Shown here in pieces: positions 1 through 64,000 of a DNA stretch of 64,000 nucleotides (position 1 is the first letter of the stretch; the number at the start of each line of letters is the position of its first letter). The stretch is from Trebouxia sp. TZW2008 (Eukaryota > Chlorophyta > Trebouxiophyceae > Trebouxiales > Trebouxiaceae). The stretch is from positions 1-64,000 of the forward strand of contig BDIU01000043.1 in assembly GCA_002118135.1 (NCBI GenBank), read 5' to 3'. Both the position numbers and the translations under genes were made by a program. Under the pieces are notes generated by a model. The model worked only from the letters and a program-made list of their open reading frames with translations. It ran no database searches and had not been told where the DNA came from.

Positions 1-241
1 TGCTGAGTTGTGCTGATGTGTTGATTGAGTCTGAGTCACACTGCTACAGCTGTGACTCATGCAACTGTCCTGATCAAGACTTTCCGGCTCCTCTGTACTT
101 GCCTCAGATCTAGTCGTTTGATGAAGACCACAACCCAGAGTTGGATTGGAGACACACAATTTGTACAGACAACATCAGAACGCAACAGACACAGCACAGA
201 AGAAATGTTGAGACTTGAGCATCTTGTTACATGGCACTCAC

Positions 242-1706
242 CTGGCCATACAATGAGCTCGGAACCTGCCATGAATTGCTTCTGACATAAGTCATTTACA
301 TCACAATACAACAGCGCTCCCTTCATTCTCGAAGCATGTATATCTTCGCAAACCATGACTGGAACATCCGCTGGCGGTCCATGCATCATGGCCCTGATGT
401 TGTCCATGTACACATGTCCAGATGTGGCTTGGTCAGACTCTCCAGCCGCAAGATACAGCTGCACTGGAGAAAATGCAGTTTCTCCTCTGACCTTGACATT
501 CACCATATTGCTCTCTGAAAAGACATGGTTTCTGCGCATCAGCTTGTATAGACACCAACAAGAATATACTAGCAAGCCTCACCCCATTTTTTGTGCAGCC
601 ACGCCTCCAACTGAGGACCCTGCAAGCGAACATCCACTGAATCACAGCCGAATGACGCTCCAATTGCTTCAATTTAACGTATGCACTAGCATACCCCAGG
701 AGACCATGAAACCAAGAATCATTGAGCTGAGTGCAACATTCTGACATCAGCAAAGTAGGCTACCTTGCAATGACTCTACTTCAGCTAGTATGGCATTCAG
801 CCTGATAAGCAAGTCTTGTTGTGCATTGCGTTGAATGCTCAGCACTTGCCTTCAGGTTAGACAACTACCAGAAATGCACTCAAGCAAGGATGCTGCCACA
901 CCAGCTTCTTGACTGCATACCTGCATCAAGTGTCTGCTGCTGTCCATGTTGCTCCTGGCGCACTGCACGCATACACCACCATCAGCATCACCATCACCAT
1001 GTGTCGCCCGGATGGTTACTGTGCTTGCTTGAACTTGAAGATGGCACATGCAATCAGCAACTATGAGCATTGCAGCAGCAAAGGGTCCAACTGTACTAAA
1101 TTTTGTTGATGGCACACATGCCACTTTGTGCACATTGACAAACAGGCTGTGACGCAGAGCTCAAAATCAAGCCTAAACCTTGGGAGAAACCTAGACAGTG
1201 TGTGACATGCAGGCAGTAACAAAGTAATGTAAAGCAAATCCTGTGAAGGGTCAAGGCCAGGAAGTTGGGCCTCACATCAAATGCACATCTGGCAGCATTA
1301 TGAGGCACACGCCAAAACGGTTCCTTGAAGTGTGCATGAGGCTCTCATGCAAACAGCTATGTTTGTGTGTGTAAGCAACACACAGAATAGCCGAATATGT
1401 ATGGCCAGTTGCTCAAGTTGCTGTCATGCTAGCTCAAGGCAAGCAACTGTGCTGTCAAAGGTCATCACAACCCAGTTGCTGACCGGTAGTTTTTGACAAG
1501 TATCCAAGTCAAGATGGGCACCTGCTGACTTCAATATGCCAATAGCCTTTTTCACGTCTTCAGGAATTCCAGCTATGAGTTGTAGCCACTCATCCCTGCT
1601 CAAATCATTGACTGTGCTTTCCAGCAGAAGACAATCAGCCTTCTCACTGGCAGTCTTGTTGCTGGACAGAATCTGCTGCTGGAGGGCTGAAAGGTCCTTG
1701 TCCCCA
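242..1706 (-). CDS. Unidentified gene, partial; two supported internal exons
   Basis: I do not recognise this protein. Two minus-strand exons are supported. Exon 1706..1522 has a TGCAG acceptor and a CAG/GTGCCC donor. It encodes about 61 residues with a helical, charged character, including the segments LLLESTVNDLSRDEW and GIPEDVKKAIGIL. Exon 514..242 has a TTTTCAG acceptor and a G/GTGAGT donor. It encodes about 91 residues including RGETAFSPVQLYLAAGE and VYMDNIRAMMHGPP. The first exon ends in phase 1 and the second starts with two bases, so they join in frame. Further exons in the 1-kb gap are possible. The gene continues past the left edge. A further minus-strand open stretch at 1804-2115 could be the 5' exon, but I could not find a donor that fits. 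No domain or function can be assigned. Confidence 0.5.
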
Positions 1707-2115
1707 CTGCAGGGAAACGAGCAGGGAAATCTTCTCTCCCAACAACAATTTGTTCACAACCACGTCCGCTTGCAGGCAGTAGCCTGCAACAGAGTAATGT
1801 GCACTAGATGAGTCTGCTGTCTCTTTGCATTACAGTGGCTGCTTGGTGCAAGAGCTTGTGAACTACAGCCTCCCCCTTGCTGACTGGAACTTGATGCCCT
1901 GCAGGAATGGGACTGACAGGACGTTCAGGCGTGAACTTGTGGATATACTGCAGTGACAAACAACGGGACTGCTGCTTGCTGGCACGACTTTGTGAAAGAG
2001 CCTGTCCGTGAGACAACACCCAAGCTGCAAGGCTTGTGCGTTTCGCTGATCTGAAGGATTGGACCGCAGGTCTGCTCCTTGAGGTCTGTCTGCTGTAGCC
2101 TTCTGGCTGCTGCAA

Positions 2116-2647
2116 GTTTAAGTAGTCTTGTCGCCGAAGGTCGCCACAGCTGAAAGCGCTGGGAGCGTATCAGGCCTAGCAGAGAGGGCCACCGATCTTG
2201 AAACTCAACACAGCTACACAGTGCACCGAGAGAGGAGAGAGATTGCACGTCGCGCTAGACCAGTGGGGCTTCTGCTTCTACCAGGAGCCCGTTCTGGTTG
2301 GACAACGAAGGCATGTAGCATTACTCTCTCTCTCTCACTTGTCTCTCTGATCAGCGCTGCTGGCGAAGCCCAGGGCCGTAGTCACTGCAACTTTTAGGAA
2401 CATTTGACGCAGCATACCTTGAAGTTATAGCAACGTCGCAAAGATTCAAGTGCTTTGCTTTCTGAAGCGCATCAAAACTCTCGTACTTGAGCAGCTCGCG
2501 AATACCATGAGCGAGAGCTGAGCATTTTGTTGAGAGACAGTCTGCGCTGACAGACTAGAGGGGATAGTTGTTTAGTCGACAAGCACAGCGCAACATGCAT
2601 GCATGCTAAGCTGAAGCAGCATCTTGTCACCTAGAACAGTATTGAGC
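2116..2647. promoter_or_regulatory. Divergent 5' region between two unidentified genes
   Basis: This stretch lies between the probable 5' end of the minus-strand gene and the ATG at 2648 of the plus-strand gene. It carries a short CT-rich tract near 2324-2340. I see no recognisable core promoter motif. The 5' boundary of the minus gene is uncertain, so the limits are approximate. Confidence 0.3.
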
Positions 2648-5201
2648 ATGAGCTCCATCAGCGACGACGATGACGAGATGTCAGAGGGCAGACCTCCGAA
2701 TGAGGAAGACCCAGACGCACCTCAAACAGCCTTCGCTACACGTCTGCGCGAAGCCATGGAGCAAGATCGCGAACCTGCTGATGATGACAGCAAGTACACA
2801 GCCTTTTGGGTTGATCTTGACCTACCTCTATCCTCACAGTACAGGCAAGGGCTGACTCAACCTCTATAGGCAAACTTGGCATCACCACAACATCCTGCAC
2901 TCGCATGCTGCCTGAAACCCCTTTGTTCGACCCCTCATATGCATCCACCAACAGACCTGCATGGGTTCAGATCCGGTGACCAGTTGAATTACTGGGAAGT
3001 GAGGATCAAAGACCCTAGCGCAGCTCACCCAGACGGCAAATTTATATGTGGGGCATGCGCGCATGTTGCGCGACTTGAATGGGACCCGTCTGCATATAAG
3101 CAGAGGGAATCATACTGCACTGGCATACCAAGTTCCAGTTCTGAGGAAGAGGAAGAGCCCCAGGAAAGGCTGTCATCATATGAAGGCAAAGCTACTCTAG
3201 CACACCTGCGTCAGCATGCAGCAAGCAGGCAGCACATACTGAACGTTCAGGTCAAATCTGATGTCAATGCATATTCATATGATGTGGTGTATGGTATTGC
3301 CTGCAGCTACAGAAAACATAGTTGGTATTCTAAATGACACTTGAGCGTGGATCTGTGAAATGCTTCCGGGTAGATTGCAGTGTCTCCTCATGCAATCCTT
3401 GACATCAGCCCCTCTCGGTCAGGATGCTTTGTTTGCACTGGTGCAGCATTTGCTGGAGCTGTTACTTGTAGTCATCCCCGAGCCACTGATAATATCACGT
3501 CTCAAGTTCATGTTCTGGTCTTTGCAGTCATGCAGCATTTGCTGAAGCTTGCACTTAAAGACATCCCTGAGTAACTGAAATCAACACCACCATCATTAGC
3601 ACGCAATCTAGTGATCACTGTCACAACCCAGCTAGGTGCACACAGAAGCAATGAACCGCCTACAAGCAGTTCTGTTCAAAGCCACTTTGTGACAGTGCAA
3701 ATGAGTTCTCACGTCACTTGAATCTCTGCTCGCTTTTGTTTTCCAGGTGATTGACATCATGCATGGCTTCTTTTGCAGTTTGGAAATCAGGGCAATGTTG
3801 GCTTCCTTAGAGACACCACCATGAGAGTACACATGGGGCCAGGTTCACGTTTCATAATTGCCAGTCTCAAAAGCCATCTTAACAGATGCATATTGAGAGG
3901 AGGGCCTATGGGCTGGTCAGGTGCTGATGACTATGTCAAAGCCTTGAAGAAGGTGCAAATGGGCAATCACGGGGTTGCCCAAGTGCTGGCAAGGCACAAG
4001 GCCAGACGAGCAAACAAGGAGGCCCAGAGAGTGCCGTATGATGACTACACTTCTGATGATTCCTGGCCAGAAATGGCTGAGAAAGATGTTTTCTTTCCTT
4101 TTGACAAAGCCAACAAGAAGGCAATGCATGCTGCCTCAATTTTTCAAGTATGCTTGGCTGATTGTATGAACTCAGCATGTCTGTGGCCTGACTAGCCTGT
4201 GTGTTATCCAGAAGCCAGTCTTCCTAGCTGCGCATTTGCTGTATGTTGAAAGTCTGTCTTGTTTGGCCTGTTGCAACAAGCTTGCTGCCTTCACTGTACC
4301 GCCTGACTGCACCTGATCCACAGCTTGTGCCAGGAAAAATGACGTTACTCGCCTATTGCCACTAGTAAGCAGTTACAGCTACATGCTGCTTGTCATGACA
4401 TCATGGACCTGCAATGCACTGACATCGGTACTCTGAAGACGTAGAGCACTGAGCTCATGCCAATTTTGGCATTCTGCGCTTGGTAAGCAATCATGCAGAA
4501 ACACAAGGCAAGATCAGGCTGACACCCTAGATGCGTGTCTACAGGTTCCAGCCTTCAAGTGCATTCATTGCCATGGTCATCACCCCTTAAAGCTTTGCTG
4601 CTGCGGACAGAAGCTATTTAGAAGGCCTTCAGAGTTCACTCCCCACGCCACTCTTGGCTTTTGCCCAGACAAGATGTGTGGAGCTAGCGTACAGCAAATT
4701 GGGCGCAAATGGAGCTATTCATTTGAGGCAGAATGCTTGCGTTTTGGGGTGCCTTACAGAAACCAAGACCCTGATGATGACCCCCCTGCATACTCAGAGG
4801 GGTTGCCAGAGGGGTTGCAAATTTGCCCAGGAGTGTCGCATGACAGCTGCACAACTTTGCATCATGATCAGCCATCCCAACAGTCACCTAAGGCGGTTCT
4901 TGCAATACTTCAGTATTTGCAAGATGTGATTTCAGCTCGCCCTGGCTTCGCTGAGCTATATGCAAGGGCAACAGACAAGCGGGCTTTCGTTGAAGAAGTG
5001 ATGCCATTCATGTACATCGGCAGTGAAGGCAAGGCGCGATCCTCTTTTTGTTGTGTGATTCTTGACAAGGATACCGGTATCACAGCCTGCACTGCATGCA
5101 AAAAGACGCAGGAATATGTAGATGAGTTGATGCAGCAAGAAGGGAGTTCTATGGTGCAAGATGAGCATCTGCCAGATGTAAAGAGGTCCAAGTTGACTTG
5201 A
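2648..5201 (+). CDS. Unidentified 448-residue protein with possible CxxC...HxxxH zinc finger
   Basis: Four exons join in frame: 2648..2838, 2971..3250, 3779..4147 and 4695..5201 (1347 nt, 448 residues). The ATG at 2648 begins MSSISDDDDEMSEG, an acidic N-terminus. Exon 2 encodes FICGACAHVARLEW, followed 50-60 residues later by AHLRQHAASRQH. That spacing of two Cys and several His could form a zinc-binding module, but it matches no family I can name. A serine/glutamate run (SSSSEEEEEP) lies between these parts. Exon 3 is basic and ends in an acidic region with YDDYTSDDSWPEM. The C-terminal exon has VMPFMYIGSEGKARSSFCC and ends in a basic KRSKLT. The exon 4 acceptor (GTACAG/CAAATT) was chosen by phase and is the least certain. 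Intron 2 holds a 91-bp tandem pair. Confidence 0.6.
3420..3585 (+). repeat. Tandem pair in intron 2 of the unidentified gene, period about 91 bp
   Basis: Two related segments start near 3440 and 3531. Both contain GCAGCATTTGCTG, followed by a diverged block ending in CATCCCNGAG. The pair is a short-period version of the intron repeats seen across the window. Confidence 0.6.
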
Positions 5202-5683
5202 CAAATCAGACAGTGTTCAGTGTTGAGCCTACCTAGCTACAATCTTGCTGATATTCAATGACTGCTGCAAGGATGTGGGGTATGTGCATTACCAGTAGTC
5301 TCTACTATAGTGTCCAGCAAAAGCTGCATGTTTGCCTCAAAAGTAATTCCATGTCAATAGCGTGAGTTTCTGCCCCATTTGACTGTTTTGGAGAAGGCCA
5401 TTTTGAACGAGGCATCAAGAACCCAAGAGAAAGCGTTGCAATTGAAAGAGGGATCATGCTTCAGTCAAGCATATACTTCATATACGATTGTGACAGTTGA
5501 TACAGACCTTGAAAGCCATTGATAGTCGACACTCACTGCCGAGAAAGGCGAAAGTTATTCGTTCATTTCAATGCACAACAGTGTTTGCTTGCCTGCTTGC
5601 TTGCCATGAAGGAACCATTTTCAATTGAAGAAAATGGTGGCAAATCAGTGCAGACATTCTGCAACAGCGAAGATGAGTTGTCA
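5202..5683. other. Convergent 3' region
   Basis: This non-coding gap separates the stop codon of the unidentified plus-strand gene from the stop codon of the minus-strand CCDC180-like gene. It presumably holds both 3' UTRs. I see no RNA gene, mobile element or clear polyadenylation signal. Confidence 0.4.
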
Positions 5684-7366
5684 TTAAATCAGGTCGCTCA
5701 GATTGGTCACTGACTTAGCCCATCTAACCTTGTTTGCCTGCTCATTGTTTTGCCAACTGCCCATGCTGCCTTTCAACTCGTCCACAGACGCTTTCAGGGC
5801 TGACACTTCTTCTGACACTGCTGACTGGTGACATCTGATGACCGCAACATGACACGGCGTTTCAAGGCCCGTGACCAGCTCCTCTGTCATGGCAGGCACT
5901 GCAGTTGCTGCAGCAGGGGCAGCCTTCTTGTCTGTAGTAGCTGGCTTCTTTGCAGCAGCAGCAGTCTTGCCTTTTGCTGCACTTGCTACATCAGCTGAAG
6001 GCTGCACAGCTGATGGACAGAGTGCCTCTGAGTCAGCGGCACTCCAGCCCAGATCCTGCCACACACAACCAGTCATTAATCATCAATCAGTCACTCATTC
6101 AAAACGCGTGCTAGACAGGCCCAGCAGGCCCAGCTAGGTCTGCGCTGGAGGAATCAACCGTCTCCAATTGGGTCAGTCACACAATCAGTCAACAATCATC
6201 AGCTGATGTCAAAATGCAAGAAATTTGGGCTGACACTCATCAATCAATGCCACTGCCCAGCCTGTCAGGAGTCCTGGAGAATGCCAGGCCATATGTGATT
6301 CAAAAGGTAAACAATTTCGAAGCTGGGCCTTGCAAAGACTGCTAGCTGATGCACATGATGCACTATCTCTCAAGAAATCACACTGCCCTGAGCAGCAGCA
6401 ATGCAGTTGTCAGAAAGCGTGGCAGCGGTTGCACCAGTCAACCAAGAGACTGCTGCTCCGTGCTGCAGCGAGCAGTTTTGAGTTGTGCCATTGCCATGTG
6501 CAGACAATGTTCTAGCGTGCCTCACCTGTAGGCCAATAAGGGGCGGCTGCAAATGCCATTGGCTTGGGGCATAAGCACGGCTACTGTCTGCTGCAGCATC
6601 CTTGGCAGAGCCCTGCAGAGTGCAACATCTGATCAGCTTTGAGGCGAGTGTGTCAGGCAAAGGCAGTCGGTTTGAGTCCATCCTGACAGGGTGCAGATTT
6701 GACTGTGTGCAAGCCAGTGTCAAAACAGCGCCGGCATTGCCATGTTGACTTCTGCCTCTCTGTGCACATTAGCATTCAGTTTGTCTGCATCAGTGGCTGA
6801 CTGAGCAATGCATTGGGACTGAGAATTTTGGCATACAATGCTACAAAACTGAACATGAAAGGTGGCGTGGCTGGGGATACATGCGACGCTTCAAAGGTAC
6901 ATTGAGTGGGAGCAACTTTCCTGGATTTAAAATGCATTGCAGTTTTCTTGCAAATATACAAAGTATGCATGCTGTATGGAAGGATTGCAGGTTACGTCAC
7001 CTTGGCTGCTGCCTTGTTTGCTGTGGCAGCTTTGCTGGCCGCAGCAGGGCCCTTGCCTGCAGGGCCTGTCTGCACAGCCTCACCCCCTGCTTCAGCCCCT
7101 GCCAGGGCCAGAGCCTGAAGCTGCTTCAGGCTGCGCCTCACAGGGCTGCAGCACAGCAAATCATTGTCAACATAGCCAGAATCAGTGTATTTCTCATGAT
7201 CGCAGCAACTTTGCTCAACAGCTCTTGAGAAGCATGAACGTGATCACAATATTCTGTATTGTGGTGCTAGCAAAGCAGCCATCTGCTGCCAATTGCAAGT
7301 CTTAATATGCAGTAGTATGCACCAAGCTGGGTCACAGAGCCTCACGAGAATGCATGATGTTGATGT

Positions 7367-7434
<68 letters not shown>

Positions 7435-10400
7435 CGATGTTATAAGTGCATGCACCATACCTGAGAGCTTCAGCAGTGCCAACAGTAGCCACGTTAACGG
7501 AAACACTGCTCTTGCTGCTTTCCACAGAACTTCTGAGATCCATTCCTTCACCAAGTAAATCAAACTGCTGTGCAATGCTTACATCTGCATGGGCTATACC
7601 TGACAGCCTCAGAGGTGCCGACAGACTGTCTCGTTTGCTGTAACTTGAAACGCAAAGCGGAAATTGTTCCAGGTTTTTGCAGCTGCATGGAGCATACCTG
7701 ACAGTCTCAGCAGTGCCAATAGAGGCCATTGTGACTGAACCATTGCTCTTGCTTCTTTCCACAGCATCTCTGAGATCTTCAGCAGACCCAATCAGATCTG
7801 CCGGCATGACGAAGCCATCCAGAAGCTGCAGCAGAAGCTGTGTGAGCTGCACCAGCCTGGCACGTGCGGCAGGGCCCTGCTGACTAATGAGCTGAAGGGC
7901 TGCTTGGGTGTAGCCCTGCCCCATTTGGATGGCTTGGGTGCTGCGCTCCTCTTCTGCTGCAGTCAAGGCTGCCACTTCCCCTTGCCTGTATGAAAACCAT
8001 GGAGTTTTATCCTTCTACTCACTTACCCCTTGCATGCTTTCAGATCTGCTATGCATGTCGACCTTTTGCTTACATGATGTGCTTGAGAACGTGCTGAGCC
8101 AGCGTGACATGCCCCAACCCCCCCTCCCCTCCCCCTGCCCCAAAGGTGAGCAACGATTACCACACAACAGCGTATCTGGCCAGACATAGCTCACAAGTCT
8201 TGGTAGCTTTGATGCTTATCCCAGCTGCTGCACAGCGGCTGATCAGCAAGCCATTTGTTGCGCAGGCTAAAGAGCACACCAGCTCTCTCAAAAAGGATCA
8301 CAAACATGCTTTGACAAGGGTCAATTCAAATGTGGTGAGTCACCTGCTGGGCTGGGTCAGGCTGACCTCTGCCATGTCAAGCTGCAGTGCTTTCCTGTGC
8401 TGATCTACCAACACACAGACATATGCTCAGCCAGCTGAAAGAGCACTTGAGCTGTCCCAAAGTGCGTTGATATGATTTGGTGAGCATGGCTGCACAAAAG
8501 GTAGATTGCCAGCTGTCTCACTATGCGTCAGAAGCACACAATTGTGGTGAGTGTTGATGCAAAATGGGATTTTGCCTGCTAGGCTGAGCCATGCCAGGCT
8601 GCAAGGCATTCCTGTGCTGATGCAAGATGACCTAGTCATACGCACAGTCACTTACCTGGACACAACCTGCCTCAACGCACATCACATGCACACATTCTGG
8701 TCAGTGTTGCTAAACAGGAAATGGAAAAAGGGTAGGTCACCTGCTGGGCTGGGCCATGCCAGGCTGCAGTGCCTTCCTGTGTTGGTCAAACTGCTGCAGC
8801 AGCTGCTGGTGCTGCTGCTCCACAGGCGCCGCTAATGAGCGCTGCGCTTCCTGTGCAACTGCCAGCTCATGCTGTGTGAAAGCACTGGTGACTACTTGTG
8901 GAAGCAGCTCCAGCAGTCGGTACACATCCAGGACCTGCATTACCACCATGGAAGCTTGCATTTGCAGCATTTGCTGTTATGGGTCCGCAACATTGCAGGA
9001 AGGTTTGCAAGTATTGTGGTGCAGAGCAGCTTGTTGAGCAGCCTAACATGTCTGCAGCATTCACTGCAGTTGTTCTGCGGTGTTGTACAAACCGCAATGG
9101 TACAAAGCGCAATGGTAGCATGGAGTTGTTGAGCGCAGCCTCACAGCAATCACTACCAGCTGAGTTGTCTGAAGACAATGCAATACATCATTCCAAATTT
9201 GAGACAATCATACACTATTAAGGGCTGATTCTGATCAACATGCACTTTAGCCTGCAGGCTATGCAGTAGCATCTTTGATAATCAGACTATCAGCAACACT
9301 GACAAGCTTTGCATAGCTTCTCGGCGGACAAGACAGAAAAACAGACAGGGTCTGGGTACCTGTGCTCGCAGCTGTTTGTGGGCAGCTGTGAGATGGTCCT
9401 GCAGCTGCTGCTGTAGCTGCTGTAGGGTGTGACTGTTCATCTCCTGCAGGCCGGCCAGGCTGCCAGGAATGCGCTCTGGCCGCGTGCTCACACTCTACGC
9501 ACAGTAGTAAATGCAATCGTCATGGTAGCTTATGCATCAGCTCGTGCTTGTCAACATGGGACTCATTTGTGAAACTTTGATTGCTTGATGTCCACCGCAG
9601 TTCACACAAGGCTGCATGCAAAGTGATGAGTTTGTCACTGACATCTGGAAAGCTTTGCCAGCTGACAGCTATTGCTACAAATGCCTGTTGTGCTGTTGAC
9701 CAGGTAAGAATGCCGGGCACTGCACAATGAACACACTCCACCCAACAAGCCAAACAGGTGGAGAACTGTGTGCGTGTACCTGTCCTGTCTTGCCAGGCCA
9801 GCTTGCTTGAGTATCAAGGCAAGGCCTGTCAGAAGGCATACCTCAACCTGTGTGGCAGGCTCATCTTTGACAGATGCTGCAGGTCCCTTGCCAGGTGCAG
9901 AGCCCTTTGCCGCAGTGCCCTTGACAGCAGGGCTAGCAGCAGCTGCCAGGGCTGAATAGTAGTCTTGCCCTGCTTTGCCTGTCTCTGCTTCACATGCCTT
10001 CACTGCTGCTTCAATTTGAGCTGATATGGGAGTGGAGGATGCTGCAGGTACGCAAGCAGATGAAGATCAAAATTACGTGATTTGCTTGATGGTAAGCTAC
10101 TGTTGGCGAACTTGACCTGGATGACGCTGTTTGCAGAACAAATGCAGTAAGCAGCTGGGGCTTTGACTGTCGCAGACAGGGCGAACAGGTGGTTAGGAAT
10201 GCTGCTGGAGATTGCGTGTCACCCCAGACTGAAGTGTATACCATAGCCCCTGGGGTGGGATGGGGGTTGCATACCCTACGCACAGGTAAGTCTGAGGCAA
10301 TGCATACACCTAGATTGTTCCATTCAAGGGCTCACATAGGTAACACAACTCAGGCACGAAGCATGGACACTGTGCATCTTGTGCTGACAGCCTACAGGTA

Positions 10401-13400
10401 GCTAAGCGCTGCACGTGACTGACATTCAGCCTTTTGATTCATACCTGTCTCAGCAGCTCCTGCTACTGTTGGCCCACTCCTGTCTCCAACCACCAATGCC
10501 AAGTCCAGTGCCTCGAGGGTGAAAGGCGCTTTCACGAGTTGCAACGCTTGTGCCCTGGCATACAACCCTGCCCTGAGCGCAGTTGCCAGCTGCAGGATGT
10601 CCTTGCAAAGGGGCAGGCTTGCCTTGTCTCCACCCTACACACAAGACAATGTCTCCTTCTGCAAAGGATCAAGCACCAGCCAGATCCCATGTAGCTCTTT
10701 GGGGCAAGGAGTGGCTTGGATGTGTCAATACAATGCCAACTCTGCAGAACACAGGTAGTTCTGATGTCTGTATTGACTGCTTGAGACAGCAGTTGAAATC
10801 AATGCTCAAACTTCAAAGCATGTATGCAGCATCAGCACAGCACAGCATAGGACTGCCCAGCACAGCACGGCAGGACATGGTCACATTGACTTTCCAGTAG
10901 CCTTACCTGAGGCTGCAACAGCTGTTGCAGAGCAGCAATCTGGATCTGTATTGCCACAGCTGCAGCACTGCTTTCACTGAACCTGGTGTTGGCTGTCTTC
11001 TTGGCAGCATCAAGGGCTTTGTCAAGGGTCTCAATCAACAGCAAGTCTTGGCGGTGGCGAGGTATGGCAGCCAAAACAGCCTCCAGAGCTTCTGCTGCCT
11101 TCTGCTGTGTCTCCTGCTGGGCTATTTCTGCGCTGCTGACCTGCTGCTGCCTGCAAACAACGGCATTGTCGATACCTCAGTGCTGAATTTGACCAGTATT
11201 TGCATTGCAGGAAGTTAGCAAGGGCCTCAATCAACATCAAGTCTTGGCGATGGCGAGGGATGGCAGCCAAAACAGCCTCCAGAGCTTCTGCTGCCTTCAG
11301 CTGCGTCTCCTGCTGGGCTGTCTAGGCACTGCTGACCTGCTGCTGCCTGCAGACAACAGCGTACTGCTGCATTTGTATAGATCCACACTTACTGGCTATA
11401 TGCTATCTGCAACACAAGCTGCGTAAAGCTAAATCATCGGCACAGCCACTGCGCTGCTCACCTGCTGCTGTCTGTGGATGACAGTACAGTGTTGTATGTA
11501 CCAATCTGCTTTGTCTCATTAAGTTTCACAGCGCAAAAAGATGCTCAGACCTGATGCTTGCTGCAGCTGCTGCTGTATCTGCTATATGGTTGCAGCAGCA
11601 TTCTGAGGCGAAGGAGCCTATTGCATGTGTCTCATACCTGATACTTGTCACAGCCGCCTCCACCTGCTGCAGTTGCTGCTGTGCCTGCTGTATGGTGGCA
11701 ACAGCATATTGCCCGCCTTGCTCAAACCCCTTCAAGTGCTGCTCTGAGAACCTGGCGTTGCCATCAAGGACCTTCTGGCAGGAAGCTGAGATGGTGTCTG
11801 TCAGCTTGCCAGATTGCGCAGCCAGATCCCTTCCTAGCTTGTCCTGCATTGTGTCATGACCGGTTCATAAAAAGCATAGCATGCTTGAGACTCAGAGATC
11901 TTTTGGGCATATGGGAGTATTTGTGACACTACTCACACCTGAGCTGATGCATATGCCGCACAACGCATAACATGCTTGCCGGCAAGTCATAGTCAACACA
12001 AGAGAAGGCAGGCACAACCGCATGGAATTTGTGAAGCACATCACAGCTTTCCATACTGACAGCGTGTGTGCACAGACTCTGAAGGAAGAGACGCAACACA
12101 ATGGGCACCTTGAAAGCTTCAGCTTCACGCTTCCTGATGTCCAGGAACTGGGCGCTTTGTGCGCTGTAAAGCAGCTGTTCCTTGCCCCGCAGCTTGGCCA
12201 GCCACTGCTGCCTCGTCTCAGCCGCCGCAGCTGTGGCCACTGCTACCTCCTGTTGCTGCACGCCCAATGCCTTGCCCTACAACATAGCCCAGAGCAGAAA
12301 GATATTGCATTTTGCTGTTGTGATTACATGAAACCGAGAAACCTGTTTATTTTAAACAAACAAGACCAGGATACACAGTATGCTCATAATCTCTGCCAAT
12401 CCTTCAGCGCCTGTAATGCTTCTTGAGTGACCAAGTCTACATGCGGTGTGATGCCATGCCAAAAGGAAGCATCATCACTTCAAGTGCACAATCATGCACA
12501 ACATGCTTTGTGGGAGTATCAGCAGATTGTGATGGGTTTTAGTGATAACAATGCAGATACCTTGCACTACCTGGGAACGCATGTGCAGGTCCAGAAGCCT
12601 TCTCTGGGCAACAAGCTGCACTGAGCGAGCCTGCCTCACCTCTTCTTCCACCCTACCAGCACGAGGCCTGCAGCACAACAACCCTGACCAAAAAGCTTGA
12701 ATGTTGCTACTATATGTGATCTCGGTGATTTTCCCAAGCTTGCTCGTCAGCACAGTTTTAGGACTCTACTTCCAGATCAACACCTGAGTAAGCCTGACCA
12801 AAAGCGCTTTGATCAATGCCAAAGGCTTGCCTTCACAGCTTCAAGCTGGCTTGGCAGCAACAGCGCATGTTTGAGCTTTGTTGCCATTCCAGACAATCAA
12901 GAAGGGTTTGTGAATCTTGATTGACACCTGTAAGTATAGGTGTTACCAGCAGTCAGACATGACACTAGACTCATAGTCGAGATCTTGCATTGAGTGATAT
13001 TTGCTAATCTTAGGAACACAACAAGCTTATACGTCACCCACGCAAGACGTCTTGGCCGTGAGAGGAAGAAATATGACGGATTGTTTTCATCCTCTTTCCT
13101 TTGTCGCTGCTTGCTGATTGCCTAGAAACTGAGGACAAAAGTATGCATGGATGCAGCAGGGACTTGCCAGCCCAAGAGCAGAGTTAGTCTACCTGTGTGA
13201 CCTGAGCCTGGCCTCTAGCTGCTCAGTGGCAGCCACCTCTTGGTCACCAGCCCAGCTGTGGCCACCGCTACCAGTCTCCTCCCCAAACATGACCATGTCT
13301 TCCAGATACTGCTGCTGCAATGTCTGCAGCACCTGTCTGATTGCATCTTCAGGCAAGCTGTCCTCTAGACACAGTGCAGCGCCGCTGCGGTCACATGGGG

Positions 13401-16400
13401 CTTTGACGCCGGCAAATTCGAATTGGAACGCTGGAGGGGGTGGTTCAGCTGCGGCAGCAGCTGCCTCTGCTGCTGCCTTCTCAGCTGCAGCCTTCTTGCT
13501 GAGTTTGCCACCCTTGTCAGCTGCACTGCTGGCTTCTTTTGGCTTAGTCGCCGCTGCAGGTTTGCCTTTGGCATCTTTGCTGCCCTTGCTGGCTTTTGCC
13601 TCAGCAGCGGCAGCTGCAGCAGCAGCTTCCTCTGCTGCAGCAGCTTGTGCAGCAGCTGCCTCTTGGGCGGCCTTCTCAATGACAGCAGCGGCTTCATACT
13701 TGGCGGTGGCCACAGCTCTTGCAGCTGTGGCTGCTGCCTCCTCAGCTGTGGCCACTGCCGTGCCGACTGATTCAGCAATGTAGTGACTGTATGCATCCAG
13801 CTGTGGAGCGAACTCAACCCCACCAGCAGTGACTGCAGAGGCTGGCTGTGGATTGGGTTCAGCCACTGCTGTGGTGTTCAGTTCAGCTGTGGCAGCTGGC
13901 AAAGGCTGAGTCACAGCTGCAGTGGCGCTGCCAGCATCAGGCGTGGCAACAGCAGCCACTGCTGCTGCTGGCTGTATTGCTGCATTGGCTGGGTCTTGCA
14001 CACCTAGCCAGGCGCACAGCTGCTGCTGGTACGCTGCATTGGCTGAATCTATGTTGTTGGGGTGCTGACGCAGCAGGGCAAGGACAGCAGTGTGATAGCT
14101 ACGGTACCCGCCCTCCAGCCTGTTGTGCGACAAGTGTTGCTTAAAGGGACTGAGACTTGTGCAGCATGCACTGCACATCTCACAGCTGTAAATAAGTGCT
14201 GCACAGAAGCTCATGTCATGTCAGCGCAACATTGCCAATAAAACGTGCAGCGCAAAATTGCGAAGCTTTTGTCAATAATCATAGTCAAGAAGACTGCAGA
14301 GCTTCTGTCAAGCTGAAGATCAACAAAGGAGTCAGGCGACCCACCTGTCAAGGTCTCCCAGTGCTGTGGTCACTCGCTCATCCAGCTGTTGCTCAGATGC
14401 TGCCTGCTGCACAGACTGTACTGCCTCTTGAAAAGCAGCCTCCTTGGACGTGTCATCATGTGTGAAATCCTGCAACATGTGACTCATGTGAATGGCCTCT
14501 TGATATCAGCTCACGAAGCAGCTAGCTGGCTCGTGAAAGTCTGTGATGCCTCACTAGAGCTGGTCCAAGCACAAGGTTGCTTTCAAGAGTTGAAAGCAGA
14601 ACTATTAGGATGTGCCAAGGTCGGGCATGGCTCCTGTTTGCTGCTGTTCTGATGCTGCATTTGGGCAAGGGGACATATCAGTGTGACCAGAAGCACTGCT
14701 TGTAAATGGGTCTACGGCAAAATTCTGCATGGATTGACAGCCAAGGCAGCAATCTGTGCTGTCAAGGCGTGCAGGGACACCATGTCTATGGTGTGATATT
14801 TAGCATTATGCTGCACCCAGAGCCATGCCACATAAGTGCAACCCGAAACTTTGGCAGGGCTTGCATCAGCTGCAAACATTCAGTCTGATGAGGTGCCAAC
14901 GCAAGTCCACAACACCTGTTTGGATGTGTCAAGCGCCGTCTGAATCGCTGCCTGCAGCTGACCATGCTTGGCTACATGGCTTTCATGACTATCAGCAAGC
15001 TGTGTCACAAGCCGACCCAAGGCTGTACAGGCTGCATTCCAGGCAGCAGCTTGCTTGTCCAGCACCGCTTGAGTGCTAGCTAGCAGCTCTTGGCTCTTCT
15101 CCCGCCTTTGCTGCATGTTGCTGTTGCACTGCTCCTGCAACAGCTTCTGCAGCTCTTCTTCAGGGTAGCCGCCGCAAGCCCTAGCCTGCAAGCAGTAAAT
15201 GATGGCCATATCAGCAAGCTTGTAACCTGATGCTTTGGGCAAGAGCAATCTTGAGCCAATATAGGCCGCAGCAGCTCAAATGCCTCCATCTGCAACAATG
15301 CCATGCCATGCATGTCGCAACACAGCCAGCATGAGGCACATCTGAGCTGCACTGAGCAATCTCAGAATATGCCAAGCTGTGTGCTGCTTGGGTCTGCTGT
15401 GCTGCAGCACCCATAGATAGTATATACAAGCAAACAACTGCAACAATCACAATGTATGACCATAATGACCTCTCTCTGCAGAAGACTGCATGACAGGCCC
15501 AACACATAAATGTTTTACCTGCTGTTCCAGTTCTTGATATGCTTGCTGGACAGTCTGGTCCACCTGCTCTTCACACTGCTGCAGCGCAGTCAGATGCTGC
15601 ACTCTAGATGCATCTGACTGCTGCATCAGCTTGGCAGCGGCTGCACTCCAGGCTTGCGCTGCTGCAGTGTCTGCTCTTGAGGGCACAAGACCAGCAGCAG
15701 CCGTCAAATGGGTTGTCAATCCCTGCTGAAATTGCAGACAATCAGGAGCGAGCTCAGAGGATAGAACCTTGAGATGCTCATTCAACACTTCTATGCCCAC
15801 ATGATGCCACCAAACTGTCAAACAGACAAATCTCAACCATCAAAACGATCATTAGTGGCTGAGGCCTGGTCCTGTCTGAGCAGCCTGAAGTTGTTCAAAC
15901 AACCATCACCATCAACAGAAAGTAAAGTGATTGACTTTTGACCATTGGAATGATCATCACCTGGTACGCTGCGGCCTGGTCCTGTCTGAGCAACCTGAAA
16001 ATGTCCAGGCGGGCGTCTGGCTCAGACAGCTCCCCTGCCAGCCGCGCATTGAAGAGGTTGATGGCATGCTGGGTGCGCAGTTTGCGCCAGCTGGTTAGCC
16101 CAGCAGCAAAGCGTGCATGCCATGCCTCTTCAAACCTCACCTCAGCCACTGTCAGCTGACATGTTAGGCTTGTGTAAACCTTCCTGTGTTTGCATCATTC
16201 GCAATTCAGACACAATGCGGCTGTGTTGGCAGAGAGTAAGGGGAAGAAGCCACGCTAAGAGAATGAAAGACTCTAGCAGTAGGGGTGCTGGGTGCGCCAG
16301 CTGGCCAGGCCAGCAGTAAAGTGCGCGTGTCACCCTTCTTTAAGCCTCACCTCAGCCACTGCCAGCTGACATCTCAAATTAGTGTACACCTTCCTGAATT

Positions 16401-18825
16401 TGCAGCATGCACAACTCAGACATATTTGATACTCGTGACAGAGAGAAGGAGAAGAAGCTACGCAAACAGAATGAAAGACTCGAGCAGCGGGCGCGCTAAG
16501 TCCGCAGCGTGCGCCAGCTGGCTAGCCCAGCAGCAAAGCACACATGCCACGCCTCTCCAAACCTCACCTCAGACACCATCAGCTGACAGGCTAGGCTCGT
16601 GTACACCTTCCTATGAGCATCTGAGGTCTGCTGTGACGACATGTTTTACAAATCTGACAACACAAACCAGCGCTGACATTAAATCCCTAGCATACCTTTG
16701 ATGCGTTGACACGTATGGCAGCGTTCACAACAAGGCACACGAGTGCGGCTTTGGCTTGTACCTGTTTTCTAACAGGCTGTTGTCCAGATCCAAAGCTTGC
16801 TGCTCAATCAGACGCTCAACTTCTCCAGGACCTAAGTGGGCAATGTCACTCACAGCAGTAGTCATCCTCAGCAAGGCTTCATTCACGAGCTCCTTCCTAT
16901 GCTGCTCAGCGATCTGCAACACATAAGGTCGTGACTCAGATCTAGGTCAGCAGCAACGCGTGTTGATGACAGGTCACTAAGCCATGACAAAGTCATGCCA
17001 AAGTGCTGGCGAAATCTGGTGCGCAATAGACAAGTTGCTTGCTACCTGGGGACGCTGCTGAGCCTGTCAGCTGATGTTGGCATCCTTGTCAAAGCCGTAC
17101 TTTGAGTGACAAATCAAGAAAGCAAGCATTGTTTCAGCACAAGAACAGCAGATCAAAGCAAATCTGAAGAGTCACAACATGTGAGCACTTACTCGCGCCT
17201 GCAAAAGTGAGGTGCAACTGCTTTCACACAAGGTTCTGGAAGCCAGACACTTTACCTCAGCAGCTGTTTTGGTTTCTGTGATGATGTGCAAAAAAGAGGT
17301 GTGATGCTTTCACACAAGATCCTTAAAGCCAGACACTTCACCTCAACAGCTTGCCTGACTTGTGTGATGGTGTGCAAAAATGGGGCCTGATGCAGATCCT
17401 AGAAGCAAGAAGTCTCACCTCAACAGCTTGGCTGAGGTGTGTGATGGTGTCAGCTCGATTGGGCAGCTGTTGCAGCACGGCCTCCCACACCTGCACATCA
17501 TCATGACAACAGCAAGCATTACACTTTATAGTATATGTGCAAGGTGTATGTGGCACAAGTCCTGTTAAACTGTATGCGCTGGCACCAATCAAAGCCCAAA
17601 CAGGATTTGTGCCTCTGGCAGTGTCAACTGTTGTAGCAACATTTGCGCTTCAAAAGCTTTAGGGCAGGCAAGCAACTACCCAGATCAGCATTGTCTTGCA
17701 AGATAGCATGCATTCTTTGCAAGCACTACCAGTTTACATGCTACCAAACCATGTATCACAACATGTGACATGCATGCCTATACATCCAAAGTACAGCAGC
17801 ACTCTTAATGTCAGGACATGCTTTACAAAAACATACTCCTAACGGCAATGGGCACCATCACTGCATTTGCTCAGCGCTGGTCTTTCTGAGTGAAACCCAT
17901 CTGATGCCGGGACAGATCTCTTGGCCAGCAATGCAGTTGTTATCAAGAGAAATCACTGTTGCCTTGAACAGTGTACATGACACACTTTGGCTGGTCCCCA
18001 AAGTATTTGTGCAGGGTAGCTGCAGGGAGCCCAAGCACTTCGCCAGCACGGTAAGGACTCTAGCTCTGCATACAACTTGCTTTTGCTAACATATGCTGTA
18101 CCTTGTGGACATCAGGCTCCTCAAGCTGCATCACACGCTCATCAGACAGCCTGCCTAGAATCGCCTCCACATCTGCTGTGCTGGTCGTCAACTGCTGCTT
18201 GCAGTCTGCTGCCTGTTGAGCGACAGCAGCTTGCAGCTCTGCATCAGCAGCACTCCTGCATGGTCCAAATTACACTTTGTTTATACCTCTCTAGCTAGTT
18301 CTAGTGCTGGTGCACCAATTCTGCTAGTCAAATAGATTCATCGATTGATTAGCCCATGCAGTACTGACCATGTTGTAGTAAGCTCTTTGACTGATGCTCA
18401 CTGACCCTCATTATGTTGATTACAGTGTACTAAACCATAAACTTTGTGAACCATGTCAACACATGGTGCAAAACCCACATCTACAGTTGGGCATGGCATG
18501 AATATTGCAAGCGTGCTTCGCACTGCTGTGCATGCCATATCCTCTGTGACCTTGATTGCTTGCAACTAAGGCCAGACAGCACAGTCAAACTGGTATACCT
18601 GATGCTCAAGTAGGCTTGCAATGCAGCTTCATGCCTTTGCTGCCTCCCAGCCATCATCTGCTGGATCTCCTTTGAGCATTTGTCAGACCACTGATAATGC
18701 TGGGCTTTTAGCTTTGCAGACTCAAATGGCAGATTTTGTACTTCTTGCATTTCTGCCAAATCTGAGCCATCTGCGTCTGACAGCTGCACTTTGCCTTCAA
18801 CCTTGCGCGGACTTTCTGCCTGCAC
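5684..18825 (-). CDS. CCDC180: CCDC180-like ciliary coiled-coil protein, 21 exons
   Basis: The exons, 5' to 3', are 18825..18599, 18255..18102, 17490..17419, 16913..16762, 16183..15961, 15725..15519, 15185..14916, 14469..14345, 14119..13193, 12667..12571, 12276..12109, 11843..11638, 11150..10907, 10634..10445, 10041..9842, 9494..9360, 8973..8741, 7985..7698, 7136..7001, 6612..6526 and 6055..5684. All phases agree, giving about 1570 residues, close to animal CCDC180. The N-terminal third matches the DUF4455 region: VERLIEQQALDLDNSLLENR, then VYTSLTCQL, then FEEAWHARF...SWRKLR, then LSEPDARLDIFRLLRQDQ. Exon 9 adds a long Ala/Lys/Glu-rich linker absent from animal proteins. The later exons are helical and would correspond to the DUF4456 region, for example LLLQLLDGFVMPADLIG. 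The start of exon 6 is uncertain: a stretch including VLNEHLKVLSSEL looks conserved but is out of phase with exon 5. Family role: a cilium or flagellum-associated protein of unclear mechanism. Confidence 0.75.
7358..7436. repeat. (GAT)n microsatellite in CCDC180-like intron 18
   Basis: A nearly perfect trinucleotide run of about 26 GAT units lies in the intron just downstream (on the minus strand) of exon 18 and its decayed copies. On the minus strand it reads ATC/CAT, which creates spurious polyserine or polyhistidine open frames. These are not coding. Confidence 0.95.
7445..7800 (-). repeat. Tandem copies of CCDC180-like exon 18 3' edge
   Basis: The real exon edge at 7698 (with its donor) is followed downstream on the minus strand by a fragment near 7600-7625 and a longer copy at 7450-7570. 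The long copy still translates as DLRSSVESSKSSVSVNVATVG, against DLRDAVERSKSNGSVTMASIG in the exon. It keeps a CAG/GTATGG-type donor. Confidence 0.85.
8335..8795 (-). repeat. Tandem copies of CCDC180-like exon 17 3' edge
   Basis: The real edge at 8741-8790 has two diverged downstream copies, near 8336-8405 and 8565-8630. Each carries the shared core CTGGGCTG(G/A)G(C/T)CA and adjacent sequence. One copy keeps the GGTGAC-type donor context. Confidence 0.8.
11020..11480 (-). repeat. Tandem copies of CCDC180-like exon 13 5' edge
   Basis: The exon at 10907-11150 is preceded on the minus strand by a close copy at about 11225-11352, with the same TGCAG acceptor. In that copy the frame is broken by a TAG where the exon encodes SSAEIAQQE. 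A third fragment remains at 11455-11475. The stop marks the copy as a decoy rather than an exon. Confidence 0.85.
15840..15995 (-). repeat. Decayed copy of CCDC180-like exon 5 3' edge
   Basis: The sequence at about 15855-15895 repeats the exon end at 15975-16010. Both share GGCCTGGTCCTGTCTGAGCA. The copy lies in the intron immediately downstream on the minus strand. Confidence 0.75.
16080..16620 (-). repeat. Three copies of CCDC180-like exon 5 5' edge, period 210-217 bp
   Basis: The block GCGCCAGCTGG begins at 16084 (real exon), 16294 and 16511. It is followed in each case by the counterparts of the exon start, the acceptor and upstream intron sequence. The two outer copies have lost the reading frame by substitutions and small indels. 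Confidence 0.85.
17225..17460 (-). repeat. Copies of CCDC180-like exon 3 3' edge
   Basis: Three related blocks read CCTCA(A/G)CAGCT followed by TGTGATG(G/A)TGT. They occur near 17256, 17340 and 17417. Only the one at 17417 is fused to the complete 72-nt exon. Confidence 0.75.
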
Positions 18826-19354
18826 GACAGGCAGAGACAGGTTCTCAGCGCTTTCGCTTACTCCATGGCCTTTTCAGGACCCCAATCTTGGTGCTAAGTT
18901 CACCTGCTTTTTTACAGGAGAAGCTGTTGTACCACTCTCGGCTCCGATGCCGTCTGCTCTGCTGAACAGGCTGTGCTGAGCCTTTGCTCTACTGCTTTGT
19001 ACAGTCATATCAATGCCTCAGCTGGCCTATTCACTTCGCGGCTCCAGAAGCGTGTTCTAACGAGTCGACAGTGCACTAGCTCAAAATACTGCTTTGTTTG
19101 AGCCCGGCAAGCGACTGCGAGAACAAGGCTGCCTCAGGACCCCAAGCAGAGTATGCCGCGCATTGAGACGTGCGTGAGACCTTGTAGGTTGGACCAACAG
19201 TCCTGCATGTTCCCGTCGTTTGTAGCTGTGTAAAGTTCCAAGTTCGTATCTAAATTTCGTGTTGACTTTGCTGGCTTGTGCCCTGTGTTGACTTTGCTGC
19301 ATAAACGAAGTTCTCCGTCTTTGACGAAGCTTTGCCAGAGCACGTTCATATGCT
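18826..19354. promoter_or_regulatory. Divergent promoter region, CCDC180-like / TMEM230-like
   Basis: 529 bp separate the two ATGs, which point away from each other. Both genes' promoters must lie here or in their 5' UTRs. No TATA-like element or other recognisable site stands out. Confidence 0.45.
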
Positions 19355-19732
19355 ATGGAGAGACAGCCATTGACAGACAGGGACCAAGACGTTCCCGAGG
19401 GCTTTCGTCTTTACGGAGATAACGCAGACGTTCCCTGGAAAGCGATCTACCTTGCTGTGGGACTGCTAGTTGCCGGGACTATCCTGCTCTTTACTGGAAT
19501 TGGCTTGTGGCTTACAGATCCCAATGCTCACGGTGCGAGCTGTCAAGCTTGATGGCTCTTGCAGGGTGTCTGCAAGCTCCTGCAACACAGAGGCATTGAG
19601 CTTGTTGCAGGCTTTGTGCTTTTTACCTTGGGACTGGTCATCTTCATACCAGGCTTTTACTACTCTCGCATATCGTACTATGCATACAAAGGACATCCAG
19701 GCTTCTCCTTTGATACCATCCCAGCTGTTTGA
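19355..19732 (+). CDS. TMEM230-like small two-helix membrane protein
   Basis: Two exons (19355..19532 and 19611..19732) give 99 residues. The N-terminal half has VPWKAIYLAVGLLVAG, leading into the first hydrophobic helix (IYLAVGLLVAGTILLFTGIG). The second half has a second helix followed by FIPGFYYSRISYYAYKGH and ends FSFDTIP. The string IPGFY-x-x-RI-x-YYA-x-KG-x-x-G-[YF]-SFD-x-IP is diagnostic for the TMEM230/TMEM134 (DUF872) family of endomembrane proteins linked to vesicle traffic. The intron chosen is 78 bp with a CTTGTTGCAG acceptor, unusually short for this window. An upstream stretch (RGIELVAG) also looks like family sequence but is out of phase with the available donors, so the junction is the weak point. 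Confidence 0.8.
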
Positions 19733-20745
19733 GCAGCGACTACCACTGCAGCCACTGATGACGTGTCTGGTCACCTGCAAAATGACATTGCAACTCAATG
19801 ATTGCGGTTTGAAGACCGTGAAAGCTTGAGAAGGCAGACAGTGAGTCACCTGTGACGTGGAACCAATTGTGAGAATGTGCACAGGAAGCATGGCATTTGA
19901 GCATGTTGTGCTACAATTATGCAGGATGACTTAGCTGCACCATATGTTCAGCAGGTGTGATGCATGCTGAGTTGCAATCGCGCCTATTTTGACCTCAAGC
20001 TGCTACAGGGACAATCACATTATATGTCAGCCATTGTGCATGGCCTTGCGCCTCAAGGCCAAGGCGGGCTGTTGACATGGTCTTTACAGACCTGCAGCCC
20101 CATGTTGCAGCATTGAGCAGCACCCATAGAGCATCAGCATGCTGCTTTGCGCGCTTAAAATGCTATATGTAAGGCAGAGCGCTTGAGAAGAGTCTGTGTC
20201 CCAAGGACTTGCGGAAGATGCTGTGCAGTCCCCAGACATGTTGACCACCTTGCAGCACTTGTGCGCTTATGGCATTGCAGCGCACACAGAAGAGATAGGC
20301 TGGCCTTACTGCTATTTCAGACAAAAGTGATATAGCTTGCGTTTTCTGCATGTGTCCGAGGGCAAGCCACCAGGACAAACAAAGTTGACATATGTCTACA
20401 TCTGACATATGTGCAGGCATGCAGTAAGAGCTGCAAGCTGTACAGTTAATTGCCTTTGCAGCAACCTAATTGCTTACTCTCTTCGTGCCAATATTCAAAG
20501 CGCTATATCAACCGCTGTCTTCGAAGTATGCCATGCCTGCTCCCTCGTAGGCGTTGCTCTGTAGCTGAAAGGCACCTTATGTGTGCTGAAGATGCAACCT
20601 GATGGCTGCCAGGCTTTTACGCCACGCGTGAACCGGCAGCGCCTCACGTGCATCTAAGCCGAAGCGTCTCTGCTGTTGAGGCGAACTTTGCTCGAGGCAA
20701 GGCTCGAAGCATAGTTTCAGCGATTGCTTTCTGATTTAGCTTGCG
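19733..20745. promoter_or_regulatory. 3' UTR of TMEM230-like gene and promoter of UBX gene
   Basis: About 1 kb without a supported gene. The right part must contain the UBX gene promoter. A perfect G-box core (CACGTG) sits at 20645-20650, about 95 bp upstream of the ATG. A TGTAA, the common chlorophyte polyadenylation element, occurs at 20168, but it is too far from the stop codon to assign with confidence. Confidence 0.35.
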
Positions 20746-23700
20746 ATGTCAGATCGCGCGAGGCACGATCTTGACAGCGATGCAGCTGCGGGATGGGGAG
20801 AATCCGCTACTTCTTCAGTCGAGCCGGGTCAACAAGCACAGATCAAGACTTTTACCTCGGTCACTGGTGCTGATGACGAGACTGCCTTGCACGTCTTGGA
20901 AGCACACAATTGGGATGTTGATCGATCGGTGATGTTCTTTCTGGAAGGAGGAGCCCCCGCTCAGCCTCAGCCTAGACCAGCCCCTGCTCCTGCAGCGCCC
21001 AGCGCGCCACCTGCACCATCTGGAGTCCATGCGGCAAATCCGATTGATCTAGATGATGATGCAGAGCTGAACGCACCTCAGCAACATCAGCCAGCTCCGA
21101 CAAGTGGCGTTGGGCCACCCAGTCAACAAGAGGTGCCAACGTTGAAGCTGTGGTGGCCGCACAAGTTAAGTGCTTGACCTTTCTCCAGCTCACTCTGACT
21201 GTCTGGAATGCACATTTTGCAGCTCTGGGAGATGGACGAAGATGAGCAGAACTTACAGCGAGCACTGCAAGCCTCTATGCAGCCCGCAGGTGTGTAGCGT
21301 CAAATGCCAACAAATTGTCATGCTATCTCTACATATATGAGTCTGTCTCATTCTAGCAATGCTACGCAGCAGCTGAGGCATCTGTGGCAAGTGATGGTCC
21401 TGAGGTGAGTACAGTTGAGCACACATGCAGCCCCACTCTCAACACTCACGTCTGCTGATGCTTGGAGATGTGCATGACCTGACGCAGTAGTTTTGCAGGA
21501 ACAAGATGCTCATGAGGACGAGGATGCAGCCTTTGGCCGCATGTTAGCAACACACAATGAGAATGTGCAGAGCGGTGCTCGGCCTCTTGACGGCTCTGAA
21601 GATTCCTTTGCAGGTAAGCAAAGGTGTTTTTCTTGTGCTGCATGCAGTGCAGTGCTGTTCAAAAAGATTGTGCTGCATGCAGTGTTCACGTCATGTGACA
21701 TGTTTCAAGCTTACAGGCAGCTTGATGGCGATTCAACTGCTGCCTTGTCCATAAGTGTGACAGCATCAAAGTAGTTTGTGCACAAACAAAATATGCTATA
21801 TGTTCAGCCATGCTTTCATCACGATGGTGTAGTACCCTTGGATGCATGAGCTTGCAAAGCCTGTATGTTTTGAGCAGTGCTGTAAGTGCCCCGCCAGGGT
21901 ATTACATGTGTCATTGACCAGTACATCTGCTGCAGGCTTCAACAGAGGCTTCTTGGATGGAGGTGGGAGCAGGAGCCGCCCAGGACGGGCCAGACTGCCC
22001 ATAGGGGAGGCGCCTTCTTGGGAAGACAGGAACCAGGCATTCCAGGCAGTGGGTGTGTCTTTTTGCATCAACATATTGTCCACTTGAGAATATGTTCAGC
22101 TGACTGCATAACATTACACATGTCCCTTGAGAACAATATGGCATTGGTAGGCGTCTGCATGAGGTTCTGTATGATGTAAGGGTGGTCTATACATGTCATT
22201 GGGCATACGGTCAAGCTTTACGCAAAGCTCAAGCATTGACATTCTTGGATTGCTTGGCTTCAAGCTGTCACAGTGAGGCATGCATGGTGCCACGCTTAAT
22301 CAGTTTCATTCCTTGTTATAATTTGCTTCATGATGTGCATCTTGAATGAGTCTCAAGCAATCTAGAGCATCAAGCTGAATGCAGTGTTTAGTTGCAGCGT
22401 CAACGAATGCATCAGAAAGACCTGCTTGAGATGAGCTGAGTGCCTGCATTCATGACTATCTGCGTGCTATAAGGCTGCCCAGAATGCCTAGCAGAAAAAC
22501 GTTTGCGAGCAAAAGTAAGTGATGTCTGCAGGCCACCGACTGCCCCTCCCTCCACATGCAGCCTCAGAGTCCACTGCTGCTTCAGCAGGGCCCCTGAATG
22601 CTTCTGCCACCTTCTATGCGCCATCAGCTGCCTCAGCAAGTGGCCAAGCATCAGCTCACGCGGCGGGTTTTGCTCCAGAAATGCCCTCTGACATTAATGT
22701 TGAGGAGGCCAGGTATATCGAGCTGGGGCCATTGATGTCAGGGCGTATTGTTGTGGTTCACGTCTGGTATGCTCGACAGGTTTTGCTCTGTCATTGTTGT
22801 TCACACGCTTGCTAGGTTGTCAGCAGTTCTCTGACCCTGCTGGGAGCATGTACAAGCAATGAAGTGCCTTCAAACAGTTCTGTCCCACATTATGATGATC
22901 TGATCTGAGCTGAGTCAGATGATGTTGATGACTCGCTCGACGCCATCTGACTGGGCCAAACAGTTCTGTTTCACCTCATGAATGTAGCCCCAGGCCAACT
23001 TGCCAATACGCGCAGGATGCTGGAAGCAGCCATGCTGGGTTTGCCATATGAGGGGCCCATACCTGACTTCACTAACCAGCCTGCCAGGCCCACCCTTCCC
23101 ATGTCCCCCACAGCTGTGGCTGGCCGTGCTGTCAGGCAGGAGCAGGACTATGCATACCAGCAGTCCCTGCAGGTGTGTCCTTAGCACTACAGTGAATTCC
23201 CTTTGAATGACTGCTTTGGTTCCCAAAACATCGTCCTGATATTAAATTGTCCTTGCTCAGAGGTGCCACTACAGTCAGAATGCAGTGACAAGTTACAGAC
23301 TGCATTTTCCTTACAATGTCCTTACATCAAGTCTCTTTACAAAGAGAAATTACTGTACCAAGCAGCCTGGGCTGCCTCTGTGAGCATCTAATGGCACACA
23401 TGGGCTTTGAGTGTCATTTCTTCTTGCTGTCAAACAAGTCTTATGCTGCAGTGCATGCCTTTGCAAAGCTAGGTGCATATGAGGCTTGGTCTGTCTTGTC
23501 TTGCTTGTATCGTCTTATGTGATGACTGTCAGCATGTGTTACAAGTCGATGCTTAGCATTGGACTGGATTTGTCGCATGTAGCAAAAGATGCAGCTGGCT
23601 TGCCCATGCCAAGGTACGCTACCTTTCACCATGCCCACACAACAATGGACCCTATGTAGCATCTGCTGGCAATGCACATGTATGAGAAGACAGCGCTGGC

Positions 23701-25128
23701 ACTGCAATACACGACTGGTCTGTGCAGCACAGTCTGTCAATGCGCCTATTTATCTGCTGAAAATCTGTAATCTGTAGGCCGACAGGGACAAGCGGGAAGC
23801 TGCAGACCGCATTGAGCGGGACAAGAAGGAAGCTGCTGAAGCAGCTGCCAGGCAGCTGGCAGAGCAGCAGGCTGCTGATGATGCCAAAGAGGCTGATTTG
23901 AAGTCACTTCTAGAGCGCAAGCAGCAGGTCAATGTAGTCTATGGACTGTACTTCCCTTTCCTTGTGCATGTCAGTCTCAAGGGATCAACATTTGTCAAGA
24001 CTGCAAACACCGATGCGTTTTGCACAGGATTCAACATCTTAGGATGCAGCAGCCTGCAACCGCTCCTTCACTAATCAATTGCAGGTCATCATGTTGCATC
24101 TGCAGGCTGCATCCAAAGCAGCGCTGCTGCATTTCACAGTGTGCTTTTGTATCAGCATTTGCAGCAGGCTTTGACATGTCAGCATACACATCATGTTCAC
24201 CACTTCTGATGCCTTTTGGCGAGCAGCAAGTACCACAACTGCCACTGCACTGCATGACCTCACACGGCATACACATCAACCTCACCGCTGCTGATGCGTT
24301 TTGGCAAGAAGCAAGCACCTTAGTTACAACTGGTTTGCATATGCTGGCACATCGTGCTGTCAGTCAGTAGTCTGTCTGACCAATTCGTTGTCTGGCAGGC
24401 ACTGCCAGCTGAGCCTGGCGCTGGTGAAGAAGATGTAGTGCAGGTGGCAGTGCGCATGCCAAATGGCAGCCGCTTCACTAGAAGGTCAGCAGCCCCTCCG
24501 CTCGCCTTGCCTTTGCTCTGAAACCCACTTTTGCACTATCTCATCTGCACTGTGGCGCACATGTTGTCTGACTGCTGCATTCATTGCAGCCTCAAGCTGC
24601 TTTCATTTGGCATCTCAGCAGGTACACAAAGCGTCTCATGAAGCATCTCATGCTTGCAAGCTCTTCTCATGTGAGCAATTGCATCGTTTCTTGAAGCAGC
24701 TTATGCTAGGCATGTCTCACTCTAGATGCTCAGGTGGTCTGAGTGGCTGATCTGGCGCAACAGCCCTACTCAGCTCACCCTAATTTTTCTGTAACATGTA
24801 GCATGAAGACATGACCAGCATGAGATGCTTTGCATACTCGTATTGCAACTCATATGTGCAAAATGACTAGTGTACACACATAAAATCAAGCCACTGAAAT
24901 TGACAGCTGTCTTGCTGGTCACTCAGGCTCAGGTGTACAGACCAGCTCAGCAGTCTCTTTGATGCAATTGATGTCCACACTCAAGGCGAGAATCTGCCTC
25001 CAGCAAGCTATAGGATTGTGGCACAGTACCCACGCAGGGTTTTTACTGATGGCACGCCTGGTAGTTTACGTGAAGTAGGGTTGGCGCAAGGAAAGCAGGA
25101 GACTGTGCTGATTGAGCCCATTGATTGA
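20746..25128 (+). CDS. UBA-UIM-UBX domain protein, PUX8/FAF-like p97 (CDC48) adaptor
   Basis: Ten exons join in frame: 20746..21132, 21223..21289, 21370..21404, 21499..21613, 21936..22052, 22532..22712, 23016..23172, 23778..23927, 24399..24484 and 24927..25128 (498 residues). The N-terminus carries a UBA-like fold (FTSVTGADDETALHVLEAHN, DVDRSVMFFLEGG). Residues 130-151 hold an acidic ubiquitin-interacting motif (DEDEQNLQRALQASM). A FAF/PUX8-type block VRQEQDYAYQQSLQADRDK precedes a Lys/Glu/Ala coiled coil. The UBX domain fills about residues 415-498, with VAVRMPNGSRF and QYPRRVF where the p97-contacting FPR loop lies; here it is YPR. The family bridges ubiquitylated cargo to the AAA ATPase CDC48/p97 for proteasomal or membrane-associated degradation. 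The exon 7 acceptor was fixed by the conserved EEARMLEAAM join. Confidence 0.9.
24175..24335 (+). repeat. Tandem pair in UBX-gene intron 8, period about 85 bp
   Basis: Two copies begin near 24183 and 24268 with CATACACATCA. Each continues with TGATGC(C/G)TTTTGGC(G/A)AG(C/A)AGCAAG. A further remnant (GATGCGTTTTGCACAG) sits near 24012. Confidence 0.7.
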
Positions 25129-25993
25129 TGCGTTTTGCGCATACACAACAGCTCAGTGTTTCACACTCCTTTAGTTCATTGTTTCAAGGCTATGTACAAG
25201 GTTGTGTTTGGCTTGACATAGGCATGTTGTTGCGTGTATGGTGATGTGTACTCTTGAGCTGTCCATGCATCGTCCTGCTTCTTGTACTTACCAAAATCTC
25301 ATGTATCCCACTCTTTGGCAGTGGATACGATGTAACAGTCACTCTAGCCATAGGCTTGACAGTCTGCTGTCAGTGGCACCCATATGTGAGCTGGATCTAG
25401 AGCAGCCTTGGCGCAATGTGCACCTGGCACGCACGTTGTCATTGCTGAATGGAGTCCACAATGAATGGTGGTGCAATGCACACATGTGCAGCCCCATGAA
25501 ATCAGAATGCATAGTGGAGGAACGCCACACAGGTCACTGCAGTATGAAGTCAGTCACCTGCCTCAGTGCAAATATATCTGCATTTCAAAGTTTGCTGTGA
25601 TAGTCTGAGTCTGCATTTTGCAAGACTCGTGCGTGCGGTTCAGGCGATATCACACAATGGCACGAACCAGTAAGCTAGCATAGCACGATGTGCAAGCTTA
25701 AAATGAAACAGTCATCAGGTCTTTGTCTAGTTGCGGCCAGTCACTGCCATAATCTAACAAAAGTATGCAGTCGAGATGCCGAGGCGGTGGCTTCAAACAA
25801 ACCAGCTGAGTGTTGCACAGTATGTCCCATCAGAACGTTGGTCAGATATCTCAACGGCAGGAAGCTTGACAAGTCTCTAAAACACAATGGTACAAAATTT
25901 TTGCAGCCAGACAGGAGCTGCAGGACAGAACTTGAGAACACAGGGCATTGCTGGAACACTGGACCAGGAGAGTCAATGTATTAACTGCACAGA
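25129..25993. other. Convergent 3' region, UBX gene / glutamyl-tRNA reductase
   Basis: 865 bp lie between the two stop codons. A TGTAA occurs at 25331, about 200 bp past the UBX stop, and could be its polyadenylation element. Otherwise I see no structured feature. Confidence 0.35.
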
Positions 25994-28900
25994 TCACTTT
26001 CTCATAGCAGCACCAGCAGCAATCTCAAGCCGCGACAGCTCAAACATGCGCTCAAGAGCCTCCATGTTCGCTAGAGTCTCTCCCACAGCTGCAGCATCGT
26101 TGCCATCGCATCTGAGCGCTGTCATTGGCCCATGCAAAAGCTTGTTGACTATGTTTCTGCTGAGATCCTCAACAGCCCGCATCTGTTTCTTTGTCAGGCC
26201 TTCACCCAGCTTACTAAAGGCCTTATCCAGCTCAGACGATCGAATCGTCTCAGCCTTTCCTCTGAGAGCCTTGATGGTAGGTACTGTGGCTAGACTGTCA
26301 CGCCACGCCTCAAAAGCTAACTGCTCGTCTTTGAGTAGTACCTCTGCTGCTGACGCTGCTTGCTGCCTAGCCTCCTTGTTAGCACTGACCACCTCTTTCA
26401 GATCGTCCACATTGTAAACATGCGCTGCATCCCCTAGGGTGTTTACATCACTGGCGATGTTCCTAGGCACAGAGATGTCAAAGAATCTGCGCATGCCGCC
26501 AACTGCCGCAGACGCCGCTGGCATGTTTGCAATGTCAGCTGCATGCAGCAGGATGGTTTCAGAGCCTGACGCTGCGAAGATGGTGTCGCACTGCGCTATA
26601 GATGGCATCAGCTGGCCCATGAGTCTGATGTCAAATCTGACTTCTGGGAATTCCTCAGCAAGCGCTTCTGCCCTAGGTAAGCTTCTGTTGAGCAGAACCA
26701 CGTCTGTGCAACCCTTGCTGGCCATATGCTTGACTAGCAACCGAGACATCTTGCCGGCCCCAATGATGCACACTTTGGCGTCTGTGAAGTTCTGTGTTGG
26801 TAGCTTGAGCTGCGCCAATTCTGCTGCAGCTGAGCTGACTGAAACTGCCCCTGAGGAGATTGAGGTTTCTGCCCTAACCCTTTTGCCAGCAGTGATGGCC
26901 TGCTTGAACAGGCCGTTTAAATGCCTGCCAAAGCCGACTGCATTCTGGCCAACCTTGTAGACTTGCTTGACTTGCGCTAAGATTTGCCCCTCACCCATGA
27001 CAAGGGAGTCCAGGCCACCAGCAACCCTGAATGATGAAAAACAATGAGCACAGCTTCCAAATGTATGGACGTGCAGCGAATGGAGTTCGTAGTGAAGGTG
27101 TTCAGCATTCATAAACACTGCTTGCAAAGCTATGCAAATGCAAGCACTGTACAATGACGCTATGTTGGTCCAGTGACAATAAGTACAGGTGGCAAAGCTG
27201 TGAAAGTGAAGCCAATGAATGTTTTGCGTTGCATGGGTCCACGAACAATGACCACAACTTGCAAAGCTATGCAAGCGCAGGCACAATACAGTGATGCTGC
27301 ACCCATCCAGCACTAATGAGTATGCAGCTTGCACGGGAAGTGCTGCTGCTGTACATGTATGCTGCAGCTGAAATGACTCGAAAGACGACAAACAAAGAAA
27401 TGCCAACAGGCGCAGGCAGTCTTGGTGGTCTGAACAGCATATGCAAGCCTGCTGAATGCTGAACAAGCTTCAGCTGTACGACCCAAAGCCCTGATGTATA
27501 CAGGTTCGTCTGCCACATGACCACGCTTCTAACAATGTGAAACATCTGACAATCTGCTGCTGTTGTTGCTCCTACTGATGGTGATTTGCAGTTGAGGGAC
27601 AAGTCACATTTCAGCACACAAAAACTTCCGTAAATGACTGAGCAGCAAGCAGGATGTTTGCACGCACATCATACATGAATGTGTCAGCTTCATGACTGAC
27701 GCAAATCATGATGCCTGATGCACTCATGAGCAATTTGCATCTAACCATTCTGATTGCATGACAGCCTTACAAAACGCCAAAGCACATGAGATACAGCTCC
27801 AGTGGTGCAACAACAGCAACATGGCTATGTGTTAAGAACACATCAAGCTGACACTAAGATTTCCAGTGTTGATATGTTCAGTGTGAGGTTGCAGAGCAAC
27901 AAGTGTGCTGATGGTTTGTTTTAAAACCAGTCAAAATTGTAGGCAGTCTACTGTGAAACTGCTCAACGTGACTGTACCTTTACATACCTAGTTGGGCCTG
28001 CTGAGCCTGTCCAGCACATGATAAAGATGAATGAGAATGAAAGTAAGTGTAAAGGGCAGCTGCTTACTTCAAGAGGTGGCCAGTGGCATCTCTATCCCGC
28101 AACAGGAACATGTGTGGTCGCAGCTCCTCTAAGGATAGCCCGCTGCTATGAGTCATCCACTCCTCTATCTCACGCACTCCCTGCACAACCAGATTGATAG
28201 CAGCTCAAAAGGCTGACATGTGATATGACATCTGAGTTGAAACAACATGTCAGAAGTCTTGTGGGTTTGTGCACCTTATGGCACAAGGCACTGGTATGCC
28301 ATATATGTGCCCACTACAGTTCTACACGTAGGTGACTCAACACTTTGCAACAGCATTTGCAGGCTGACACAGCAATTAGAGAGGGCTACTGTGCAGCGCC
28401 AACAGTTGCAACCACACAGAAAATCTGATGCTGATGTCTGAGCCAAACTCCATGGCATGGATCTGCTACAGCATATGCCAATGTCCTGATGCAGCTGGTA
28501 TACAGCATGTACCGATGTACCGCTGCAGAAAAGCTGAATGCTGGTGTCTAAAACATACCCGGTGCCATGAGACTGCTACAACATACAGCTCCATCCTATT
28601 GCAGGTGGACAGCACAGCTGCCTCTTCTATGTGGGGAAAGGCGCATAGCTCCTCTATAGCGCGCGGCCATTCAGCCTGCATACCAAGGCAAATGCTGTTA
28701 CTTTGAGGAACATTGAGCGCACTTTGAATCAAGGTAACACTGATGACTGTTAGGCATTGTAAGACAGAACCCACACGACATCTGCATTCATTTGGCCTGC
28801 AACTGTTTGGTATGCAGATAAAGCAAGCAACTGGATGTTGTACTGACCTCTGGAATTGCAAGCTTTTCTCTAATCTCTACAGGGGTGTTGTGTATTGTAA

Positions 28901-29396
28901 GACCTATCGCTATGATGCTGCTTTTCTTCTCCATTGCATACCCTGCAGGGTCCACAGAGGATTTGTAAGTCCTCGATCTTGCAGAGAGGCAAAGTCTGCA
29001 CGAACCTGCAACTAAACAACGAAGCAACAACCTATCTGTTCACACTCAACAACAACTGAGATATGCTGCAGCCTCGAAGGCACTTTCAGACAGAACATGC
29101 GATGTTGTGATTGACGGAAACTCACTGTTTACAATACTACTGGACGCTCTGAGTTGGTCAAGCGCTCTTTGGCTAGCCTCCTTATGTGTCGCTGGCAACT
29201 TGACGTTGGATACCGTGGAGGCGCAACTGGTTGGCGAATCGATACGTTTACGACTTGATTGCCTGTGCTGCGGCAGAGCTGTGCCTCTGAACGCCTTGTG
29301 CCCGACCGGTGCGCCGTGACACCCGCAGCCACTTAATCGGCCGTGCAAGCTGGGAGCGTGAGCCATAGCCGACACGGACCGCAGCGACTCAAGCAA
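25994..29396 (-). CDS. HEMA: Glutamyl-tRNA reductase, plastid (HEMA)
   Basis: Five exons (29396..29126, 28942..28848, 28675..28559, 28180..28068, 27026..25994) give 542 residues, matching plant HEMA length. It reduces glutamyl-tRNA(Glu) with NADPH to glutamate-1-semialdehyde, the committed step of 5-aminolevulinate and so of chlorophyll and heme synthesis in the plastid. The first 80-90 residues are Ser/Arg/Ala-rich and suit a transit peptide; the in-frame Met at 29366 is an alternative start. Exons 2-4 encode [27 protein letters not shown] with the catalytic Cys near residue 147, and [18 protein letters not shown]. Exon 5 has [18 protein letters not shown], the NADPH-binding [24 protein letters not shown] and the C-terminal dimerisation helices. 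The join [11 protein letters not shown] mirrors plant HEMA and fixed the exon 2 start. Confidence 0.97.
27055..27330 (-). repeat. Tandem repeat in HEMA intron 4, period 68-69 bp
   Basis: The core GCAAAGCTATGCAA or a close variant begins at 27124, 27192 and 27261, a regular spacing of 68-69 bp. Weaker flanking units extend the array on both sides. Confidence 0.75.
28245..28610 (-). repeat. Copies of HEMA exon 3 3' edge
   Basis: The exon end at 28559-28610 contains CTGCTACAACATAC. A copy about 110 bp away (near 28463) has CTGCTACAGCATAT and corresponding flanks. A more decayed copy lies near 28262-28320. All are downstream of the exon on the minus strand and span the donor region. Confidence 0.7.
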
Positions 29397-29981
29397 TCAT
29401 GCAACAATCAGTCGGTTCGACTGCAGCGCTCGGCAACCCTCCCCAGATGCCGATTAGCGCGACAGGTGCCAAGATACGCTGTGCCAATCCACAATCCGTA
29501 ACCAAGGCCACAAGGGCGTCGATGTCTGCCTGCTTACGCCATGTTGTACGGTGACTCGGCCGTAATACAGCTTGAACCTGCGTAATGAACCAGCGTAACT
29601 GCCTGCTGAGCATGCTGATTGGCTGGGGATTTGCCTTATCTGAGATTTGGTCTTTTTGGTATTTCCTGAGATTGTATTGCGAGTATCTGGACCCTGCAAA
29701 TTTGCTGAAACAGAACCTAATGGCGAAACTCCGAACCCTAACAAGTCGCAGAGCAAAGGAAGCACACACGGCTCTGCTCTTGACATTGCGTTGAGTGCAC
29801 GCCTGCGGATCAGTCCCGTATCGCTGCCGATAGCGCAGATTTGCCCAGGTTTCGCAAGTCATCAGCTCGCATTGCTCCGCAACCTACTCGAAAACTTGCG
29901 ACATAGGACCCATCTGCACTGCGCTTGCGTACTTTGGCCCTTGCTGCCAGGCTTGAGATCGTCAGCAGAAGGCTTGACAAC
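29397..29981. promoter_or_regulatory. Divergent promoter region, HEMA / MAGO
   Basis: 585 bp lie between the HEMA and Mago start codons, which face away from each other. Open frames here on both strands have no homology signal or splice support. I see no clear core promoter motif. Confidence 0.45.
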
Positions 29982-31057
29982 ATGCCCCGCGGAGAGTTCT
30001 ACGCTAGGTACTATGTTGGACACAAAGGGAAATTTGGACACGAGTTTTTGGAGTTTGAGATCACAGAGAAAGGCCAGGTCAGTTCAACAAGTGCTTTCCG
30101 ACCATGTCTGTGCTTTCAAGCATACGTCAGGTCTTGATTCAGCCACCAGTGTTGTTGCAGTTGCGCTACGCCAACAACTCAAACTACAAAAACGACACCA
30201 TGATCAGAAAGGAAGTGTATGTGAGCAAGACAGTAGTGAACGAGCTAAAAAGGATGCTCGAGGACAGTGAGGTGAGCACCTGGCTGCCACTTGAAACTCA
30301 CAAGCTGACAATTGCACAGGCAACTTTCCTGCCTTCAATCATGGATTTTGCAATTTTAAAGGCACATGTCTGCCTACAGATTATCAAAGAAGATGATAAT
30401 GAGTGGCCAGCACCAGACAGGGTTGGCAGACAGGAGCTAGAGGTGGTTTTGGGAGAGGTGCATATATCATTCTGCACAACAAAGCTGGGGTCACTCATGC
30501 AAGTGCAGCAGAGCAAGGATCCTGATGGCTTGCGAGTATTTTACTACCTAGTGCAGGTATGCTGATGACAGCGCAGCAAGCTGCTACTTTGCATGTCCCT
30601 GGCTGTATTGACAAGGCTGTCTCATGCATGCGACAGCGCAGCAAGCCGTTGCTTTGCATGTCCCGGGCTGTATTTGCAGAGTTGTCTCATGCGCATGATA
30701 GCAGAGCAAGCTGCTGCTTTTAATGTCCAGTGGCCTCTATTGCAAGGCTGTCTCATGCCCATGAGAACGCAGCAAGCAAATGCTTCTTATTTCAAAAGGC
30801 TGCATCAGCTTGTGACATGTTGCTTTGTCATGTGATTTGGTTGCAGTGGCATGTGACCTGGTTGCCTTGACATATGACGTAATTGTATCAGCATACGACG
30901 TAAAGAAATTGGCAAGACTGTATCATGCTGTCCTGCCAAAATGGTAGGTGCTGGACTGCAGACAACTCAGGGTTTGTGTGGGTGTCTGCAGGACTTGAAA
31001 TGCATGGTGTTTTCCTTGATCAGCGCTCACTTCAAGATACAGCCCATTCAGAAATGA
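29982..31057 (+). CDS. MAGO: Mago nashi, exon junction complex core
   Basis: Four exons (29982..30077, 30161..30271, 30380..30556, 30992..31057) encode 149 residues, the standard family length. The sequence is nearly textbook Mago: [86 protein letters not shown] and a C-terminus HFKIQPIQK, a short extension past the usual end. With Y14 (RBM8A) it clamps eIF4A3 on spliced mRNA about 20-24 nt upstream of exon joins, which supports mRNA localisation and nonsense-mediated decay. The gene is divergent from HEMA and convergent, with only 158 bp between stops, with the CTL transporter gene. Confidence 0.98.
30560..30835 (+). repeat. Four-unit tandem repeat in MAGO intron 3, period about 65 bp
   Basis: Units begin near 30571, 30636, 30701 and 30767 with (GC/AC)GCAGCAAGC or GCAGAGCAAGC. 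Each contains TTTGCATGTCC or a variant and CTGTCTCATGC. The spacing of 65-66 bp is very even. Confidence 0.85.
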
Positions 31058-31215
31058 TGATGATGCAAAACTCAGAGATAGTATTGTCATCTTTTAGGAA
31101 CAGCAGCATAGCGCTTGCTGCAGCAGCTTTCAACTGTGAAAGATCAGGGGCAGTCATCATGATAAGCCAGATTACTCCAGTGCTACGAGACAGAGGGCTA
31201 GCTATATTCAACTTT

Positions 31216-34200
31216 TCAGGGTGCTGCGACTGCTGGTATTGATGCTGAGCTAGCCTTGATTTTATACAGCTCCTTGTTCCTGCTGAGTTCTTTAGCCTGC
31301 TTTGCTTGAACCTCAGCTTCCTTCTTAGACTTCTTGCGCTCCTTCACCAACACTTGCTTGCCGATGGCCCCCAGCAGCAGCAAAGGAGCATACTGCGGGT
31401 TCCCATTGTGTGACTCACAGTCTTCACAGAATGACAGCAGGATTGTGTCAATGGCCATCTCATATACCTGCACAGGCAATGTGTAATCTTGATGTTCCAT
31501 CAGAGCCCCTAGCTTAGCAGAAACTTACTGCAGCAATCAGGGCACTTGCACTATCCGCGCCACAAGAAGCAAAGCAGCGGACATCTATGGCAGAATGACT
31601 GCAATATTGTAAGTGATGGGTGACTCACGTTGAAGAAGCATTGTGCCACTGTGTACCCCACCAAGAGGGAAATCAGGATCGGCAGCAAAGGGCTCGACAA
31701 GTAGGTGTCTGGGTACTTTGTCGAGTCTGTGTAGTACGCCAGATCACTCATCAGGAAGGCAATGATGCCACACCCAGCACACACTGAGATCTGCAGCAGC
31801 ACAGCACTGCATTCAGGTCATGTACAATGCATTTTGAGGCCAGCACTGCATGTCAAGATGGCAACAGGGAGGCCTGTGCATGCAATACCTCATGCATCTG
31901 TCTTGTCAAAGACTGGGGCGGTGTGAGGAATCAGAGTGACAATCAGACAACAATACTCTGCATCAAATGAGATGATGGTGCTTCTTGAATAGAAGGTAGC
32001 CTGATGCAACAACATACCTTGCCAAGCCACAGGAGAGCATCTCCCACTACATTGACCGCAGCAATGCGCAGAATGTTGTTTAGGATGAGCTTGGCAGCAT
32101 GAAAAGCTGATGTGCAGTAGCCGCTGCCATGAACCGCCACCATGATGTAAGCATTCCTGCACGACATCAGCATAAGAGTTCATCATACAGCTTTTGCAGA
32201 TGAAGTTGCAGTATGAATGCATTGTCACTCACAGCATCGACAATCACGCATTTACATCTTGTCCTGGGCAGGCTTCAGCGTCTTCAGTGAATGTGCACAA
32301 GTCAAAAGCTATGCTAATCTTGCTGCACAGTTGCTGCTGCATTGCAAAAGGTCCAACAGAGATGTTGCAGGCAGCTCAGTGCTTCAGTATGCTCCTAGCA
32401 TGGTCATGCAACCTCACTAGCAAGCATGCAAACAATCATGACAGCACTCTACAGAGCTATCTTTGGCCTACCTGTAACTGAATCTGACCACTTCAGGAGA
32501 CTTCAGGTTGAGCAACTTGACGCAGAAGTGTCTTTGACATACAACCTCTCAATCTAAGAACATTTGATGCAAGGACGGTTCCCCTGGTAAACAGCAGTTG
32601 GGTGAAGGAGAAATTGCTGTACCTGTTGATGAACTTGACCACTTTCTCAAGATACCACATGAGGCAGTTGACGCAGCACATGACGTATTTTACAAACGCC
32701 CCTGCCACCCCAGCCTTGGCTTGTGCCAGCTTGCTCTTCTTCTCCAAGTATTCCAGAAGGAAACGTACAAACTGTATCAAGGCAACCACAAAGGACCCCA
32801 ATGCTGCAGATCCCAAGTGATACCTGCAGCAAATGCCTTGTCAAAGTGCATTCAGAAAGCATCAGAAACTGCAAGATCTTTTGCTCTGCAAGAAGAAATC
32901 ACAAAGAGTCCTAGTGTAGTTAGCTGATGACCCTCACTGGCACCTGTGGTAAGTGCGTTGTGAAGCATGAAGGAAGCGCACCAGTTGTATCAGCGCAACC
33001 ATAACAGATAGCCACGCTGCAGAGCCTAGCTACCTGCAGCAAACGCCTTATGGTGCATGCATATAGCCTCAAAGACTGTAGTATGCTATACCCTGTCATG
33101 ATCAGTATGTCCGTCGTTTCAAAAGGCAGGACAGCAGCTGTCGCGACCCGTTGTTTGACATGACATGCATCTCACGCATGACAGCACTGTATGCACATGC
33201 TGTGCCTACAGACTGGGCCTGAGCAGGCACACATTCAGTTGTTGAAGTTGAACACAGGAGGCAGAGGTGCATTCACAAGAGTTTGTTGAAAGCTCACAGG
33301 ATGGTGTTTTTGAGGGAACGCAGCACAGGTGCCCTGGGCATCTTGCTCCTCTCCCCTTTGGTCCAGTAGAAATGCGCTACACTGCCGGCAATGGTGATGT
33401 ACCTACATACTCCAGCCCTTGTCACAGCATGTCCAACACACAGGCAATCATGCAGGCTTGAGATACTTTCGTTGATAGCTTTACTGGGCAATGCTTGCAT
33501 ATGACTGTCGCCTCGTGATGATAAGTTGCTGTATATGGATAACTTAGCAAGATCAAAGAGCAAATAAGCTCAATCCAATAAGATCAGAAGAGAAAGATAG
33601 ATGCTGTTCAGTCTTGTAGGGGCAAAGGGTTTGCATCTAGAACCAGCTTGATAAGGAACATGTCTATCAGCAACCTAACAGCATATCCAGCGCATAACGT
33701 ATCATCGCATAGCATCCACAGCACTTTTTGCAATAGCTGCCTTTCATACGCAATCACAGTGACAAGAAGCACTGTGAAGTTTGGCAAACAGCCCTACCCA
33801 AAGGCAACAATGAACTGGTTCGTCCACAGCAGCCCAAAGAAGTGGTAGATGAAGAGGTACTCCAGGTGCTTGTTCCACACCATGGTGTAGTAGCAGCTTG
33901 GATTGTTGGCACACTCAGCATCTGAGAGGGGTTGTGCTCCTGCTGGGGGTGGGGGAGGGGGTGGACTAGGGGGCGGAGGGGATGCTCCTGATGTGGCAGC
34001 ATCATACAATACCTGCATACAGACTGAAGCTCATCGGCACCTTGTGCTGGCAGTTGCCAAACATGCTCACACACTGTGGGTCAAGGCCAGACATGGTTTG
34101 TATGATGGCTATTTTTCTGCTTCCCTGCTTGTGTGCTGGTGTGCGCTAGCGCATGATTGAGTAGGATCATGGGTTGATATGTTGCCGCAGCAGTTCACAT

Positions 34201-37200
34201 TGCATCACAGGAAAATGATGACCTTGGCAGAGATGTGGAGCTAAGCTGCACTGCACCCGTGCAGGGAAGGCTTTAGAGCGATGACTTCATCATGCCGCCA
34301 GCAAAAACTTCAGCACTTGAGCTTACCGAGATAGTGAGGGCAGAAGAGGTGGAAGGCATAGTCATCTTAGCAGTGATGGTGCCAGCGCTGTACAAGTAGC
34401 CCGCCACGACCACCCAGTATACTATCAGGCAGACTGTCATGACGAAGGGCAAGATTGGGAAGAAGAAGAGGCTTGGCATGGTGCCCACTGCCTGGCTGGC
34501 CACCTTGATGCACGCCACAGCAATCTGCGCTTGAACAGAGCTTAGCATAGCGTGGCGTGGCACAGCACAGCAGACACTATCATGCAGACAGTCATGATGA
34601 AGGGAAGGAGTCGGGAAGAAAAAGAGGTTTGGGCTGGCACCCATGGCCTGGCTGGCCACCTTCATGCACGCCAATGCAATCTGTGTTTCACGCACAGCAT
34701 CACATGGCATATCGTAGCATGGCATGGCATGGCATGGCCCAGCACAAACAAGGGGTTGCCCTATAGCGCAATCAGGCTAGTGAAGCATGGCATGACATGC
34801 CATAATGCATCACAGCATATCGTAGCACAGCACATCACAGCCCATCTAAGGGTACAGCATAGACGAGTCACACCATAGACAGAGCACAGCATGGACAGAG
34901 TGCAGCATGACAGCAGCTTTTTCAGCAAGGCATGGCAAACACGGTAACTGGCAGTTTGCAATGCAGCAGCCGGTCTGGCAAGACACAGTTTGTGCCATAT
35001 ACACCAGCTCATATGCTAGAAAGCAGACAGACTATTGCTATCACTACTTAGACCGATTGCATTGTCACTAGGTCACCTTGACTCGGCGCATCATGAGCAG
35101 TGTCAGCAGGATGAGAATGGCTGTGCAGCCGGCCAGGATGTAGGCAATGATCAGCCACGCCTTCCTGTCTGATGCGTCTGTGCTCTCTGCAGCGTCCAGC
35201 TCTGAGCTGATGCTGCTGCCCAGGGCATAGAAGTGGCCCGTGCCAAAAATGCCAGACTGCAGAAACAACAGCAAGTGAGCAGCATTCAGTTGCAATGGAC
35301 AGGCGCAATGCCAGGAATGCCTTCCTGTCTGATGCGTCTGTACTCTCTGCAGTGTCCAGCTCTGAGCTGATGCTGCTGCCTAGGGCACGGTAGCGGCCTG
35401 TGCCAAAGACGCCAGGCTGCAAAAGCAGACAGATAAGCGTGAAGCATGTATGACCATGTTCAAGGCCAGAGATGCCAGACTGCAAACACAATAGCTGCTC
35501 AACCGTCACTTGTCCTTGGACTCAAAGGGCTAAGCGTCCTGCGCCCAAAATGGAAACATGATAGCAACTACGCATCATTCTGGACTGTGCCCAAAGCATC
35601 AAGTTGGACCAAACCGCCCAGCTTCCAAGATCACAGCAGGTGAATGGCACCAATACCAGAGCACAGAGACGACCTGTGACTTCAACACTCGACAACAAAC
35701 ATCACATCAGGTGCGTGACACCCTTGGCCAGTGCATGTACATGTCCTAGATCAAGCATCATGAAGGCTGCACGTGAGATGTCAATGGAGGACTGAGTAAG
35801 TCTGTAAATGCAGGTGTGCGTACCTTGAGGAATGCAAGCATGGTGAAGGCTGCACAGAAGACGTTGACTGAAAGAGAGGGGCTGCACAACTGACGATGAT
35901 CATTCATCCATGCAATTATACATATCACAAGAGAGGCAAATGCGGTACGGCCTGCCAATGAGGTTGCTGTTTGATGGTAAATTTTCTGTCTGTCTGTGCA
36001 GGGTGCATACCTTGAGGAAGGCAAGCATGGTGAAGGCTGCACAGAAGATGTTCACTGACAGGATGGCAGCCCAAGCCATGATACCAGCGGCAAAGCGCAG
36101 CAGCACCATCCAGATCAGGGACAAAAACATTCCAGCGGCCAGGCCTGCAAACCCACAACAGACATGAATGCGAGAAAGGCTGATGGGATGAATGCCAAAT
36201 TGTCCGGCGGCACAGAGTATGCCAAGGATGGTGATTTGCACCCAGGCCTGCTGACCTGCACATGCATCTTTCAGACATCTGCTTGAATTTGTTGATGCCA
36301 ACACCCTGCCTGTTTCAGGAAAAGCTTTTCACACTTGCTGTCTGACTGCTGTCCTGTTCCTCACTGAGCTTTCCAGCTATATGAATCCTGCAGGCTAAGT
36401 CTGTGCAGATGTGCTGTGACTGTGAGCAACTGCTGAGCATCAATGAGTGAGATTGCTGATGACAGACAGAGCTCCACTGCATAGACAGGCTGCAGGAACT
36501 TATGATGCTCTGCAGCTTGCTAGTGAGAGGCGCTGTTGGGCAGCCATGCAATCACTGGTACAGTGCACTGTCCGCCAGCTCAATTGTGTAGGTACAGTTG
36601 CATGCAAAGTCGCTTATCAGGGCACAATCCAGCTTTGAAACAGATGCGGTACAAACCCATGAGCTAGATGAGGAAGTTGCCCCATTTTCAAATAGCCAAT
36701 TCAGGTAATGCATAGGCAGCCAGCAAAGGAGGTGCCAGTGGACGTCATGCTTTGGCTGCATAGGGCACAGTTGCAAGTCTTGCAAGGAAGACAGGCTGCT
36801 GTCTTGCCTTCCAGGAGTCAGGGTGGGCTATCTCATCTTGACATGGATGATGAGCATGCCGTTGTGGGTGTCTGCAATGTACCGCTGCAGCAGCTTCTGA
36901 TGTTGAATTACAAAAGAGTGATTTGAAATGTGCTGCCTGACTCCTGGTGTCAGGATGATGAGCACGTTTTTGGTATCAGATCCTAGTGGATGGTCAGGGT
37001 GAGCTGTCTCACCTGACACAAGGATGATGAGCATGCCCTTGTGGATGTCTGCAATGTAGCGCTGCAGTCTCTGGCTGGCTGAGCTGAAGCTTTTGCTGAA
37101 AGCTGGCGTCTCGCTGCTGTTGCTGTATGGCGTCAGCCCCACAGCTGTCACCACGTCATCAAGCAGTGCAGAGTCAAAGCTTGGAAAGCATCTGCAACAG

Positions 37201-39513
37201 CAAGACAGGAGCTACGAGACTGCTGCAATCATCTGTACAAGTGCTGTTGCAAGCTCTGCAAGATTGTCTTGCTGTGACTACATGGGGTCAGGCCTACAGC
37301 TGTCACTGCATTGTCAAGCAGGGCAGAATCAAAGCTTGGGAATCACCTGCAACAGCGTCATGGCAGCTGTCAGCAATATTTGCTGTGCTGTCATCATTGC
37401 CACTATGTGCTCTGTGTGCAGCTGCTGCTACAGGTCCACATGCTGTCATGCTCTAGCGTCAGCCCCACAGCCGCCGCCACATCATCAAGCACAGCCTAGT
37501 TCAAGCTTGTTGGCATGGCAGGTACATCAGCACATACTACTGTAAGGCGTTGAAGCTTCAGCACCAGGTTGTTGCGTCACTTGTTCATCTGATGCGGGGC
37601 AAGATCCAGAAGTTATTGGCACACCCATTATCTGGCTGAGGAACAGCTGCTTGCCACTTGCAAACGTTGTGGCATGCTATGCAAGTCTTGATGGCAAACC
37701 GCCAGGCACTACTCCCTCAAGGATGGCTTTATGGTCACGCAACACATGGCATGGCACTTACCTGTTGAGATGTTCCACACTTGGCACCAGGGCAGGGCAG
37801 CGTGACTCATCCCAGGGTAGACTGCAGCCACTCCCCACAAATGGGGTTGTTGGCATGCCATGCAAGCCAGGACACGTCACAGTCACTACAGTCGCAGGGA
37901 AATCTTGCTGAAGTCACCTGTTGAGGTGATCCACAGTTGGCACTAGGACAGGGTAGCAGGGCCCATGGCCAGGGTATTGACTGGTGAACTGCAGCCATTC
38001 TCCACAGCTGGGATTGTTGGGGTCAGCCATAAAGGCCGCCTTGTACTTGTTAGGGTACCCCGGCAGGTCTATGCCACACTGAGTGACTGGGTTTAGTGTG
38101 GTGGTAGTCAGTGCGTCCCAGTAGGTGTCTGCATAGCCGTCGCTGTTGCCTAGGATGGTCAGCGTGCCGTACAGGTCGTGCTCTGCTGTCCTATAGTACG
38201 GGCACCTGCAGAACAGCTGCCAATGAATCATTATCAATCAATGAACCAATCAATCAATTAATCAAGGGATCAATCAATCAAAGGATTAATCATTCAAGGG
38301 ATCATTGAATCAATGAATGAATCAATCAACCAACCAACCAATCAATCAAACAAACAACCAGCTGTCATAGCACAAGAGCTCTGTAAGCTGTGAGGTCAAG
38401 ACATCTGACACTATGATGTGCAGCCGTGAGTACCGCCGTGTGCAGGGATTGAAGAAAAAGTCTAACATGAACAGTGCTCTGCAAGTGTGTCTTGGAAGTT
38501 GCCATTTCGGCATTGCCAGTCCAGTCAGAAGAGGTCACAGGCGCTTCACTGGGCCGATGTACAGCTACTGAAATTGCAGTGTTGAATACAAATCAGCTCA
38601 GCTGTTGTATGACATGCAAATGTAAGCATGCGTTGCGCTTGTTATAGGAAATAAAGTGCATGTAATCACATGACCTACATACATGCTTATGGGTCACAGC
38701 ATCAGGCTTCCTCATGCATGGTTGCAGCATGCAGTGGTACAGTCACTTCTCTTTGTAAGGACTCTCAATGTAAAAACATTGTTGATGTAAGGACAATGTA
38801 CATGGTAAGCAGTCACTACATTCTGAGTAAGGACAATCCAATATAAGGACAGTTTTCTTGGAAACCAACGCAGCCATTACACAGAGAAGTCATTGTAAGT
38901 ACAAGCAAGAATCATCACAAGGTCATAAGGATGCTTGACCTATATTGAGCGGCAGTGCGGCAAGGGAGGTTTGCCACACCACAGACATCTGTGGCTGTAG
39001 GGCATGCCTCCACACAGATGGCTTTGGCGGTTGTGATGGTCGCCGGGTTCAGCAGCTCCAGCGGATTCAAGTAGTACAGCTTTGGCTTGAGCGTCAGGTC
39101 TGGCCCGTTCGTGCCATCCCAGTCATTTTTGGTTCCACAGAGATTGCCATACGAGTCAATGGCATACTCCAGTCTCTCAGGTCTGCCTGTGCATACAAAA
39201 AAGAGCTGCTGGTGATTACAGAAGCTTGAGGCTGATTGTTCTTGTTTGCAGTATGCAAGACGGGGCGCACCTCGCTCAAATGCCAGGTAGGCCACATACA
39301 GCATGCCTCCCCAGAAGACAGCAAAGAGAATCAGGTAAATCAAGTCTCGGCATTTTCTATTAGACTGGATGACCTGTACGTTTCACCAAGACAGACTTAT
39401 ACTTGCTGAGACACCACAAGCTGTAGCCTGTCAGAAACATGTGCACAGACAGCTTCGTGTACCTCGTCTGAGGGTGACACGGGGCCTTGCTTCTTACGCC
39501 CGAAGCAACCCAT
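31216..39513 (-). CDS. Choline transporter-like protein, SLC44/CTL family
   Basis: Fourteen exons: 39513..39463, 39373..39271, 39186..38940, 38205..37918, 37191..37013, 36144..36011, 35256..35077, 34524..34327, 34012..33798, 33402..33298, 32823..32623, 32156..32018, 31790..31629 and 31467..31216. All phases agree and the product is 817 residues. Family marks are the first helix after KCRDLIYLILFAVFWGGM, a large Cys-rich extracellular loop (ACPTATDVCGVANLPCRTA, CPYYRTAEHDLYGTL, NPSCGEWLQ), then LAAGMFLSLIWMVLLRFAAG, and the conserved C-terminal half with WTNQFIVAFG, TIAGSVAHFYW, YHLGSAALGSFVVALIQ, MCCVNCLMWYLEKVVKFINR and NAYIMVAVHGSGYCTSA. A proline-rich segment (PPPPSPPPPPPP, about residues 472-483) is inserted before the WTNQF region. 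The tail is Lys/Glu-rich. Family members move choline or related cations at plasma and organelle membranes; substrate here is inferred only. Confidence 0.93.
34345..34700 (-). repeat. Decayed duplicate of CTL exon 8 upstream of the exon
   Basis: The exon block starting GGCCACCTTGATGCACGCCA (34498) recurs 155 bp away at 34653 as GGCCACCTTCATGCACGCCA, extending over about 130 bp. The copy still reads ACMKVASQAMGASPNLFFFP, against ACIKVASQAVGTMPSLFFFP in the exon, and keeps an acceptor-like edge. It then frameshifts. Confidence 0.9.
34700..34905. repeat. Low-complexity CATGGC / CAGCA tract in CTL intron
   Basis: The sequence has runs of CATGG and AGCAC units, for example GCATGGCATGGCATGGC near 34720-34738. 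It looks like slippage-driven expansion within the intron upstream of exon 8. Confidence 0.7.
35077..35425 (-). repeat. CTL exon 7 and a near-intact 5'-edge duplicate, period 160 bp
   Basis: The exon at 35077-35256 is preceded on the minus strand by a copy at about 35310-35418. The shared block GCCTTCCTGTCTGATGCGTC begins at 35159 and at 35319. The copy keeps a TTTTGCAG acceptor and an open frame (GVFGTGRYRALGSSISSELD against GIFGTGHFYALGSSISSELD). Its donor side is missing, because it runs into intron. Confidence 0.92.
35745..36065 (-). repeat. Copies of CTL exon 6 3' edge
   Basis: GCAAGCATGGTGAAGGCTGC at 36021 (exon) recurs at 35834, with the donor CAAG/GTAC context kept. It recurs again in weaker form at 35751 (TCAAGCATCATGAAGGCTGC). 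The spacing between the first two is 187 bp. Confidence 0.88.
36825..37520 (-). repeat. CTL exon 5 amplified at both edges
   Basis: The 3' edge of exon 37191..37013 is repeated downstream: ATGATGAGCATGCC-(C/G)-TTGTGG at 37024, with a copy near 36847 and a fragment near 36952. The 5' edge is repeated upstream: GTCAGCCCCACAGCTGTCAC at 37131, with copies near 37288 and 37459, spaced 157 and 171 bp. Both flanking introns are therefore largely exon-derived. Confidence 0.88.
37760..38025 (-). repeat. Copy of CTL exon 4 3' edge, period 157 bp
   Basis: The exon end GTTGAGGTGATCCACAGTTGG (from about 37920) recurs at about 37763 as GTTGAGATGTTCCACACTTGG. About 95 bp are alignable, including the donor. 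Confidence 0.88.
38223..38362. repeat. Degenerate (AATC)n tetranucleotide tract in CTL intron 3
   Basis: About 140 bp consist of AATC/ATCA units with interruptions (AACCAACC, GGGATC). It sits directly upstream, on the minus strand reading, of the Cys-rich exon 4. Confidence 0.9.
38750..38880. repeat. Degenerate TAAGGAC repeat in CTL intron 3
   Basis: The element (G)TAAGGAC recurs five or so times at irregular spacing, interspersed with CAATGTA-like sequence. It may be a decayed minisatellite. Confidence 0.5.
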
Positions 39514-40080
39514 GCCGAGCTTGTTGCAACTACTGCTCGTGCAGGAAAAGCGCAGAGGCTTCGCGTGACTAGTGATTGACTTCTAGCCAAAGCCTCACTG
39601 TCATCTTGCCAGGCTTAGAGCCGGGCTCCAGGACCGACAACGCAAGATTGACAGCCCACGCGAGCCGAATGGAAGTCTGCCAACTCGCCCCTGTGTCTCT
39701 GTCTGGTCAGTCCACCTCAGAGCGCAGGGTGTTGCATAGCGTGACATTGACTTTCGGACAGCTTTTTGCCCACCGCTGCCCACAGCTCGGAATCTGGATT
39801 TTTGCCGTCGTAGGGTATGTGCCGTCCTTAGTCACAGCATGCTTAGGGTCGACGTTCTGTCTCCTGTGTATGTCTCTCCTCTGTCTCCTCTGACGCAGCG
39901 CTTGCGTACCGGCACTGCTGCCCAAGCTGCGTTAGATCAGCGTCGACAGACCTGTCTTCGATTGGCCGTTCAGTTGCCTGCTTTTGGTTGGCCAGGAAGG
40001 CGTGATCAGGGATGTTTTGACGTGTTACTAGGCTCTTCTGTGCAAAAGGCTTCTGTTGCTGTTCACAAAGTCGCGTCAGC
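39514..40080. promoter_or_regulatory. Divergent promoter region, CTL / SNU114
   Basis: 567 bp separate the two start codons. The sequence is somewhat higher in GC than the introns. No specific element could be identified. Confidence 0.45.
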
Positions 40081-43000
40081 ATGGATGAATCGCTGTACGA
40101 TGAGTTCGGCAACTACATTGGTCCAGAGTTGTCAGGCAGCGAGGTATGACGGTTTGCAAGGCTTGACCTTTTCTTCTGACTGAGCCTGCGATTCAGACAA
40201 GGAGACCCACAATCGTTCATGGCAACAGTATAATGCTGATCTGCACAGGACGAAGATGAGGAGGAAATGGAAGAACCAGCTGAGCCTGATGAGCTTGAGG
40301 AAGCTGAAGAGGCAGCAAACAGGCGTATGGACATGACAAGTAGGCACACTGCTCTTGCACTGAACAACGCCCTGCAGTGAAATGCAAGGCCAAAAGTAGC
40401 ATGCGCTGCTGCAAAGATCAGCTGCGTTTTGCTGTCTCCTGCTGCATGCCTGCAGTTGTATAGCGTGCGCATGAGTGACGCTTGTGCAAGATTCATTGCC
40501 AATGCTCAGATCTGCATCACAAAAGGTTCCATTTGGGATGTCCGTTATGCAGAACTGGTCGTTTGCAATGTGCTCTGCATCATCGTCCATGTGCAGCTAC
40601 ATACAGAATGCAGGCAGATGCACTTGTTTCAGCTCCACTTATTGCCCAGGTCATGAATGCATGCCAAATCACTTCTTGTTTGGGTACATTACCACATACC
40701 CACATGCACGCATTGAGCGAAATCAGTCATCTCAGAAAAACGGATTTTGTAAGTGAGTCTGTCCAGTTTTCTACAGCTGTCCGTGGCGAATACATGCAAA
40801 TCAAGACGTACCCACGTGCCTGTACCAAGTCAAGTTTGTCAGATATTTCACCGAGGTCTCTTGCTGATGATTTTGTTGCACTTGTTGCAGCTGATGGAGG
40901 TGGATGGTCAAATGGAAGATCAGAAGGGGAATGTTGCACGTGTAACCCACTCCAACATTACCTATGTCCATGCATCCAGTCCCATGGATTGCTACTAAAG
41001 CGCCTTGCTCGTGACAGTGTTCATTTTTTTGCAGCTGGGCTGATGGAGGTGAATTTTGAAACAGAAGATGAGCAGCAGAACCCTGAATGCGCAACGCACA
41101 CCATCATATGCCTATGTGCATGCATAAAGTTCCATGAAGTCATACATGCCTCGCTGGTGACTTTGTTCAGCTTGCTGCAGCTGGACTGATGGAGGTGGAT
41201 GGTCGAATTGATTATGAGGATGCAAAGCTTGAAACAGCAATACACACCAACGCTTACTTGTGTGCTTGCATCACGTTTCATGAAATGTTTGCAAACATGC
41301 CTTGCTGGTGAGCATGTCCAGTTTGTTGCAGCTGGGCTAATGGAGGTTGATGGTCAAATAGAAGATGAGGACGAGAACCTTGAAACAGCTGTGGTCCTTC
41401 ATGAGGACAAGAAGTATTACCCAACGGCTGATGAGGTTTATGGCAAGGAGACCGAGACCCTGGTCATGGAGGAAGATGCACAGCCCTTGGAGGTGAGGCC
41501 TCAGCAGATGTGCAATTCTCCTGTCATCATGGCTTGAAACAAGCGCTAGCTCATAGATCAAACACCCACAATACACGCTTATCCTGCACATGGAGTGCTA
41601 CTGGTTTGCCTTTGACCGTGCACAGTGATATATCTGCACAGAGTCTGAGGTGCACTGCAACATCATGGCATGAACTGTGTGATGTGTGCTGAATGGCTGC
41701 AAGTGCAACTGCTGTTTGCCACATTGCTTGAAGGTCGCATTTGGCTTATACAGGTGCTGACCATTTCCAGAATCAAGCACAAGAAGGCGGAAGCATGCTG
41801 ACGGGGTTGATTTGACATTGGCTGCATGGACCCCTTCCAGATCTGTCAGAAACCAAAACCATTGATAGAATGATTGATTGTGTGCAGGTGCCAATCATTG
41901 CCCCAATCAAGCAGAAGAAGGCAGAGATGCTAGAGCAGCAGCCCTTGAGGACCAACTACAGCAATGAGTTCCTGGGAGGGCTCATGAACAACCCTGAGCT
42001 TATCAGGAACATCGCTGTTGTTGGCCACTTGCATCACGGCAAGACCCTGGTGAGTCCACAGCACCAAGCCACATGCTGTGAACTCGCTCAACAAGCCATA
42101 TGCTTCATGCGTGTCATCATATAGCCATATGCTGTGCAGAGCATTGCTGTTGTTGGTCACTTGCATCATGGCAAGACGCTGGTGAGTTCAATGCACCAAG
42201 CCGCATGCTGTATGCCTGCCTTCGCTATTCAAGTATGCTACGGTTTTCAGAAATGTGCATCATAGTCATCCACAGTGCGTTCTGTGCAAACTATATGCTG
42301 TAGCGTGTGCAAAGATGTCATCTTTGCACATGTCAGACAGTTTTGACAGCAGTTCTGCCAAATCTTTTGCAGCTTGCACACTTGTTTCTGTCGTGTCAGC
42401 ATTTTGCAACACGCTCATGCAACTGGTTTATAGCAATGCAACTCAATCACCATATACTGTACATGCCTTTTGACACCGTGCCAGTGACTGACACTACACT
42501 GCACTACAGCTTATGAACATGCTGGTAGAGCAGACGCACGATCTGCAAAAGGAGTCGCATGTCAATCAGCTTAATGTCAGTGTTCCCGTGGATCTAAAAC
42601 TTTTTGCAACTTAGCATGTAGCACTGCGCTGCAGCTTATGGACATGCTGGTGGAGCAGACGCATGACCTGCGATACGAGTGGCGCAACAATGAGCGCCCG
42701 CTGCGTTTCACTGACACGCGGGTGGACGAGCAGTCACGTGGCATCAGCATGAAGTCCACACCCATGTCCTTGGTGCTTGAAGCTAGCACCGGCAAATCCT
42801 TTGTCATGAACATGCTAGACACGCCAGGTAGGTTTAGCTGCTACCTATGCAACTTGCATCAAACAGGCTTTTGCTGGTGCTTTGTGAAACGGCTGCATCT
42901 TTGTGCAGCATTTCGGTACCCGTGCATGTGTGCATGTGCAGTCACATGGCATCAGCATGAAGTCCATATCCATATCGTCGCTGTTTGAAGCCAGCACTGG

Positions 43001-46000
43001 CAAATTTTTGTCATAAACATGCTTGACACACCAGGTGACTCTAGCTAGCACTGCTGCATCATTCATCAAGCTTATACTGTTGTGATGTCTGAGAGACGTC
43101 TGTGTCTGTACGCGTTGTGATTCTCCTGCATGACTGGATGAGCAGTCACGTGCCGTCAGCATGCAAGGCACAATCACGTCATTGTTGCTTCAAGCCAGCA
43201 CCGGTAAATCCTGTCTCATGAACACGCCAAATTACCCCAGGTGAGTCCAGTAGCATTGCATCAAACGGGTTCTTGCTCATAAGCTTCTTGTGTCCCAGGA
43301 CTGTCTGTATCTTCGTGCACATTAAATCACATGGCATCAGCATGGAAATTGCACCCATGTCATGAGGTCTGGAAGCAAGCTTTGGCGAATCTTTGTAAGG
43401 ATCATGCTTGACACCCCAGGTCTGCAGTTACTGATTGGTGCACTATGTATCAAGCAGGGTCTTGCTTATGCTTTTGTGGTCGCTTTTGGGGTCTCTGAGA
43501 GATGCTTGTATCTTCACGCGTCATGTTTGTCTTGATGTATGCGTGGGCGAGCAGTCATGTGACATCAGCATGAAGTTTGCAGGCTTGCAATGCAATCAGC
43601 TGTGCTGCTGCAGGGCATGTCAACTTCAATGACGAAGTGACAGCTGCCATGAGACTGTCAGATGGCGTGCTGTTGGTAGTAGATGCAGTGGAGGGAGTGA
43701 TGCTTGTAACGCAGAAAGCTATCAAGCAGGCTTGCCAAGAGGGGCTTCCCATCTGCCTGCTTATCAGCAAAGTGGATCGGCTGATCACGGAGCTGAAAGT
43801 GCCTCCTACTGACGCCTATTTCAAGCTGCGGCACACCATAGATGAAGTGAACTCGCTCATTCAGCTGCACTCTGGCAGCAATCCAGACTTCCAGGTGTGG
43901 ATGCAGTGACATCTTTTGTGCTTAGTAGGTGTTTTGTTTGTCTTGTTCTGTGCAGCCTGCCTGCTCATCAGCAAAGTGGATTGCCTGATTACGGAGCTGA
44001 AAGTGCCTCCTACTGACGCCTGTTTCAAGCTGCGGCACACCATAGATGGAGTGAACTCGCTCGTCGAGCTGCACTCTGGCAGCAACCCAGACTTCCAGGT
44101 ATGGATGCTTTCCTGCCTGCTGTGTTGCGTGCTGTGCAATATGCTGTGCTGCATCTTGTGTGACATGTCAGGTACAAACTGGCTGTTCTGCATACTGTAT
44201 CACATAGCAATTGCATTGTGTTACCTGTCAGATACATTGTTCCAATGTCAGTTGTGTGTCAAACTTGTGTGCTTCAGGGCCGACCTATCAGAGGCAATGC
44301 AGCCCTTGGAGCTTGCGAGTCTGGCTGGTGCATGTTGTACCACTTTCTAGCACATGTCAGTTGCACATTACATCTTGTGGGACACTTCAGTGTGTGGCAC
44401 AAGTTGACCCAATCAAGGGCAATGTGGTCTTTGATGCTTGCCATCCCGGCTGGTCCTTCACACTGTCCTCCTGTGCACAGATCTACTGTGACATATATGG
44501 CCAAAATGGACACCAAGGCATATGTTATGTTTTGTGCATGCTGTGTAAGAGCCGCAATACTGTTTGTGATAAACGGTCACAGTGTGGACTGCAGGTTGAA
44601 CCAATCAAGGGCAATGTGGCCTTTGGTGCTTGCCAATCTGGCTGGTCCTTCACGCTGCTCTCCTTTGCACAGCTCCACTGCGACGTGTATGGGGCAAAGT
44701 TGGGATGCACGGTCAGTGTGTGTGCTACAGGTTGACCCCATTGAGGGCAATGTGGCCTTTGGTGCTTGCCAGTCCGGCTGGTCCTTCACGCTGTCCTCCT
44801 GTGCTTAGCTCTACTGTGACGTGTACAGGGCAAAGATGCACCCCAAGGAGTTTGCCCAGCGCTGTGGGTTGACGTCTACTTCAAGTCTGATGTGTGATGT
44901 GTTCAGCGTTTGAAGTGCAGATCGACCCCATCAAAGGCAATGTGGCCTTTGGTGCTTGCCATTCCAGCTGATCCTTCACGCTGCTCTCCTTTATACCGCT
45001 CTACTGCAACAGGTTGTTGCTGAGTCAGGCTATATACATGCTGACTTTTGTCACATCTTGTGCCAGGTGTGGAGCAGGTGTGCTACAGTTTGACCCAATC
45101 AAGGGCAATGTGGCATTTGGTGCTTGCCAATCCAGCTGGTCCTTCACGCTGCTTTCCTTTGCTCAGCTCTTTGCGACGTGTATGACTGATTGTGTCGACG
45201 CTCAATGTGTATGCTACAGGTTGACCCCATCAAGGGCAATATGGCATTTGGTGCTTGCCAATCCGGCTGGTCCTTCATGATGCTCTCCTTTGCACAGCTC
45301 TACTGCAATGTGTATGGAGCCAAAATGGACCCCAAGGAGTATGTCTAGTGCCTGTGGGGGTTTCAAGCCTTATGCGTAACGTGGTCAATGTTTGAACTGC
45401 AGGTTGACCCCATCAAGGGCAATGTGGCCTTTGGGGCTTGCCAATCTGGCTGGTCCTTCACGCTGCTCTCCTTTGCACAGCTCTACTGTGACGTGTACAA
45501 CGCAAAAATGGACCCCAAGGAGTTTGCACAGCGATTGTGGGGGGATGTCTACTTCAAGCCTTCCAACCGCAAATTTAGCAGACAAGCACCTAGCAAGGAC
45601 TCACAGCGCACCTTTGTACAATACATCCTGACTCCCCTATACAAAATCTACAGCCAGGTATGCGGCACGCGTCATGGAGGTGCTCCAGAATGCAACTTTG
45701 TATCACATCCCAACGCCCCTGTACATTGTATCTCTTGCCAAATATGTGCAGCACCTAGCAAGGACTCACAATTTGTACAAAACATTCTAACTCCCCTGTA
45801 CAAAATCTACAGCCAAGCATGTGGCACACACATGATGGATATGCGCACTAGTATCATATCCCAGCGCCTCTGTGCATCGTATCTATTGCCATATATGTGC
45901 AGCACCTGGCAAGGACTCACAGCGCACCTTTGTATAGTATTTCTTGGCTCCGTTGTGCGGAATATACAGCCAGCAAAGTGCATCACCCAATAAGGATGCA

Positions 46001-49000
46001 CACTGCACCTTTACGGGCACTACATACTTAACAACCCTATCTCAACTTTTCAGCAGAGCGCATGCATCATGCTGTGAAATCAATCTTTGCACAGCGCATT
46101 TCTGTACAATGAAGCCTGACACCCATGTACGAAGTCTTTAGCCAGGTCCTTGCAATGCATTGTGACTTCGTTACACACAAAAGGGCGAATGCGTTTTGAT
46201 CAAGGGATTTGTCTGCTATGTAGCATCAGCGTTTGTCAGCAAGCTCTGTAAGGCTAATTCGCCACTGGGCTTGAATTTCTTTGTGGTCTTGCCATTGAAT
46301 GTCTTGCTGTTGGTGTTGATAGGAGAGCATGCATCGTTTGCGAAGCAGATGCTGATTGAGTATGGCGTATACTTGAAGATTTTCACCTTTAGCAATTTGC
46401 AGCACTTAATGAGTGGTCTCACAGCGACTGGTCTCACATGAGGATCTGTTTGAAGTGCATGGGGAGCACAAGTTTCAGAGACCGGCAGTAGCTGAACAAA
46501 TTTCTGTTGGTGTAGATCCTTGGAGAGCACGAAAAGACTGTCCAGCAAATGCTGGATGAGTTTGGCGTATACTTGAAGCCTTCGACCTTTGGCAAAGACA
46601 TCAAGCCCTTTTTGAAGGACGCATGTTCCCAAATCTTTGGCAGCGCAACGGGGCTGGTTGACATGATGGTGGCTCACATCCCTTCCAGCAAAGCCGGCAA
46701 TGCCACCAAGGTAAGTTCTGTTAATTTTCTGCTTTTGATCAATAGCAAACAAAACTTTCCTTGCATAGATCTCCAACTTTTCCAAAGAGGAAATGCTGTC
46801 ATAAACACCGGTGCCCCTGTGCATCAATGGACTGCTGTCACAGTGTCACAAGAGCAGTCGACATGTGCTGCAGGTCCAGAGACTTTATACAGGGCCACAA
46901 GACGCAGAGATTGCGTCGCACATCAGGGACTGCAATGCGCGTGGACCGCTGCTGGTCCAGAGCTTGTACATGGCACCACAACACAATAGTTGTAACACCA
47001 ATGGCTGACGCAGCAAGTTACTGAGAGCATCACCTGTTGCAGGTCCAGAGGCTATACACAGGGCCACAAGACGCAGAGATTGTGTCACACATCAGAGATT
47101 GCAATGCGCGTGGACCGCTGCTGGTGCACATTGCCAAGCTGTACCCAAAGCAGGACTGCAGCACCTTTGACGCCTTTGGCAGAGTCTTCAGCGGCACTGT
47201 CAAGCCTGGAGACAGGGTGAGCTCTTCACCCGACACTTTCTCAACATCACAGAAAATATGGTGTAAAATCAGGGGTGCTTTGTGAGCTGTACCCCAGTAA
47301 GGACTGCAGCACCTTTGATGCCTTTGGCAGAAATTTCAGCGGCACAGTTGAGCCTGGAGACACGGGGAGCTTTTCATTTTGCTCTTGCGCTATGTGATAT
47401 GGCTACAAGGACAATCCCAGTGCCCAGTAAACAATTTCTCAGCAGCATTCTTTGTACGTGGCTGGAATCAGGCAAGCTGTTCACCAGAATGCATTCTGAG
47501 CTGTGCCTACATGGGGCTGCCGTGTCCAATAAACGCTATCTTGCTGTGTTTGCAGTGCATGATGAAAGCCCGTAGACAGGATGAGCTGATCACCCAAGTG
47601 CTTTGTGCTTTGTGCCACAAGTAAGGTGGAAGTGTTTTGGGATGATGGGCAGACTAGGAAGGAGCAAATTTGTGCAGCATTAAGTGAGGAGTACAATGTT
47701 TTGCCCAAATGTGCATCTCAGTAGGAGCTTTGCATGAGTCAACATGGATGATGTGGCATATGCACAGGTGCGGGTGTTGGGTGAGGGCTTCACGCCAGAG
47801 GATGAAGAAGACAGTGCTGCAGCAGAGGTGAGCAAGATGTGGGCCTATCAAGCGCGCTACAGAGTCCCCCTCACCAAAGCCGTCGCTGGTATGCAGCATC
47901 TTTCACAGCATTTTGGCAATCTGCAATTTTCCACACTTTCCGACATCATGTTTGTGCCAGCACAACTTGCTTTGAAGCTATGCAGTAATATCCAGCAGAC
48001 CATGTGTGGTGCTGCTTAAGTGCCCCTGATCGGTTTTGTTCCACAAACTTGTAGCTGTGACAAAGTTGTCTTCGAAAGTCTATGATAGTAATGACTGCAC
48101 CGGCAGGACTTGATCTGTATTTGCTTCAACTATGTGCTGCAGCAGTTGGGTGGTAAGTGGACAACCATTCTCTTTGTGTTTTTCAGGCAACTGGGTCCTG
48201 CTGGAAGGGGTTGACTCAACCATAACCAAGACAGCCACAATCATTCAAGAGGGCTATGATGAAGAAGTGCACATCTTCACTCCGCTGCAGTTTCAAACAC
48301 AGTCAGTGATGAAAATTGCGACAGAGCCCTTGAATCCATCGGAGCTGCCAAAAATGGTCGAGGGCCTGCGTAAAATCAACAAGAGCTATCCCTTGGCGGT
48401 GACCAAGGTGGAGGAATCTGGCGAGCACGCTATCCTTGGTACAGGGGAGATCTACCTAGATTCTCTGATGAAGGTCAGTAGGACAGAACATCCCTTGTGC
48501 ATTGTGACGGCACCCACTGCACATTGTGACTGCAGGATTTGGGTGAGCTGTCTGCTGATTGCAAGCTGTGCATGACTTCAGCCATGGCAAAAAGACAATT
48601 GAGTCTGCTGCAAAACACAACTGCATCCATTGTAGAACATGACAAAACTCACTGCAGAGCATGAATGCTGGGCATCTCATCACGGAAGTGCTTGCATGGC
48701 TTCAGGACTTGCGTGAGCTGTATGCTGGTTTCAAGAAGTTGTGCATGATTGCAGCCATGGCAAAATGATATCCGAGTCCATTGCGAAACATGACTGGATT
48801 CATTGCAGAGCTTGAATGCTGGGTCACTCATGATCAAAATGACTGCATGGCTGCAGGATCTGCGTGAGCTGTATGCTTAGGTTGAGGTGAAGGTGGCCGA
48901 CCCTGTTAAGTCTTTCTGTGAGACTGTTGTGGAGACGTATTTGCTCAAGTGCTTGCGCCACATCAAATTGAGGCATCGTTGATCTTGCTGCTTGCACTTC

Positions 49001-52000
49001 GCAGGACTTGCGTGAGCTGTATGCTGAGGTTGAGGTGAAGGTGGCTGACCCAGTTGTGTCCTTCTGTGAGACTGTTGTGGAGACATCCTCGCTGAAGTGC
49101 TTTGCCGAGACGCCCAACAAACGAAACAAGGTCACCATGATAGCAGAGCCCCTTGACCAGGTGGGACATTTGAAATGAAATAAGTGCTATCTCAATGTAT
49201 AGATGATCCAGTCCATCTGTTTTGCTCAGCAGCGCAGTGATGTCGTTGCCAGTACAATGCATTGAGACAGTGATAGTCAGCACTGCTTCGTTTCTAGCTC
49301 TGCAGAAAAGGTTGCAGTGCTTCTGCCCTAAGCAGTCTTTTGCTCATGTTGCGTCTGCCCAGATCTGTGCAATTCTACAGGCCTTGGCATTTGATGTAGA
49401 GACAGGCACAATCAGCCTGAATAGCTCTCAACTGAGTACAGCAGAAGCCAAAAGTCAAGTTAGTCGACCTCATCAAAATTCTGTTCACTCTGCAGGACAT
49501 GACACAGAAACAGGCACAATCAGCCTGGACACGTCATAAGGCTAGACCCAGAGGATGGTCAGAAACCACTCAGACCAGGTGTCACATCGCTGTCCTGATG
49601 AACACTCTATATATGTCATAGGGCTTAGCAGTGGACATAGAGACAGGCACAATCAGCCTGGACACGTCACAAGGCTGGACCCAGAGGAAGGTCAGCAAAT
49701 ACTTCCAGGATAAGCACGGCTGGGATGTGTTGGCAGCTCGTTCAGTTTGGGCCTTTGGGCCTGATAAGCAAGGGCCCAATCTACTGCTGGATGACACCCT
49801 GCCTGCCGAAGTGGACAAGAACCTGCTGAATGCTGTCAGAGATAGCATCACACAGGTATAGACCCCTCACGCAGGGCTTCTCTGAGCGCAGTTCAGACTC
49901 TGAATGCTGTCGCTGCAAGCTAGTTCAGTGTGGGCCTTTGGGCCTGATAAGCAAGGGCCCAATGTACTGCTAGATGATACTCTGCCTGCTGAAGTGGACA
50001 AGAACCTGCTCAACGCTGTCAGAGATAGCACCACTCAGGTGCGAGCTCTTGAGATGATCAGCATCTGCGTGCAGTTCAGACCCTGAATGCTGGTTGTTGC
50101 AAGCTACTTCAGTGTGGGTCTTTGGGCCTGACAAGCAAGGGCCAAATCTGCTGTTGGATGACACCCTGCCTGCTGAAGTGGACAAGAATCTGCTGAATGC
50201 TGTCAGACATAGCATCACACAGGTATGACTATGTTGACACAGTGCTTGTCTGGGTGCATTTCAGACTCTGAATGCTGTTGCTGCAAGCTAGTGCAGTGTG
50301 GGTCTTGAGGCCTGACAAGCAAGGGCTGAATCTACTGCTAGATGATACCCTGCCTGCTGAAGTGGACAAGAACCTGCTCAATGCTGTCAGAGAAAGCATC
50401 AGGTATAAAGTTGCGATTTGATGCTCCTCTGAGTGCAGCTGTTCATATGCTGGCAGCTTCTGATGTCAAGTTTCAGATCCTGGATGCAAACGTGGCATCA
50501 GATGCCAATTGTCATCACCACTGTTTCAGTATGACACAGGTCATCATCATCATCACCATCAACATCATGATGCATATCCAGATTGTTATCGTCATCATGT
50601 GCAGGGCTTCCAGTGGGGTTCCAGGGAGGGTCCCCTGTGTGATGAACCTATCAGAAACGTCAAGTTCAAGATCCTTGATGCAGCCGTGGCATCAGAGGCT
50701 CTGCATCGGGGCGGTGGCCAAATCATCCCCACAGCGCGGCGCGTGTGCTACAGTGCCTTTCTCATGGCAACTCCACGTCTAATGGAGCCTGTCTACTATG
50801 TTGAAATCCAGACACCCGCAGGTGGGGACCTTTCGCCTGATTTGTGTCAGGTCTTTCATGTGCTTCACATGCTGAAGCCTGTCAAATATGTCAGGATCAG
50901 ACATCCACGATTGGGCGCCTACCCTACAGTGCATTCTTGATGGCTGCGCCGTGCCTTATGGAGCCTGTCTACTATGTTGAAATCCAGACGCCCGCAGGTG
51001 GGGACCTTTGGCCTGATTGGTGCCAGATCTTTCATGTGCTTTGCATGCTGAAGCCTGTCAAATTTGTCAGGATCAGACATCCACAATGCAGCACGTGCAT
51101 ACTTGATGGCCACCCCGCGCCTTATGGAGCCTGTCAACCATGTTGAAATCCAGATACCCGCAGGCGGGTAAAGTTGCCGCAGTTTTGGCAAGTGCTCAGG
51201 TGCTAGATGACTCTTGGACTGCAAGTTGTGTGCTATGCTGCAGTTTACACATCTGCAAGAGGGCATGGCTTGCAATGCGTCTCATGTCACTGTATCTGTG
51301 TCGACTTGTGCTGTTCTGCCTTGTGAAGTCCCGTCTTGGCCTGTTCCATGCTACTTCACCGTATCCCTTGTGTCAAATTGTAGCCATGAATGCGGTCCTC
51401 AGCTCACTGTGAGCTTCATTGGCAGCAAGCTCATTACAGCTATGTTCCTTCATGTTGCATGACAAACAGCAGCTTGTGCTTTCAACAACTGTTGGATTCT
51501 TTTGAGCAGAACAAGGGACTTAGACAGTTGCAGATGGCGTAAGCTGCGGTTTGCCATGCATCATGAAAGATGACGGCTGTGCTAAGCCACCATCTTCTCA
51601 AGTCCAGTATCCATGCAAAGCTTGATCACGCATGACATGGCATTGCAGTTGCTGCCAGGTCCAGTTTGTCATAGTCAAGGGCAAATGGAAATTGTTGGCA
51701 AGCACATTGTGTTCAGGCCATCCTCTCAGTTCTGGCCAAGAGGCGTTGCCATTTGACTACAGACACTCACAAACCGGCACTTCTATTTGTATAGTGCCAT
51801 CTTCAGCTTGTCTCAATCAGAAGCACATGGATGCTGTTGGCAAGCAAATTGTTTACAGGCCATCTACACTGTCTTGGCCAAGAGGAGGGGGCATGTGACA
51901 AGGGATACCCAAGAGTTGCATCCCGATACGTCTTTGTAGTGCAGGCATGCGTAATCATGTCATTCCAGACAGCTGCTTTTTGCCATGTCCTATGCCAAAA

Positions 52001-53655
52001 TGAATGCCTTCTGACCGCAAACATACAGACATTCGGGGCATGCAGATTGTATACAGGCCATCTACACTGTCTTGGCCAAGCAGAGAGGCCATGTGACGCG
52101 AGATACAGCAAAGGCCGGCACTCCTATCTTCACTGCATTGGCATGCGTGAGCATGTTTGTACACACAGCTGTTTCCCAGCATATCCTATGCTAGTAAGTT
52201 TAGTGCATCTTCACCACAAATCATGGACCTTTGCGGTGTGCAGATTGTATACAAGCCATCTACACTGTCTTGGCCAAGAGGCGAGGCCACGTGACCAGAG
52301 ACACTCCCAAGGCTGGCACCCCCATCTTCATAGTGCAGGCAGAGTTGCCTGTGATAGAGTCCTTTGGCTTCGAGTCAGACTTGCGGTATCACACACAGGT
52401 CAGTATTGTGATCTTTCCAACAGCAAATCTGGCAGCAAAAAGCTGCCTAATGTTTGAATGTTTGTCTTTGAATCTGCATTGTTCGATCAGAGCATAGGTC
52501 ACTGCTCTAAATCTTGTCCCAGCAAACAGATGCCTGTCGATGAGCCCTTTGGCTTTGAGTCAGACTTGCAGTATCACAATCAGGTGAATGCCTGCTACTG
52601 TCAATTACGGTCATAATTGCTGAATTGCATTTTGTCTGTTGTTTGTTTTGCAGCTTTCTGCAATCTGCCTTAAAAACGACGCTCACTGCTGCTTTGCAAT
52701 TGCTCTTTGATCTTTGAGCAAATGGGGTTTTAGAGAGATAACGCTTCCTTGCTTACATCACGAAGGGTTCAGCTCATGGCTCAACTAGCCTGCAATGCAT
52801 GGACAAAAAGCAAAGCACCTGACAACGTTGGTCTGGCAAGGCCTGAACAGAGCTGTAGTTGCGAATCTTGGGCGTGTGGTGCATTATCATGATCAATCAG
52901 TACCACTTGCATGCTTGCCAGTGAGTTTTATGTCCCTGCCAGGTGCGTACAGAAGCAGTGAACTGCCCTCAAGCCACTCTGTTCTTGTCATGCAGGGCCC
53001 AGCATTCTGTTTGAGCGTGTTTGACCAATGGCAGATTGTGCCTGACCATTTTTTGGGCAGACCTGTGGTCCTGAGGTCACTTGAGCCTGCTGCTTACGTA
53101 TGCACCCAGCGAACTGCCTTCCAACAATTCTGTTCTTGTGATGCAGGGCCAAGCATTCTGCTTGAGCGTATTTGACCATTGGCAGATTGTGCCTGGAGAT
53201 CCTTTAGACAGATCTGTGGTGCTCAGACCACTTGAACCTGCCTTGCCACAGGAGCTAGCCAGAGAATTCATGGTCAAAACCAGACGACGAAAGGTAGTGA
53301 CTGCTGCGTGTTACTTTGATGCATGGTTGAGCAGGGCTTTGATCAGATAGCCTATGATTGTGTGCTCACCTGTCGTTTGCTCACTTCTGTAATTTGCAAT
53401 AGCTCGTCAGCTGAGCCTTTGTGCAGGGCATGTTGTTTTGTGAGCAACTGCTCTTCACAGCTTTTGCCTGAGTGTTGCTGCTGACTTGAGCACTCAGCGC
53501 AATGTATACAGCTATGATGCGCTAACAAAATTCACCGAAATATGGCATGCGTGGTGCAGGGAATGAGCGAAGATGTCTCCATCAACAAATTCTTTGATGA
53601 CCCTATGCTTTTGGAGCTTGCGCGGCAAGATGCCGATCTAACAAATGTGTATTGA
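40081..53655 (+). CDS. SNU114: U5 snRNP GTPase Snu114 / EFTUD2 (CLO)
   Basis: Seventeen exons: 40081..40143, 40249..40339, 41332..41492, 41888..42049, 42635..42827, 43614..43894, 45403..45657, 46516..46710, 47043..47216, 47768..47888, 48187..48473, 49005..49160, 49622..49855, 50605..50821, 52244..52398, 53147..53293 and 53560..53655. All phases agree and the product is 995 residues, matching plant CLO. It is an EF-2-like GTPase that controls Brr2-driven U4/U6 unwinding and spliceosome disassembly. Visible features: the acidic N-terminus ([14 protein letters not shown], then DEDEEEMEE), G1 GHLHHGKT at 151-158, G3 DTPGH at 221-225, G4 SKVD at 275-278 (NKxD in homologues), [109 protein letters not shown] and [15 protein letters not shown]. 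Its introns hold the most extreme exon-edge copy arrays in the window. Confidence 0.98.
40870..41400 (+). repeat. Four copies of SNU114 exon 3 5' edge, period 146-151 bp
   Basis: ATGGAGGTGGATGGTCAAAT-like blocks begin at 40893, 41043, 41189 and 41340. Each is preceded by a (G)CAG acceptor and GCTG. The last is the functional exon edge. The spacings are 150, 146 and 151 bp. Confidence 0.92.
42005..42190 (+). repeat. Copy of SNU114 exon 4 3' edge (P-loop and donor), period 132 bp
   Basis: The exon end encoding the GHLHHGKT loop (GCTGTTGTTGG at 42014) recurs at 42146, with the complete P-loop coding sequence and a CTG/GTGAGT donor. Only a few bases differ. Confidence 0.93.
42500..42690 (+). repeat. 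Copy of SNU114 exon 5 5' edge, period 125 bp
   Basis: The acceptor and exon start CAG/CTTATGGACATGCTGG at 42635 have a copy at 42510 (CAG/CTTATGAACATGCTGG) that runs for about 40 bp before diverging. Confidence 0.9.
42720..43590 (+). repeat. Five copies of SNU114 exon 5 3' edge
   Basis: CAGTCACGTGGCATCAGCATG-like blocks begin at 42731 (exon), 42939, 43143, 43324 and 43552. Several keep the downstream GACAC(G/A)CCAGGT donor context. The spacings are 208, 204, 181 and 228 bp. Confidence 0.9.
43740..44110 (+). repeat. Near-intact copy of SNU114 exon 6 3' part, period 204 bp
   Basis: A copy at about 43955-44098 reproduces the exon end at 43750-43894, including the G4 region and the CAG/GT donor. 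It is preceded by a good TGTGCAG acceptor. It still reads [20 protein letters not shown], so it looks exon-like, but its acceptor phase has not been shown to be usable. Confidence 0.93.
44270..45530 (+). repeat. Eight copies of SNU114 exon 7 5' edge
   Basis: Exon starts resembling GTTGACCCCATCAAGGGCAA occur at about 44278, 44403, 44595, 44731, 44921, 45089, 45220 and 45403. Nearly all are preceded by CAG. Spacings are 125, 192, 136, 190, 168, 131 and 183 bp. Only the last joins the full exon. Upstream copies translate the start (for example [18 protein letters not shown]), then meet stops or frameshifts; the copy at 45220 ends at a TAG near 45346. Confidence 0.95.
45585..46155 (+). repeat. 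Five copies of SNU114 exon 7 3' edge
   Basis: The exon end (GCACCTAGCAAGGACTCACA at 45585) recurs at about 45753 and 45903, and in weaker form near 45989 and 46109. The copy near 45753 is the best preserved, but its donor has changed from CAG/GTATGC to CAAGCATGT. Confidence 0.88.
46318..46590 (+). repeat. Copy of SNU114 exon 8 5' edge, period 200 bp
   Basis: GGAGAGCA(C/T)G starts at 46322 and 46522. Both are followed by the block that encodes EYGVYLK or EFGVYLK. The upstream copy is frameshifted relative to the exon. Confidence 0.88.
46865..47135 (+). repeat. Copy of SNU114 exon 9 5' edge, period 170 bp
   Basis: The acceptor and first 90 bp of exon 9 (GTCCAGAGGCTATACACAGG at 47043) have a very close copy at 46873, preceded by TGCTGCAG. 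The copied coding sequence remains open through [19 protein letters not shown]. Confidence 0.93.
47130..47380 (+). repeat. Copy of SNU114 exon 9 3' edge, period 148 bp
   Basis: GCTGTACCC starts at 47138 and 47286. Each is followed by GACTGCAGCACCTTTGA(C/T)GC and the exon end. The copy's donor has become ACACGGGGAG, so it is dead. Confidence 0.92.
48525..49100 (+). repeat. Four copies of SNU114 exon 12 5' edge
   Basis: GTGAGCTGT(A/C)TGCTG blocks start at 48542, 48713, 48864 and 49012 (functional), each after a CAGGA(C/T)(T/C)TG edge. Spacings are 171, 151 and 148 bp. The third copy extends furthest but carries a TAG two codons into the shared GAG-GTT-GAG stretch. Confidence 0.92.
49385..49700 (+). 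repeat. Three copies of SNU114 exon 13 5' edge
   Basis: ACAGGCACAATCAGCCTGGA-like blocks begin at 49402, 49510 and 49643 (functional). The middle copy reads LDTS then stops at TAA. Spacings are 108 and 133 bp. Confidence 0.9.
49735..50410 (+). repeat. Four copies of SNU114 exon 13 3' edge, period 183-184 bp
   Basis: The block beginning TCAGT(T/G)TGGG at 49742 (exon) recurs at 49925, 50109 and 50293, spaced 183, 184 and 184 bp. Each copy carries the [15 protein letters not shown] coding core, through LLNAVRDS, to an AGGT or AGGTAT donor-like end. Confidence 0.95.
50455..50720 (+). repeat. Decayed copy of SNU114 exon 14 internal segment
   Basis: AAGTTTCAGATCCTGGATGC at about 50468 mirrors AAGTTCAAGATCCTTGATGC at about 50662. 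Similarity continues through GTGGCATCAGA. Here the copied segment lies inside the exon rather than only at its edge. Confidence 0.85.
50750..51170 (+). repeat. Three copies of SNU114 exon 14 3' edge
   Basis: ATGGAGCCTGTC starts at 50782 (exon), 50958 and 51124. Each is followed by ATGTTGAAATCCAGA(C/T)-CCCGCAGG. The donor CCCGCAG/GTGGGG is intact in the first two. Spacings are 176 and 166 bp. Confidence 0.93.
51690..52340 (+). repeat. Four copies of SNU114 exon 15 5' edge
   Basis: ATTGT-x-TACAGGCCATCTACA-like starts lie at 51706, 51848, 52045 and 52244 (functional). Each is followed by CTTGGCCAAG and decayed coding sequence. Spacings are 142, 197 and 199 bp. Confidence 0.93.
52355..52595 (+). 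repeat. Copy of SNU114 exon 15 3' edge
   Basis: CCTTTGGCTT(C/T)GAGTCAGACTTGC occurs near 52362 (exon) and near 52543. The copy keeps a CAG/GTGAAT donor-like end. Confidence 0.92.
52930..53275 (+). repeat. Copy of SNU114 exon 16 5' edge, period 151 bp
   Basis: AGCATTCTG(C/T)TTGAGCGT starts at 53001 and 53152, each after ATGCAGGGCC. About 150 bp align. The copy encodes [13 protein letters not shown], then loses the frame seen in the exon. Confidence 0.93.
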
Positions 53656-54411
53656 TTGTGAGTTGTCTGCACTTCAGCTAATACGTGCACGCTGCGCATT
53701 GGTGACAAACAGACCCAGGGTCCTTTGCTCACTTGGACGATCAACTAATGCTGCCTTCTGCTCTCAGCTTTTCTTTCTGGTTCTTGGTTTCATTTCTGAT
53801 TCTTGACACAAGCAAGCTGCTCGGCTTGCACATCAAGCTTTACGCACTCAGACATATTGAATGGCTTTAGTGTCATTTTAACTTGCCAGTCTGGCTGTAG
53901 ATGCTCTCAAGGGAATGTACCTGCTGAAGTGCCTTTTACTTCCCTAGATACATCTTAATACATGTGTGACATGTGCTCAGCGCTGGCAGTGTGTTGACTA
54001 CTGAACCTCTTCGTTATGTCATGCTTGCATGCGTGATCAGCCAGCGTCTGCCACCAATGGCATGCTGTGCATAGGCCCTCATAAAACGCATAAGTTGAAG
54101 CAGTGGAAAGGCATCATCGGTGCATGTCTTGAAACTCGAAGCAACACCACAGGAAGCCTGACATGTCATTGTGCCTTGCTGTGACTTTTGTAGCTTCAGC
54201 ATATGCAGGTTGCTGAAGTCAGTCGGGTGCACTCTGGTCACATGGTCAGAAGGATGCTGACACTGATGCTGACAGTCCTGGCAATATCACAATCTGCCTG
54301 AATATCCCCAAATTGCTTGCATAGCAAAGCTTGAGCAGGTGTGACACTGACCATTTGGTGCCGGACTCTTTTAGACTGCATTTGAAATACAGTGCTGCAT
54401 CTCTACAGAGC
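53656..54411. other. Convergent 3' region, SNU114 / complex I subunit
   Basis: 756 bp between two stop codons hold no supported gene. Short open frames on both strands lack splice or homology support. Confidence 0.4.
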
Positions 54412-54961
54412 TCACTGGCGTTTGTTGGCGAGTCCTGTCTCTACTTCTTTGTCATTTGGGAAGAAGCCCATGAGACGGCCTGCAGCAATGCATTTGCTTC
54501 ACGTTTGCTATGTGTCACTGTAGCAAGACATCTTTGTTTCAGGATTTGTGGTGTGCCGCTCACCAGATGACTGCTGGTAAGCCAGCATAAATCCAAACAG
54601 ACCTCCGATCATGGCTGCTGTAGCAGCAGTCTGTTTGGGAACCTTCGGTCCGTTGCCTGTGTTGCAATCAATGCGAAGAGTTGCAGCTTGTCACAACAGG
54701 GACGAATACAGACTAAATTTGCAGATTACTGCATGTGGATGCTCACCAACAACCCAACCGAAGGGGTAGCAGGCCGCGGAGCAACCTGTGAATGTTGCCC
54801 ACTCCTTCCAGCCGTAATTGCCAACTGCAAATAAGCAGTCAGTCAGCTACACAGGGCAGAGAACATACGAAACCACAGTCGGATGCAGGATTACCTGTCG
54901 TCCAAAACCCCGGAGCCTTGTCAATAACTGGATATGAAGGTTCGTCAAAGAACTGGCCCAT
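54412..54961 (-). CDS. Small plant-type mitochondrial complex I accessory subunit
   Basis: Four short exons (54961..54895, 54824..54747, 54656..54564, 54479..54412) give 101 residues, all joined in phase 1. The sequence follows the plan of the roughly 100-residue Arabidopsis proteins such as At2g42310, annotated as a complex I (ESSS-type) subunit: YPVIDKAPGFWTTVGNYGWK, a hydrophobic helix with ACYPFGWVVG, a Gly-rich second helix (AAMIGGLFGFMLAYQQSSG) and the C-terminus RLMGFFPNDKEV. These proteins sit in the membrane arm of NADH:ubiquinone oxidoreductase. The start MGQFFDEPSYPV was chosen; an upstream in-frame Met at about 55063 would add 34 residues. The subunit name is uncertain because plant naming is inconsistent. 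Confidence 0.75.
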
Positions 54962-55533
54962 ACTGTTTGCAAGCTCTGGCCGCCAGCTTGCCAAAAAGCT
55001 CCCACTTAGGCCAAAACTCTGATCACGGTCTGAGCTATGCACACAGAGACCATCTTCATTCATTCGTTCAAATCAACATGCATTGCTAAAGTATGCCCTG
55101 TATTACTTTACCTCACTTTGCCCAAGTAAAGCAGACAGCAATTACTGCATGCTGAGATGTACGATGAGCTTGCAAATTCCAATTGGCACTGCATTGGGCC
55201 TGTGAGCCATCCCAGTCATTGCTGCTGATTACAGCTCAACGCTTCGACAAATGTCATGCTACACTGTGTACAGCAAGTGCATGCAGGCATGCTCTATTAT
55301 GCTTGGTTGTCCACAAGTTGTGAAGCTGCCAGCATTCCGCCTCTGCTCAAGAAATGCCATGCATGATGGCATCAAGGATAGATGCTGCTTAGCACTGAAA
55401 GGAATGCAAGGCATGGTTCATGACGCATGTCCAGCTGCTGAGGCAGCTGCAGCTAAGCATTTGCAAGTCAAGGTGACTCCATCGCAGACGCAGTTACGAC
55501 CCGTGAACGCTAAGTTTCTGCTCCTGTCTGCGG
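54962..55533. promoter_or_regulatory. Divergent promoter region, complex I subunit / phosphatase
   Basis: 572 bp between start codons facing away from each other. No motif could be identified. Confidence 0.4.
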
Positions 55534-56190
55534 ATGAACGAAAGTGCGCGAAACTACAGGCAGAAATTTGGGGCTTGGCCAGACCCGATCTGTGATCAGA
55601 TCCTGCCAGGCTTGTTTCTTGGTCCTATTGAGGCCGAGCAGAGTGACTTGAGCAGCCTGCAGAAGCTTGGCATTACTCACGTTTTGCGTCTCGGATGCGC
55701 CTTCTATCCCAAATCGCATGAAGGAGAGCTGACGTATCTAGCAGTGGAAACTTTCGACCTGCCTGAGAGCGACCTGTTGCGGCTGATCAAGGAACAAGAT
55801 TGCTTTGGCTTCATCGAGACTGGCAGAGAAGCTGGCGGCGTACTTGTTCACTGCGTTGCTGGTGTGTCGCGGTCTGTCACGGTGGTCACATCCTACATCA
55901 TGTGCAAGCAGCACCTAGGCTTCCAACAAGCACTAGGCTTGGTGAAGGCTAAAAGACCTAGGGCTAACCCAAACTCCGGATTCCGTGAGCAGCTCAAATG
56001 CCTTGAGGAAGAGTGCAACTGTGACATCAACAAGTACACATTTGCACCAACACCCCCAGAGAGAGCAGCAACAGACAAACAATGGCTGGCACATAGGCAA
56101 GTTGCTGAGAATGCGCTGTCACCTCGTGCTGAGACTCCATGGCGAGCGAGACGCACCAACCCTGTCTTGCCACCTTCTGAAGACAGCTAA
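55534..56190 (+). CDS. Dual-specificity protein phosphatase, intronless
   Basis: A single open frame of 218 residues. Residues 22-155 form a compact DSP domain: ILPGLFLGPIEAEQ, then LGITHVLRLG, then the P-loop VHCVAGVSRSVTVV with nucleophile Cys107 and Arg113, then a conserved helix and RPRANPNSGFREQL, the classic DUSP stretch. An acidic candidate general acid lies in FDLPESDLL. The tail of about 50 residues is Pro/Arg-rich and without a domain. Enzymes of this type hydrolyse phospho-Ser/Thr and phospho-Tyr, often on MAP kinases; no docking domain is visible, so the substrate is unknown. It is the only complete gene here without introns. The start at 55534 is the first in-frame ATG. Confidence 0.93.
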   Translation: MNESARNYRQKFGAWPDPICDQILPGLFLGPIEAEQSDLSSLQKLGITHVLRLGCAFYPKSHEGELTYLAVETFDLPESDLLRLIKEQDCFGFIETGREAGGVLVHCVAGVSRSVTVVTSYIMCKQHLGFQQALGLVKAKRPRANPNSGFREQLKCLEEECNCDINKYTFAPTPPERAATDKQWLAHRQVAENALSPRAETPWRARRTNPVLPPSEDS

Positions 56191-57136
56191 TGCCAAGGCT
56201 AGTGGCACAGATGCCAGACCCTATCTTTGGCTTTGCCAGCTTATTGTCATGCATGCATTTAGCTTATAAGCAAAACCAAGTGCAACTTAGCTTGAACAGT
56301 GGGCTTGTCAGCCATGTCTGGCCTCCATTTAGGCACGGCCAATGCCCTTGATGCAGTTTCAGAAGGAAGTGAACCTGACATGCAGTGCTGCAGCTGTTTT
56401 GACCTTTACTGACTTTACTTAGACCCATTTGATATGCTGTGTCTCAACGACAATTGCTGAACATATTGAAGCTCACACTGCAAGACTTGTACATCATCAT
56501 TAAAGGCCAAGGCACAAAGACTGAGTGCAATAACAATCGTGTTGCCTCGGACGTCGATGTTGTGACATCAGCCCCCTACACAAGTACGCCTTGCTCTGTT
56601 TACGGCCTTGGCGCACAGCGTACAGCAGCGCTCTGTGATCTCAATCTGTTCCTTATCAGACAACCCTGTTGACCGATCAGCTCTGGCCAATGAGGCTGAC
56701 AAGCCTATAGCGCCTGCACTCAATGACCCCAAAGTTGATAATCAGCTCGTGCACTGTCACCGTGCGATGCATGCAATCATTATGTGACAGAGTCACAGGC
56801 TGTGAGCACTATGTACACAAGCTTGTACGTCAAAGGACATAAATTTGAACACCGCACATAAGATATATTGATTTGCAATGCCAGAGGAGTTCGTGCATCA
56901 AGACAGATATACATACAGTCCAATCAAGCTGGCAACGTCAGATTTGCCATGCTGCAGCTATGATGCCGAAAATGCCTTCAAGCAGATGATACTGCCTCCT
57001 GAGGCGCTAGCAACTTGATCATTGCAGAGTAGATTTGCAAACAAGTGACATATGTCAATTGTCAGATTGCAATGACAAGATTCCATGAGTCCATGCTTAG
57101 CAGCTTGCTCATGCAGTGCTCATGGGATCTCAGTTT
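56191..57136. other. Convergent 3' region, phosphatase / TORTIFOLIA1-like
   Basis: 946 bp with no firm gene. On the minus strand a possible small terminal exon (CTGCAG acceptor near 56955, then an open frame of about 18 codons) could serve the TORTIFOLIA1-like gene if its exon ending at 57164 is spliced. Confidence 0.3.
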
Positions 57137-60100
57137 TCAAGGGTTTTTGAAGGTCATGCATACCTGCATTTCTTGAGCATGCCGTTGCAGCCTGGCCCTC
57201 AGGACACTTTGCAGCTCAGAGGGAGGGCTGGCAGGATCAGCCCTTGTTTCTGCCCTTTCTACAGTTCTTGTAGGCTGTTCTGCATCGCTCTCATCCTCTT
57301 CTGATGTACCTTCTGCCATCTTTTCCCTGGCAGAACTCTGTTGTTGACCTGCCAAAGGCTCTGTGAAAAGTGGGTTGCAGTGCACATTCACATCGTGCTT
57401 GGGCAACCCAGTGATTGGGTCAATGCTCAGGGGCACTAAGGCAGGTTTGCCAGGTGAGGAGCCCCTTGACAGGGCCAAGTCCTGCAGGGACTGCCTGACA
57501 GGGCTGCGCGGGGGCTTGCCCTGACTCCTGACCCCCTGAGGCGGTGACCCCAACAATCTGACCTCTCTCCGCTCTTCTTGCTCTTCTGCTGCCGCTGCTG
57601 CTGCGCCTGACTGCTGCTCTCTTGCTGCTCTAGTCGCACTGCCTTGTTGTGACGCAGTGTCTGATGCTGCTGGCCCATCAGACTTGAGTCTGTTCACTGT
57701 GCTCTCAGCAGTGATTGGCAGACTCCTTGGATGGCTGCGCTGCCTGTGCCCTTGAGCTGTATCAGCCACCATCTGTCTGTCTGTGCTGTCGTGCTGGAAG
57801 GCTGCCTCAGTACTGTACCTTGGCAAGGTGCCACTGTCCTATAACATCATGAGCGTGCTCATGCAAATGCGTTTGCTGCCTCACACCAATGACAGGAGAA
57901 ACAGCGTGTCAATGGGTGCAAATCAATTGCTCATGGTGTGCCTTGCAGGCGCTTGGTCACAGGACACGCCGCTCACCAGCGAATAGCAATACTGCTGAGC
58001 CAGTGCTATGTAATCACGTGGGACAGTGGACACGTGTGTTGACGCACACACAATGCTGCAATTCATAGAGCCAAAACCAAAGATCGACAGACAGTGGAGG
58101 CAAAAGTATGTGCCACACTCACTTCAGACCCCCTCTCAATCAGGCTTAGCAAGGCTGACTATGATACAATTGTGCAGAGCTGCTCTGTATGCAGCATGTC
58201 AATTGCTGCAAAGCTTGTCGATATAACAACCAGAATGTCAATGCCAAATTCTGCGAGCTGACCGTTTTGGGTGTCTCATGTGAAGTTCAGGGTGCTTGCC
58301 TGCAACTGAGCACGAGCCCTGTCCATGGCAGCCTCGACCCTGTTGTTCACCTCCCACAGGCTCTCAAAGTGGCCAGACTCCTGTAGAGGGCTGTTGAGCC
58401 CTGAGGAGCCCCTGCTGAGACCAAAGGGCGCTTCCAAACCTCCCTGCCCTGAGCTCTGAGCAGTGAGTGCCAGCTGTGCAGCCTCATCAGCGAGTCCTGC
58501 TTGCACTGCGTGTGATTGTCTCGTCCAAACAGACTGATTATGCTGCTGTCCCCAAGCTGTCTGTGGCTGCTGCTGCTGAGTGGAAAAGGTGCGAGGATCA
58601 GCATGCTGTGCTGAGCTGGGATAGCTCAGTCTCATGTGATGCACTGCATGAGGCTCAGGCCACTGCTGGCTCTCACGCACTCCACCCAATTGCTGCTGCT
58701 GTTGCCTGTCACCTTGCCAGCTGTTGTGCCCAGGAGGGGTCATCTCCTGCCCTGACAGGCGTGCAGCATGGGGGTTGCTCATGAACTGGGCGCTTGCCCT
58801 GAGATCCCGCTGGGCATGTGGGTCTTGCATAGAGTAAGCAGCTTGAGAGACAGCCCCTGGAAAGTGCTGTGGAGGCGTCAAAGCCTGCTGAGCCCATGCT
58901 GGCAAGCGTGACTGCTGCTGCTGTTGCAGTGGGTCCAGCTGTGCAGCAGGGAGGCCTTGGCTCTGCATCAGCTGCTGCTGCTGCTGTTGTTGCAGTGAAG
59001 ATAGTTGAGCAGCAGAAATGCCTTGGCTTGGCATCAGCTGCTGAAGTCCCATGCCAGCATTCATATCAGTGTTGAACGCCTGCTGCTGATGCTGCAGCTG
59101 CAACACAGCTTGACTTAGACTGGCCTGGCCTGTTGAGTCCAGCTGCTGTGGTGGCTGCTGCAAATACTGATCCTGACTGAAGCCCATGTGTCCTGGTGGA
59201 GTCACCTGCTGTTGCAGCTGGTACGGGATTGGTGAAGGTGTGCCCATATGCTGACCAGTCTGCTGCAGTGCCTGCTGTGAACAAGACATGGCAGGTGACT
59301 GATCAGATGGGGACAGCAGCTGAAAGCCTGCCTTTGCTGCCAGTTGCTGCAGCAGCTGCTGTTGTGGGTCCATCGAGTTGGTAGACTGCGCCTGTGACTG
59401 TCCAGCGCTATGCCAAGCACCAGGGCTGTTGCCCTGCTGCTGTGCTATCTGGCCTGCTGGAGAAGTTGAATTTGGCTGCCACTGCGCAGTGTGCAATGCT
59501 GGTTGTGGCGCTTGACTCTGACTAGCCTCAGACTGCTGCTGCTGCGGTGCCTGTTCTGGCTTAGCCTGCCTACTAGCGCTGCCTAGATCTGCCTGAGGGT
59601 TGCCTTCTGTGGGTTGCTTGAAAGGCAAATGTGAGGCTTGATTGGCGGTGTTCTCATTGCTGGCAGAGTCTGAGTATGCAGGCAGCGCTTGGTTTGCTTG
59701 GGGTGATGTGTTGGCAGCCTGACGCTGAGCTTCATGCAGTGCTTGATGGCCAGCTCTGTCAGTCATCAAGCTGTAGCTGAAATGATCCACTCCCCTGCAA
59801 TGTCATGAGCGCTCAGCATGCTTGGTGGCATGGCATGTTCTTTGCTGTGGCAACAGCCTTATGTAGCAGTCAAGATGACCGCTGCAATGCCGACACGCTT
59901 GTCGCGTGTACAATCAGCGGCCCTGTGCTCCGCCATGTAATTGAGTCATGACTGCTGAAGTATGGCATTTGAAAGACAGCATGCATGACAGTGTCAAGTG
60001 TTTGCACACATGTGTGACATGGCTGCATGCAAAACAATTGGATGACATGCAAACCCTGTCATGCATGCAGACCTGCTGTGACCAACATTGGACTCTGCCA

Positions 60101-63100
60101 TTGCAGACATGCACTGACAGCGCCTGACCTTTCTGAAGGAGCTGAAATCTCCACCCTGACAGGATGTTCATACAGGCTGTGCTGAAGCCCCAACAAGCGC
60201 ACACTGCAACACAGCCCACATAAGGTCTACACGAATGTCGCACAGCATGACACGTGAGCAAGTCAGCTCAAGAAGCTTACTGCGTCTTGGTCTCATACAA
60301 ACTGAGCACTGATCACAGCTTGACTCGGGAATGTACTACATGACATCAATTTTCTGAGCATAACCATAAGCTGGCGTCAGTGGCACAACGTTGTATGCAT
60401 TTTACCAACTCAAACCCAACTCTGAAGGCAAGTAGAGGCACTTCAGCTTGGGCTTCACGAATTCAAGCACAGCTGACAGCATGGCAACACTAGATGTTGT
60501 TGACTTGGTTTTCTTATTTGGTGCTGCTTCTATGCCTGCTTGCAGATGACTGAGCTGTGACAAGCTTGATGCTGTAGGCTCACCTACTGCCAGGTGGAAT
60601 CTGTGAGATGCTGACAATGCCAGCTTCCTTGTCCACATGCACATCAGGCCCAGCCTCAGCGCGCTCAGCATGCACAGCGCGCTCAGCATGCTGCTGGCCT
60701 TTTTGCTGTTTGCTAGCAGAACTGCTAAGTTGGTCGCTGCCTGACTCCTCAACTGGCCCATCTGTTTGCTTGGCAGAGGTGTGTGGCTCTGCACAGACAA
60801 AAATGCATTGTTCACGCTGCCAGAAATATGGCTGTTGCTGCTTAGTATTATTTAGTGGACATGCTATGATGGATGGACAAGACACAACATTGATGGCAGC
60901 AGGGCTTGACAAATGAAGGGTGAGCCTGACACTGGCAACGCAAGTATAGTTGCGAAGGCAATGTCCCAAGGCATGCTGAACATCAATGCACAACCACGAG
61001 TCTGATACTGGATGTGCATCGTAAAGCCAATGCTGCATGCCAGCAGGAAACATACAACATGAGATTGCCGAGCACTTTTGTGCCATGAGGACTTGAACAG
61101 TAATCTCATAGGTTGCTTTCCTGCACAGCTGTTGTGCCAAGCAAGCTAGGAGGTCAAACAACAGTAGCCTGTCTGCATGCTGTTTTGAACAGTGGGGAAG
61201 TCATCTGGCATCTCAAGCACTGACAGCGCAGTCCAAACTGTCCCTTTCAACAAGCAAATCGCCCAGGACTACAACTCAACTCATCTCGTAGCTGAAGTGC
61301 ACACCTTTGCTTGCATCTGCGTCATCTGGAGCAGCATCTGCTTCTTTGACAGAATCCTCAGAAGAGTGTTCATCAACGTTGCCTGCATCGGCTTGCTGGT
61401 CGTCAAGCAAGACTGTGACCTGCTCTTTGTTTGAGGCATCTGTCAAGTCAGGCAGCTTCATTCTCAATGGTCCAACTGGACTGTCATCATCCTGCAGCAG
61501 ACAGACATAATGTCATACAGGACTCACCTGAGGTGATCATGTCGCACAGGTGACACGCACTAACATTGACTTCAAGGGTTCAAGGCTAACAAATGTGTGT
61601 CCCATGATCTGATGATATGCAACCACAACAGCGTTTTGCATATGCTGCTGGCAGCTACAAGACATAACGAGCATCAAAAGCCACTTTTGCCTGCTGCAGC
61701 TGAGGAGACAGCACTTAGTCTACAACTGCAGGCATGCACATGTGTCAGCTCTCTTCGAGCCTTTGATGCCAAAAGGACAAAAGGAGCTGCCTCAGTTGAG
61801 CCCAATGCGTTGTTCGTTGCCCCGACATAGGTTGTGACTTCACAGAACTCGCCTCATCTGGTGCGACCTGCTTTGGGACTTCTCTTTCTGGTGATATGGC
61901 CCTGGGCAAAGGGGCGAACACTTGCACCCCAAAGTCTGCAAACACCTGCCTCTTGGGCTTCACAAAAGACTGCCGTGACCTAGGAGGCGTCACGTTTTCC
62001 TTGTGATACTTAGTGGTGTGATTGGAAGCTGTTCCTGGCTTTTCAGTCCTTGAGGAGGCGGTCACATGGCCCAAGGGCGTTCTGCTGCTGCCCCTGCCTG
62101 TTGATGACCTGTGAAGTTGAAGGCCATCAAAATGAACAAGTGGGCTCAAGCACGAGTCGCACATATGCTTGTGGCAATCATGTATGTGTTCAAACTGGTG
62201 ATGCCCAACTGTGCACACACACCGTGTTGCATGAAGCATATGTATAAGCTGTCTACACAGAGTGCTAGAAGTGGCATAACGTCTCGCAGCCAGAAGGCCA
62301 ACAGCAAACAATACCCTGCCCTGATCAACAAACAGCATGCACACATCGGCGGTCCTGATGTTGTCCATGCACAACAGCATGATAGGCAGGGCTTCACATA
62401 TCATTGACTCTGCTAATGACTATGCACAATAGTTTGATGGGCAGAGCCATACTTGCCAAGACTGCCTGAAGCATTGCCTGCCCAGCGTCTCCTAGAGCCT
62501 GATTTGGAGTGCATGCTCTCATGCAGGGGCTGTGCCTCACTACCCCTATGGCTAGCCTCAACAGGGCTGTCGCCACCATCCTCTTCAAGCTCAAAAGCGG
62601 TCCCCATGTCTGACCTGCAACAAGCCACCCCAACATCAGAGCTGGTGTCTGGTCTTAACACCTTCCAGCACAACAAGAATGTTGTTTTGCATGCAAGCTA
62701 ATGCAGGGTTTGGCACAGTGTGCAAAGTTGCGTATGATTTGTTTCATAAGAGCTGATACATGCCTTTGCCATGATCTAGCGACATGCATTTGTGTCCTTG
62801 TGTCAAATGGTGTGAGAAATGAATCTTCCAATCACTGTCTGACCTGGGACTTGGTGCATCAAAATCTTGATCCCCAGCCGCCTTCAGGGCATCCCCACCA
62901 GAACCTGCCCTGGGCAAATCACTACTGGCCCCAGACCATGGCCTACTGTTCGGCTTTGCTCTCTTGTGAGCCAGCATGCTTTCCAGGTCAGAATCCTCCC
63001 CTGACAGCATGCTGGCAATTGTGGGTTTGGCCTTAGGGCTGGGGATGCAGTCCAGCTCAACTAGGGCTTTCCCGACTGCCTGCCTGACGTGGGTGATCTT

Positions 63101-63214
63101 GTCGTACTTGGCGTCTGTGAGAGCCTTGACAATGGCAACCTTGTTTCTGACCAGCACCTCAATGCAGGGGGTGTGCTCCAGATGCCATGCACCTTCTTGT
63201 GAAGGCTTGTGCAC
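57137..63214 (-). CDS. TORTIFOLIA1/SPIRAL2-like HEAT protein with Gln-rich tail, 5' partial
   Basis: Exons in phase: 63214..62844, 62614..62453, 62108..61844, 61491..61305, 60788..60584, 60203..60129, 59794..58300 (or to the stop at 58276) and about 57793..57137. The first exon ends a helical repeat, with NKVAIVKALTDAKYDKITHV followed by RQAVGKALVEL. That resembles the last HEAT repeat of TORTIFOLIA1-type plant microtubule-binding proteins. The middle is Ser/Arg/Lys-rich and disordered, with SSRTPLGHV and KENVTPPRSRQ. The 500-residue exon 59794..58300 is strongly Gln-rich and ends in a short predicted coiled coil (SLWEVNNRVEAAMDRARAQL). The last exon ends LRARLQRHAQEMQ. Linking it requires a GC-AG intron. 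The 5' end lies beyond the window. Family assignment rests on one repeat, so it is moderate. Confidence 0.5.
62320..62470 (-). repeat. Copy of TORTIFOLIA1-like exon 2 3' edge, period 57 bp
   Basis: CAACAGCATGATAGGCAGGG near 62370 parallels CAATAGTTTGATGGGCAGAG near 62427, next to the donor at 62453. This is the shortest period found. Confidence 0.55.
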
Positions 63215-63650
63215 CTGCACCACAAGCCCTTGCTTGAAGCAAGACACTGCATATCAGACTTAAGACCATGCTGCAGTGAAGCAAGACAGCTCAATGGAAA
63301 ATCAATGCATAGAGTGTGCTCCAGATGCCATGCACCTTCTTGTGAAGGCTTGTGCACCTGCACCACAAACCCCTCCTTGAAGTACAACAATGCAGTTCTC
63401 ACATTTGAGGCCATGCAGTAGTGGAGAGAGACATTCATCAAGAATCCATGCATGGAATGTGCTTCAGATGCCATGCACCTTCCTGTGAAGGCTTGTGCAC
63501 CTGCACCATAAGCCCTTGCTTGATGTCCAAGAATGCAGATCTGACACTTGAGAGTGGATCAAGACAGCTTCATGAAGAATCAATGCATGGCGTGCGCTCT
63601 AGATGCCATGCACCCTCTTGTGAAGGCTTGTGCAGCTGCATGACATTCTT
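63170..63650 (-). repeat. Four copies of TORTIFOLIA1-like exon 5' edge, period 135-143 bp
   Basis: GATGCCATGCACC blocks start at 63181 (exon), 63324, 63467 and 63602, spaced 143, 143 and 135 bp. On the minus strand each carries the GTGCAG acceptor and the start VHKPSQEGAWHLEH or a close variant. The outer copies diverge after about 25 codons. Confidence 0.93.
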
Positions 63651-64000
63651 TGCTTCACGCTCAAAACTGCATGTCCCGTATCTGAGTCAATGCTATAGCA
63701 CAATAGCATGATGCAGAACAAGTGCAGCAAGCTGAGTGACGCTGGATGCCAAGTACACATGTTGTCAGAATTTCAACTCATGCCTGATGTTTAAGACAAT
63801 TCTGCACTGGGCATCACAATGTGAGCCTCGGTTGCCAACAAGCAGCCCAAGTCTGGAAGAGCCGCTGAGAACCATCTCGTGTCAGGGTTGCATGCCATGC
63901 AGTACAATGCTGGCTGAAAACAGGTAAGCTTGGCTGAAAGTGCTGCTATTGTGCTAAAGCAGCAGACTTGTGTGCTGATAAGTAGCTTGGCAGTCCAAGC
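63651..64000. other. Right-edge sequence, no supported exon
   Basis: Presumably intron or 5' part of the TORTIFOLIA1-like gene. Short open frames exist near 63790-63890 on the minus strand, but none has convincing splice sites or homology. Confidence 0.3.

Follow-up and report, generated by a model that had tools for sequence, protein, structure and literature searches.

The window analysed here, a 64,000-nucleotide stretch of the genome of Trebouxia sp. TZW2008 (contig BDIU01000043.1), comes from an assembly of 68.5 Mb in 527 contigs. For Trebouxia genomes, the accessible text of two genome papers gives sizes of 63-74 Mb and about 50% GC (PMC12712428, PMC11523091).

The window carries the gene of SNU114, the U5 snRNP GTPase of the EFTUD2/Snu114 family. 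The gene model consists of 17 exons and 16 GT-AG introns and yields one open frame of 995 amino acids; the introns add up to 10,587 bases. The predicted protein aligns over 100% of its length with P0002 (89% identity) and with a protein named Trebouxia sp. C0009 (87% identity). The SNU114 proteins of the two nearest relatives are 988 and 995 amino acids long. Among solved structures, 8xi2_C scores highest (1568 bits); its deposited name is ‘Elongation factor Tu, chloroplastic’, and we take it to be a Chlamydomonas spliceosome entry. Human Snu114 comes second (3jcr_B, 1313 bits).

A Pfam scan of 20 ORFs of the window gave matches at E ≤ 0.001 in seven, and the curated cut-off was passed by four. 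No match reached the gathering score in an Rfam scan of the window. On the minus strand, at 7247-15839, ORFs matching DUF4455 and DUF4456, presumably of the CCDC180 type, contain local duplications of their own.

Copies of exon edges in the SNU114 introns

The 17 exons were compared with the 16 introns by blastn (E ≤ 0.01). Forty matches were found, all in direct orientation and all in an intron adjoining the matched exon (Table 1). In 24 of them the intron lies upstream and the match covers the 5' side of the exon, and in the other 16 the intron lies downstream and the match covers the 3' side. The placement described in the first-pass annotation, with copies of acceptor edges upstream and copies of donor edges downstream, is therefore seen in all 40 cases. 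The match reaches to within 12 bases of the exon edge in 37 copies and stays 28, 54 and 72 bases off the edge in the remaining three. The matching stretches measure 22-159 bases and are 73-95% identical to the exon, apart from one 22-base match of 100%. All 40 copies are partial and lack 52 or more bases on the far side of the exon.

At least one exon-like copy is present in 13 of the 16 introns. Introns 1, 10 and 16 (105, 298 and 266 bases) gave no exon copy by blastn at E ≤ 0.01. The highest number for one edge is seven, on the acceptor side of exon 7, and the highest number in one intron is eight, in intron 6. The earlier observation of adjacent-exon edges in most introns is thus real, and its range of one to seven copies is accurate when counted per edge. 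At E ≤ 1e-3, matches to the adjacent exon cover 3,074 of the 10,587 intron bases, and local direct repeats of any kind make up 5,489 bases (52%).

The repeats are local. Self-comparison of the window at E ≤ 1e-4 revealed 67 direct pairs and one inverted pair at distances up to 2.5 kb, and no direct and seven inverted pairs beyond this distance. In the same self-comparison, two first-order Markov shuffles of the window gave no pairs at all. Chance similarity is therefore an unlikely source of the repeats, and the self-similarity reported for this locus clearly exceeds the chance level.

Two further features lie in these introns. Intron 14 holds a 125-base imperfect palindrome (window 51446-51570, 70% identity), and a stretch of intron 15 (52907-52983) forms an inverted 78-base match of 78% with the choline-transporter-like region (32355-32431), perhaps a small element.

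Table 1. SNU114 gene model, exon-edge copies in its introns and a second gene with the same pattern. Positions are those of the window.
Feature	Position	Strand	Basis and remarks
SNU114 gene (U5 snRNP GTPase, EFTUD2/Snu114 family)	40081-53655	+	gene model, protein matches, solved-structure matches
SNU114 exons 1-6	40081-40143, 40249-40339, 41332-41492, 41888-42049, 42635-42827, 43614-43894	+	
SNU114 exons 7-12	45403-45657, 46516-46710, 47043-47216, 47768-47888, 48187-48473, 49005-49160	+	
SNU114 exons 13-17	49622-49855, 50605-50821, 52244-52398, 53147-53293, 53560-53655	+	
Three exon 3 acceptor-edge copies, intron 2	40890-40931, 41035-41087, 41181-41238	+	blastn
Exon 4 acceptor-edge copy, intron 3	41754-41791	+	blastn
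Exon 4 donor-edge copy, intron 4	42139-42181	+	blastn and flank test
Exon 5 acceptor-edge copy, intron 4	42510-42558	+	blastn
Four exon 5 donor-side copies, intron 5	42930-43034, 43135-43227, 43327-43419, 43543-43576	+	blastn and flank test; match of 43543-43576 stops 72 bases before the edge
Exon 6 donor-edge copy, intron 6	43957-44098	+	93% identical, repeat distance 204
Seven exon 7 acceptor-edge copies, intron 6	44284-45360 (starts 44284, 44403, 44595, 44731, 44924, 45090, 45220)	+	blastn
Three exon 7 donor-edge copies, intron 7	45750-46145 (starts 45750, 45901, 46090)	+	blastn
Exon 8 acceptor-side copy, intron 7	46344-46395	+	match begins 28 bases inside the edge
Exon 9 acceptor-edge copy, intron 8	46874-46959	+	blastn
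Exon 9 donor-edge copy, intron 9	47285-47362	+	blastn
Three exon 12 acceptor-edge copies, intron 11	48536-48558 (E = 4e-3), 48706-48727, 48861-48954	+	blastn
Two exon 13 acceptor-edge copies, intron 12	49383-49419, 49501-49565	+	blastn
Three exon 13 donor-edge copies, intron 13	49918-50401	+	unit about 183
Exon 14 acceptor-side copy, intron 13	50465-50505	+	match begins 54 bases inside the edge
Two exon 14 donor-edge copies, intron 14	50924-51163	+	unit about 176
Three exon 15 acceptor-edge copies, intron 14	51706-52132 (starts 51706, 51848, 52046)	+	blastn
Exon 15 donor-edge copy, intron 15	52528-52578	+	blastn
Exon 16 acceptor-edge copy, intron 15	52996-53090	+	blastn and flank test
Choline-transporter-like gene, same pattern	32756-34683	-	window self-comparison and Pfam; 34421-34527 repeated at 34576-34683, 32756-32871 repeated at 32969-33078

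The splice sites and intron flanks were tested in 36 of the 40 copies, the edge of the other four (starts 43543, 46344, 49501 and 50465) being missing or judged uncertain. Flank homology is expected in all copies, but it is clear in 12 of the 36, in which the 60-base intron flank beats all 120 unrelated-border comparisons. In the other 24 it fails to beat every null. Two of the three exon 3 acceptor-edge copies are among the clear cases, and in the first exon 14 donor-edge copy the flank is identical at 54 of 60 positions. Blurring on the intron side is expected, since both intron copies drift while the exon part drifts freely in one copy only. The claim that splice site and flanking intron were duplicated together thus stands for the edge itself and, as far as the flank is concerned, for a third of the copies examined. 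As an unspliced flank is present in at least 12 of 36 copies, spliced RNA was not the template there, and the copies are, as judged from their sequence, DNA duplications. The exon 13 and exon 14 arrays are apparently clean head-to-tail arrays.

State and age of the copies

Differences between copy and working exon were counted in 39 of the 40 copies (all except 48536-48558). They affect codon positions 1, 2 and 3 at 11.0, 8.6 and 21.8%, respectively, with 209 synonymous and 214 non-synonymous differences. Eleven of the latter create stop codons, and 18 indels were found in addition. The AG or GT dinucleotide is kept at the expected place in 26 of 36 copies. None of these 36 copies offers an alternative splice site that keeps the frame and avoids a stop, and the SNU114 copies look dead. 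This agrees with the decay through stops, indels and lost splice sites that had been read from the locus before. The observed ratio of third- to second-position differences is 2.5, compared with about 1.7-fold in a hand estimate for a dead copy facing a synonymously evolving exon. Some copies may therefore have passed through an early phase of constraint or conversion.

The third-position excess and the many conserved AG or GT dinucleotides could also be taken as signs of alternative exons or alternative splice sites, generated by tandem exon duplication for the production of isoforms. A few copies are moreover called with low scores by an ad hoc exon predictor, for example 43956-44098 and 41181-41259, both at 12.8, below the cut-off of 13. 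This cut-off had been raised, and the splice model of the predictor was trained on SNU114 itself; it returns 14 of the 17 SNU114 exons exactly and exon 17 exactly except for the stop codon, gives exon 10 another start and misses exon 16. Such a role of the copies is nevertheless very improbable: in-frame, stop-free splice-site use is possible in none of the 36 copies, no copy comprises a complete exon, and the proteins of the relatives (988 and 995 amino acids, aligned over 100%) leave no room for copy-derived insertions. Mutually exclusive exons are likewise not indicated, as both exon ends occur together in 0 of 40 copies, and stops and indels are present.

The residues encoded by 38 of the 40 copies (all except those starting at 43543 and 48536) were compared with the proteins of the two Trebouxia relatives. 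At 40 copy-sites the window residue is unlike that of both relatives, which agree with each other; here the copy has the window residue in 25 cases, the relatives' residue in one and another residue in 14. A hand count restricted to sites at which the outgroup P0004 agrees with the relatives gave six, one and three, respectively. These polarised sites come from five copies, of exons 4, 7 and 13. Few as the sites are, these five copies look to have arisen after the split from the two relatives. Of 20 untied steps away from the working exon, 14 lower the identity and 6 raise it (p = 0.058; 0.046 by permutation), which weakly suggests that the copies age outwards.

Local direct repeats elsewhere in the genome

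The search was extended to 28 further loci, 18 of which are stretches picked blind and ten of which were selected because they match the chaperonin family Cpn60/TCP-1 (PF00118). Together with the window, the sample comprises 29 sequences and 304,687 bases, and contains 158 primary local direct pairs. The 18 blind-picked stretches, with pairs of any rank counted, hold 190 direct and 23 inverted local pairs. The spacing of the copies in the 158 pairs has a median of 157 bases with quartiles at 123 and 197. A spacing of 60-100 bases was found in 21 pairs, of 140-180 bases in 52 and of more than 240 bases in 21. Planted duplications of 60-1300 bases were recovered in 11 or 12 of 12 cases at each size, and planted units of 40 bases never. 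In view of this even recovery, the fall-off above 220 bases is not a detection effect. Among the PF00118 loci, which contribute 26 pairs, the size peak is less pronounced, with a median of 124 and 9 of 26 pairs within 120-220 bases.

The placement observed in SNU114 is also found in other genes. In the PF00118 genes, a Pfam-anchored exon contains one and only one of the two copies in 15 pairs, and every one of these follows the same rule; they come from six of the ten genes and, as some belong to one array, are not all independent. The other 20 of 35 pairs touch no Pfam anchor. Outside SNU114, the 18 stretches and the rest of the window contain 107 pairs, of which 31 have one copy in a predicted exon, six have both and 70 have none; this last count is an upper bound, as the predictor misses exons and marks 12% of bases as coding. 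Among the 31 one-exon pairs, 27 span the exon edge that faces the other copy, four are internal and none is reversed. In the window, the choline-transporter-like gene shows the pattern twice, each time upstream, at the acceptor end of an exon that matches Pfam; its edges were read by hand from the coordinates of the Pfam matches, short of a full gene model.

The units are mostly unique to their locus. Within the 29 compared sequences, 150 of 158 units match none of the others and eight have a match, and no spacer out of 86 matches across loci. Within the same scope, a dispersed family of the introner type can be set aside, and the similarities are unlikely to stem from dispersed elements. That the copies are an artefact of assembly or belong to a dispersed mobile element has next to no probability, even if near-identical copies are as rare as they would be after collapse. 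Misassembly would not create copies of 73-95% identity with a codon-position pattern and lineage-specific residues, and the 150 units without a match in the other compared sequences count against this reading.

The identity of the pairs gives an indication of their age. Two pairs of a 105-base coding-like repeat (in L026) are part of the 158 and were left aside in the age and span counts, which leaves 156. Where 60 or more bases are aligned (129 pairs), identity is 95% or more in none, 90-95% in six, 80-85% in 31 and 75-80% in 38. As survival can only fall with age, this spectrum suggests more activity in the past, barring collapsed young duplicates, and duplication activity was probably higher then. 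Young duplicates do exist somewhere: an identity of at least 95% was found in 5 of 36 pairs from eight further small loci. These loci, a repeat-dense one included, cover 24 kb, lie outside the 158-pair set and have a median spacing of 179.

Those eight loci were obtained from a search for the pattern of AGGT-type intron gain, which was otherwise uninformative. Under this type of gain, the next exon's start should reappear in the 5' part of the intron, and the preceding exon's end in the 3' part. The exon edge predicted in this way is matched by none of the 40 SNU114 copies, all of which are of the border-copy kind.

Origin, size and border placement of the duplications

We consider it likely, with a probability of about 0.8, that the SNU114 introns grew by repeated tandem duplication, at the DNA level and filtered by selection, with units of about 120-220 bases. 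Where exons and introns are short, many of the units duplicated in this way would straddle an exon-intron border. An event would be tolerated only if the complete exon kept one border copy attached to it and the additional copy came to lie on the intron side, to be spliced out. Copies of 5' edges would thus end up upstream, and copies of 3' edges downstream. With time the additional copy would decay, with the exon part of the working copy conserved, so that exon-like relics could still be recognised after the duplicated intron sequence had blurred. Selection would thus act as the filter, and units placed inside exons were presumably removed by it. The duplications were probably more frequent in the past and may be largely specific to this lineage.

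Nearly all recognisable duplications in SNU114 include an exon edge, and the question arises whether borders are a special target. A mechanism aimed at borders and tied to transcription or splicing (R-loops, reverse splicing or RNA-templated repair) would copy exon edges directly. When units are placed at random on SNU114 with its present intron lengths, 31% fall across one border and 61% within introns, which is in favour of such a mechanism. With introns shortened by the copies they hold, however, geometry alone favours borders (55% across one border, 29% inside introns), and the geometric argument therefore depends on short ancestral introns. Given such introns, the border relics are close to the border-blind expectation. 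Copies containing exon sequence should also stay recognisable longer, and similarity is expected to fade about twice as fast between duplicates that are wholly intronic. Together with the unspliced flanks and the pairs without a predicted exon (70 of 107 outside SNU114, as an upper bound), this makes a border-aimed mechanism improbable, and a modest border preference is possible. Of the original proposal of tandem duplications spanning borders, the duplication at the DNA level and the retention of only the exon-fused copy are upheld, and the border as a special target is not.

The share of intron length that is explained differs between genes. In the ten Cpn60/TCP-1 genes, local direct repeats make up 12% of the gaps between anchors, and 0% in three of the ten. 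SNU114 is extreme with its 52%, and the view of such duplications as the main source of intron length has been borne out in this gene only. Regression of intron length on copy number gave a slope of 167 bases per copy (r2 0.84). This lies within the range obtained when 40 copies are dropped in proportion to length (slope 130, 71-193), and is no evidence by itself.

The nucleosome core measures about 147 bases, the nucleosome repeat length is about 160-200, and Okazaki fragments are sized by nucleosomes. The size peak at 140-180 bases is suggestive of a nucleosome-scale unit, and it fits nicks or fragment ends one nucleosome apart. Duplication might proceed through paired nicks in adjacent linkers, followed by fill-in and end joining, or through a replication error of the size of an Okazaki fragment. 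We infer that unit size could reflect nucleosome spacing.

Replication slippage or unequal exchange between short direct repeats would have no link to nucleosomes, and the preference for 140-180 bases would then have another cause. An 8-base word at 49731, the exon-side start of the exon 13 array, recurs at 50451, just past it, the two lying 720 bases or about four units apart, as slippage would have it. Four pairs overrun one unit by 11-24 bases (in L012, L013, L023 and at window 45585); junction homology or a partial third copy could account for these overruns. Six other pairs span one unit within 3 bases (two in L017, the others in L029, L031, L034 and at window 58912), indicating little junction homology. 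In the 156 pairs as a whole, the alignment spans about one unit in 11, more in 39 and clearly less in 106; the short spans are due to decay or gaps, and the exact head-to-tail structure can be seen in few. A census of junction microhomology across the arrays gave no usable result, because most are too decayed. Slippage should also yield short units, but the class of 60-100 bases holds less than half as many pairs as that of 140-180, although both are detectable. We regard slippage as rather unlikely, and the evidence is compatible with fill-in as well as with slippage.

It is conceivable, at somewhat less than even odds, that this Trebouxia lineage went through a wave of nucleosome-length tandem duplications, now slowed, which was a leading source of intron growth; chromatin would have set their size, splicing would have made them tolerable, and the relics would be a record of the events. 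Intron growth would become countable and datable gene by gene, where the usual answers on the origin of intron length are transposons or unexplained drift. In SNU114, many intron bases seem traceable to one type of mutation with a preferred size, the exon part serving as a label, and the relics would give the count, order and rough date of the events. Similar duplications elsewhere in the genome point to a simple route for intron growth, in which splicing can shelter duplications that are harmful inside exons. If their size reflects nucleosome spacing, introns would be a fossil record of chromatin-guided mutation.

The nearest case found, as far as the available text of its description goes, is the potato RdRp gene, in which one border-spanning tandem duplication made a new intron (PMC4974935). 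There, as here, the unit joins the end of an intron, the splice signals and the beginning of the next exon; in SNU114, this joint inclusion of splice site, intron and exon is seen at the edge in 37 of 40 copies and in the flank in 12 of 36. In contrast to potato, the extra edge appears to stay within a longer intron and to decay, many times in one gene. The AGGT tandem-duplication model (Rogers 1989; Hellsten 2011, as described in the same source) likewise involves a short intragenic tandem duplication, tolerated because splicing removes the extra DNA, but it concerns an exonic segment and a new intron, whereas existing introns are lengthened here. Internal gene duplications (Gao and Lynch 2009, cited there) share the frequent intragenic duplication, in some cases with whole introns.

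Break repair, according to the accessible parts of the reports, also yields local, tandem or partly tandem duplications, with insertions under 100 bases (PMC8355091) and, in rice, of 10-1000 bases (Vaughn and Bennetzen 2014, via PMC7407515). The rice range means that the size class itself is not new. In comparison with the insertions under 100 bases, the Trebouxia units peak at 140-180, are dense and are mostly old. Introners, for which the available text reports a bias to nucleosome linkers, also cause rapid growth of intron DNA, but form dispersed families of similar introns (PMC9860276), unlike the local and mostly unique units of Trebouxia. In the open-licence literature, titles and opening abstracts of the papers found mentioned neither exon-edge relics as an origin of intron length nor a wave of tandem duplications of nucleosome length. 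The accessible text of two Trebouxia genome papers (PMC12712428, PMC11523091) does not contain the word ‘tandem’, and has ‘intron’ in one reference title only.

Some of the compared loci have repeats of another kind. L003 (contig C102) contains 88 direct and 56 inverted pairs in 3 kb, unlike the seven other loci of the AGGT search. In L026, a long array of 105-base units (7194-9988) lies inside predicted coding sequence and is probably a repeat protein. A dispersed element of 42 bases (L033:2034-2075 and window 38827-38868) gave 11 hits in 7 of the 29 sequences, and another of about 96 bases (L034:1398-1493 and window 6104-6163) gave nine hits in 8 of the 29, in both orientations.
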